A stretch of 64,000 nucleotides of DNA from Ananas comosus (taxonomy: Eukaryota > Streptophyta > Magnoliopsida > Poales > Bromeliaceae), in contig NC_033639.1 of assembly GCF_001540865.1 (NCBI RefSeq), positions 6,573,312 to 6,637,311 of the forward strand, in the 5' to 3' direction. The position numbers and the translations under genes were made by a program. The number at the start of each line of letters is the position of its first letter. Position 1 is the stretch's first letter. The notes beneath the pieces were generated by a model. The model was not told where the DNA came from. It searched no databases and was given only the letters and a program-made list of their open reading frames with translations. Shown here piece by piece: positions 1 through 64,000 of the stretch.

Positions 1-405
1 GAATCTCTTGATAATATAGTTTTCACTGTCCAAATTTTATTTCCATTTACATCTGGAAGTGGGCGTAGTATTACTAGCAATTACTTCTCTCAAACAAAGA
101 ACTGAAACATGAAATGATGTCTCCCAATTGGCGTTTTACAGAGAAAATTATGAATTAGCTTATTAGGTATGGATTTGTAGTCTTGTTCTGCACAAAATAC
201 GTTAAGAACTCGTAATCAACCAAGAAGGGGCACATGATCCCCCCATGACGCACCTAGCTCTGCCCGAGGAATTATCCCTCATGAAGGGGAATTGGGCTGC
301 ACAAAAATATAACTTGCAATGAAGCAATGACAAACTCAGTATTAAACATTCCCAACTTTCACAGACAAATTGTTTCTCTCTTCAAAATAAGCTCCAATTA
401 GGATT
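1..405. other. Probable CslE intron or upstream DNA
   Basis: No coding match to the CslE N-terminal membrane region is visible on either strand here. The stretch is AT-rich and most simply is the intron before the first CslE exon seen, with the true first exon left of the window. Confidence 0.4.
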
Positions 406-3400
406 TTGTTCTACGTGGCTTTGCAACTAGGATTTCATGTCCAGGCCCAGTTATTTCTCTTTCAGACCGAATCAGGTCACATTTACTACCCCTGCATAAA
501 ATGTTTAACAAATAGATACAGAAACAACTTGCCCGGGGTGGACATCTTTGTGTGCACAGCGGACCTAACAATTGAGCCACCAATCATGGTTATCAACACG
601 GTGCTATCGGTTTTGGCCTACGATTATCCAAAAGATAAGCTAAGTGTGTATCTCTCCGACGATGGCGGATCTGAGCTTACATTCTATGCCCTCTTAGAGG
701 CATCTCATTTCGCAAGAACTTGGATTCCTTTCTGCCAGAAGTTCAATGTGGAAACTAGATCCCCAGCGGCTTATTTCAAAGAATCACATACAAGCCAAAA
801 AGATGTCACAGAAGCTGTTGAATGGATTGCAACAAAGGTAACGTAGTACATGTTACAAATGTTTCATTTTTGCCCATATGATGTTCTTGTTTACATATAA
901 TTGACTGTTTTCAGTTTTACTTGCAGAATTTGTATAAAGAAATGGAGAACCGAATAAATCAAGTGACCAGATTTGGTAGGCTCTCCAATGACATTCGCAA
1001 GCAACACAAGGGATTCTGTGAGTGGAATGTACCGTCAACTTCATGCGACCACCATGCTATTGTCGAAGTAAGGTTGCATGTTACCTTTCTCATAGGATCA
1101 TGTTTTCGTAGTCATAGATTCAAAAGTTTATTTCTTGACTATTGCATAAATAGGAGGGTACCATTCGGTTCAATTTTCTTTTGGTGTAGATACTAATTGA
1201 CGGAAGAGATGAAAATGCCACTGATAATGAAGGAGTCGTGTTGCCCACACTTGTGTACATGGCCCGTGAGAAGAGACCTGAGCACCACCATAATTTCAAA
1301 GCTGGAGCTATGAATTCTTTAGTACGTATTTGTTCATTAAATGTTGGGTATCATGTGTCATTTAGTCTATCGTTACTAATAACTCAGATTGAAATTTGCC
1401 TGATAATATGATGCAAAATACTTTCACCCAAGTTGCTAAACTAGCGAAGTTGGTCTTATGCTGACAACTTCTAATGTGGGGCTACTAGAGGTGGCAAAAA
1501 TTTGGGTTCGGGTCAGACAATGGTAAGATCAATGACCATCTAGTATGTCCAAATCCGACACGGATTACGGTATTATGACCTGGTTTGTTCGGATTTATTG
1601 GACTGAGCCCAGACCTGGTATTTTATTCGGACAAAATATTTTGTCCGAACCCTATTTTCTGACAGGATTGTATATCCGTACCCGATTACTTTTCGGGTCG
1701 GACTAGGTTGGTCAACCAGGTACATATTTTGCCACCTCTAGCTACCGGGATATGCCACTCAGATAGCCATACAATTTGCCTTCATCTTGCGTTATGACTT
1801 GCAAATCTTTTGATCTTTTTTTTTTTTTTTTTGGGTGCTGTAATTGTAAAATGCTTAGCTAAGAGTTTCATCTGAGATAAGCAATGGTGCGGTCATTCTC
1901 AACATGGATTGCGACATGTACTCAAACAATTCCGAAACTATAAAAGACGCATTGTGTTTCTTCATGGATGAGGACAAGGGCCATGAGTTTGCTTATGTTC
2001 AGCTGCCGCAACGTTTCAATAACATCACCAAGAATGACATTTATGCCAACTGCTTGAGAACTGAATATGAGGTAAAATACCAACCACAACTATATATGAT
2101 CTTTATACATAGTTCTATCTAGTATCTACGTTATATACTTTGCTTATGAAGGTGGAGTTTCATGGATTGGATGGATTTGGTGGGCCTCTATATGTGGGAT
2201 CTGGTTGTTTTCATAGAAGAGAGAGTCTCTGTGGAAAGAAATATGAGTCTAATAAAGCAGAGATGAAATATAACAAAAGGAACACTAGAGCAGATGCATC
2301 AACTCTTGAAGAGAAAGCAAAGAGTCTCATAACCTGTACTTTTGAGGACAACACTGAATGGGGAAAGGAGGTTATTATCTTTTTTCCTTTTTATTTCCTT
2401 GTAGCTCCCTAAGCTTGACCCAGATTCAATTTGGTGCTCAAAGTTTCAATTGTAAATTCGTATTTACGTTTTATACTTGATTTGAATTTTGACCTCATAC
2501 TTCCAATTTTAACAACTGAGTCGTTGAAGTTTGATTTTGATTGCAATTTTGTTCTTAGAATTTCAATGTTATAACAAAGAAAAGTTGGCGCCTCTTTCAA
2601 ATGGTAGACTGATAACGGAGCCATAACTTAATTGCTGAACAGCTACAATTGAAACTAAACTACGCAAGTGAGAGCAATATTAAGGTCATGACTAAATTTG
2701 TAATTGTGATTCTACATTTTATGATGAGCTCAATTGTGCTTCGACATTGCAGGTGGGGCTGAAGTATGGGTTCCCGGTAGAGGATGTGATCACTGGCTTG
2801 TCAATCCAATGCAGGGGGTGGAAATCCATCTACTTCAACCCCCCAAGGGTGGGCTTCTTAGGGGTTGCCCCTGTGACACTGGCACAAACCCTAGTTCAGC
2901 ACAAAAGGTGGTCTGAGGGAAATTTCCAGATATTCTTGTCCAAGTATAACCCCTTACTCTATGGGCACAAGAAAATAAAGCTCGGGCTTCAACTTGGCTA
3001 TAACATCTATTTCCTTTGGGCCCCTTGCTCCTTCCCAACAATTTATTATGCTATCATCCCCTCCTTCGCTCTCCTCCATGCCATCTCCTTATTCCCCAGT
3101 GTAAGAATCATCTTGACTCCAAAGATACACTTATGAGATGAAAATGGAAACCAATGCTTGCAACTGATGCAACTATACATCATCACACTGCCAATCCTTC
3201 AGCCCTTCGCCTAATCTCATCTCATACATTCGGCCAAACCATCAAATTTCAAAAGGAGAAAAGACTGCAACTCAGTATACGATAAAGATTGAAATGTGGG
3301 CGATGGTGAACTAATGTAGAGTTGCGTCATCAGGTGCAAGCAATAAATTCTCTATTATTTATTGCATTAACTAATTTATATCTGACGAACAGGTTCACAG

Positions 3401-3935
3401 CATTTGGTTTGCACCGTTTGCTTATGTTATTGGTGTAACAACTATACATAGCTTGTGGGAGTCCAAAAAGGTTGGATATACACTTAAAGGATGGTGGAAC
3501 GAGCGAAGAATGTGGCTTTTCAAGAGATTGGCTTCTTACCCATTTGCTGCCACTGATGCCTTCCTGAAGCTACTCGACGTGAAGAAATTGGCATTTATTG
3601 TCACCGCTAAGGTGGCCGACGAGGAGGTCTCAAAGCGGTACGAGAAAGAAGTCATGGAGTTCGGATCGGCGTCTCTCATGTTCATCATTCTATCAGCGCA
3701 TGCAGTGTTTTGCCTGCTTTGCCTTCTAGGGGGAGTTAAGAAGTTGGTGTTGGATGGAACTGGAGAGATGAGTTCCATGTTGGTGCAACTTACAGTAACT
3801 GGGGCTATCACCCTAATAAACATGCCCATCTATCAAGCCATGTTTTTAAGGGTTGATGGTGGATGCATGCCGATATCCGTCACTATTATATCGGTCGGAT
3901 TGGCAATGCTAGCTTGTATAATAGGAACAAAGTAG
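406..3935 (+). CDS. CSLE1: Cellulose synthase-like protein E (CslE), 5' end outside window
   Basis: This is a membrane glycosyltransferase of family GT2, expected to make a cell-wall polysaccharide in the Golgi or plasma membrane; the CslE product is not established. I read exons at about 406-837, 927-1067, 1190-1321, 1859-2071, 2152-2370, 2753-3100 and 3393-3935. All have GT/AG borders and all introns after the first exon seen are phase 0. About 675 residues are visible, against roughly 730 for the family. The catalytic signature is complete: SDDGG, then DCDMYSNN, then PVEDV, then [15 protein letters not shown] and [10 protein letters not shown] are typical of the CslE group. The C-terminal half carries several hydrophobic membrane segments. 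The N-terminal membrane exon is missing and residues before NNLPGVDIF match poorly, so the first exon's left border is unsure. No start codon is assigned. An hAT-like MITE lies in the intron 1322-1858. Confidence 0.9.
1486..1740. mobile_element. hAT-like MITE in a CslE intron
   Basis: This is a 255-bp element with 14-bp terminal inverted repeats, TAGAGGTGGCAAAA at the left and TTTTGCCACCTCTA at the right. It is flanked by a 5-bp direct repeat GCTAC at 1481-1485 and 1741-1745. The TIR resembles hAT ends, whose duplications are normally 8 bp; only 5 bp match here. It has no coding capacity. It lies inside the intron at 1322-1858 and leaves both splice sites intact. Confidence 0.82.
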
Positions 3936-3958
3936 TAATTCCTGTACATAAGAATAAG

Positions 3959-4674
3959 GTTTAAAGTGCCGTGACACAGAAGCGTGCCACTGTTTGCCAG
4001 GCACGGTACGGCACCAACACGTTTTCGTACCGACACATAGTACGCTTGCGTGCAAATGGATACGCATGATCCCCTAGCACGTTTTGGCACGAACTTATTT
4101 TAATTTTTTTTTTATTTCAATAAGCTCTTATAATTTGTTTTGAAAGATTTAATCAAATAATTATGAATATTTGCTATGTATAGTTTACTATACACTTCAG
4201 TTCAATTTTGTTTTTCTAATTCGCCAAAAATTTCGGGGTGCGATAAATTTTGATAAAATAATTTACGAAGAAAAAAGGATATCTAATGGTAGATGCGGAG
4301 GGCTCAGGCCGGGATGACTTGCGTCCACTCAGCGGTATGGATCAGGATATGTATATTAAAAATTTACCTGTATATTGATAAATAAAAATATTAAATTATA
4401 ATTTTTTGATTTACTTAATAAATAGATTTCGATTTGCAATATCTTTGGGGGTGTAGGGTACAACAAATGATTCGGATACTCCAAAAGAACAAAACGAAAG
4501 AAAAAAAAAAGCAAGAAAGAAAAAAAAAAAAAAAACAGCATCGTGCTGCTTGCGGCACACTGCGCTATGCCGCTCTGTTTCGTGCGGCACGATGGCGCAT
4601 GCCGCAACATAGAGGAGGTCTCGCCGGTACGTGTGGCCTCGTACGGTACGGTACGGGGCGGCACTTTAAATTCC
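3959..4674. mobile_element. 716-bp MITE just after the CslE stop codon
   Basis: The inverted ends share TTTAAAGTGCCG at the left and CGGCACTTTAAA at the right. A 7-bp direct repeat GAATAAG lies at 3952-3958 and 4675-4681. The right part contains an A-rich run and GC-rich CGGTACGGTACGG-type repeats. It starts 23 bp after the CslE stop, so it probably supplies or interrupts the 3' UTR. Superfamily is uncertain; the duplication length is compatible with hAT or MULE types. Confidence 0.75.
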
Positions 4675-4681
4675 GAATAAG

Positions 4682-6419
4682 AACAAAGAATGATCTTGAG
4701 TGAATTATTTCTTAAATTCTTTATTCAGTATTAAAATTTTGGAAAGAGAAGTAACATATGTGCAAAGTATGCACAAATACCATTGTTATATGCCAGGTGA
4801 ATTCTCATGCAAGCCAAAAAAAAATAAAAAAAATAAAAAATAAAAAAAGCACTTCGAAATAGACGAAAAGCTGTCTAAAATTTTTAGGGATTCAACATAT
4901 TGAATGCACATGGACACAGATAGCAACTTGCATGGTTTGTGCACAATAATGTTGGAATGATCCGTGACCGTGAGTAAAGAGATTTAGGTTAGCCCAAGTA
5001 TAATTGAGTCATAAATGTGCCAACCTACGGACAATATTAAACACAACTTTTATAAACATTTATATGACTATGTTCTAGATAATTGAGCAAGACTAAGATA
5101 CTTCCAAAGGTAAACCTAGAAGTTCACTTTTACATTAAGTCCAATAATGGAACACCTAAATCAACTATCATCCCCGTTAAAAATGATATAAAATATTTGG
5201 CAATCTATGGATCAATATTATTTGCCTGGATTGTATTTAAAAAAAAAAAAAAATCAATATGCATTAGATTGTATTTAATGATGCCGACAATCGATCAGGA
5301 TGCCCAGTTGCCTGCAATGAGGTGGAAGTAAACGATCCTGTTTTGCTATCATATTCTACCCCTACCCCTGCTTGTAACAACTAAAATGTTAAAACAATTC
5401 TTGAGCTTTTTTATGGCAAACCGAATTATTAAACAAATCGTACGGTCGTGTCTAGTCACTTTTAGTAATGAGTTGGTGTTGAATGTTAAAACTACAGCCC
5501 TTTATTAAACAGGTTAGGTTTGAGTTACCCTACGTGCTATGGTGCTCGTGTCCTGAAGGAAACAGAGATAACCAAATGAGAACAATTACTATATAACCAG
5601 CCAAATTCAAAACATGCTGCACCCTAATCACAATCTCTGCAGCAGTTAAAAGGGCAAAGAAAAAAAATATACAAAACAAGTAAAAGGCCGTCCGTTTTTC
5701 ATTTACATTACTCTCAAAACCTCAAGCTAACTAATAAGATAGCTGAAGAGAAAAGAGAGAAACAGTGAGCGGTTGGTTCTGCTGATGCCCGGAGTCCAAA
5801 ACATGCGTCCTGACACCTGGGAGTTCTCGACGTTAGAGAGCAGGAAATTTGTAGGTTTGCCAATTTACTTCGTTCGAATCATTTCGGATGCATAGGCTTC
5901 CGTTATGAACTCTTATCTGATCTCCTTTGAAACCTGCTAAAAGTTGCCATGCATTAATCAGGAAACATGAGCCCAGAATTTGCATCAGTACTTAGTTTCT
6001 TTCTTCAAACAGCAAATCTTAAATCTAGTCTAGAGGGCCATCTCAATCCATCCCCAAATAGATATTGTACGGTGTCGAGTACAGAGAAATGAGATTAGGA
6101 TATACAAATATAATATTCTAGTAGACACTGTTCTGTCATTTAATGTCCTTCAATTACCTAATAGCTCTTCTCAAATATGATGTTCTACTGAGACAGTAAG
6201 AGTAGACGTCAAAATCAAACTGGAAAAAAAACTGACTAATGTTCTAAACCCATGATAAACAAATCAACCAAACTAACACCAATGCGGCACAAGACAGGAG
6301 AAATTCAATGAGAGCTTAGCAAAAGAAAACATTGTAGATCGTGGAATGATATGCGAACCTGTACATGAAAGAGAACGCGGGTTGCTCTCTCTCTAGCTAG
6401 TTTCTGGGAGCACAGTTTC
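4682..6419. other. Intergenic DNA between two convergent genes, with the UPL 3' UTR
   Basis: The sequence is AT-rich with several A-runs and no recognisable gene. The part next to 6420 must hold the 3' UTR of the UPL gene on the minus strand, but I could not fix its polyadenylation site. Confidence 0.5.
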
Positions 6420-8640
6420 TTAGCCAAATCCAAAACCTTCGCTAGCTTCATGGATGGCGAGAAGCAAGCGTTCTTCTAACTGTTCCTTGGAGGTGTACTC
6501 CGGCAGGTCCAGCTGATTGAAACTGCATTAACAAATAAATATTAGATCACCTGCCTAAATTTGTATTTGCACACATATCCGTCAAACAAAAAAAAGAGGC
6601 AGTATCTAGTCTTAGTAAAATAAGATACAAAAGTGTAAAGAGGGGTGATTTTTTCAAATGCAAGGGTATTATGTAAGAGTGAAGTTTCTGAAGGGTATGA
6701 GATTGAGATTTTGCAAGCATAGTTAAGAATCTTAACAGATAACCCCCCTCACAAAACAAAAAACGAAAACAATGCACAAAACTCCTTGTCCTATATATAA
6801 CGCGGCTGACCATGTATGAGCAGATGGAAGCCTCTCGGGAGCACCATATGCTTTGTGAATTTGAAACCTCTGAGGGCCTGAAATACCTTGCAATGCTTTA
6901 AATCCCTCCAAAGGAACCTGAGATAACCACCATAAAAGGATTAGGTTACTAGATAGTTATGAAAATTATAATGAGAATGAAGAATCGCAGCAAATAAAAG
7001 AAATTTACTAATACTAATTTCATCATGAATATTGTCCCGTCCAGCCAATAATTAACTAGCAAATATTCTTCAGGTTATAAACCAATGAAGCTCCATGTCA
7101 ACATGGTAACCAACAAAGCAACTAAATTCAAGAATAGCTTAGGTTGAGTCACCAGTGTCTATAACCAATAACTGCAGACATTGCATAACTCGGACATCCA
7201 TTAATGACAGAAGAATCAAATAAATATTTCCACTCTGAATTTAGAAATATGCGAAGATTTTCTTGGTGCTTCAGCATTGGCTTTGGGTGTTAACAACTTC
7301 CCAAACAGAACATTAGTACCTTCGATGTTCCCGTGACAAATTGCAGTAATCTAGCCATGTCTTCCTTGCTAAATGACTTGACGACTTCCCAGAACCACTG
7401 AATAACAGCAGATGCAGCTGTGTATCCAGTGTATTCCGCATTTGCTTTCAGATCATCAACTGCGAGAAACAAAGAAAAAGAAAATCATGATAGAGAAAAA
7501 GAATATTGATGAGAATACAAATAATAATTAGCGATAGAAACTGACGATCAATCTCCGGAAGTCCACTAATCAGAAGCTCAAGCTCCTTGTCGTTGAATAT
7601 TGAAATAAGATCCCTGGGAACTAATTCAGTGAAGCCTTCCAGGAAGGCATTAATTTGAGGACGAATGGCATTTGTCAATATATGTTCTGCGACAAGGTCC
7701 ACATATTCATGCTTTGTTTCTTCAGTTACCCTGATATTTCTTCCCCCAGGTATTAGCTCATAATCAGTAACCTACATTACAACAAAATAAATCAAGAAAA
7801 GACTGAGGTACGACCCAAATGGAGATGTAATCAGAAAGGAAGAAGTAAAAAGTTGCAATGGTTACCTCATTTTTTTCATAAAGGATGTGTTTTTCTTCGT
7901 CGGCATCCATACTAAATGTCAAATCAGGGATGTCACTAACATCATTCTGTCAAAAAAGACAACACAAAAAACAAAATAGTATCAAGAATAAGTTCAAAAA
8001 GATAATATGTGTGCGCATATTTTAGCATCCGGAATCTGTATTCTAAACACGAACCTCAAGCATCCACTTCAAGTTCTTGTAATAATCAGGATCAACAGCT
8101 TCTATATCATGATAAGTTACTTTAACACCCAGGATGTGCATGTAAAAAGAGCGAGTGAAATGAACATCCAACAGCTGACCATCAAATAATGCTTTGGCAA
8201 CCTGTAAAAATCATTGAAAATAACAAAATATAAAGATAATCAAAACCAAGAACTACAACAGAAACAACCCCGGTAAGAAAAAAGAAAAATCTGCAAAGCA
8301 TTACCACACGGCCAACAAACTTGAAATACGATAGATGCTCCGTTTGGTAGACAGAGTTGGGGTTAGGCTGGAAAGTTGCATTGTTCCCCACTGTAGTGAA
8401 AAGCAAAGCACCTTTATCAAATATAACTCTAGAAAGTAATTGATACCATTCCCTAGTCAAACCGCCAGCATCAATCCCCTCTTCTCCTTGAAATTGCACA
8501 CTCAATCGTCCCTTAAGGTCCTGTGTACGGCGCAACCGCAACTGGTTATATGAATCCTCCAACACATACGCCCGCCGAACGCTTATCCGTAAAGGAGCAG
8601 AGTGGTGCTGGTCATGCTGTTGCCTGATGCGCGAACGGAA
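6420..8640 (-). other. UPL HECT catalytic domain
   Basis: Exons 9 (distal part) to 15 encode the HECT fold. The N-lobe includes [18 protein letters not shown] and [20 protein letters not shown]. The C-lobe includes [13 protein letters not shown], the catalytic loop [16 protein letters not shown], and a C-terminal FGFG tail. The TGT codon of the catalytic Cys3656 is split: exon 14 ends with TG and exon 15 begins with T. All hallmark residues are intact, so the enzyme should be active. Confidence 0.92.
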
Positions 8641-11600
8641 ATACGCTCTCTTGTTGTCAAAATCAATTAGCCTTGGTACTTTCAACATCATTGAAAGTGA
8701 CTTTTCCAGTAAACTAGGGTTTTGCCGAATAAAAACATTGAGAAGGCGGCGATGTTTCTCCGCCACCCTAGAGAAAGTCATATTCACGTTCCCACTGCTC
8801 TTCTGGGATGGTGACGACAACGTCCCACAATATTCTTTGACTTCTCTTGCCGTTACATTGCTGTCTGGATGTGAGATGGTTTGGCTTGTTTGAAGCTTCT
8901 CGCAAAGAACAAAGAAAGACTCTATAAATGGCAACAACTGCTGTGTGCCAAGAGGAAGAGGCCGGGAAGGAGAGGAAGAACCACTGACGTCTACAACATC
9001 TGAAATTGGTGCAGAGGTCGAATTCTGTCCTAGCTTCGCCTCTGTCGTGCTAATGCAATCGCTTAATTCTTGCCATAGAGGTTCAAGCGATACATTTAAG
9101 TCCCCAAGTACAGAGTGCTCCACCTGTTCCTCTTCAAGCTCTTTGCCCTTTCTGCTATTAATGGAAGTCAGTATAATTAGGGTTTGCAACATGCGCAAGA
9201 TCGCTGCACCTGCCGAAGATGAAGAACCAAGCCCAAGCATTTGGGTTTTCTTCAAACTTACGAGCTCCACAACTGCTGATGAACTTAAGCTACCAGCTAA
9301 ATTTGCTAGCTCCAGTTGAAAGAACTTTCGGTGGGTGGCAGCAACAGAGGCCAACTTCTTCACTACTTCAGAAGCAAGTGAATATACTTTATCTGAAAGT
9401 CTGATGAATTAATACATACAAGTTAGGGTGACACACGAAGAGAGTAGACCATTGGAGTTATCAGACACAATTCCATTTAGAAGAGCAACAAAAAAGAAGA
9501 AGAAGAAGAAGAAGAATTAGAAGAAGAAGAAGCCAACAGAACATTTGATTTTATACATGCAAATTGAAGACACGTCAATGTTTCTTTGGGTATAAAGAAT
9601 AAACAATAATTATGAAAATGTATCCTTACTATTCTTGGGCAGTAAATGAAGCTGAAAAGAATATTATGCTACGACAATCAAATAAAATTGAAAAACAGAT
9701 ACAGATTGTTACCCCTCGAGTGCAAGAATTCTGCACAAGTTGCACAAGTCTGACTCTGGAAGCTGCACCAAAATGTCATACAGGTTTACAGATTGTTTGG
9801 CACCCGAGGATGGTGTCACCTCAGCATTAGGGCACTGATCAAGATCCTTACTGTGTTCCTGCTCTTGAGTGGAAGAATCTATTTGGGAATTAGACAATGC
9901 CCCATTTGCTAATTGTGCCTCAGAGATGCCTGCAGCTTGTCCCGACCGTGACAGGTTGTCAACTTTGGAGACAGCATTGTTTACAACCACTTGAAGCAAG
10001 CACATGACCTGCACAAAAATAGAAAAAAAAATTAATGATAATTAAAACACTAAATTCAGGAAAGGGCCTTTACATAAGATCCCTTATCTTAAATTGCAAA
10101 GCCAGAGGGGTTAACTGGTTTCGTTAAGTAATTCAAAAGGGGTACTTCTTTAAGTACCAGGAATACGTTTATATGTAAGAGAAGTTTTTGAAGAGAATAT
10201 ATGATATATACACATAGACACATAAGAAGAGACTTTTGAATGAGTATATCAATATATAAAAATATGGGGCCGTTTGGTTCAAGGTTTGCAAATATTCTGG
10301 AAATGTTGAGTATTTTATATTCGGAATGGCAAGTTTGTTACTAACTTATTAAGCCACTTGAGTTGGGAGATTGTTGAGAACTAATATATTCTTATTAATG
10401 GACTACTAATAATTCCCATCAAGCATAATAATGAGAATACCTCAACATAATAATGAGAATACCTCCCACCCCATGATAATCTATCGCCTAGTAATCTACA
10501 ATGATTTTACCACTTTACTAACATCTTTTACAACTACATAATGTAAGTTGAATGGTAATAATTTGAATATTTTCAATAGAAAATATGGAGGATTGCCGGA
10601 ATCTTATAACCATGAACCAAACGGCCCCTTAGAGAAATGTCTTATATATTACTACGTAAGCTCAGGAGTACCTGCTCAACATGTGCATTGCTGCGTGAAA
10701 ATAAAGGTGTCTTAAGGAGCTTCAGAAACAATAGTAGAGGCATATGATACTTGGATGGCGTCCCCAGCGCATCATATGAAGCCCCTTCCTCAAAGATTTT
10801 CTCTTTTCCCTTCTCCATGCCAATGGTAGTTGAGGGGCCTATGGCTGATGAAGGATTAAAATAGAACAAAATATCAACAACAGAAGAATGATTTCTCGCC
10901 AGATATGTCAGAATCTCCAGAAGCCGCCTGGAAACAAGGGGAGGAAGACCTTTCCAGAAACACAAAAAGAAAACATATTTAGACCGACAATCAAAATGAA
11001 AATGGAAGTTAAAAGTAAATTGTAAGAAAAGGCACCATTAGAGGATTGAGGTCGGGCATAGACAACATTCCACTGACAGCCATAGAGCCTCTGGGTTGTT
11101 GTTGTACTTGAATTACCAGGTCCATCAACTTCAGATCTAACCATATCTATTAAAAAGCCTATCAGAATACCACGCGTAACACTATGAGCACACAGATTTA
11201 ACAAAACTCTTTGGAGAAGGCCTTTGCTGACAGGCTGCAAATTAAACAAAAAGGAAGACATGAGATTAATGCAACAGAAAGAATGACATACAATGGTAAC
11301 CAATTATCATGTGTCATTGACCAGCCAGAGATATATCTAAAATTTTCATCTCCTTGTACAAAGAAATATTTCAATCTGGCATTGTAAGATCAAACAATAA
11401 CTCGAACAGCTCTTACAATGATTAAAAAAAAAAAAAAGAACTTCATACAAACGTAAAGCTTCAAAAGAAACTAAAAAACTAAACTTATCTGCTAATAACA
11501 TAGTTGTGTTGTCAATGTTGCTGAGGAATTAAAAGAGAGCTTCTCCGCAAACTTAAAGTTGTAGAAAACTTAAGGCTAAATTACAGAAAACCTCCTTACA

Positions 11601-14600
11601 AATACCCGCTTTTTTACTTTTTCTCCCTAATTTTCAGAAACCTATATTTACCCCTCAACATTTCAAATTGTTGCATTTAGCCCCCCTCCGTCAAGGTTTT
11701 ATCACTATTTCATCCATTTCTTATAATTTATATCGAAAACACCCTTCACAATGACAAAAATATATTAAAAAATTATTTTTTTTCTTATAGAAGAAGGGCA
11801 ATTTGGTCATTTTGTCCTCTTCATTAACAACGTACCCCTTTGAAAATATTTTTGAAATTTTAAGGGGGCAAAATGTAGATTTTTGCAAGTCAGCGAGGAA
11901 AAGTGAAAAAATAGGTATTTATAGAGAGGTTTTATGTGATTTAGCCAAAACTTAATTTTAGTGAGTTGGTCAAGCAAAATAGAACAGACATGCAAGTGAA
12001 AATAGCGTGAAAGTAAAAAAGCATAACTTGCCAACTATCGATAGCAACAACTTCTCTATATTGAAACAACTTACTAAACCTAACGACATCTATAAAAACT
12101 GCTACATTAGATAGAGACAAAAGCACAACAGAAAGAATACTGGCGAAGACATCAAAAACCTTGCCAACTATTTAGAAAGTCAATGGTGATCATATACAAT
12201 TACAGTGCACATCCATTTATATAGGGATCAGAGTTGTGAGATTGCTTTAATTATTGAAAACCAGATGTTGAATCTTTTTATTCTTCCCTCCATTTTATCT
12301 CTAATACTGTAAAATAGATAAAAATTCTACAAGACAGTACATTGGAATACATAAACATATAATTTGGGATAAAAAGAAAACGACAACAATGCATATCAAA
12401 CTTCAGGTGACCAACAAGCCAATCTTTCCTCCAGAGAAACAGAAAAAAAAAAAAAAAAAGAAAAACGCGCCATAAAAAGTTATAATTACTGGGTAGAACA
12501 TAAGCCAATAGCTTAAAACCTTAAACTAGAGAGGAAAGAGTGATTAAAGAAAAACACTATAGTTATGAATTCACCTGGGCCAACCATAACAGACGAGTTA
12601 GAGCTTTCAAAGCATCTGAATCCAAAAGAGGCATTCCCTCAACGTCTTTACTCTTAGAACTGTTCACCGTTCCAGAAACTACCCTTCTACCTATTGTTAC
12701 TCCAACTCCTCTATCCATCACAGTCTGCCTGTCGACCGTCAATCTCCTACTACCAAATCTGTGGCTGCCTCCAAAGAGGTTTCCACGAGCATGATAACGG
12801 TTGAATTCTCGGTCCCTTAGCATTTGGGCTTCAGCAATTAAAGCTGAAGGTAATGCCGATAGAACAGCCTCTGATGAAGTCAAAAGCACCTGAAGCAGCA
12901 AATAACAAAAAGAGATCACCAATATGAAATATATAACCATTATCTTAAGTTTGAAATTAACAAGTACTAGGTATCTTTAGCTGGGGACTCAGCATTAAAA
13001 ATAATTATCAAGTACTAGTTTAAATGTTGTGAATATTTCGATTTGCAAGGATATGCATAAATAGATACAATCACGAGTACAGATAAAAATATTTAAAAAT
13101 AAGTAATGAGAAAACAGTAATGGTACCTCTTCGCGCAACTCAGGAGGAAAAGTAGCTATAATTGAAGCATTATCCATATCAACCGGTTGTCCTTCAGCTT
13201 GCTGAGACAACCTTTGCGCCCTCTGTTGGGCCAAAACTTCAGCTTGAATGTCTGGTGGAAGAGCTGCTAAAAACTCAGGATCAATCTCCTCTGCCCTTGG
13301 TGGAGTATATGTTGTAGCTTGAGTGGAGTGGTTTTGCTGTGAAGCTTGCTGTGAAGCCAGCACTTCCGCACGGAGATCCTCTGGAAGTGCTTCCAAGAAA
13401 GTAGGGTCAATTTCATTTGCGCTTGAAGCCCCATTATTGGTATTGGCTTGCTCAATCAGGCTAGCCTCTTGTGGAACTCCTCCATTTCTACCATCTCCAA
13501 TTGAAGCAGGTAGTGCAGAGTCTTCGACCCCAGCAGCATCTACGCCATTCATCTCAACATCAGCACTCGCAGCGGCTGAACCAGCATGGGCATCACTCTG
13601 CTCTGTTACTGTTGCCGAGCCTGAAGAGATGAGGGCAACACAGCTCGAATGGCTCTCTACACCAGATGGCGCATCTCTAGTATCATTTTCCAGTTCATTT
13701 TCTCGGGCTTCAGCAGGTAGATCAGGTCCATCTTGCATGGGATGATCCAATGGTATATTCGTGATCAGGCCCACTTCCTCCCCATGCCTTTCATCACAGT
13801 GCATCATCTCACTACCATCATGCACGATGTTCAAGTCATCAAGTAATTGCTGCCTTGTCTCTGGATTTGTTTGATCCTCTGCTGCAGAAGCAACTGAGTG
13901 CACATCAATCATTCCACTGGCAAAAGCAGCTTGGGATGGAATATCTCCACTTAGTTGAGATGGAATATCGACTGTTGCAGGTACTTGGTTGTCTACATTT
14001 GATGGTGCTGATTGCTGACTATCCTGCTCTCCAGCTTGCTCTGTTTTCTCCCCATGCAAAGGAGCGTCATCAACAGTAGCAGCCACACCACGTAACTGTG
14101 ACACAAACTGATCCTCGATTGCCTGTGCAATAGCAGCAGCATTACTGCTGGCCTGAGGCTGGCCATCATCAGTCCAACGATTATCCCCAGAACCTCTTCT
14201 TCCTGCTATATGCCCCGAGTCCGTACCAAATGCAAAGTTAATGAATGATGATGGAGGTGGTGCTCCAACGAAACGATCACCAAAAGCATCTGATGGAAAT
14301 CCAGCATCTAACATGTAGAAGTGGGCTCCATCTAAATTCCCAAATGACAACGTGTCCATGTTTCTAGAGGTCAGTTGTTCCCCTGATGAAGATGGTCTAA
14401 TGAGTAATGGATGTTGAAAGGCATTTCCATTAAACCGTGATCGCTCAATGAAAGATCTGCTAGCATTCGGACGGCGGCGTTCTATACCAAACGGGTTGTG
14501 CAGATGGTACATGTCATCGGCTTCCACACCCTGAAACGATTCTGCAGCGATATCGATAAAACCACTAGCATTTCCGTGCCCCCTCGAGATTCGCAGCTGA

Positions 14601-17600
14601 TCTAAACCGTTGCCTAAGCCTTCCCTCCACCTCACTTCTATAACACGGTTCTCAGGAAAATCATCATCCTCCTCATCGATCATGTCATCGTTATATTCAT
14701 CAGCCATACCAGCGTCATCATGGTCTTCCACATCAGTATCAGCTAACGACATCAAGCCAGCTCCTTCCTCTGCTATATCCTCATCATCGTCCTCGTCATC
14801 ATCCTCATCATCATCCTCACCATCCTCGCCAACATCCTCATCATCTTCCTCGCCCATGTCATCATCAACTTCGTTTCTATTCTGCATTACATCACCATCG
14901 CCAATTTCCTCCTGCATGAACTCCATAACCCCTTGTTCAACTGGTGGGCCAGCAGCAGTGTTATCCTGCTCTCTGGGCTGATTTTCACTTACAGTTTGTT
15001 CCCTGTCATTCACAGATGGTTCCTGAACCCGCTGTCCTGGCTCTGCTGTTCGGACAGCATCAGCTTCTTGATGTTGAAAACTCACATTCTGGTCGAGGTT
15101 TGCAGCTTCATTTCTGGTTTGAGCCCCAGTTTCGTTACTTTCCTGGGAACCTGTCATAGATTTTCCCTTATGAATGGACCGATCTGACTTAAGCATTTGA
15201 TCACCAGCATTGGCAGCACCGGTCAGAGCCTCTAAAGCTTTGAGTATTAAATTCACAGATTTGGGAGCATTTGGGTGGTGAAAATCGATCACTTGAAGTA
15301 GACGGGAAAGGCATTGCACCATTCCTCCATCCAGCATTGCTTTAGCAATATCCGGTGAGCATCCAAGACCAGGCAAGTCACTAGATGAAGAAGTGTTTCG
15401 CGACAAAATAGAATTCACCAGATCAAGAAAAGCCAAAACCTTTCTTTCAGGTATTAAGCCTTTAGAGGAACTGGATGCTGAGTCTAAAAGGGGAGAAAAT
15501 GCTTTTACAATTTCACCAATAACACGTCTACGCCCTTCCATAGATCTTCCGCATAACACTACCAGGAACCAAGATGCCTTTTCAGATAGCTTCTCCTTCC
15601 ACTCATCTGAGGTTTCAGCTGACTTTTCCATTAACAATGGAAGCAACTGGTGCAGTATATGATGCACTATCCCACTCTGACCACCTAGTTGGCTTACTTC
15701 CATGTCCCGTTTCAGTATTATACCCACAGCATGTGCATACATGAGAAGTATCTCAGTCATCAGCTTGAGGACAAAAGTCACTTTTGCTACCCATGCAGAC
15801 CCCTCTGAGAGAAAACTACTTTCCATGTTCTTTGTCTCGTCATCAACTTTTGACTTACCTTTTTCCTTTGTATTGGGCTCATCAATTTCCATAAATGTAG
15901 CGCTTACACAATTATCATATCGTGAAGTGTAGCTCATAACAATTTCCAGAAGCTGCTCGATCACTTGAGATAGAGTAGCGGGTGGAACCCTTTTATGACC
16001 TCGTAAGCATTTCCCAGGTGTATCATTTGTTCTATTCTCAGGCAAACGAATTGGCTCATTATTGGATGGAACTGCACTTTCAGTGGCAGACACTCTCGCC
16101 TTGTCTTTCTCTTTATCCTTTAACAAGACCACATTTGTCCTTCCCCCTGAAGAATCTATGTGGCAAACTGAAGCAGCCGCTCTCATAAAGATTGCTGGGT
16201 CTCTTGATATCACAGGTGCCATAGAAGTCAAAAACGAGCGGGGAGATAAACGGCCGCCATACCTACTAAGGCTCCCACTTAGGGTTTGCTTTATCTCTAA
16301 TTCCATAGCGGCCTGAAGAGTTTGAGGGTCTTCAATGAGGTGGCGGATAATAGCAGAGGCCAAGCTATCAAAACCAGGAAAAATACAGCTTTTGGGGAGG
16401 CTAAAGAGAGTAGATAATCCTCCACGTTCAAGGAACTTTATAGCTAGAGAGTGTACTTTCGTTAGGCGTGCACATAGCTGTAGAACAGCCTGCATAGCTA
16501 TTGCTGGCACATGCTGCTTTATGAGATGACAAGCAATGGAAAGAGCTCTTTTGCTATCGTCAAGAGTCAGATAGCCAGTAGATTTCCCCAAGATCTTCTC
16601 GAGCTCATCACTGGATTCTTTCTCAACACTCTCCGCTGCAGACTTCTCCTTGGCTGCAGATGAATGACTTGCCAGGTGAGGGGCCGCCGATCTAGATGAG
16701 TCAGATAATGATTTAGAAGACCTGTCAGAGTTCTCCGAAGTGGATTTCATTTGTAACATAGTATCGAGTATTAACAGCAAAGCACTCAAAGCCTTAGTTG
16801 CCGGACTCTCATTGGCTGAAACATTAATATTCCTCACTGTGTAGTTATTCAATATGTCGAGTACAACAGGAACAAGACCATTCTCTGCAACAATTTCACG
16901 TACACTGCTATCTTCGTTTAGAAGCAAAGCCAATATGTGTGAGATGGGATATAAAGAACCTGTATCTCTGGAGAAATCAGATGGACATAGCTTCAGCTGC
17001 TGAACAAGATAAACAACCACCTTTGCACGGTCCTCCCCTTTGTTACGGTTGCAAAGCGTCACTAGCAAATCTGTCAATGAAAAAGCAACCAAATCGCTAC
17101 AACTGAAGAGCTTCATCGATGAAGCAAGCATATCATCCAAAGCGGGCGCCTCTACCTTTCTTTCTTCAGTAAATGCATTCATATTCTTATCACCAGCATC
17201 CTCCTTGGATGTTTCTGTGGAATTTCCAAGTGATAAAGCAAGCGCCTGAGCAAGCTGTACATCCTCCTGAATAGACTCCTCAGGATGGCTAAACAACCAA
17301 TCTGTCGCCATCTCAACACTATTTGTCCCCACGCTCCTCAAAGCTTCCTCAGCCTGAGCTCTACTAAAGCCCATCTCAACTATGGTAGCAACAACTGATT
17401 CATCAAGAGGGGGGCTAGTGAGTCTCTGAATGTTACTTCCAAACCCACTACGATTATTATTCAAATCCCCAACACCCGAGTATATGTGATTAAGTATAGA
17501 GACCAAGGAAGTAATTAGAGCAGGATCACAATTAGGAAACATGGGATGATTCCACACGGGAAGTACTATTTCAAGAACTTGGGAGTGCAGCATACGAATA

Positions 17601-20600
17601 AATCCTTCCGGGTCCCTCGGTATAGGAAAAAGATTAATTGTTAATTCAGTTGCAACAGGTTGAACCAGCAGCTGACCCTGAGATGGTGATGGGGATAATA
17701 GCAATGATGAATTCACATGATACTCCAATAGCCTGCAATAGCTTTGCAGTGTATCCAAAAGCCATGAACTGTTGCAAACTTTCTTCTCATCTACACAAGT
17801 CTCTACTTGATCAGGCACAGAAGGTGGCATAGAGAAAGGCAGAGTCCACAATAAATGACTGGTGGCCTCAAATGTAGTAAGAAGCTCCTTAAATGTTCCC
17901 TTGACGTAGAAACAATTGACCAGTGTCGCATTGCATGAACGGCGTCTGCTGTCGAAGATAAGTGACGCCATGTCTTCTACTACTTTTCCAAGATAGCGGC
18001 ATTTCACAGATAAAGACATTTCAAAGCCAGTGGTAGAATATCCAGAGAAGCTTAGAGCTGAATGAAAGAGCTGTGCAAGAGCAGTAACAAGGCTCTTAGC
18101 AGCAGGACTGAGGTTGGAATCAGTCCTTCGACGAGCTGGTAATCCTTTGATGAGAGAAGAGAGGAAGCTACGGATAGTGAAACCAAGTTTCGCAAGAACT
18201 TCTGCAACCAAAACATCCGGGCTCCTCTTTCTAGTTGAATCTTGAACCAAAGACTCCTCCAGTGTGGAGAGGGAGCCCTCTGTATCGGCATGTGATGCAT
18301 CAAGATGCCGACTAAATCTTCCACCACGAATCCGCGACAAAGCATGTCTCCCATGGCGATGAATACTTCCACCAGAACGTACCACAGAGACAAAATCCTG
18401 GTCAAAACTCCAATTAGAAGCATTACCATTTCTTGTAGCACTTGAGTACCTCAAAACTGGAACAATTCTTCCATCGTCGTCACTTTCCCTTGCGATAGTA
18501 CTGGACAACGAAGAAGAAGAAACTTCTCCACCTGTCCCAGCATCACGATCAGTATTATCTTGCTTCTCCTCTGCTGGAGAATCCCGAGATAAAAAGATTT
18601 GCCACGTTATTTCCTTGTAAACATTCCCCAAGTCAGTCAAGATATCAACCTCTCCAGCTGCCAACTCAGTGATCATAGAAGTCGATCCTTTCAACAGAAC
18701 ATTGGCAAGTGAGAGCAGCCCTTCTAGACTAGAAAGGCACCTCAAGATCTCTTGCTGTTTAGCCAATTCAATATCAGCAAGCATGGTTCCCGAAACCACA
18801 CCCAACAATTCATTTGTCAATTTAAGATGTTCTCTAAAACAGGTGCACATGACCCTTGCCAAAGAAATTGAATGCTGAGGTGAGAAGTTTTTAAATGCAA
18901 CAGATAAGCTCTGACCAATAGACGCAGAGGTAGGAAGTAAAGGCAATGTGAATAACTTGAGGACAGATTCTATTCCCTTTTTCTCAATAAAGACACGGCA
19001 CGTATCAGCATTTTGAAGAACCGATTCAAGAAGGCGAGCAACATTGGAGATACACTCGGGAAGAAAAGTCTCGATTGTCACAGATGATCCATCTGAAGAC
19101 GGCTCAATAATCTGCTCTGAACTGCCAATTTTTGATACTTCTCCCTCATCAGTCTCCATGGGAACTGAAACAGAGTCAGATCCCGACCCAATTCTCGAAA
19201 TAGCAGTCAAAATCTCAACAAGCATATCAACACCTGAGGTGCGGAGAGAAGAAGCATGGCGAACTAGCTCATCCAATCCATTAGACAATGCCCCAGTTGT
19301 ATCTACACTAAGAGCTCTCAAATATGATCTCGAAGTGAAAACTTTCACAAAACACCTAAGAGCATTATGATCCCTCACCAGTTGAAGGCCATTGGTGTTC
19401 ACACACAATGCATCCAAGCACTGAGGTATGCATGCGATGGCATCAGAATTACAGAGAACACCACTCATTATAGCATCAATAAAAGCCCGAGGCAAATCAG
19501 CTGCTTCAAGAATGGGGAAACATGTAGGATCTTTGTGTATAAGATCACTCATTACATTAGCAGCTAGTGAAAATACTCCACCACCAAAGTCTTTTGCCCT
19601 CCTAAAAATGGTACACAAACATGGTGGCAATATACTTTCTTCTGAGCCTTCAACTCGTGCAGAGCTTCCAGGAACATAAGTAGCGAGAGATATAGTGCGG
19701 AGCAAAGCTTTCATTAACAATCTCCGATGGTATGAAATCAAGGAATCTGAATAAAGAGATTGTTGCACACAAATTTGTTTTCCTTTCCTATCATATTCAG
19801 ATTGATCCTCGGATTTCAAAGAAACATTCTCAACTTCGATCTTCAGGCGTGCGATAGTCTCATCAAGGCCGCCCAGATCTTTAAATAAGGCTGAAGAAGG
19901 GTTGTGATAATCCAAGAAACCCTCAATGACATGCACTGCAGTACTAACAAGGTGTAGGTGCTGTGGGTTAGTATCTTTAAGCAGAGGTAAGATAGTAGGT
20001 ATGAATCCTGCTTCTTGAAGAGCTAAAGAACCAGAGGTAGACGAAACCAATATGGAAACAAGAGATAAAAGTGCTTCTGCAAAAACAATCGACCACTTTG
20101 TGGAACCGCTGGTGATAGAATCCACGGCCTTCTGCATAAGACTCGGAAGGATTCCACGATGGCCCCCAGTAGTTACAGAGGCCAAAACTGTAGACTGGTG
20201 GGACCTATCTTGGCATAGTGCAACCAACGCTAGGATACCCAAAATCCTAATCCTTTCAGGAATCTCATCATCATAGCTCAGTAATGATAAGAGCTCATTG
20301 CTGAATTCAGGTTCATTGTTGAAAAATGTTGCCACGTCTTCAGCATCATGGCTTGCCTGAACAAGAACTATGAAGGCATATAACTGGATGCATATATATT
20401 GGAGCCGATTTGTTAATGACCCAAAAGCCCTCACAAATCTCAATCTTGTTAGTAGCGCAAACCGCATATTCAGAGGTACATTGTGTTTATTCACCAACTT
20501 ATCGAGAATTTCAAGATCATTCTCATTATAAGAGCTAATGTTTGGTATATGAATAACTTGAAGGCCATGATTTGAGCATTCTGCATCGTTAGACTCACTT

Positions 20601-23600
20601 GATTGGTCGACAGTTGCATAGAACTCAAAATGGAGCGTGGAACCAACTTCAACAGCACTTGGATCACACCCACTAGGTAAGCAGCATGAGATTAATCCAA
20701 GGCCTTCTTCCTTGCAACCCCAACCTTGAGCAAATGCAAATAATTTAGAAGTCAGGGATGCATCACGTATAGAACATTTTCCAACTGATCTCTTCACAAA
20801 TGCCGTCAGTGTCTGAAGGCTTGCCTCGACAATGTCTGCATCAGTTGAAGCAAGAAGACATGACAGATGCTGCTGCATTCATAAAAGACACTCACGTTTA
20901 TGCCAATGTACATTAGAAACATCAGGAACAAAACCAAGAAAATAATAGAATAAAACCAAATAGAAATTCATTTACAAAGTGCTTACTTCGAAGGAGCTGT
21001 AGAAGTGCTTGTTAGTACAGTTCTCCAATATTATTCTTGTAACTCGCAGAATTTGCAGAACTGCATCCCGAGGAAAGGGAGGATCAGCATCAACGAAATT
21101 GTCATCGATTAATAAATCTTTCCTTGGTTTAATATACTTCTCAAGAAATAAGTCGAAATGGTTGAAAAGATCGATCCAGTGATGAAAATCCCCCTGCATG
21201 AAGTTTCTGACAGTTTGCTTAGAAAATTTTGCATGCTTTAAGGATGATATTGCAGGATAAAAAGCAAGAAGAGCAAACCTTATCAAATTCCCAGACGAAA
21301 CTCTTTAATGGTTCTTCGATGCTCTCAAGAGGAGCAGAAGTGACGACATTGATGAAAGAAGTTATATTTGGAGGCTGCAAATAAAGTTTTGTAAATAGTT
21401 GTGTTCAAACTATAGCATAAAGAGGAGAGGATGAATTTTATAACAGTGACTAAACAAAGCATAAACGAGCAAAAAACAGAAGCTTCAAAATCATGGAAGG
21501 GACCCACTAAAGTTCATAAAGACACAGCAATGTTTAAAGAATTATGTCTGCTCATATAAAACTATGTCTTCATTTTAGGGGCACCAGTAAGCAAGAGAGT
21601 CAAAGTAAGTAAATAAATAACAGGATATAGCATTTTAAATTGTTGGATCATGTTGATATCTTTTCCATAGCAGTTTATAGTGCAACTTATCAAAGGCAAA
21701 ACTTGTACACAATACTGTACCACAAGCATTTTTCAGTCCCGAGCAAAATGTTATCTAAGATAAACTCATGCTGTTCATATCTACAGTCTAGATAAATCTC
21801 AAAATCCTTTCACTATTAATCAAAAGATATAGTTCACTCACTTTGAAAACAGTAACATAGAAGATGTATGACTCACAACCACAGTTCAAATGAATGCCAC
21901 TACAACATTTATGAGCATTTGCAAAATTGCCATATATGATTTTATCAAGAATTCCACAAGCAACACAGTTGGGATCTGCAAATTTGAATTTTAATTGCCT
22001 TGAAAAAAGGATACCGTAAAGAAAACAACAAAGAGGGGCTTGGGGTAGCAGCCTACCGGCAAGCTAAAAAACTATAAACATAAATAAATAAAAACTAAAA
22101 AAGGAACAACAACAACAACAACAACATTGTCTTCTAGATTTTTTTTGCCTTAGATACTCTAGCTTGTTGAGAATATCAAACAATTTCATTACTCAAGCCA
22201 TCCAACATTTTGGAAAATGAATGACCCTACAGACCAATACTAATACTAATTTTACTACGAATGTAGTAAATTCTTAATAAACATACCGGAACATTTATGC
22301 AGCCTTGAAAGACAAATACATCCAATGTAACATTTATCAGCCAACTATGCCTTTTAAAGTATTATAACATCTCTCCAAGACTTGCAGAGGATAAATGATG
22401 TAATACCGAGAGTTCAATTATAAGGATTCTCAGATTAAAAAATAAGGGTAGTTTCACATTTGCTTTGAGTACATGTTGTCAGCTATCTCTTGTAATAACT
22501 ATCTATTAACAAAAAATATTTTTCATATCCTTCGTTGCACATGTACGTATACGAAGATATAGATACAATACAACATGGATATGGGGACACGGCCATCCCT
22601 AAAAACTCTATAATACAATACGCAGGGGATACTTGAATAAAATATTATTTAAAATATATTTCAAATATACTTGAATAAAATATAATTTTAAATGTATGTT
22701 TACTACATGTACTGATATATTGAGGACGATTAGGATGCCTAGATTATATTAGGATGCATAGACTTTAGCTCATACAATTGTTCTAGGTTTGTTCGTCAAA
22801 AAAGATAATCAATCGTATAAAATAATAATTCAAAGACTATCAACCAACTATCATCCATCTTGACCAAATGATAAGCATAGATATTTAGTTGCTCAAACTC
22901 GATAATTAGTCATTACTCATCATATATGTCTGTTTTCCAAATAGCATTAGGTTCTATATATAAAACATTAACAAAAGAAACTATGTTAACAATTAAATAA
23001 AAGCAAGAAAGGACCATTCTCTGCAGCCTCTGTTGATTACTACTAAGTTGGCCAATTAGATTTTTTTTTTTTTTTTAAAAAGCATAAGATAAACCCTAAA
23101 GGCCTGATCAATAGCTTAATATTATGTGGAGATAGAGTGAGAGAGAGCCTTCCACCATCCATGGAAAAAAAAAAACATAGGGAAATAATAGAGATTGGCA
23201 TTTCCCCCACCTCTTTCCTTACTACCAGTGGGTTAGTTATGGGTTTTTCGAAAAAAAAATTGAGTTCCGATCCTTTAAGACCAAAAAAGAACTCGGCCAT
23301 ATCCCCCCTCCCCTGCTATCCCGAGTTGTGTCCTCCTATATCCTCTAGTATCTCAATCGTATCCTGTAATTTTTTAATTATTTCTAAAAATTCCGAATAC
23401 TCCAATCCCGCATCAGCCACGTATTGGGCATGTACCGGGCACGCATCTATATCTAATATGTGAATGGCATGTAAATTGAAGTATTATGCTTTGCAGTTCG
23501 TATCATCGGCAATACTCAATTACTACATACAATTCTTGTTCTTTTTCTCTTTTTTTTTGTGGGAGATGCACTAATATCATAGGAATCTTTATATCTCTTC

Positions 23601-26134
23601 TTCTTTCCCTACTTTTTCTTATTGCATTTTGTCCCATCCTTCTTGTTAAAAACGAAGCCCATTTTCAAGAAACTATAAGTAACCAACACCAAAGTTTTAA
23701 AGTGTTGACCAAAACCGTTTGATTTTGGCCAAAACTGATCAATTTCGACCGAACTCAGTCCAATGTTATTGTTACATCCAAAACTATCTATTTTCAGCCA
23801 AAACCAATTATCTTCCACTGAAGCCCTCCATAGGAATTCCCGTTTATAGACATTCATTCCCATAAACATTCTAATGTTCTCTCTATGCCCATGCTTACTT
23901 TAATATAATTTTAAGTAAATGCTGCCAACTTCACTTTGTTCACTCCCATATATGCTCAATGCACTCAAGTAATAAAATAAATTTAAGTAAAAGTTGCCAA
24001 CCAACTTCACTTTGTTCACTTCCTTATATGTTTAAAACACACAAGCAAATAGAGAACTGCTTATTCAAAATAAATAACAAAACAGTCCAGAATTTAAATG
24101 TAAAATATCAAAAGATAAAATCTTGAAAAGCAAGTTCCTAAATTAAAATCCGCATGCTCATTTCAGCTCAAAAATAGCTAGGAAGTTGAATTTAGGTTAT
24201 TTAAAGAATCACCTCCCATATAGATAATAACATTAAAGGCCCCTTTAGACTTTGCCAGATTTATGCAGGACCTACGCAATCTTGAGTAAAATTCTCTCTC
24301 CCAAACCAATTTTCTCAAAAAATAACTGCAGTTTGCCGGTGCATATGAGGTTGCATATGCAGTTTACCAAATAATAACAAAGTTAAATAACATTATAAAA
24401 TATCGAATATAAACATAAATTCAGTTTACTACTCTAAATTATTAAAAAGAAAATATAAAAGAAAAGACCATAAAGAACAACTTTTCAATCTACATAGAAT
24501 GTTAACCCACTTAAAACTAAATATTGAATTAAATATAGAATTAGGTATCTAAGTAAAAGGAACCAAAAAAACTAAATATAGAATTTGATATCCAACTTTT
24601 TAATCTACATAAATGTTAACCCAGTTAAATCTATCTAATCTAAGCAGCACATTCATGTACTCACTGTGTGGAGCAAAGGCCCTTGGCAGTGCCCTTTAGC
24701 GAAATTATGATATGAAATTGGGTAAAACAATATATCCATGTCTGTAAATGTATCTAAATTTGTTTCTTTAATTTGTTGTTTAAGTTTTATTTTTTATTCT
24801 ATTTATTATTGAAAATTTTCACACATCGGTAAATATTTTGGGACTGAACTACTGAAACAACTGCAACCACTCTTTGTAGGCCCTGGCCAAAACTGAAACA
24901 AAAAGTTGAAAGCTTGCCTTGCACCTTCTAATGTATATAACTATGTACGAAACCTAATCTAAATCTCAACAGAAGACTAAGAAAATTTCCTTCACAAAGA
25001 TGCATCAATAGATAAGAATTACAAACCAGTAACTCCCACTTATTCCAATATCAATTCTGTATTTAGATCATAATGATATTCTGCTATAGAACTTCATTTT
25101 CCTATCAAATGTATTTCATTTTTCGTAGCCCAGAATTCTTCATGTAACTGTTATATCTTCTGCCTATAAAGCGGTTTCTGTTCGGCATGCATTATAACAG
25201 AACAGTGTCGTTTCAGTTCTGTTTGCCAGTTTAGACTAAAACTTATCTAGCTACTCCTTTTTATGCTAATTCTGTTTATAAACTGGTGAATTACTGATGA
25301 AATATTTATAATGGTGACTACAAAACCTCTTACATTAATTTAAGAGCAAGTAAAAGCACAAAAAACAAATAATGAGTGCATAATAGAGGAGCGAAGGGTA
25401 GTATTTAAAAAGACCGGTAACCTATGGAGGTTTCTTTTTAATAGAACAGAACGAGCAAACAGATGGATTAAATGGGAAAGGAAATGAAAATGAAGAGCAC
25501 ACAAAACTTCAAGTGGTTGTCCATATTGGTGGTATTTTACATAGCATTTCAGTACAATCAAAAACATCTAGTTCCATACTTCTTGGACTTTATATCTAAT
25601 ACCACCATCTATGTTTCAATTGTAGTATGTGAAACAATTTATCAATCACAATATCTCCGGCACATCTATTCTCTCTGATATCGACTTCAACCATAATATT
25701 ATATTATCCCACACAAACACTCTCCCTCTCCCTTTTAATCTAGCTTATAAAGTTTTACTAATTGATATTAATATTTGATACATGCAAATATTTGATGCAT
25801 GCAAAGAAATAATTAAAGAAATTAGGCACATCAGTAACAATCTCCACTCAAGCGAACACAAAATCACCTAACGAAATATATATTTATATATATAAATTGA
25901 TTTGCAAACACGCACTAAATTTCCTTTTGCCCAAAACACCAGGGCAACAGCAAGTCGGATCATCCCACAAGCGAAACAATACCAAGCAACAACACGCAAA
26001 ATTGAATCTTTTTGCGCGAAAAGAAGAATAAACCAAGCAAGATAGCATGAACAAAGCAAGAACACACGAATCGCCGCATCCAAGGGCTCACGGAGACGTA
26101 CCACTTCCACAGATCGCTTCCTCTTGAGCTTCAT
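6420..26134 (-). CDS. UPL1: HECT-type E3 ubiquitin-protein ligase UPL1/UPL2
   Basis: This very large E3 takes ubiquitin from an E2 onto a catalytic cysteine and passes it to substrates. Fifteen exons (minus strand): 26134-26102, 21374-21279, 21193-20987, 20872-13127, 12889-12575, 11234-11036, 10949-10672, 10008-9713, 9400-8305, 8201-8055, 7946-7866, 7771-7546, 7459-7320, 6917-6811, 6522-6420. All have GT/AG borders, the phases join, and the total is 11,070 nt, giving 3,689 residues; Arabidopsis UPL1 is about 3,680. Translation starts at the ATG of [11 protein letters not shown]; the codon opening the longer upstream reading is TTG. Domain order: armadillo-like DUF908/DUF913 region, UBA near 1265-1310, UIM near 1320, acidic run near 2117-2150, UBM-like DUF4414 motifs near 2590-2695, HECT from about 3310. 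Catalytic Cys is 3656 in SAHTCFNQ. UPL1 and UPL2 are close paralogues, so the symbol could be either. Confidence 0.96.
10266..10628. mobile_element. MITE with GGGGCCGTTTGGTTCA ends, in UPL intron 7
   Basis: This 363-bp element has perfect 16-bp inverted ends, GGGGCCGTTTGGTTCA and TGAACCAAACGGCCCC. The ends resemble PIF/Harbinger (Tourist) MITEs. The right end is followed by TTA but the left flank is TAT, so the 3-bp target duplication is not clean. It lies in the intron between UPL exons 7 and 8 in a noncoding position. Confidence 0.82.
11574..11946. mobile_element. Mutator-type MITE, copy 1, in UPL intron 5
   Basis: This 373-bp element has inverted ends beginning GGCTAAATTACA and ending GTGATTTAGCC. 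A perfect 9-bp target duplication AAAACTTAA lies at 11565-11573 and 11947-11955. A 9-bp duplication is the hallmark of Mutator-like elements. It has no ORF. The same family recurs in inverse orientation at 41220-41584; shared inner words include GACGGAGGGGGGCTAAATGC read on opposite strands. Confidence 0.88.
13127..20872 (-). other. UPL exon 4: 7.7-kb exon with the regulatory domains
   Basis: A single uninterrupted exon encodes residues 113-2694. In order it carries the armadillo-like DUF908/DUF913 region, then a UBA domain ([20 protein letters not shown]), then a UIM-like helix ([15 protein letters not shown]). After these come serine-rich linkers and an almost pure Asp/Glu stretch encoded at about 14770-14860. 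Two ubiquitin-binding UBM-like motifs, [10 protein letters not shown] and [10 protein letters not shown], follow, and a third, FPPELREEV, is interrupted by the next intron. The exon starts after CAG and ends at GAG|GTACC. Several long ORFs on the opposite strand, such as a poly-Ser frame near 14.6-15.0 kb, are only antisense shadows. Confidence 0.93.
21375..26101 (-). other. UPL intron 1, 4.7 kb
   Basis: This is the longest intron of the gene, between the 11-codon first exon and exon 2 (donor GTACGT, acceptor TTTGCAG). It is AT-rich with ACA and poly-A/T runs near 22.1 and 23.1 kb. I see no conserved coding block and no clear TIR pair. Long first introns in plant genes often carry expression-enhancing signals, but none can be shown here. 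Confidence 0.7.
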
Positions 26135-26282
26135 CTCGAAATTCGCATTGCCCGGGCGAGAGCTCAACGCAAGAACCGCGGAGCGGAGTAGGGTTTCTCC
26201 GATATCGGAACGATATCAGGAGAAAATTGGTATATACATATAATCAGTAGAGAGGGAGCGCCTGGGAGAGGGGAAACCCTAG
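26135..26282 (-). promoter_or_regulatory. UPL 5' leader remnant
   Basis: These 148 bases directly upstream of the UPL ATG are all that remains of the gene's 5' region before the N at 26283. They include GATATCGGAACGATATC and, close to the N, an AAACCCTA telo-box-like word common near plant transcription starts. No TATA box can be assigned. Everything further upstream in this window is the misplaced block, so the promoter is not present. Confidence 0.4.
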
Positions 26283-26283
26283 N

Positions 26284-27725
26284 ATTTGGCTCGTTTAGTT
26301 CAAATCTACACTGGTAGTTCAGATATTTAACTTATAAATTAAAACGCTTTAGATACATGTCACCCTCTTACGGGGACGAATTCGGTACATGTGCCGTTTA
26401 ATATAATTATTTTAAAATAAACGGACGGAACAGAGAAAATAGTAGTCGTAAATTTAAACCAGAGAATTAGTTCCTAAGGAATTGTGGCTTTCACACCCCA
26501 TTAATTGTCGTCTGAGAACTCAGACAACCTTCGGTACTTGGATATTAAGACTAAAGTTTTATTTTAAATTTGTTTAAATTAGACATGGTACTTACTGGGG
26601 AGCGGGATCTTTGTGGATGCCGCCCCGACCGAGCAAACGCCGCTTGTTAAAATGTAAAAAAAGTTGATAAATTGGACGTAGAAAATTATTTCAACAATCG
26701 CAGTGAATTATTTCAACAATCTAAAACAGATTTTATTAACTAAACAATTATCATTATGTCTCTAACCACTCTTTTTTTATGAAATCACTATATATAAATT
26801 CCTAGCACGGACGATCGTTATTATTGAGCAACCTGGGTTTGATGACCGAGTTTTACGAATTTGAATCAATAATAATAATCCCAGGTACCAGAGAATATAA
26901 AAATTAGTGTTAAGACAAGGGTAGGCTACACCCTGTAGAACTAACCTAGAACCTCAGGATAAACAGCCCTCAGAACTCATACCAGCAAAAGTAAAACGCT
27001 ATCTTGGAATCATGAAAAATCTACGTGCCTCACACCTACTGAATAACAGTGACGTTTATTCACGTATAAGGCGGTGTTGGATCAGTGTTTGGTTGGTGTA
27101 GTATTATGGACCATCACCGATCGATCCACTAGTTTATCTAACCCGTTAGAACCATCTCGATGGTGCTGCGTACCATAGTGACAGTGCGGGGCTCGGGGCG
27201 GTTAACCCGGCCAAGCCCCCGCAGCTTGTCTGCGGCCTGCCTGTCGTGGAGGGGATAGACGGGTTCCGATTTCGCTGTTCCAGTACATGTTGTTCAAAGG
27301 TCTTTTTGCTGAACTTTATGCATGTTCTAGTTCGTTGTTGTTGCTCTCGTGTTGGTCACGATTTGTATATTCTCGTTCATAGTGTTCATATTTGTTCACT
27401 TGCTTTCTCTCTAAAGATTGATAATGTAGGTAAGTTGGAGAAATGTAACGAAATTAAATGTAAAAATTCGAAAGTTTTGTATTTGTATCTCAAATGTTAG
27501 AAAGTTTTATGGAGTGGTGGATATGTAGTAGATGCGAGTATATGTTTTCTATCGAGATTACGTATTACCTTCCAGTGATGTGATCCCGCGATACGGGAAT
27601 GGCGCTAGGAGGGGGCCTTGCGAGCGTGAGCCGGGACGTTGTTTTATCCCACTCTTGATATATTTTATCAAGGATCACCCAAGCCGGCGGCTGAAGCGGC
27701 TAGAAGGGTGATCCAGATTCTACCG

Positions 27726-27756
<31 letters not shown>

Positions 27757-30283
27757 ACTTTAACTTTGATACTAGATGATGCGGTAGTTTACGTTTGTTA
27801 CGTATCTTATAGGAGATTACTGTTCGGATGGTAAAACGATCATATGAAGTTGTTACATTATTTATGTTTACGTTGTATCAATACATTAGGAGATTGTATA
27901 TGATACAGATTAGTACCATACTTACGTTTAGGTGAAAACGATAAGTACAGTGAATGGGTTAGATAATCTGATTGGCGGATTCTAGAGTTAAGGTCATCCA
28001 CTTCTCGATGGGGCGGGAACAGAGTGGGTTGAGTATAGAGCTTACGGTATCCATTCTCGATGGGGCGAGAAACGGGCCGAGTTGAGTATAGAGCTTACGA
28101 TATCCATTTCTCGATGGGGCGAGAAATGGGCTGAGTTGAGTATAGAGCTTACGATATCCATTTCTCGATGGGGCGAGAAATGGGCTGAGTGTAGAGCTTC
28201 CAGTGTTCACTTCTCGATGGGACGAGTTTAGAGTATCCGCTTCCTTATCATCCAGATGAGTGTCGTACTTACGTTTAAGTGATACAATAAGTACAGTAAT
28301 AGGTTAGGAACCGGTTGAGACTCCAAGCGGGTGCTGAGTGTACGTAGAGCATTCCATTCCTCTGAGTTGAGTGAGTTGTTTGAACTCTGGCAGACGCCCT
28401 GGGGTATTCCGATAGGGGCCCTGGGGTATTCCGATAGGGCGCACACTGTTTGAGACCTCGCGTGCGAACACACCTCGCTGGTGGTGTTCGAGACTTGTCT
28501 GTCACTCATACTAGTTTAGGAGAGTTGAGCTCCTATAGGATGGTAGATTCCAATTGTTGTGTTGTGAAATCCAAGAGATGGGTTTAGTACTGATCCCTTT
28601 AGGTGGATAGGAATATAAGTTACAGTATTCACAGTTGATGTGATTCAAGAGTACGTTATACGGTAAAGTACGTTATACGGTGTTTGATCCTTTTACGTGT
28701 ATAAGGGATACAAGTTACGGTGTTCACAGTTGATGTGATTCAAGAGTACGTTATACGGTAAAGTACGTTATACGGTGTTGATCCAAGGCTACGGTGAGCA
28801 GTACAATAATGTAACAAATGTACGGTGAGCAGGTCCAAGATTCACAAAGATTATATGATTAAGTGCTAGGTAACCAAGAGCAATGGTTAAGTTCAAGTGA
28901 TTAAGAATAGTGATATCCTAGAGTACAGTTTGTTGGGTTAGGAATACGGGGAATCTTAGTACACAGTTCGATGGGGCGATGTGATGATTCGTTCGTACGT
29001 TCCTTTCGTTCCTTTCTTACGAAGATATTATTAATAGGATATTACGTATTCTTGTCTATATACCTTGTACTAGTTGTTAAGATTGAGCCTGTATCCTTCT
29101 TCGAGTTAACGAAGCCCTACCTGTGGGGGGTGGAAAATAGCGCAAGGCTAACGAGCAGCAGTGGGAGTTAGCCGGAGGGCGCCGCGTGCGGCGAGCCGAG
29201 CTGGGTTAGGTGCGCGCTGGTGGCTTGCTGGAGGCTAAGTGCTAGACCTCTAATTTCCAGAAGCCAAAGAACGATGCTGTGAGCCTTAGGTTAGGGCGCT
29301 AAATACTTGCGGAGGAGCCGGGAGGTTCGCCTTTGCTTCGATTTAGGAGGCAAAGTAGTTATAGAAGCGCATCTGAGCTGCTTACGAGTTTGGCTGAAGC
29401 GGTTGCGCAAGTTTGTGGATCGTTAATCCAATTGTCTACCATTTAAATCTAGTTTTGGGAGATGAGGTGTTTTGGGAGTAAACTCGGGATCTAATGTTGA
29501 TCCATTTTTAGGGGGTAATTAGGAGATCTAAGTACGTAATAGGTTGATAAATCGTAGTATCCTCAGTAGTTTTTAGTTTAGATCTCAAATATTTAGTTTG
29601 GGATCGATGAACGGTAATTTCTCATAGTTCGAATGGAGAAGTTCGAACGATGATCGGTTCCTTCCTCTTCTTCTTCTTTAGGGAAGAGAACTAGAACTAG
29701 AGGTGGTTTTAGGAAAGGAGGTAGTGGAAGATCTCTCTCTTCTTTTCGTGAATCTCTCTCTCTCCCTCTGGAAAACCAACGTTACACTCCCTCTTCCTCT
29801 CCTTTACTCGGGGGTTGAGAGAGATATGTGAGTCGTGTAAACGTGTTTCCGGGGAGTTGTTATACTCAACACGTATCGGGTTTGACCCGGTAAAAGCCCA
29901 CGACCCTGGACAGGGTCCATTCCTCTCTGGCCAGGGGCTTCCAGGTCTAGAGGTCGTAAATTCCTGAATCGGTTAAAAAGTCGGAAAAGGGTAAAATCGA
30001 GGCAAAAACGAGCAAACTGGAGGCTAAGAAAAGTTTAGCTTAACTCTGATAGGTTTGTACCAAAGCTTGTACAAAAGTAGTAGGAAAGTAGGTGCGATTG
30101 CGGTCTAAATCGAGTACCGGGTTGTATCGGAAAGCCCAGGGCAAAAGCGCGGATACGCGAGGCTTTTGCGGGCTTACGAGGGCCTGAAGTGACCTTGGTA
30201 AGTTTACTGAGAGATTGGTTTACGTGTGGCATTGAAGTACTAAAATCTTCAGGCCATGGAATGTTAGTGTTATCGAATTCACC
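26284..30283. repeat. Mirror (reversed, uncomplemented) copy of 47697-51804
   Basis: Reading forward from 26284 gives the characters of 51804, 51803 and so on. The rule is partner = 78088 - position up to the 54-bp repeat zone near 28.1 kb, and partner = 77980 - position after it, because two 54-bp units are missing. The mirrored solo LTR spans 27181-30264. Its mirrored target duplication TAGTG sits at 27176-27180 and 30265-30269. At 26548 the base is A where the partner 51540 is G. The reverse complement does not match. Any ORF, LTR or motif call inside is invalid. Confidence 0.96.
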
Positions 30284-32283
30284 GCGACTTGGCGGTCAAT
30301 TTAAGTTGAGATGCTTAGTTTGGCGACATGGCGGTCGATTTTAAATTGAGTTGCTCAGTTTAATGACATGACGATCAGTTGAAGGTTGAGATGCTCAGTT
30401 TAGCGACATGGCGGTCGATTGAAGTTGAGACGCTCAGTTTAGCGACATAGCGGTCGATTGAAAGTTGAGACGCTCAGTTTAGCGACAAATTGAGTTGCTC
30501 AGTTTAGCGACATGGTGGTCGATTTTGTTGCGGTCGGTTTGAGTTTTGGTGCTCAGTTTAGCGACATGGCGGTCAATTGAAGTTGAGACGCTCAGTTTAG
30601 CAACATGGTGGTCGATTGAAAGTTGAGATGCTCAGTTTAGCGACATGGCGGTCGATTGAAGTTGAGACGCTCAGTTTAGCGACATAGCGGTCGATTGAAA
30701 GTTGAGACGCTCAGTTTAGCGACATGGCGGTCGATTTTAAATTGAGTTGCTCAGTTTAGCGACATGGTGGTCGATTTTGAATTGAGTTGCTCAGTTTAAT
30801 AACATGGCGGTCGGTTGAAGTTGAGGTGCTCAGTATAGCAACATGTCGGTCGATTTTAAATTGAGTTGCTCAGTTTAATGAATGGCGATCGATTTGAGTT
30901 TTGGTGCTCAGTTTAATGACATTGCGATCGATTTGAGTTTTGGTGCTCAGTTTAATGACATTGCGATCGATTTGAGTTTTGTTGCTTAGTTTAATGACAT
31001 GGCAGTCGGATGCTCAGTTTAACGACGTGATGGTCAATTGTTCAGTTTAACGACTTGACGGTCATATTTGAATATTATTTGCTCAATTTAGCGACATGGC
31101 GGTCGATTTTAAATTGAGTTGCTCAGTTTAGAGATATGGAGGTCGATTTGACTTTTGGTGCTCAATTTAATGACATGGCGGTCGGATGTTCAGTTTAATG
31201 ACTTAATAGTCATTCGTTCAGTTTAACGACTTGATGGTCATTTGTTCAGTTTAACGACTTGATGGTCAATTTGAATTTGAATTCAGTTTAACGACTTGAC
31301 GGTCAAATGTTCAGTTTAACGACTTGATATTCAGTTTAACGACTTGATGGTCATTTGTTCAGTTTAACGACTTGATATTCAATTTAACGACTTGGTGGTC
31401 ATTTGTTCAGTTTAACGACTTGAGGGTCAATTTGAATTCGACCTTAGTTTAACGACTTGAGGGTCAATTTGAATTTGAATTCAGTTTAACGATTTGACGA
31501 TCAAATGTTCAGTTTAACGACTTAATGGTCTTTTGAATTTGTATTCAGTTTAACGACTTGATGGTCATTTGTTCAGTTTAACGACTTAAGGGTCAATTTG
31601 AATTTGAATTCAGTTTAACGACTTGACGGTCAAATGTTCAGTTTAACGACTTGATGGTCAAATGTTCAGTTTAACGACTTAATGGTCATTTTGAATTTGA
31701 ATTCAGTTTAATGACTTGACGGTCAAGTGTTCAGTTTAACGACTTGATGGTCAATTGTTCAGTTTAACGACTTGACGGTCGTTGTTTAGTTTAACGACTT
31801 TGCGGTCGTTTAGTTTAACGACTTTACGGTCATTTGAATGTGAATTGTTTAGTTTAATGACTTTGCGGTCGTTTGAATGTGAGTTGTTTAGTTTAACGAC
31901 TTTGCGGTCGCTTGGATTTGAGAGGCTTTGGATTTTGGGGTTTTAGTTGTGGACTTTAGGTTTTGGGCTTTATTTGTGGACTTTGGGTTTTGAGATTTTA
32001 TTTGTGGACTTTGGGTTTTGGATCTTATCTGTGGACTTTGGATTTTGAGTTCGATTCAGATCGAGTTGACGTGAACCTTTTGTATTTGATTTGGGTTGAG
32101 CCGCCTTAGGTTGGTTTGGCCCTTCTGAATTTGGTTTGGGTCGACCGTTATGCTTTGGTTCAAGACCCGTTGAGACTTGGTTTAGGTCGAACCCATATGC
32201 GTAGTTCGAGATTCTTTGAATTTAATTTAGGTCAAGCCCTTATGGTTTGGCTCAACTTGGACCCTCTTATAGTCTTGTTTCGT
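30284..32283 (+). repeat. Direct copy of 51805-53569 with extra minisatellite units
   Basis: From GCGACTTGG onward the sequence follows 51805-53569 in normal orientation and ends at the same CTTGTTTCGT. It is 2,000 bases against 1,765, and the 235-base excess is whole repeat units in the GACATGGCGGTCGATT and GACTTGAGGGTCAA arrays. Otherwise it is nearly identical, which suggests another allele or an uncollapsed version of the same array. Confidence 0.9.
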
Positions 32284-32284
32284 N

Positions 32285-33290
32285 TGTATGCAGGGAAAAC
32301 TTCTTCGCATACGGCGGATCTGTTAGTGTGCTCGGAAAAATGTGTAATCCGAGGCGTGACATAATAATTATTAATTTATTATTTATAATTAATTATTATT
32401 ATTATTATTATTTATAATTAGATAATCGATATTAGAAGAATGCTTCAATACACCGGCTAAATCAAATCTAGCCGTTCATATTTTAAGGGCGAGATTGACT
32501 TTTGCATAATAGTTACCTTCTCAACAGTTTACCATTCGTAAGGACAATATGGGAAAACAAATACAAGCTAATTAATTACCAAATTTGATTAACCCTACAC
32601 AAATATTTGTTTCCTTGTTAATTTTGTTATTTACCAAATTAGATAGTGCTAATTTGATAAGTAATAAGCCTTTATAAAATTGAATTTAAAATTTAGTTTG
32701 AGCTTAAACTTTATAATTGTGTACATTAAATTCAAATTTAATTTTAATTTTAATTTTCAGAACGAAAAAATTTACGTTTAAATGAATAGTATATTTCAAT
32801 TCAAATTGTTAATTTGATATTAAAAGACACGAAATTTCAAATATATTAACTTATTTTAAATTATAAATTATGTTGTATTTATAAACATAACTTTTATTAT
32901 TTATTTAAATTAAAGGCTTCTATTTTTAAAATTAAATTCAAATTGTTCATCCAATAGTAAAAACAACATTAAAGTTCAAAAATAGAATGAGATATTTTAT
33001 AATTATTGGAGGGGCATTATGAGAATGAAAATAAAAATTTACAAAAAAATCCTTAATGCTAATTTTACATATGAGGAAATAATTTGCCCTTGGTAAGAGG
33101 GTGATTGATACCTAAGGCAACAAAAGCCATTCACCCTCTTAACTAAAAAATATCTCCACCATTCATTTTAAAAAATTTAAGAGCCGAGATCGTTTCGGTG
33201 CATAGGAGCATTGCTCTCGATATTATTATTAATTTATTATTTATAATTAATTAATAAGAATAATTAATAATTATTATTATTTATTAATAA
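32285..33290. repeat. AT-rich fragment between two Ns, duplicate of 35540-36410
   Basis: This piece lies between the Ns at 32284 and 33291. The first 80 bases end in GAGGCGTGACA, which resembles the 3' end of the chromovirus LTRs in this window. The remainder matches about 35540-36410, including the shared blocks AGATTGACTTT, TAGGAGCATTGCT and TTAATTACCAAATT. The two copies differ mainly by one- and two-base insertions and deletions. Confidence 0.7.
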
Positions 33291-33291
33291 N

Positions 33292-33969
33292 GAAAACTTA
33301 TGTTTTTCTACAAATCAAACACTATAAGACGTGAAACATTTTTTTACCATTTTTTTTCATGGAAAGCTACTTTTTACGGTTTTTTGTACAACCAAATACC
33401 CCTTTAGTTACACCCTAAAATCATGTACTTTTATTATTTTCATTAAGTTACCATTATTTTATTGTATTTCAGATTTATTTTTATTTTTCTATTTTATACT
33501 AATTTCTTTTATCATATTGTCACGTCATTGGATTTAGGTTTTCTGTTTAGAAAAGAGTGGCTGATTTTTTTTAAAAAAAAATCATCAGAATTATGCAATA
33601 GACAACCAAAAGAAGTTTGAAATATAAAAAACGATTTGGAACGTGCACAAAACAGCCACATGTCTAGAGTTTTTCTATCCACACGAACAGAGTCTCCCCT
33701 ATACATGCATAACATTAAGCATAAGAACATTTCAATCAAGCAATCAAGTTGTATTTAAGAAGCGATATTTTGATTCATAATATAACAGATCAGTCATACA
33801 AGCATGACTCCCACTAATAATATAAAATAGTATAGTGATAGCATATCCCTCCAAATATCGCCAACACAAATCTCTCCATATTTGCGCAATAGAATAAATA
33901 TAACCTCGCATATCTCTGCAAATAAAATACAAAAATCAAAATTTTGAAGGCCACAAACGAAAAACCAAG
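33292..33969. other. AT-rich noncoding DNA left of the Tat LTR
   Basis: No gene, TIR pair or known family is visible. The stretch runs from the N at 33291 to the start of the Tat-element LTR. Confidence 0.4.
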
Positions 33970-34247
33970 TGTTGGCGCCGAAAAAATAGTGCCACATGGT
34001 AAGCGGCGCGTTCCACGCAATTAAACAATGGGAACAAAATAAAAGGTGACACGTGGTACACTAGAAGTCGAGGAAAAGAACGCCTAAATAGAAGAGCGGT
34101 TTAGATAGGAACGGTTAGAGACATAGAGGGAGATTTTCATAGCTAGTAAGTTATCAATTGAAGCACATCCCGAGGAAGTAGGAACGTGACCGAAGAAACC
34201 TTTATGATAAGAATCACCCAATAATTTCAGGCAGAAAAATATGCTAC

Positions 34248-34255
34248 TATAAATA
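34248..34255 (+). promoter_or_regulatory. TATA box in the Tat LTR
   Basis: TATAAATA in the middle of the LTR is the likely core promoter for the retroelement transcript. No activity can be inferred for such a decayed element. Confidence 0.5.
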
Positions 34256-34484
34256 GCAAAAAGCGCGCCTGTGATGGGGATCCTTCACACAAGCAAGCGA
34301 TCACGACAAATTTCAATTCCTTTTCAATTTCTAGTATTTATGATTTTCTAGGAGTAGTCCACAGATTTTTTTTTTTCTATTTTTTAAGAGTTTAGTTAAG
34401 TTTAAGAGCTTTTCTAAAAGTATATTTAGACTTTATAACAGCTTTTGTAATCCTCCCTTTTCAATTAATATAAATAGCTAGACT

Positions 34485-34634
34485 TACCGACCGTCCCTAG
34501 AGCAAGTGGCAAAGGACTAGGTGGTTGGTACCCGAGACCCAAGTTCGAATCCTAGTTGATTCACATTTTCTAAGTTTATTTCTAAATGAAATAAACGAAG
34601 CGGGTAGTGTGCTACCTATCTCTCAAAAAAATAA
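34485..34634 (+). mobile_element. tRNA-derived SINE inside the LTR
   Basis: This 150-bp element carries a box A-like TAGAGCAAGTGGC and a box B-like AAGTTCGAATCC, the internal RNA polymerase III promoter of tRNA-derived SINEs. It ends in CTCTCAAAAAA. A perfect 15-bp target duplication ATAAATAGCTAGACT flanks it at 34470-34484 and 34635-34649. The clean duplication shows it inserted into an existing LTR. Confidence 0.88.
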
Positions 34635-34966
34635 ATAAATAGCTAGACTCTTTCAGCTAACCTCGCCTTTCAGCTCATTTGCGAATAGTTAGCAGAAGAG
34701 CCCGGTTGAGCCGATCCTTTCTAAACCAAATCGACTTACTTAGTAGTGGCACATTCAAAGGTCATTCCAAGAGCCGATTCACGCTTTGCGGACATGTCTG
34801 ACTTGGTCAACTCATTGATCCAGTCAGTGTTGCCCCGCACATTCGGTTTCTAGCCCAACAATTTTTAACATGCCCGGTAGGACCTGCTCAGGTAAATCTA
34901 AACATCTCTCAAATTGCTAATGATAACATAATGAACCTTTGAAATAGGGCCATTCCTAAACCCTCA

Positions 34967-37194
34967 GCGTTTGGTTCGGGAACAAGGGGGGGAATAAGCC
35001 CTTGTTCCCCCCTTTGTTCCCAAAACGGTATGTTTGGTTTCCGAGAACAGTAGTTCCAGGATTTCTGGAACAAGCTGGTATAAGGCTGGAATTGCTGTTC
35101 CACCCGTTTCCTGGAACTAGCTTGTTCCTTGATGAGAACAAGGTTAATTAAAATCTAAATTTAATTTTAATGGCAGTAAATTATTAATTAATCTAATTAA
35201 TATATTTAAATCATTATTTATTACTTTAATAATTAAATAAATAATTATTTATTTATTTATAATTAATTATTAATAATTAGATAATAATTATTATTAATTT
35301 ATTATTATTTATAATTAATTGTTAATAATTAGAAAATTATTATTATTAATTTATTATTTATAATATATTATTAATAATTAATAATATTTATTATTATTTA
35401 TTAATAATTATTATTCTTAATGATAATCAATATTATTATTAATTTATTATGTATAATAAGTTAATAATAATTAATTATTATTATTATTATTTATTATATT
35501 ATCTTAATTATTTTTTTATAATTAGATAATCATATTATTTATTAATTTATTATTTATAATTAATTTATTATTATTATTTTATTTATAATTAGATAATCCG
35601 TATTGTAAAGATGCTTTCAATACACGGCTATCAAATTAGCCGTTATAGTTTAAGGGCAGATTGACTTTGTGTAATAGTTACCTCTCCAGTTACATTCGTA
35701 AAGACAATAGGGGAACAAATAAAAGTAATTAATTACCAAATTGATTGTAACCTACACATAATATTGTTTCCTTGTTAAGTTTGTTATTTAAATTAATATG
35801 CTAATTTGATAAGTAATAAGCTTTATAAATTTGAATTTAAATTTAGTTTGACTTATAATTTATAATTGTGTGTCATTAAATTCAAATTTAATTTTATTTT
35901 AATTTGAGAACGAAAAATTTACGTTTAATATGAATATAGATTTCAATTCAAATGGTGTTATTTGTATTAAAAGACACGCAAATTTAAATTTATTAACTTA
36001 TTTTAAATTATAAATTATTTGTATTTATAAAAATAACTTTATTATTTATTTAAATTCTAAGGCTTCTATTTTAACTAATTCAAAAATTGTTCTGCAATAG
36101 TAAAAAACAACATTAAGTTCAAAAATAGAATGAGATATTTATATTTATTGAGGTGGCATTATGAGAATGTAAAAATAAAATTACAAAAAAATCCTTAAGT
36201 GCTTTTTAAATCTGAGGAATATATTTGCCCTTGGTTAAAGAGGGTGAATTGAATACTAAGGAAACAAAAGCATTCACCTCTTAACTAAAAAATCTCCACC
36301 ATTTCATTTTAAAAAATTTAAGGCGAGAATCGTTTCGCGTTGATAGGAGCATTGCTTCATATTATTATTAATTTATGATTTAATAATTAAGTAATAGAAT
36401 ATATATAATTATTATTTTATAATAATTTATTAATATATAATAATAATAATAATTAAGTTAATTAGTATAATCGATATTATTAATTATTATTTATATTATT
36501 ATATAATTTATTATTATTATAGTTAATTATTAATATTAATTTATTATTTGTATTTAATAATATTTTGAGTTATTAATTATATAATTATAATTTTAATTTC
36601 AATTATAACTCTTATTCCTCTGTGTTCAATCTAACAATTCCGAACACTATGTTAACTGTTTCCTAGGAACAATTCAATTTTCATTCCAAATGCCAAATTG
36701 GGCTGAGTTCTATTATTACTGATTGTAATTTAATCCCTTGGAATAGCAGTTTCTTATTACACCTGAACTAACGAACTCAGAGGTAGTGTTTTAGTTCTAC
36801 GAATAGAAGGGAGAATAGAGCCGCTTATTCCGCGCTTTATGTTCCCAAATATGCGTTTGGTGTGAACCGAAAACAGTAGTGTCGGGTTTTATCTAAATAA
36901 AGGCCAGTTGTAGGCTAGACCTTTGTGTTTTACCTTTTTGCTGGAACAAGTTGTTCCTAAGTGGAGAATAAGGTTATTAAAATCTAAAAATTTTATATAT
37001 GGTGATTAAATAATTAATAATTTAATTAATATATTTAATTTATTATTATTGCTAATAATAATTTATTTATTAATTTATTATTATAATTATAATTAAATCT
37101 ATGTATATTTATATATTATTAATAATTACTTATTTATTTTTGTTAATAAATAATTAATTAAATTATTTATTAGTTATTAAATTTATAATAATAA

Positions 37195-37232
<38 letters not shown>

Positions 37233-37762
37233 ATCTTAATTAAATAATTTATTATTATTATTTATTATTTATATTAATTATTACAATTAATTATTTATTT
37301 AATTTATTTATTGTTCTAAAATTATTAATAATTATTTATATTAAATAATTTATTATTATTAATGATTTATTCATTTATAATTATTTAATAATTAATTAAT
37401 TAATAATTTTATTCTTATTAATTAATTTATTATTAATTAAATAATTTATTTATTTTTAATTAATCAATTAATAATTTATAATTATTAATAATTAATTATT
37501 TATATTTTATTATTTAAATAATTTTTTATTAATTAATTTATTTATATTTTATAATTATTAATATTAATTTATTATTATTAAGTAATATTTTGATGTTAAT
37601 TAATTAGGTAAAATAATTTTAATTTAAAATTATAACTCTTATCCTATTTCTAGGAACAACCCAATTTTTATCCAAACGCAAAATTGGTCAAATTCCTGCT
37701 TATATCTGAACTTGTACCTATCCCTGGAATAAGCAGTTCTTATTTATACCCGAACCAAACGC
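34967..37762. mobile_element. AT-rich TIR element (nested or duplicated) inside the gypsy element
   Basis: Perfect 14-bp inverted ends GCGTTTGGTTCGGG (34967-34980) and CCCGAACCAAACGC (37749-37762) enclose 2.8 kb of AATAATTTATTA-type sequence with a T-run near 37.2 kb. The terminal 150 bases recur in degraded form near 36.6-37.0 kb (GTTCCCAAATATGCGTTTGG, CTGGAACAAG). The element may therefore be two related copies in tandem or nested. The ends resemble PIF/Harbinger MITEs. I see no transposase and no clean target duplication. Confidence 0.68.
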
Positions 37763-37929
37763 AGTCTCAGGGATTGATCAGACAAGTAGCGCCGAAAATA
37801 CAAATGAGCATCAGGCGGCGCTACCATCAGGAGGTGAACGTAGTGGATACTCGGCTTACTAAGAGCCGAGCCTAACTTAGGCACTCGGGCAAATGACTTG
37901 AGTTCTTTAGACTTTGGATCAGAATAGCC

Positions 37930-38960
37930 ACTAGAGCACTGCCTATCTAGATGCGGTGCTAGCCACCGTCATGACCTCGAATAAGAACATCGCTCGCATC
38001 GAGCAACTATCAACTCGGAACGAGCAACCATATGGAAGTGTTTCTAGCGATCAATCCGACCATACCAATGCAGCAAAATGCCGTTGCACCGACGATCTCG
38101 CAGGCGCAAACCTAAATGGCACCTTCTACGCTGTCTACGGGCTGATGAATGTAAACATCGGCCCACAATTGGAAGTAGCATAGGTCTTAACATACATTAA
38201 TTTATTTGACGTTGCTAAAACTGATCAGATATTTGATAGGTTGTATGAAGACGAGAGGATTAAACTTCAGGAAGGCCAAATATTGCTTTTCGGTGAGGAG
38301 TTAAGAAGAAGGAAATACTACAAGTCACACCATTCTTGGAGCCGCAAAACTAATGATTGCACAGCCTTCAAGAGGAAAATACAAAGAAAAATAAATAAAG
38401 GTCGGTTGGTTTTCGTCGACCAAGAAAACAAGAATGATATGAAAATTGACCAAACTCCCTTTCCCACACAGGTGAATATAGTGGACATTAAGGCGAAGAA
38501 GCCACTCTAGGACGATAAGTTCCAAGAGGATGTAGTTAAGAGAAGGAGAATGCTTTGGCTCTTCGTTAGATGCAAGGCTGAAATGACGTGCAAGGATTGC
38601 AAAGCAATTGTGCATGAGAAAAAATACGTTCGGGGAGTGGAAGGAGTTCATGACTTTCCCTGAAGAGTGCGGGGGACATACCCAAGGCAATAGGCGAACC
38701 GGGTGAGTGTTCGGAGAACTCTAATAACTTCGAGGAGGTGAATTCAGGAAAGGATCTGCCAATTCAAAAGGTCTTAAAAAAATATTACCAGATAAGGAAG
38801 AAGGCTGGTCGAGAGGATCATCCGGAGCGACCTTTCTTTATACATCAGAAGAATCAGGGATATCGGCCCATGTGGTATCAATACCCGCGGCCAAGACCCA
38901 AACCTAATTCGAGGGGATGATTGAGAAAGATTAGGAGCCCTCAGTCGAAGATTAGTTAAT
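37930..38960 (+). pseudogene. Gypsy gag region, degenerate
   Basis: The frame around 38241-38510 (DDRLYEDERIKLQEG-like start, then NDCTAFKRKIQRKI and DQTPFPTQVNIVDI) matches the C-terminal gag of plant Tat/gypsy elements. It is followed by a C-rich segment with TCKDCKAIVHEKKYVRGVEG and by a linker ending RPMWYQYPRPRPKPNSRG. Stops and frame changes occur between these blocks, so no intact gag exists. The region lies directly after the AT-rich TIR element. Confidence 0.62.
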
Positions 38961-39559
38961 GAATCGAGGATCTAGCCATAGCCAAGACTACAGGAAATTA
39001 GAGAGAGATTTTGAGAGATCACCTCAGAATAGTAAAGAAGCCGGCAAATGTGTCGATCAAACAATATTTCACAGCAAGGGCACCAACCAGATGGTATGGG
39101 GTAGTCTTGATGAAAATTCAAAAATGGCGGCAACAAAAATTGCAAGTCGAGATAAGGCATCACTAGGAGAAGGTGAAGGGAATCAGGCCGAATATATGAA
39201 AATAACCCGAGCAGCGATTATCCTCGCAACCTATGAAGAACGACAACGAGGCAGGCAGCTCGACTACCCTGCCTTAGTTGAAGTTCCAAATGGTTCAGTT
39301 TGTTGTGGTAGAGCCGACAAAGAAAGTCACTCGTAAGGAGTTAGAAGACAAAATCGCTTCTTTGGAGACTATCGTTAAGCGGGAGTGGTCACTAGCCAAA
39401 GAAAGAAAAATTAAGCGAGAGAGTCTTCAGCTAAAATGGCAAAGGAGTCCAAGAAAAAGTAGAGGACTGAGAAAAATGCAATCGTAGAAAGTTCATTTGA
39501 TATGGGCATGGTGTACACATTACCCTACTCATTTTAGCTCGAGACGGAAGAAGCTGAAA

Positions 39560-40000
39560 AGCAGCCTTAATATGAAAGGGAGCTAGTCGTGGCCCAGCTC
39601 CAACTGGAGGACATCAAAACGGTCGATACAGTGGCATTTGAAAAGCTACAGACCAGGTTCATAAGGCTTCTATATATCAAGACCTTAATAGAAGGACGAC
39701 CGGTTGGCTGAGTGATGATAGACGGCGAGGCTATGGTGAACGTGATACACACATAGTTTTGTAAGAAGTTGGGCAAGAACAAGGATGATCTCAAGCCCAC
39801 TGACACAACCATGACAAACTTCACGAGAAGCAGTCAGCAAGTGTGGGGGGTACTGACAATTGAATTGACAGTTGAGTCCAAGACTCTCTAAACAGTCTTT
39901 TTTGTGGTGGACGCTAGCAGCTACTACAACTTGCTGCTAGGGCATGATTGGATCCACTTCAACGAGTGCGTACCCTCGACTCTCCCTAAAAAATTATTCC
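39560..40000 (+). pseudogene. Gypsy retropepsin (protease) domain, degenerate
   Basis: The segment reads VMIDGEAMVNVIHT, then FCKKLGKNKDDL, then VWGVLTIELTVESKTL, then NLLLGHDWIHFNECVPSTL. This is the layout of plant gypsy proteases. The catalytic D-[ST]-G equivalent is replaced by DGE, and in-frame stops lie at about 39709, 39757 and 39889, so it is inactive. Confidence 0.75.
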
Positions 40001-40333
40001 AATGAATCGGGGATCACATTGAGAAAGTCGTTGGCCGAAGGAAGGCCGCAATTAGTGGATGTGAACTTGGGCATATGTTATGTGAATTGGGCCAAAGCCG
40101 ATCCAGACCAGATTTCATTTGTCCGGGTCACTGAAGATGGAGTACAACTGATACTCCAAAGAGAAGCAGAGGTGGTCGCGGCAACTAAAAAGCCGCCGAC
40201 TTGGTTGAAATGGAATATCAGAAGCCAAGAGTCGAGGCTCTAAAAGAGCTTCGGCCTAAAGTGCCGGCCAAAGGGGCAGGCAGTAGAGATAATTCGGTTG
40301 GTAGAGCCGGTGAAAGAATAATAGATCAACTAG

Positions 40334-41150
40334 GTGATTCGGCCGGCAGGCCGAACACAAAAGATCAAAAGAAACTATGGCTTTGCTAGAATGGTCGAAA
40401 GATTAAAGGAAATAGAGAATTCGACCACAAAAATCCAAGTCGAAAAGGATCTCGCTGAGGAATTCGAAGAGTCGCCGATCAAAATCGGTGAAAAGAAGTT
40501 GGACATTCAAAGTCCTCTGATCGAAGTAAATTTAGGGTCGGACGAGGACAGACGACCAACCTTCATTAGTGCAAAACTTTCTGCGAAACAACAAGGGGAG
40601 CTGATCGACCTACTAAGGAGATATAAAGACTACTTCGCTTGGAGATATGAAGAGATCCTGGGGCTAAGTCAAAAGATTGTAGAGTATAGGCCCCCTACAA
40701 AAAAAGGATTTGGGCCTTATAAGCAACTGGTTTGTAGGTTTACGTCGAGTATTGTATTGCAAACAAAAGATAAAATTAAAAAGCTTTTGAGAGCCAATTT
40801 TATTAGAGTAACTTGTTATGTTGACTGGGTTTCTAATATAGTTTTGATGCATAAAAAGAAGGCAAACTTAGAATTTGTATTAATTTTAGAAACTTGAATA
40901 CGGCTACGCCTAAAGATGGATACCCTATGCTAATAGCTGATATGCTAGTCGATACTGCAGCTGGTCATGAAATCTTGTCGTTCATGGATGGATATGCTGG
41001 CTACAGTTAAAATTTTATAACCAAAGAGGATATATCAAAAATGGCTTTCAGATACACGGGATTAGTTGGAACCTTCGAGCAAATTGTGATGCCTTTCAAC
41101 TTAAAGAATGCCGGAACCATCACCAACAAATGATAAGTATAGTGGTAAAA
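40334..41150 (+). pseudogene. Gypsy reverse transcriptase, deleted at the active site
   Basis: The RT N-terminal part is clear: RRPTFISAKLSAKQQGELID, KDYFAWRYEEI, then VDWVSNIVLMHKKK. A frame change leads into NLNTATPKDGYPMLIADML and FMDGYAGYS. Immediately after FNLKNAGTIT the sequence jumps to a VVKFK-like segment, and the block that should carry the catalytic Y-x-D-D is absent. Stops interrupt the rest. Confidence 0.85.
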
Positions 41151-41219
41151 TTCAAATAAAAAATCAATCATTGGGCCGATTTAAAATTAGCCTCCGAATG
41201 CATGAAGAAATATGATTTA

Positions 41220-41584
41220 GGTTAAACTACAGAAAAGCTCTCTGTAAATATCTATTTTTTGCTTTTCCTCTCTTACTTTCAAAAATCTATATTTGCCCCT
41301 TTAAAATTTCAGAAATATTTTCATGGGGTATGGAGTTAATGTAGAGGGCAAAATGACCAAATTATCCTTACTTTTTCTATAATTTTTTTTGAATATATTT
41401 CTATTTTTGAAGGATATTTTTCGTATAAATTATAAGAAATGGATGAAATAGTGATAAAACCTTGACGGAGGGGGGCTAAATGCAACAATTTGAAATATTT
41501 AGGGGGCAAAATATAAGTTTTTGAAAGTTAGGGAGGAAAAGTGAAAAAGTAAGTATTTATAAGGGGAATTTCTATAATTTAGCC
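41220..41584. mobile_element. Mutator-type MITE, copy 2, in the gypsy pol region
   Basis: This 365-bp element belongs to the same family as 11574-11946 but lies in the opposite orientation. Its ends are GGTTAAACTACAG and ATAATTTAGCC. The 9-bp target duplication TATGATTTA (41211-41219) versus TATAATTTA (41585-41593) matches at 8 of 9. It splits the gypsy pol between the RT and RNase H blocks, so it is younger than the gypsy insertion. Confidence 0.87.
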
Positions 41585-41593
41585 TATAATTTA

Positions 41594-42700
41594 AAAATAA
41601 GTCCTCTAAAGTGCGCATTCGGAATGTCGGCTAAAAATTTTCTTGGTCTCTTGGTTCATTAAAGAGGAATCGATCAAGATAGATAAGAACAAGGTAAAGG
41701 CGATTATAAAATTATCACCACCTAAAATCAAGAAAAAATTACAAATTTTTTTGAAAAAAAAAAGGAGGAATTCATATGGACAGAAGAGTACCAAAAGACT
41801 TTTGAGAATATTAAAGAATACTTGGTGACATTTTCGGTGCTTATTACTCCTCAGTAGGGACATCCGATGAAATTGTTCATCTTGGCTGCAAAGAAAAACT
41901 TAAGATGCTTGCTAGCTCAAGAAATACGCTAAAAGAAGAGCAAACAATTTATTACTTAAGTAGACGTTTGCTTGATACTGAACGGCACTATTCAGCAATA
42001 GAAAAACTATGCTTTGCATTGTATTATGCCTGCATTAAGCTAAGATACTATATTTTACCGGTTGAAGTATCGGTCGTCTACAAACCGATCTTATAAATAT
42101 ATGTTATCAAAACCGATCTTAAAATGAAGGATGGGACGCTAGATGTTAGCCTTGTCCGAGTTTTTCTTAACTACGTCTCAGCAAAGGCCATCAAAGGTCA
42201 GACGATAGCTGACTTTTTGGCCGACTATCCATGTGTTGATGTTGAAGAGTTGATGCAAAATCTAGTCAATCTTCGGCTATGGATACTATACTTGAGTCTA
42301 AGACATCCGACTCGATTGGAGCCGGAGTGGTGATATGATCATCCGAGAGTAAGGGCTTTTAGTTTTCTTTCGAGTTGGATAATTGGCCTCGAGATTTTAG
42401 AATAATCAAGCCGAATATGGGGTTTTGATAATTGGCCTCGAGATTTTAGACGAATTAGGAGCACAATCAGTAGTAGTCATTGGTGACTCACAATTAGTGA
42501 TAAAACAAGTGACCGGAGAGTACCAATGCAAGAACTCTAATCTTTAGAACTACCTAAGTAAGACGGTATAATTACTTAGCAGATTCAAGGAGGTATAGTT
42601 TGTGCACCTATCGAGAGAGGGAAACGAGAGAGCAAACAAATTGGCTCAATTGGCTTTAGGATGTAAAGAATCAAGGGGAAGGAGTGGAGTCAATGTTTGC
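41594..42700 (+). pseudogene. Gypsy RNase H and second (archaeal-like) RNase H, degenerate
   Basis: After the MITE, pol resumes with KCAFGMSA-like and VKAIIKLSPPKIKKKLQIF, then EEQTIYYLSRRLLDTERHYS and KLRYYILPVEVSVVYKPIL of the standard RT-linked RNase H. A second block, VVVIGDSQLVIKQVTGEYQC, then HLSREGNERANKLAQLALG, is the archaeal-like RNase H found in Tat-lineage elements between RNase H and integrase. Stops are frequent. Confidence 0.8.
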
Positions 42701-42739
42701 AAAAGACTGTTACCATCAGTTCACATACGAGAGCCGATT

Positions 42740-43925
42740 CTGATTGCATCTGTTGTGGCACAGGATGATTGGAAAACACCTCTAATCAACTTCCTCAACG
42801 ACCCAATCAGCTGAGTTAGCTATCAACTGTGAAAGAAGGCACTCTACTGCTTGCTGGATGGACAATTTTATAGAAGAAAGGCTAAAGAATTGCTTTTAAA
42901 ATGTTTAGAAATCGAAGAAGCCCTAACAGTTATGAACGAGGTTCATGAAGGGTTATGCAGAGTACATTTAGCTTGAAGGAAATTGAGATGGACAATTCGA
43001 CATCTAGCGTATTACTAACCAACCATATATGAAAATTGCAAAAGGTATGCCAAGGGATGTCAAGAGTGTCAATTTCACAGGTTGATACAAAGAGTGCTAG
43101 CCTCCGAGATGCAAGTTGGACTATAGATTTGATCGGAGAAATTCAGCCGAATTCTTCGGTTAGGCATAAGTTCATGATAATGGCCATAGATTATTTTACT
43201 AAGTAGGTGGAAGTAAAGCCCACAAGGTTGGCCACTCAGAAAGACATCATAAAATTCGTAGAAGATTTCATCATTCATCGGTTCGGAATTTTTGAAATAA
43301 TCACAACCAATCAAGAAACAATAATTACAGGGGAACAATTCTCAAGGTTTTTGGAATTGAGGCGAATCTAGTTGCCGAATTCGCCTTCTTATTATGCTTA
43401 GGCAAATGGACAAGCCAAGGTGATAAACAAAGTCATCATAAATATGATGATATTAGAAGAAATAGTATGAAAAGCTCTCGAAAGTGTTGTGGGCATGCCG
43501 AACAACTATTAAGACAACAACTAGGGTGACGCTATTTCGGCTGGTCTATAGTTACGAAGCCGTGTTACTAGCCAAAGTAATGGTCCCGTCATTAAGAATC
43601 TAGAATCAAAAAGAACTATCACCTGAGGAGTACGAGCTCTTGATATATGAGAATTTAGATGAGCTTAATGACATTTTGTTATGGACATTGGATCATTTAA
43701 AAGAGTATTAGAACCGAGTGAGTAACATGTACAACAAGAAAGTTAGGGCTAAGTCTTTTAGTATTGAGGATTTAGTATTAAAATTGATATTGCCAATCGG
43801 CAAGAAAGGTCAATTGTACGAAAAATGGTTCCCAAATTGGGAAGGACCATTTCGAATATGCAAAGTAGCAGGAGGGAACGCGTATTTCCTAAAAACATTA
43901 GAAGGATTGAAAAGTTCATAAGCCG
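42740..43925 (+). pseudogene. Gypsy integrase, degenerate
   Basis: Remnants in order are the zinc-finger-like CKRYAKGCQECQFH, the catalytic-core IDLIGEIQPNSSVRHKFMIM and IIHRFGIFEIITTNQETII, SPSYYA.ANGQAK, and the C-terminal KVRAKSFSIEDLVLKLILPI with KWFPNWEGPFRICKVAGGNA. Many stops are present. There is no chromodomain, as expected for the Tat lineage. Confidence 0.82.
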
Positions 43926-44059
43926 ATCAATGGAAAATACTTCAAAGAATATTATTTTTCTATGGGGGAAGACAAATAAAGAAGAAGCGAAAACATATAT
44001 TGACACAACAAATTAAATGCATCCCAATACAAAAAGTTAGATTATGAAACTCTCGAAAA

Positions 44060-45850
44060 AGTGCAGCTGAGATATTGGGGCCGAATAATTAAGACAATAA
44101 GTCCTTAAGCTAATTCTATTTAGCTTCCAATAGGGCCTGAACTTGATCAGTTGTATGTTTCCTTCGCTTTATGGATGGGTAGACCTTATAGAGGTTAGAG
44201 AGTTGGTCGTAAATTGCCGCATCTTTGTCCTTCTTGACCTGTTTGGAGAGCACCAAACTGCTGAGATGCGTAGGCCAAAGCCTTTTCTACTTTGGTAAAC
44301 TCCTCCTTCAGATGAGCCACTCTCTGCCAAAGAGTCGATTTCTATTTTCTCATGACGTCACTTCGCTTATTAAGATCGGTTAGAGTTGCGGCTGTTCATT
44401 GGCCTTTATAAAAGCTAACCAATGCGAAGTGAACTCCCAAGATATCATACTCGGCAGAGAGCGTTTGTTGCCGAGCAAAAAGAGAAAACAGGCAAGCAGA
44501 TAAGACCGCCAAATGTGTCACTCTGGAGAAGATAGATCGGGCTGAATCAGAACATCACTGAGAAGAGCCTCCAACCAATCGAGCTTAGCCAAGCTCCGAG
44601 CCAATGTAGGGAGAATGTTGTTATACAGCTGCAAACATTCTTCTAACTTTCTTCGTGATGAAGGGAAAGTCCTTTTCTTCTTTAGATACAAGGCTCGAGG
44701 CAGCTAGCTCATGTAGGGATATTGCCATTACATCCTCTGACTCGAAAGTGAAAGTGTTTTAGGATGAAGAAATAGGGTCATCAAATTCTGGTGCTGGAAT
44801 AGAGGCAGAGATTTTGGCTAAAGGCCCACGAGTGGAAGCCAAGTCACTCTTTTCTTTTCTCTCTCTTTCTTCGCTCTTTTTCTTATCTCTTTCTTTCTAT
44901 CTCTTTCTTTCTTCCTCTTCTCTTCTCTTATATTCTTTTTCTCTTGATGAGCTTCCCTACGAGGTCGTCTCTCCCTCTGATGAAGGTTCGCCTTAGTTTT
45001 TATGGCAAACTTAGCCTCGACAATCTCCGCCGAAGTTTTACTTGGAGTCTTCATCTCCTTTTTAATTTGGAGACGTTCAACCTCCAGCCTTTGCTGCCGA
45101 GTCGCCAATTCTCTCAGGGTAGGTGGCAGAGATACCTCAATTGGGACTTGAGGAGGAGAAGGAGAGTCAACTAAAATAGATCGAGAACCTACCTCAGCCA
45201 AGGGCCGAGCCAGTTGAGGGTTCTTTTCAACAATAACCTATTTAGAAGGGTCTCTGTTGGGATCAACTCAAGTCTCTCCTCGACTAGGGGAATCAGGCAA
45301 GGAAGCTGTAGGAGATTGACCCGAGGAAACTACACTAGAGATCGGCTTCTTCGAAACTGGTGAGCCAACATGTCCTTGTGCTTGTTGAAGCTCCTCGGGA
45401 GATGGCTGTTCTTCGGCTTGTTTGGGAGCTGACTGAGGGCGAGGTTTGCTCACAATCATTTTTCGTCGTTTTTGCTGCAATAGAGATATTGGAGAAGTGG
45501 TTTCAGCTTGGTGTTTACTATCTACCGAACCAATGGATCGAGGATACAAAGCGGCCAAAAGAAATAAAAAGAATGAGCCGGAATATTAAAGATAAGTAAA
45601 TATGTGAAAAGAGACGAAATGTACCGCCAGGGGGCGGGGAGAAGCAGCTGCCTTCTTTTCAAAGCCTTCACTCGAGGCTTTTCATATTTTAAAGGCTAAA
45701 CCATAGTCTCCTTACCCTTGGAAGTACCAGCTAAAATAGAATAGATTAAATTCAAAATCAAAAAGGAGAAATAAAAGAAGATTCCCTCTCGGCTGGGGAA
45801 ATTGTTGAGGTAGTGCAGGTTTTCCCCTTCATGACGGCTAGGGTTTAATC
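44060..45850 (-). pseudogene. Decayed antisense ORF region downstream of Tat pol
   Basis: Minus-strand frames at 45558-45268 and 45201-44818 give low-complexity proline/serine-rich and then Lys/Glu/Arg-rich coiled-coil-like sequence (IREEKRKKERDRKKEIRKRA). Near 44340-44220 a frame reads WQRVAHLKEEFTKVEKALAY. Several Tat-lineage elements carry an extra antisense ORF between integrase and the 3' LTR, and position and orientation fit that. The product's function is unknown and the copy is broken. Confidence 0.52.
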
Positions 45851-46779
45851 TATGTGATTTCAGGATTGGCCTGTGACAAACTCACAAGGGCCCTCAGACC
45901 TAACCTTCCTTGCGACATCTCGCAAAAGCCTCTCCTTCTGTAATGAAATTGCACAAAAACTGGAGCTTATGTCGAATTTTAGCCATAGTCCTACAGACTT
46001 CGCGTAGGGAGTTAATTTCAAGATATTATAGTTTCTCAATGGAAAATCCAACCCAGTGAAACTTGGTCCAGCACGTTCATCTTTGAGCATAAAATCCATA
46101 AAGTCCTTTACTTCTAAATTTTGTGAAATATTTTGTGAAAAATTATGTTTTGAAGGTGAAGTTGTCAGCTTCATGCAGAAAATTGCATGTGTATTCCACT
46201 TTCAAGATCCTGCAACTTTTTATACGAAATTCCATTTTGGTGAAACTTGATTTAAATCATCTCGCCTTCAAGTGTACTTAACTTTTGATTTTTTATTTTC
46301 CAAAAATTCTAAAAAAAATCACATAAAATTGGTTTATACTTCTATTTAAATTCGCAATTTCCACATTGTTTCACTCCAAATTTTTGCAAAATTTACATAG
46401 TCTACTGTACCTAGAAATCAATTTAATGGTTCATATTAAAATCTTTTGAGTGTGAAATTTTACATAAAAGATCCTACATCATAGAATTTTACTAATAAAA
46501 CCCTTAGGTTCTACATCATTCCCATTGTACAAGAAATTTCATCATCGAAACTTATTAGCTTATCCCCTGGAAAAAGGGGTATCACTCTTATATTATAGAC
46601 TCTAATTTTCCTGTCACTTTACGCTTCTCATGGCTTTCCCTCTATACTTTTATGTATAGGATAGACTTGTTACGCAACCACTTCTCTTCACGTGTAAGTA
46701 TCTGTTCGGTGTCACCTCATAACTTATATACTCCCATAACTGGATTATTTTAATTGTGCTGATGATTTGGGAAGGATGT
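45851..46779. other. Unassigned AT-rich sequence
   Basis: No gene or repeat family is recognised. It lies between the Tat remnant and an antisense chromovirus remnant and may include decayed LTR sequence. Confidence 0.35.
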
Positions 46780-47310
46780 GCTACTTATTCATAGCACGGA
46801 TACATGAAACAAGTTGTGCACGCGACTAAGGCTTGGTCAAAGCATCAATTGGCACGCCACAGGACCAATGCGCTCCAAGATCTCGAACAAAGCAATAAAT
46901 TGTGAACTTAGCTTATTCCGCTGTATAAATTGCTTGATACCCTTGGTTGCGCAAGACCTTTAGCAATACATGCTTGCCAACCAGGAAATCTAAGATGCGT
47001 CGTCGCTTGCCAACATAACTCTTCTACCCGCTCTGAGTTATCAAGGACTGTTCATGAGCGACATGGATCTTCACCCCCATATCTTCTAACAAATTAGGTC
47101 CAATCATTTGGCACTCCCCCTATGCCATCTCAACAGATTGGGGACTGACATCTATGCATTATTATGCTTTATAGTGCGCTATCCTAATATTCGCTTGGTA
47201 ACTGTTGTTGTAGGCGAACTCTACCAACGGCAGCTACAGAACCGCTCATGGTGTTTGTCAACATCCAAGCTCAAAACCGATCTACCTACCTAGGCCATTT
47301 AGCCCGAACT
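46780..47310 (-). pseudogene. Antisense chromovirus integrase C-terminal remnant
   Basis: On the minus strand, LPLVEFAYNNSYQANIRIAH (integrase core end) is followed after stops by IGPNLLEDMGVKIHVAHEQS. It then continues as FEILERIGPVACQLML and SRVHNLFHVSVL, the standard C-terminus of Tekay/Reina/CRM-type gypsy integrases before the chromodomain. It is interrupted by stops and frame changes, is unlinked to any LTR in the same orientation, and is an old fragment. Confidence 0.78.
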
Positions 47311-49792
47311 AACACTTATCACTAAGCTTTCTATTTCAATTGCTCAAGTACTTAATTAAGTATCTGTCTTTAAGAGCCTCAAGCATGCTTGTCCGATCTA
47401 GGCCGCCGATTGATATGCGGAAGCCAAAATCCTCTCACGATGCCCAACACTTGCCTTCATGAGACCAAAGCGCTATCGTCCCCAAGGGACCCAAACAACA
47501 CATATCTTTGAGTGTTGTCAATCTCCTGCCTCTATGAGATCCAAACGTGCCAACCACCAAGTGACATAAGCTGGCGATCTATCGCAACAAGTTCTCAAAA
47601 AGGTCACTTCCCTCAATCCTTACATTTTTTTTGGTACATTGTAACCCATGTAGGCACTCCTATTTCGAGTTGCAAGAATCGACTATTAGACTCTAACCAC
47701 TTAAGCTATTGTGATTGTAAGGTACCGGACTTCTAAAATCATGAAGTTACGGTGTGCATTTGGTTAGAGAGTCATTTGAATGGTTCCAGTGAAGTCCGGG
47801 AGCATTCGGGCGTTTTCGGAGCGCATAGGCGCGAAAACGGGACCCGAAAGGCTATGTTGGGCCATGAGCTAAATCTGGCGTTAGCGTGGATGAAAGGATG
47901 ATGAAAACATGTTCGAAACCATGTTTGGATAGTCTCAATTCGATTTGAAAAGAATCGGAGGTCAAACGAGCAAAAACGGAGCTAAAATGGGAAAAGGCTG
48001 AAAAATTGGCTAAGTCCTTAAATGCTGGAGATCTGGACCTTCGGGGACCGGTCTCTCCTTACCTGGGACAGGTCCCAGCACCCGAAAATGGCCCAGTTTG
48101 GGCTATGCACAACTCATATTGTTGAGGGGCCTTTGTGCAAATGTGCTGAGTGTATAGAGAGAGTTGGGGGCTCATTTCCTCTCCTTCTCCCTCACATTGC
48201 AACCAAAAGGTCTCCCTCTCTCTCTCTAAGTGCTTTTCTTCTCTCTCTAGAAGGTGATGGAGGAAAGGATTTTGGTGGAGATCAAGATCAAGAGAAGGGA
48301 TTTCTTCTTCTTCTCCTTCCTTGGCTAGTAGCAAGCTTGAAGAGGTAAGCTTGATACTCTTTAATGGCAAGTAGCTAGGGTTTGATTTATAAACTCTAGA
48401 TTTGATTTTTGATGACTCCTATGATGCTAAATAGTTGGATAATGCATGAATCTAGAGGATTAATGGGGGATTTTTACCTAGTTGTAATCTAGGGCTCAAA
48501 TGAGGGTTTTGTGGAGTAGAGGGTTTTGATCTAAATTTACCATCTGTTAACCTAATTGCTAGGTGTTTGAACGCGTTGGCGAAGTCGGTTTGAGCATTCG
48601 TCGAGTCTACGCGAAGATATTGATGAAACGGAGGATTTAGCTTCGTTTCCGCTTGGAGGGCCGAGGAGGCGTTCATAAATCGCGGGATTGGATTCCGAGT
48701 GTCGTAGCAAGAAACCGAAGACCTTTAATCTCCAGATCGTGAATCGGAGGTCGTTCGGTGGTCGCGCGTGGATTGGGTCGAGCCGAGCGGCGTGCGCCGC
48801 GGGAGGCCGATTGCGGGTGACGACGAGCAATCGGAACGCGATAAAAGGTGGGGGGTGTCCATCCCGAAGCAATTGAGCTTCTTCCTATGTCCGAGTTAGA
48901 ATTGTTGATCATGTTCCATATATCTGTTCTTATGCATTATAGGATAATTATTATAGAAGCATTCTTTCCTTGCTTTCCTTGCATGCTTGCTTAGTAGTGT
49001 AGCGGGGTAGCTTGACACATGATTCTAAGGGGCATAAGGATTGGGTTGTTTGACATGAGATCCTATAGTGATAAGAATTAGTGAACTTGAATTGGTAACG
49101 AGAACCAATGGATCGTGAATTAGTATATTAGAAACACTTAGAACCTGGACGAGTGGCATGTAAACAATGTAATAACATGACGAGTGGCATCGGAACCTAG
49201 TTGTGGCATATTGCATGAAATGGCATATTGCATGAGAACTTAGTGTAGTTGACACTTGTGGCATTGAACATAGGGAATATGTGCATTTTCCTAGTTTGTG
49301 GCATATTGCATGAAATGGCATATTGCATGAGAACTTAGTGTAGTTGACACTTATGACATTGAATATAAGGATAGGTGGATTTCCCTAGTCATGATTTGGG
49401 TAGAGAACCTAAAGTGTTGTGTTGTTAACCTTAGATGGTAGGATATCCTCGAGTTGAGAGGATTTGATCATACTCACTGTCTGTTCAGAGCTTGTGGTGG
49501 TCGCTCCACACAAGCGTGCGCTCCAGAGTTTGTCACACGCGGGATAGCCTTATGGGGTCCCGGGGATAGCCTTATGGGGTCCCGCAGACGGTCTCAAGTT
49601 TGTTGAGTGAGTTGAGTCTCCTTACCTTACGAGATGCATGTGAGTCGTGGGCGAACCTCAGAGTTGGCCAAGGATTGGATAATGACATGAATAACATAGT
49701 GAATTTGCATTCATGCTGTGAGTAGACCTACTATTCCTTCGCCTATGAGATTTGAGCAGGGTAGCTCTTCACTTGTGACCTTCGAGATGTGA

Positions 49793-50100
49793 GTCGGGTA
49801 AAGAGCGGGGTAGCTCTTTACCTATAGCATTCGAGATATGAGTTGAGTCGGGTAAAGAGCGGGGTAGCTCTTTACCTATAGCATTCGAGATATGAGTTGA
49901 GTCGGGTAAAGAGCGGGGTAGCTCTTTACCTATAGCATTCGAGATATGAGTTGAGTCGGGTAAAGAGCGGGGTAGCTCTTTACCTATAGCATTCGAGATA
50001 TGAGTTGAGCCGGGCAAAGAGCGGGGTAGCTCTTACCTATGGCATTCGAGATATGAGTTGGGTGAGACAAGGGCGGGGTAGCTCTTCACCTACTGGAATT
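49793..50100 (+). repeat. 54-bp minisatellite in the solo LTR
   Basis: About five units of 54 bp run through this part of the LTR, the inner ones perfect and the outer ones diverged. Every unit holds the hairpin arms AAAGAGC and GCTCTTT around GGGGTA. The mirrored version near 28.1 kb has two fewer units, so copy number varies between versions of this locus. Confidence 0.85.
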
Positions 50101-50334
50101 GAGATCTTAGGCGGTTAGTCTAATAGATTGGGTAAGTGACATGAATAGCAAAAGTGGATTTGCATTCATACCATGATTAGACATAGTATATGTTAGAGGA
50201 TTACATAACTATGTTGCATTTGTATTTATTACATTGTTGAAGTATACTAGCAAAATGGTAGGCTTGTCATTAGAGGATATTCTATGCATTGTTTGCATTT
50301 GATGGCGTAGTAGATCATAGTTTCAATTTCATTT

Positions 50335-50362
50335 CTATCTATCTATCTATCTATCTATCTAT
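50335..50362 (+). repeat. (TCTA)n microsatellite
   Basis: Seven tandem TCTA units lie in the solo LTR. The mirrored copy is at about 27727-27753. Confidence 0.8.
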
Positions 50363-51769
50363 GCCATCTTAGACCTAGTGGGAAGATCGGCGAAGTCGGC
50401 GGCCGAACCCACTAGGAACTATTTTATATAGTTCTCACCCTATTTTGTTGCAGGGCCGAGTGCGAGCGTTCCGGGGGAGGATCGCGGTAAGGGCATAGCG
50501 CCCTAGTGTAGTGACCTTCCATTATGCATTAGAGCTATCTTTTGTATATGAGCGTAGATGATGTATAGGTGGTGAGGTATTTTGAAAGATTGTAAACTCT
50601 ATGTTTATGTTTTGAAAGCTTAAAAATGTAAATTAAAGCAATGTAAAGAGGTTGAATGGATGTAATAGTTAGAAATCTCTCTTTCGTTCACTTGTTTATA
50701 CTTGTGATACTTGCTCTTATATGTTTAGCACTGGTTGTGCTCTCGTTGTTGTTGCTTGATCTTGTACGTATTTCAAGTCGTTTTTCTGGAAACTTGTTGT
50801 ACATGACCTTGTCGCTTTAGCCTTGGGCAGATAGGGGAGGTGCTGTCCGTCCGGCGTCTGTTCGACGCCCCCGAACCGGCCCAATTGGCGGGGCTCGGGG
50901 CGTGACAGTGATACCATGCGTCGTGGTAGCTCTACCAAGATTGCCCAATCTATTTGATCACCTAGCTAGCCACTACCAGGTATTATGATGTGGTTGGTTT
51001 GTGACTAGGTTGTGGCGGAATATGCACTTATTTGCAGTGACAATAAGTCATCCACACTCCGTGCATCTAAAAAGTACTAAGGTTCTATCGCAAAATGAAA
51101 ACGACCATACTCAAGACTCCCGACAAATAGGACTCCAAGATCCAATCAAGATGTCCCACATCGGATGGGAACAGAATTGTGATTAAAAATATAAGAGACC
51201 ATGGACCCTAATAATAATAACTAAGTTTAAGCATTTTGAGCCAGTAGTTTGGGTCCAACGAGTTATTATTGCTAGCAGGCACGATCCTTAAATATATATC
51301 ACTAAAGTATTTTTTTCTCACCAATCTCTGTATTACTATTAACAAATCAATTATTTTAGACAAAATCTAACAACTTTATTAAGTGACGCTAACAACTTTA
51401 TTAAAAGATGCAGGTTAAATAGTTGAAAAAAATGTAAAATTGTTCGCCGCAAACGAGCCAGCCCCGCCGTAGGTGTTTCTAGGGCGAGGGGTCATTCATG
51501 GTACAGATTAAATTTGTTTAAATTTTATTTTGAAATCAGGATTATAGGTTCATGGCTTCCAACAGACTCAAGAGTCTGCTGTTAATTACCCCACACTTTC
51601 GGTGTTAAGGAATCCTTGATTAAGAGACCAAATTTAAATGCTGATGATAAAAGAGACAAGGCAGGCAAATAAAATTTTATTAATATAATTTGCCGTGTAC
51701 ATGGCTTAAGCAGGGGCATTCTCCCACTGTACATAGATTTCGCAAAATTAAATATTCAATTTATAGACT

Positions 51770-53205
51770 TGATGGTCACATCTAAACTTGATTTGCTCGG
51801 TTTAGCGACTTGGCGGTCAATTTAAGTTGAGATGCTTAGTTTGGCGACATGGCGGTCGATTTTAAATTGAGTTGCTCAGTTTAATGACATGACGATCAGT
51901 TGAAGGTTGAGATGCTCAGTTTAGCGACATGGCGGTCGATTTTAAATTGAGTTGCTCAGTTTAATGACGTTGCGGTCGGTTTGAGTTTTGGTGCTCAGTT
52001 TAGCGACATGGCGGTCAATTGAAGTTGAGACGCTCAGTTTAGCAACATGGTGGTCGATTGAAAGTTGAGATGCTCAGTTTAGCGACATGGCGGTCGATTG
52101 AAGTTGAGACGCTCAGTTTAGCGACATAGCGGTCGATTGAAAGTTGAGACGCTCAGTTTAGCGACATGGCGGTCGATTTTAAATTGAGTTGCTCAGTTTA
52201 ATGAATGGCGATCGATTTGAGTTTTGGTGCTCAGTTTAATGACATTGCGATCGATTTGAGTTTTGGTGCTCAGTTTAATGACATTGCGATCGATTTGAGT
52301 TTTGTTGCTTAGTTTAATGACATGGCAGTCGGATGCTCAGTTTAACGACGTGATGGTCAATTGTTCAGTTTAACGACTTGACGGTCATATTTGAATATTA
52401 TTTGCTCAATTTAGCGACATGGCGGTCGATTTTAAATTGAGTTGCTCAGTTTAGAGATATGGAGGTCGATTTGACTTTTGGTGCTCAATTTAATGACATG
52501 GCGGTCGGATGTTCAGTTTAATGACTTAATAGTCATTCGTTCAGTTTAACGACTTGATGGTCATTTGTTCAGTTTAACGACTTGATGGTCAATTTGAATT
52601 TGAATTCAGTTTAACGACTTGACGGTCAAATGTTCAGTTTAACGACTTGATATTCAGTTTAACGACTTGATGGTCATTTGTTCAGTTTAACGACTTGATA
52701 TTCAATTTAACGACTTGGTGGTCATTTGTTCAGTTTAACGACTTGAGGGTCAATTTGAATTCGACCTTAGTTTAACGACTTGACGGTCAAATGTTCAGTT
52801 TAACGACTTAATGGTCTTTTGAATTTGTATTCAGTTTAACGACTTGATGGTCATTTGTTCAGTTTAACGACTTAAGGGTCAATTTGAATTTGAATTCAGT
52901 TTAACGACTTGACGGTCAAATGTTCAGTTTAACGACTTGATGGTCAAATGTTCAGTTTAACGACTTAATGGTCATTTTGAATTTGAATTCAGTTTAATGA
53001 CTTGACGGTCAAGTGTTCAGTTTAACGACTTGATGGTCAATTGTTCAGTTTAACGACTTGACGGTCGTTGTTTAGTTTAACGACTTTGCGGTCGTTTAGT
53101 TTAACGACTTTACGGTCATTTGAATGTGAATTGTTTAGTTTAATGACTTTGCGGTCGTTTGAATGTGAGTTGTTTAGTTTAACGACTTTGCGGTCGCTTG
53201 GATTT
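51770..53205 (+). repeat. Minisatellite 1: 27-40 bp units around CAGTTTAACGACTTGATGGTC
   Basis: Tandem units share the core TCAGTTTA-[AG]CGAC-[AT]TG-[GA]-GGTC. Units at the left are about 36-42 bp (GACATGGCGGTCGATTGAAG) and shorten to about 27 bp (GACTTGATGGTCATTTG) at the right, a graded array. No promoter or gene is visible. A longer allele of the same array is at 30284-31912. Confidence 0.9.
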
Positions 53206-53390
53206 GAGAGGCTTTGGATTTTGGGGTTTTAGTTGTGGACTTTAGGTTTTGGGCTTTATTTGTGGACTTTGGGTTTTGAGATTTTATTTGTGGACTTTGG
53301 GTTTTGGATCTTATCTGTGGACTTTGGATTTTGAGTTCGATTCAGATCGAGTTGACGTGAACCTTTTGTATTTGATTTGGGTTGAGCCGC
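53206..53390 (+). repeat. Minisatellite 2: GTGGACTTTGGGTTTTG units
   Basis: A short run of about 30-bp units with the words TTGTGGACTTTGGGTTTTG and GATTTTATTTG bridges the first and third arrays. It is duplicated at about 31920-32060. Confidence 0.75.
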
Positions 53391-53564
53391 CTTAGGTTGG
53401 TTTGGCCCTTCTGAATTTGGTTTGGGTCGACCGTTATGCTTTGGTTCAAGACCCGTTGAGACTTGGTTTAGGTCGAACCCATATGCGTAGTTCGAGATTC
53501 TTTGAATTTAATTTAGGTCAAGCCCTTATGGTTTGGCTCAACTTGGACCCTCTTATAGTCTTGT

Positions 53565-55215
53565 TTCGTTTGAACCGACTTCGAATCAAGTTGAAGTAGT
53601 TCGGCTCAAGTTGGCTCGGCTCGGGTCTGTTTGAGTTGAACCCGACTTGTGGTTTGATTTGGTTTAGTTCGATCTTCATATATTTCGGTTCAGATCGGAT
53701 CCACTTCGGTTCGAGTTGAATCTTCTATGGTTCGGTTCAAATTGAATCAACTTCGGTTAAAGTCGAATCCTTTGCAGTTCGGTTCAAGTTGAATCCCATA
53801 TGGTTCGGTTCGGATTGGATCCACTTCGGTTCAAGTCAAATGGTTTGGTCCGGATCGAATCCACTTCGGTTCAAGTCGGATCCTTTGTGGTTTGGTTCAG
53901 ATCAGATCTACTTCGGTTCAAGTCAAATACTTTGCGGTTCGGTTCAGATCGGATCCACTTCGGTTCAACTCAAATCCTTTATAGTTTGATTCAGATCAAA
54001 TCCACTTTGGTTCAAGTCAAGTCCTTTATGGTTTGGTTCAGATCGGATCCACTTTGGTTCAAGTTGAATCTTTATGGTTCGGTTCGGACTGGATCCACTT
54101 CGGTTCAAGTCAAATCCTTTATGGTTTGGTTCGGATCGGATCTACTTCGGTTCAAGTCAAGCCCTTTATTGTTCGGTTCGGACCGAATCCACTTCGATTC
54201 AAGTTCAGTTCCTTATGGTTCGGTTCTGATCGGGTCTACTTCGGTTCAAGTCGAATTCTTTATGGTTTGATTCGGACCGGATCCACTTTTGTACAAGTTG
54301 AATCCTTTATGGCTCGGTTCGGATCGGATCCACTTCGGTTTGAGTTGAACCCTTTATAGTTTGGTTTAGATCGGATCCACATCAGTTCGAGTCGAATCTT
54401 TTATGGCTTGGCTCGGGTCGGATCCACTTCGGTTTGAGTCGAATCCTTTATTGTTTGGTTCGGATAGGATCCCCTTCGGTTCAAGTCGAATCCTTTGCGG
54501 TTCGGATCAGATCGGATCCACTTTGGTTCAAGTTGAATCCTTTATCGTTTGGTTTGGACCAGATCCACTTCGGTTCAAGTCGAACCCTTTATGGTTCAGT
54601 TCGGATCGAATCCACTTTGCTTCGAGTCGAATTCGTTATAGTTCGGCTCGGATTGGATCCCCTTTGAGTCGAACTCTTTATAGTTCGGTTCGGATCGGAT
54701 TCACTTTGGTTTGAGTCAAATGCTTTATAGTTCGGTTCGGATCGGATCCACTTCGGTTCGAATCGAATCCTTCATGGTTCGGTTCGGATCGGATCCACTT
54801 TGTTTCGAGTTGAATCCTTTATGGCTCGGTTCGGACGGATCCACTTCGGTTTGAGTCGAATCCTTTATTATTCGGTTCGGATAGGATCCCCTTTGGTTCA
54901 AGTCGAATCCTTTGCGGTTCGGTTCAAGTCGAATCCTTTGTGGTTCGGTTCAGATCGGATCCACTTTGGTTCAAGTTGAATCCTTTATGGTTCGGTTTGG
55001 ACGGGATCCACTTTGGTTCAACTTGAATCCTTTATAGTTCGGTTCGGACCGGATTCACTTCGGTTCAAGTCAAATCCTTTATGATTTGGTTCAGACGGGA
55101 TCCGGTTTGGTTCAGTTCGCATCAGATTCACTTTGGTTTAAGTCGAATCCTTTATGATTTGGCTCAGACGGGATCCGGTTCGGTTTAAGTCGAATCCTTT
55201 ATGATTCGGTTTAGG
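53565..55215 (+). repeat. Minisatellite 3: 47-bp units with GGATCCACTTCGGTTCAAGT
   Basis: About 35 imperfect units of 47 bp are centred on GGATCCACTTCGGTTCAAGT followed by CGAATCCTTTATGGTTCGG. Start points at 53904, 53951, 54744 and 54791 confirm the 47-bp period. Long open frames reading FGSDRIHFGSS-type peptides are a by-product of a unit with few stops. 47 is not a multiple of three and adjacent frames carry equivalent ORFs, so coding is unlikely. Confidence 0.92.
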
Positions 55216-56160
55216 TTGAACCGATTTGTAATTGGCTCAACTTGGCTTGGCTCGAACCTCATGTGCTTCTGTTTGAGTTGAACCCGGCATATGCTTTGGT
55301 TCGGCTTGACTTGGAACCCTTTTGTGGTTCAGTTCGATTTGAACTGACTCGTGGTTTGGTCTACTCGATCCTTATGTGGTTCAGTTTGAGTTGAACCAAC
55401 TTGCAGTTTGGTTCAGGTCGAACCAGTTCATTATTTGGTTCAAAGCTCTTGAGTCTCAGTTCGATTTCGGTTGAATCGGCTTATGAGTCGATTCGGTTCA
55501 TCATTTTGGGTTCAGTTCACCTCCTTAGGTTCGGCTCAACTTAATTTTGGTTCGGTTCATTGTTGCGAGTTCGGTTCAATGCCATATATGTGGTTTAACA
55601 CTTAGGCTTGGTTCACCGTTATAAATTTGGTTCACCATTTTAGACTTGGTTCACCAATTTATTTTTTTTATTTTTATTTTTTATCCATTACTTACGTGAA
55701 CCGACGTCAACTTGGGTTGGTTCAATTAGAGCTTGTATCCAAGCCGATTTGACTTAAGCTTAGCTCCTCCTTTTTCACATTGAACTCATAATCATATTGG
55801 ATTCAGTTCAAACCAAATATTTATACAGTCGATTTGGTTTAACCGAATCAAACCCGGGTCAAACCTATCACGACGACGGCGACCCGGTTAAATAAACCGG
55901 ACTCGGGCCAAGCCTATCACGAAGATAGCAAATTAAAATATGTTCGTCATTTTTTTTAATTATTTTTTTATTTGATCGATCCGAGCCTATCGCGAAGATG
56001 GTCGTGTTGATCAAGTCGAATCGTGCCTATCACGAAGATAGCAAATGATTCGAACAATGCCTATCGCGAAGATGGCAAATCAAAATATGTTCATCATTTT
56101 TTTTTTATTGTCCAAATATGCGGCGGGTTCGATCGTGTTGAGCCTATCACGAAGATGACC
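55216..56160. other. Degenerating extension of the minisatellite, then dispersed CCTATC(A/G)CGAAGATGG words
   Basis: GGTTCGGTT-like words continue with decreasing regularity to about 55.8 kb. From 55.86 kb the phrase GCCTATCACGAAGATAGC recurs at irregular spacing. No gene is recognised. Confidence 0.6.
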
Positions 56161-56161
56161 G

Positions 56162-56386
56162 CTCGATCAACCCTTTCGACCATGTCGAGCCTATCGCGAA
56201 GATAGCCGCACGGTTTACGTAGTAAAATAGCCGTGGCTCGATCAACCCTTTCGACCATGTCGAGCCTATCACGAAGATGGCCGCACGGTTTACGTAGTAA
56301 AATATTCGGTGCTCGTTCAACCATTTCGACCATGTCGAGCCTATCGCGAAGATAGCCGCACGGTTTAGAGATTAGCGATGCATACG
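56162..56386 (+). repeat. Three 75-bp tandem repeats
   Basis: Units starting CTCGATCAACC at 56162, 56237 and about 56312 (CTCGTTCAACC) are spaced exactly 75 bp. Each contains CATGTCGAGCCTATC and CGCACGGTTTACGTAG. They form a small ordered array in otherwise irregular repeats. Confidence 0.85.
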
Positions 56387-56514
56387 CACGGTGGAAGTGA
56401 CGATTTGATGTCAAATTTGATCGGTTCGAAACCTATCACGAAGATGGTCGGGTTGATCAAACTGACAATAAAATCGCACTTACGCTATTCGTATGCATGT
56501 ATATCTCTTGTTGT

Positions 56515-56660
56515 CGTTGGGGAAGTCGCCATGATCGTCGTCGTTGGGGAAGTCGCCACGATCGCCGCCGTCGTCGTCGTCGTCGTCGTTGGGGAAGTCG
56601 CCATGATCGCCGCCGTCGTCGTCATCGTCGTCAGAATCGTTGTAGCCGTCGCCATCGTGA
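56515..56660 (+). repeat. GTC-rich simple repeat
   Basis: Tandem GGGGAAGTCGCC modules are mixed with (GTC)n runs, followed by a pyrimidine-rich tract to about 56750. The Arg- or Asp-rich ORFs across it are artefacts of composition. Confidence 0.8.
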
Positions 56661-56749
56661 TCGTGCTTCAACTCTTTTTTTCTTTTTTCTTTTTTTTACT
56701 TTCTTTTTTCTCTCTTTTTTTCATTCTTTTTCTTCTTTTTTTTTGTTGG

Positions 56750-57988
56750 CATAAAAGAGGGGACCCCACTCCCTCTCTCTATGTATGAACCAAAGAGGGA
56801 GAGGGAGTTGGAGCCTCCTCCTGGCGGCCACTCTTTCTCTCTTTTTTTTTTCTTTTTTTTTTGCTTTTTGCTTCAATTTTTTTTAAAAAAATCTCCCCTC
56901 TAAAAAAATCCTCTCCCTTGAATTCATGGTCCCATTTATTGTGGTTTTAGGACCTCTTCAATTTGGGAAATAATACAAAATATTTTGCAAATGAGGCAAT
57001 GCTATTTTCTTTATCTCTTTCCTTTTTGACATCTAATTCTCTAAGGAGAGTGGTAATTAAATCACAATTTAATTTCTTTCCTTGTATATCCTCAATTTGA
57101 ATTTGAATTTGAATTTTTATCTCAAGCAAAGTATGTCCTTAATTTGAATTTGAATTTTTTTTCATCTCAAATAAAAATAAATCTTCATGATAGACTTATT
57201 AAAAGTTTGTATCAAGTTATAAATATTTATTATTTTTCATGTCAAAATGAGTTGAATATATACTTTGCCACTTTTAACCAGTAATTTTTAATAGCTTTTA
57301 TATAAAATTATAGATTTATTGCTTATAGTGTAGGAATTGAAAAAATAGAATAGTTAAGTGGTGCCTTTGAAAAAACAGTACGTGTAGAAAGTGAAAAAAA
57401 AAAATTGTGAACTATAGTGTAATATAATATAATTAGTGTAAAGCTACTATACTTCTGGAAGTACAAAAGAGTTGGTGCTTCTGACTCTTTAGACATTGGA
57501 TCAAGGATTGTAGGGTTGAGATGATAGTGGTCTCCACTGGGGATTAGTGGTCTCCTAGGCTTTAGTGGCCCCTTAGGAGAATAATATTATTCCAAGGGTT
57601 AAAAATGATCAAAGGAGTTAATCAAAAGGTTAAAAAATTGGAAGGACCACATAAGTGGTGCTCTCGGAAGCAGCATAGTCGAATTCATGTAATTAAGCCT
57701 TTAGTAAAAAAAATTAAAGAAGTTTGATAAAAACAAGTGAATCAATAAAAGCCACAAAACTTGTAAGTTGTAAACTTATACACGGAACTGTGTACAAACC
57801 CACCGTATGCACAAGGATACCCACCAATACACACAAGGTGTTTACAATCATAATATCCACCAAGATGAACTACACATCCTAATCATGCTAATCAGAGCAA
57901 CTAAACATAGACTAAACTAGTGTGAACATAAATCATACAATTAACATCTCAAGTATAAACTCCAACATACATAACCCACCACACAACA
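56750..57988. other. AT-rich spacer before the second LTR
   Basis: No gene, TIR pair or LTR border is recognised. It holds a TTTGAATTTGAATT run near 57.1 kb. Confidence 0.4.
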
Positions 57989-59442
57989 TGTAAGGTACCG
58001 GACTTCGAAAATCATGAGGTTACGATGTACGTTCGATTGGAAAGCCATTTGAATGGTTTCGGTGAAGCTCGGAAGCATTCGGGTGTTTCGGTGCGCGTAG
58101 ACATGAAAACGGGACCCGAAGGTTACGTTGTGCCGTGAACTAAATCCGGCATTTGCGTGGATGAAAACATGATGTAAATACGCTCGAAATCATGTTTTAG
58201 GTGTCTCGGTTCGATTTGAGACGAATCGGAAGTCAAACGGGCGAAAATGGAGCAAAACGGAGCAAGATGGGCAAAAGCTGAAAATTGCTGTTTTCTGGTC
58301 CATGGGGGACCGGTCCCTGCATGGGAGGACCGGTCCCCGTACGCGAAATTGCCCATTTTGGGCTGTTTGAGAGGCTAAGAGTTGAGGGGGCTTATTGCAA
58401 TTGTTACACAAGTTGGAGACAAAGAGAGGGGATGGCTCTCTCCCTTTCTCATTTCCCTCAACCGTAGCCTCTCCCTCTCTCTCTAAAACTCTCTCTTTCT
58501 CTCTCTAGGAAGTGGAGCAAGGAAGGAGAAGGTGGAGGAGAAAGCTTGAAGAAGGGGTTCTACTTCTTCTTCTTCCTCTTTGGGCCATTGGAGCAAGCTC
58601 TAAGGTAAGCTTTTGATGCTCAACAATGGTAGCTTTCTATAGTTTGGATTTTGAACTCTAAGAATGGGTTTAGAGGTATTCTAGCATGCTAATTAGAGGT
58701 TTGATGCTTGAATCCTAAACTTTAATGGTGGATTTAGCCTAGTTGTAAACCTAGGGCTTAAAGTGGGTTTCTTGGTAGATCATGGGTTTTGATCTCTAGA
58801 AATGATGTTTTTGGGATTCTAGGATGCTAATGAGATGATTATTACCTAAATCTTTGGTGGATTTGGGTTAGTTAGTATCAATGGCATTTAAGGCTTCAAA
58901 AATGGGGGTTTTGTAAATAGTTGGGTTTAATCTCTTTTAACCCTCTGTAAACCTAATTGATAGGTCATTGAACGCGTGGGAAGCGACGGTTCGTCGATTC
59001 GTCGAGCGGGGCGACGTTCCGACTGAAACAAGTGTTCGTGGGTTTGTATTGACCCGAGGAGCCGAGGCGGCTTCAATAAATCGTGGGATCGCATCCCGAG
59101 CATCATAACGAAGAACCGAAGACCTTTAATTTACAGATCGCAAATCGGTGGTCATTTGACGGTCGCATGTGAGTGGGGTCGAGCCGTGCGGCGTGCGCCG
59201 CGGGAGGCCGATTGCTAGTGACGACGAGCAATCGGAACGCGATAAAAGGTGGGTGGTGTCCATCCCGAAGCAATCGGGCTCCCTTCTATGTCTTAGTACA
59301 TTTCGATTCTGCATCTTGTATTATTGCATTATAGGATGATTGTGCATTGCCTTTCCTTATGCTTTCCTTGATGATATCGTAGCATGTATTGGATACTTGA
59401 CATAGTGGATCGATAAGGATTGGGTCGAGACTTGTGAATCCT
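57989..59442 (+). mobile_element. Second chromovirus-type LTR, truncated at an N
   Basis: It starts TGTAAGGTACCGGACTTC exactly like the solo LTR and follows it with moderate divergence (TCATTTGAATGG equivalents, GACCGGTCCC palindromes, CT-rich leader, GCGTGCGCCGCGGGAGGCCG). After GATAAGGATTGGGT the similarity ends at the N at 59443, about 1,450 bases in. The solo LTR runs 3,192 bases, so the distal half is missing, most likely through an assembly join. Confidence 0.85.
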
Positions 59443-59443
59443 N

Positions 59444-61390
59444 ATTAAATAATATCTGGGTTTCCATTAATAGAAGTGGTGGCGACAGTGGTAGTAGTAG
59501 TAGTATCAGTGGACAAGTGCCATGTTCGGAGAACAACATAAACACCACTTGCATAAGCTTCTCATGTGTAATACCTTTCTACATGCATGGATACCAAAGA
59601 TAGTTCCAGTTAACTATCTCAGGCAGACGGTCATCTTCTGAGAGAGAGTCTTCTGGGCACTACGGCAAACCCGGTTACGATCACCTTTCGGACAGTACAC
59701 GATCGATGGAAGGTACACGACCAAGACCGCTTGTGGGAGTTGAGACCAGGCGGGATATTACTATGGAATTTTGGAAAATCCTTAACAGTAGCGTAGCAGT
59801 CTCTGTGCTCAAGCCTCTGGACCTAAGGACTGGACAGGACATATGGCCGGGGAGGATGGCTTTGCTTAAGACTGGAGTAGCCTTTTTTGATTTAACCATT
59901 TCTTTATCGATGCGAAACCTTAACTTAAGTGAACTAAAAAATAATAAGGCTCCAAAAGAATCAACGAACTTTTATGATTGGTTGTCAAACGTCAACCCTC
60001 TAGAAAGTAAACCACATGAATGGAAATCCAAACATGAAATTAGCTGGCATATGGACTTCCCATGGAACCCACAACGAAGCATGTAGTTCATTAACAACTC
60101 ACTATAATCAAGTCAACAGCCAAGAAACAGTTCCACAGAGGATCATGGTAAAACAATATGACAACATAACCTCCATTCTATGTGATTTGACACACACATT
60201 ATATGACACGGCTTCCTAAAAATCAAGCAGCAGCCCACATGCATCCCATGATAAAAGTAAAATTGCTGTAGTTACAATATCAATCTACATGCTGCAGCAA
60301 CTTAGGATAGTCCAATAGACTTTGAGCACACCACTCTGAACAATAGAAGAGTTGAAGAAAGTTAAGAAAAATGGGATCCAAATCAACAAACAAAAGTATT
60401 AGTTATCTTCTTTTTTTAAAGAAAGAAAAAGTACCAGTTATAGACTGATTTTGTGTAGAAGTTACGAAAGAAAGAGACTGAAATCACAGAGGGTCCTACA
60501 TTGGACTTCACTAGATACGAAAGCAATAAAATCTTGTAAAATGTTACTAAACCAGTTACTAAAGATAACAAATAGAAAGAGCAAAAAACATGTGAAGACA
60601 GAATATAGAAAAGGAACTCCAAGAGCTGGAAGGAGGAGGTCATGCCTCTACTTCGAATAAGACAACATAAGGATCCAGTAAAACCATTTGTGATTTAATA
60701 GAAGAACAAGACTACGCTAGGAAAGAAGCAAAATTGAAAGGTGCTTGGTTACAGCAAAATTGAAGATTGAAATGAGAAAAAGAAGAAAAGAAGGCATGAC
60801 CTTCTAAAAAGGTGCTCGGTTATAGCTTAAAAGAATACTATATCAAACAACCTGAAAAGATAGAGACCCAAAAATCAAAGCACCGTTACCAATCAGGGCG
60901 ACAGACAGAATTTTCACATTGATCAGGATAAAAACTTGGTTTGTCCAAGCAGAACTTGCTTGAATTTAAGCCGTGCTAAGAATATTGGATAAACAATAGT
61001 TGAATGGCCTCAGGCCAATAACTTACAGAGGAAATGCTTAGAGATTTGGAGACAATTTAGAGATACCTTTGTATATAAAGAAGGATTGCAAACGAAGTTG
61101 TTTCAGTAACTTCATTTTTCTGATGCTCAAGAAAGAATTCTTAGGTGATACAGAAGGCAAGAAGGACTTAAAAATCAAATAAATCGACAAAGCATGTTAA
61201 AGATAGTATTTCTAACATGCGCTATTTCGGTAATTCTGGGTGAATCTCAAAATACAATTACAAACAAATAGCTACCAAGTTGCAGAGAGAGAATGTGTAG
61301 GAATATCAATTAAAGGAACCCAATAATTTTTTATTTTCAAAAAAGCACAAAATGTACTGGACTCACAGGACTCCAACCACTACTAATTTG
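59444..61390. other. Unassigned sequence with no recognised gene
   Basis: An open frame at 59706-60086 (+) is 126 codons long but matches no family I know and shows no splice context. A shorter minus-strand frame overlaps it. The rest is A-rich with no TIR or LTR borders visible. Confidence 0.4.
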
Positions 61391-61928
61391 AGGCTCTCTA
61401 GTTACAAGTTTTAGAGTGTAGTGCTCTGAAATTTTGCAAATAGCAGAGTTCCGGGTAAAAATAGTTTTTAACACTATTTTGATGGTTTTGGTTGTGTTTG
61501 AGGAGTGTTAGTGTTTTCGGTGCGACAATGACAGGAAAACAAACTCCGAAAAGCAAAATCTGCAAAACTGCAGTTTTGCTGTGCATACTGGTACTAAAGT
61601 TTGGGGTACGAATACTCAGCTGTGAGTTGGCTGGATGAGTTCCCGGGTTTGAGGAACTTCCCTAGAGTACCGATACTAAAGTTGGGAGTACCGGTACTGA
61701 AGTTTTGGAGTATTGGTACACTTTAATGAATGGTTTCTTCTAGGGTTCGAATTCTGCAGAATGCCCCTGAGTACCGGTACACTAGGGAAGTGTACTAGTA
61801 TTGATGTTCGAATACTGATACTCAACTCTGCGAAACCTGAATTTGCAAATGTTTGGAGGGTTTAAATGCAATTGTGGCACTCCTATAAGTACCCCTTCAC
61901 AGCCAAACACCCCCTCGCCCCCTCATTT

Positions 61929-61971
<43 letters not shown>

Positions 61972-62110
61972 AAGGAGAAGAAAAACCTTAGAAATCCCTT
62001 TTGTTGGATCTCTTTCATCCAGCTCCTTGCAAACTTGGAGAAGGTCAAGGACACTTGGAAGGCGCTCTAGGAGGGACAAGGCAACCACTCTAACCCTCAC
62101 TTCCCTTGTT
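61391..62110 (+). repeat. Probable LTR fragment of a third related gypsy family
   Basis: The order of features mirrors the two chromovirus LTRs: a GATGGTTTTGG...TTTTCGGTGCG segment, a GAAAACAAACTCCG segment, and repeated GTACCGGTAC words in place of GGACCGGTCC. A CCTATAAGTACC TATA-like site and a long (CT)n leader at about 61930-61970 follow. Ends are not defined. Confidence 0.45.
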
Positions 62111-62140
62111 TGGAGGAGAAAAGGTGAGTGGAAGTTTTTA

Positions 62141-64000
62141 GGCACCGTTTGGTAATGGAATTAGCTGGGGGATTAGCTCTTATCCCCCAGCTAATCCCCA
62201 AACAAGTTTCAAGGTGGCCACCATCGGGATAAGGGAAAGGGGTGGGGAACAACTGTTCCGTGGGGAACAACTGTTCGCACCCCACCTTGTGCCATATGTG
62301 TCCTGTGAGTGAAAATTTTCCAAATTACCCTCCTTATCCCCTTCTCCCCATTATCGAAGCAAGGAAAGATCCCTCTCTCTCTTCGTCACAGAGCTCCTGC
62401 GGCTGGTTCCTCTCCCTCCACCTCACCGAGCACCACCCCTCTCCCATCTCCTACTCCCTCGCTCCCTCCCGTAAGTGCTCTCCCTCCCTTCATCTCCGGC
62501 CGAAGCTTGTGGGTTTGCGAAACGCTTGCTGCGAGATCGCTTTGCGGATCTGCAACTCCGGTGGGTTTGCCCCGGCATTGCATGCAGTCGTGCACCTACT
62601 GGAGGTGGATCGACCCGTTTCCTCTCTCTCCACCTCACCTCACCGAGCTCCCTCTTCCCTGCACCGGGTTCTTCTCTCTCCACCTCTCCATCCCATGAGT
62701 CCGCTCCCTTCTTTCACCTTCGGCCGACGGAGCCCGTGGTTTCCGCGAAGCTTGTGGGTTTGCGAAACCCTTGCCGCGAGATCACTTGTTGCGGATCTGA
62801 AACTCCGGTGGGTTTCCCGCAACCTTGCTTGCTGCAGTGCACCCACCTGACACGGATCTTGCCTATTGCGACTCCCCTTTCGTGCCGGTAGTGCAGATCT
62901 CGGTGCTCACATCACGGCAACGGTACGGTCCGCACTGTTTGGGTTCCTCTTCATCAAAGAACCCCGATTTTTGCTATTATCTTGGATTTTGGCTATTCCT
63001 GATTGCAACAGTTCGTTATTTTTACGACGACAGGATTAGGCAACGGGCATCGTCCGACAGTACAAATAGTAACCGTTGATTTCGTGCACAATTTACTTTC
63101 GTCTTGGTTCTTGTTTTGTCTTCTTTGAAGTGAATAATTAGTGGCCAAAGCGGCTGTGCGCGGCTCCGCCCGACGCGTTCTATTGCCAACATTAGCATCC
63201 GCTGCTCTTGGTCCCCCACTGGTGCTAGAAGGTAAAAATTACAGAAAGTGTCGACATTATTATATGTTTGGATTTGAACCATGATTGTGGGTTAAAAACT
63301 TGCAAAATATGTGTATAGCGATCGGTTTGCACCTAAGGTTGATCGAATTGGCAATGATGCCGGTTTCCATTACCATTTGTTGGTAGGCATGGAAGTCATA
63401 TTTTGTGCAGCCCCATGGTAATCGGGGACTCTCTGAGCCACAACGCCTCACAGCGTTGCTGCCATGGTTTATCAAGCAGAGAAATCAATTGTGCTACACT
63501 TAAAATAGCGGGCTTACTTATACACATCACATTATTTTATTTTGTCTTGCCATTTGGATTATTTATGATCATCTGTTGAGATATTAACCTTTTATGATAT
63601 ACTCGTACAATGTCAACATTTTGTTATCGTAAACTCTGTTGTATTGAGAAGAATAAAAAGGAAAGTCGTCCACGTACAGATGCGACTCAGCAATATTTTC
63701 TCTAAGTGCAAAAAACCCAAACCGAGGGATTTGGATAATGCAACCCCAAGTTGTGATGTAGAGGGTTCAAGCAGGCGCCCCAATCAAATAAGGACCCGTA
63801 CCGCCAATTGGACTGATCACGTTGATAGCATTTTGTTGTATTTTGATGGAGGAGCACGCCCTCGGAAACTACATTGGGGGTAGTTTCACTCGTGTTGCGT
63901 GGAGTAGAATCGTTGAGGGTTTTAACACACAAACTGGTCAACACTTGTCAAAACAACATATCAGTAACCGCCTCAAGGTGTTGAAGAGGCTCTACATGTT
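62141..64000. mobile_element. Left part of a PIF/Harbinger-like DNA transposon
   Basis: The element seems to start GGCACCGTTTGG directly after TTA, the usual PIF/Harbinger target. Next come a perfect hairpin (TAGCTGGGGGAT and ATCCCCCAGCTA) and a doubled GGGGAACAACTGTTC. It then holds a 245-bp direct duplication (62501 and 62746) in CT-rich leader-like sequence and a Myb/SANT-like gene. PIF/Harbinger elements usually carry a transposase and a Myb-like protein. The transposase and right end lie beyond the window. Confidence 0.62.
63680..64000 (+). pseudogene. Myb/SANT-like DNA-binding protein, frameshifted, runs off the window
   Basis: The frame opens at ATG 63680. After a Lys/Arg-rich start it enters a Myb/SANT-like (Myb_DNA-bind_3 type) domain with ANWTDHVDSILLY. 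At about 63842 the reading must shift by one base, within TTTT, to continue as EHALGNYIGGSFTRVAWSRI, then GFNTQTGQ and SNRLKVLKRLYM. These are the second and third helices of the domain. Without the shift the first frame ends at TAG 63881. Such proteins occur in PIF/Harbinger elements and as domesticated plant genes. It may be a pseudogene or hold a single-base sequence error. Confidence 0.72.

Follow-up and report, generated by a model that had tools for sequence, protein, structure and literature searches.

A 4,000-base block of reversed but uncomplemented sequence in a pineapple contig, best explained as an assembly software error

Sequence analysis of a 64,000-nucleotide stretch of Ananas comosus DNA (hereafter the window, to which all positions refer) revealed a block of exactly 4,000 bases, 26284-30283, which reads as 51804 back to 47697 in string-reversed, uncomplemented form (unstranded). 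Its partner, in the correct orientation on the plus strand, occupies 4,108 bases at 47697-51804. We consider with high confidence that the block is a software error: 6,000 bases derived from another version of the partner locus were probably inserted here, and a string reversal was applied to the first 4,000 of them. It is very likely not a biological feature.

The mirror relation was established by alignment and by position-by-position comparison. When reversed as a string and aligned with MAFFT, the block matched 47697-51804 over its full length, apart from a single gap of 108 bases and two substitutions, at 29166/48814 and 26548/51540. This agrees with the initial annotation, which had described 26284-30283 as an uncomplemented reversal of that segment and had proposed this very alignment as a check. 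The gap equals two units of a 54-base minisatellite reported by TRF in both places; the array in the block (27996-28190, unstranded) has two units fewer than that of the partner (49790-50092). The same annotation had given the partner position as 78088 minus the block position, changing to 77980 after the minisatellite, and these offsets were accurate: 1906 of 1907 positions matched in 26284-28190 and 2092 of 2093 in 28191-30283, giving 3998 of 4000 positions with the 108-base gap set aside. With the reverse complement at the same offsets, not a single position matched (0/1907 and 0/2093, or 0/4000 in all). A binned comparison gave the same picture. In each of eight 200-base bins from 26400 to 27999 (offset 78088) and each of ten from 28200 to 30199 (offset 77980), 199 or 200 of the 200 reversed positions matched, and in all eighteen bins the reverse complement scored 0/200.

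Inverted duplications are common in plant genomes, and the pair might be taken for an ordinary reverse-complement duplication misread as a mirror. The complete lack of matches at 4,000 mirror positions rejects it, since the partner of an inverted duplication should be the reverse complement. In addition, self-BLAST of the window, among the listed matches of at least 250 columns, gave no reverse-complement match between the two places. The probability left to this reading is practically nil.

The string-reversed window was also searched against the window itself (BLAST, E up to 1e-3, low complexity masked), and the block/partner pair was found with E = 0. Apart from two self-mirrors (29 and 31 bases), what remained were weaker matches linking parts of the block either to repeats within the partner or to an LTR relative (57989-59370). 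For control, 27 other 4,000-base blocks were reversed and searched against the window, the longest match being recorded for each. Six of them matched the block, and all six overlap the partner or the LTR relative. Of the other 21, 17 gave no match and four gave only the self-mirrors of 29 or 31 bases. Chance or low-complexity mirror symmetry was ruled out by this search together with the control blocks. A complement-only copy was rejected as well, as no 20-mer is shared with the complemented window.

Of the two copies, the partner is the correctly oriented one, and it is the block that runs backwards. Three properties identify the partner as native: the TG...CA ends of its LTR, a forward LTR relative, and positive polarity under a Markov model. 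The partner contains a solo-LTR-like element in native orientation (47716-50907, plus strand), starting with TGTAAGG and ending with CGTGACA. It is flanked by a target-site duplication GTGAT, present on the plus strand at 47711-47715 on the left and 50908-50912 on the right, and was typed as a putative solo LTR based on its TG...CA ends and this duplication. In the block, the mirrored solo LTR (27181-30264, unstranded) has backward-spelled ends and has lost TG...CA. It is bordered by two unstranded mirrored duplications TAGTG, of which 27176-27180 corresponds to GTGAT at 50908-50912 and 30265-30269 to GTGAT at 47711-47715. The whole mirrored element with both TAGTG copies was present as first described, with GTGAT as its counterpart in the partner. 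The LTR relative at 57989-59370 (plus strand) is diverged and partial, showing 70.4% identity to the partner LTR over 837 alignment columns and 73.7% over 490. It aligns forward with the partner and has to be reversed to align with the block; the latter match results from its forward homology to the partner. With block and partner masked, the LTR found no match in the reversed window.

The compositional polarity of the block was also reversed relative to the rest of the sequence. For training a fifth-order Markov model, the remainder of the window was used on both strands, leaving out the tested stretch, 26284-37600 and 47697-55300. Scoring excluded 30284-38000 and the greater part of 51697-55500, where repeat arrays and AT-rich sequence predominate. 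The score (forward minus reversed) was negative in both halves of the block (-33.3 and -85.8). Of the 26 stretches of 2 kb, 23 scored above zero and one (55501-57500) scored 0.0, so that negative values occurred only in the block halves. Dinucleotide counts pointed in the same direction: the partner has a deficit of CpG but none of GpC (149 vs 193), and in the block the relation is inverted (186 CpG vs 142 GpC). This sign by itself is weaker evidence, as it is not unique to the block; among 75 other 4-kb blocks, which overlap one another and contain neither the 6,000-base piece nor the arrays, it was found in two, both within 55501-60000, where the Markov scores were near zero (0.0 and 2.0).

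Some further features were recorded in this part of the window. The region 55501-59442 combines near-zero Markov polarity and an excess of CpG over GpC with GC-rich tandem repeats and the LTR relative; because this relative is forward, the region was not taken as reversed. Arrays of a 47-base repeat are located at 53672-55220, with about 25 copies in 53778-54925, and a strong CpG excess was seen at 53572-55500 (126 CpG vs 27 GpC).

The borders of the block are informative about its origin. The window holds four Ns, all single (26283, 32284, 33291 and 59443). The N at 26283 directly precedes the block, with the partner match beginning at the next base, and would represent the junction with the contig on the left. 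The N at 32284 would be the right junction of the inserted piece. Between these two Ns lie exactly 6,000 bases, of which the block forms the first two thirds. The remaining intervals between Ns measure 1006 and 26151 bases and so are not round numbers. The remaining 2,000 bases of the piece (30284-32283, plus strand) are an ordinary forward copy of the 1,765 bases at 51805-53569 (plus strand), differing by five substitutions and four insertions (64, 15, 119 and 37 bases). All of these differences fall within 30421-31500, in a tandem array, and the last 783 bases are identical to the partner. After the N at 32284 two further bases agree with 53571-53572 of the partner and then the match is lost, within three bases of the N. 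The N at 26283 is unreadable, leaving the left edge open by one base. For these two reasons we only infer that both Ns mark joins rather than unread bases.

The inner junction of the piece is sharp. Position 30283 pairs with 47697 and not with 51804, while 30284 pairs with 51805 and not with 47696; as the pairing is exclusive on each side, the right breakpoint of the block cannot be shifted. Projected onto the partner, the reversed part adjoins the forward part at 51804|51805, and the continuation of the forward part at 51805 means that the block was reversed in place inside one colinear piece. This piece of 6,000 bases is a version of 47697-53569 that is colinear throughout, except that the first 4,000 bases have been turned round where they stand. 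The description of the block as a mirror copy of the partner accordingly stands as to the mirror relation and needs to be narrowed as to the source: more exactly, the block is an end portion of another version of that locus. The lengths are round only in the coordinates of the piece (the corresponding partner lengths are 4,108 and 1,765), so cutting and flipping acted on the string of the piece and the operation was not a copy from the partner in the present scaffold.

Two side observations concern the same region. A 39-base minisatellite family forms large arrays in both versions of the locus, at 30284-31922 and 51783-53208, and these arrays differ by the insertions of 64, 15, 119 and 37 bases given above. 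To the right of the piece, a stretch of 1,006 bases (32285-33290) is enclosed between two single Ns; its part 32360-33288 is about 86% identical to 35531-36426 in direct orientation, and it is possibly a further misplaced or alternative piece belonging to this contig break. Beside the other Ns (32284, 33291 and 59443), the mirror self-BLAST gave no match except that of the LTR relative (57989-59370).

A physically real mirror copy, made by some process that copies with reversed strand polarity, would account for the fact that the letters are present in the sequence. Reversal without complementing amounts to parallel-strand copying, which to our knowledge no polymerase, recombinase or transposase performs, all of these being bound to antiparallel templating; on this ground the block is very likely a software error. 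The exact lengths of 4,000 and 6,000 bases and the N at the edge likewise indicate software. We regard a real mirror copy as extremely improbable. If it were true, real plant DNA produced by parallel-polarity templating would overturn the universal rule of antiparallel nucleic-acid copying.

The preferred explanation, a software error, can be outlined as follows. A contig break was probably the site at which 6,000 bases from another version of the locus were inserted. The piece may be an allele or an alternative contig of the partner locus, misplaced during scaffolding or gap filling; outside the tandem arrays, two substitutions separate the versions. A step of the pipeline would then have string-reversed the first 4,000 letters of the piece, either as a fixed-length reverse operation lacking its complement step, or as the reversal of a piece which needed no turning. 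The exact lengths and the edge at an N are such as a fixed-length string operation would leave. The initial annotation had called the cause almost certainly computational, and this is supported by the N before the block, the exact 4,000 and 6,000 bases, the forward continuation matching 51805-53569 and the reversed polarity. Scaffolders of the SSPACE type put single Ns between contigs. No confirmation of this habit was found in the available excerpt of PMC6733440 or in the other literature searched. A comparable block in a published assembly was not encountered in the titles and abstract openings of the literature searched.

The flip could also have arisen after assembly, if the record or a copy of the sequence was edited or became corrupted, and not in the assembler, scaffolder or gap filler. 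An exact length of 4,000 bases and a sharp right edge would fit any scripted edit. The block begins exactly at an N, however, which would not be expected had an edit been made at random, and the distance between the Ns, an independent measure, is exactly 6,000. Moreover, the piece carries differences of its own from the partner (two plus five substitutions and changes in minisatellite and array copy number), which shows that it was a separate sequence already before the flip. A post-assembly origin is judged unlikely.

Compared with known systems, the arrangement resembles a misassembly in which a duplicated (allelic) contig has been placed by scaffolding or gap filling, in having single Ns at both ends of the piece and a near-identical version of the locus about 21 kb away which differs mainly in tandem-repeat copy number. 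In ordinary misassemblies contigs are placed forward or reverse-complemented. The present case differs in that two thirds of the piece are reversed and uncomplemented. In the terms of REPuter, a reverse repeat is a copy that matches when read backwards without complementing. The block belongs formally to this class, for which a plastome study describes 'reverse repeats' with a minimum of 30 bases and up to three mismatches (PMC6995153); it differs from them by its 4,000 bases with two substitutions and one gap, and by its start at an N. Uncomplemented mirror symmetry is also shared with mirror repeats of H-DNA (triplex) potential (PMC9171763). Those are polypurine-polypyrimidine tracts; the block has a mixed composition, contains an LTR and lies about 21 kb from its partner. 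Finally, reversed, uncomplemented DNA serves as a deliberate negative control in homology searches (PMC3242753); the block is the product of the same transformation, but inside a genome sequence.

Sequence to the left of the first N stops at 26282, on the 5' side of a gene on the minus strand. An open reading frame of 2,627 codons (12995-20878, minus strand) with DUF908, DUF913, UBA and UBM domains is predicted to code for the N-terminal portion of a HECT ubiquitin ligase resembling UPL1/UPL2. Over 2,693 alignment columns it was 70% identical to a UPL1-like protein from Typha angustifolia, and over 2,251 columns it was 52% identical to a protein from Gossypium barbadense. In the best 120 of 433 matches (7986 candidates scored), all entries with a species name were from plants. 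Among the matches listed, Gossypium barbadense ranked first by E-value (60% identity over 72% of the queried region), and Typha angustifolia showed the highest identity (72% in the region), with oil palm and date palm coming next (68-70%). A true reverse-complement repeat pair is present at 11573-11950 and 41216-41585, with 81.5% identity over 384 columns.

The block matters as a case for assembly quality control and not as biology. An uncomplemented reversal is missed by searches limited to the forward and reverse-complement orientations, and would pass for 'unique' sequence of the species, with a gap in read coverage as a further consequence. Aligning an assembly with its own string reversal offers an inexpensive screen, which found the block at once in the window. 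For this region of the A. comosus genome, the probable error places a duplicated piece beyond the 5' side of the UPL1-like gene.
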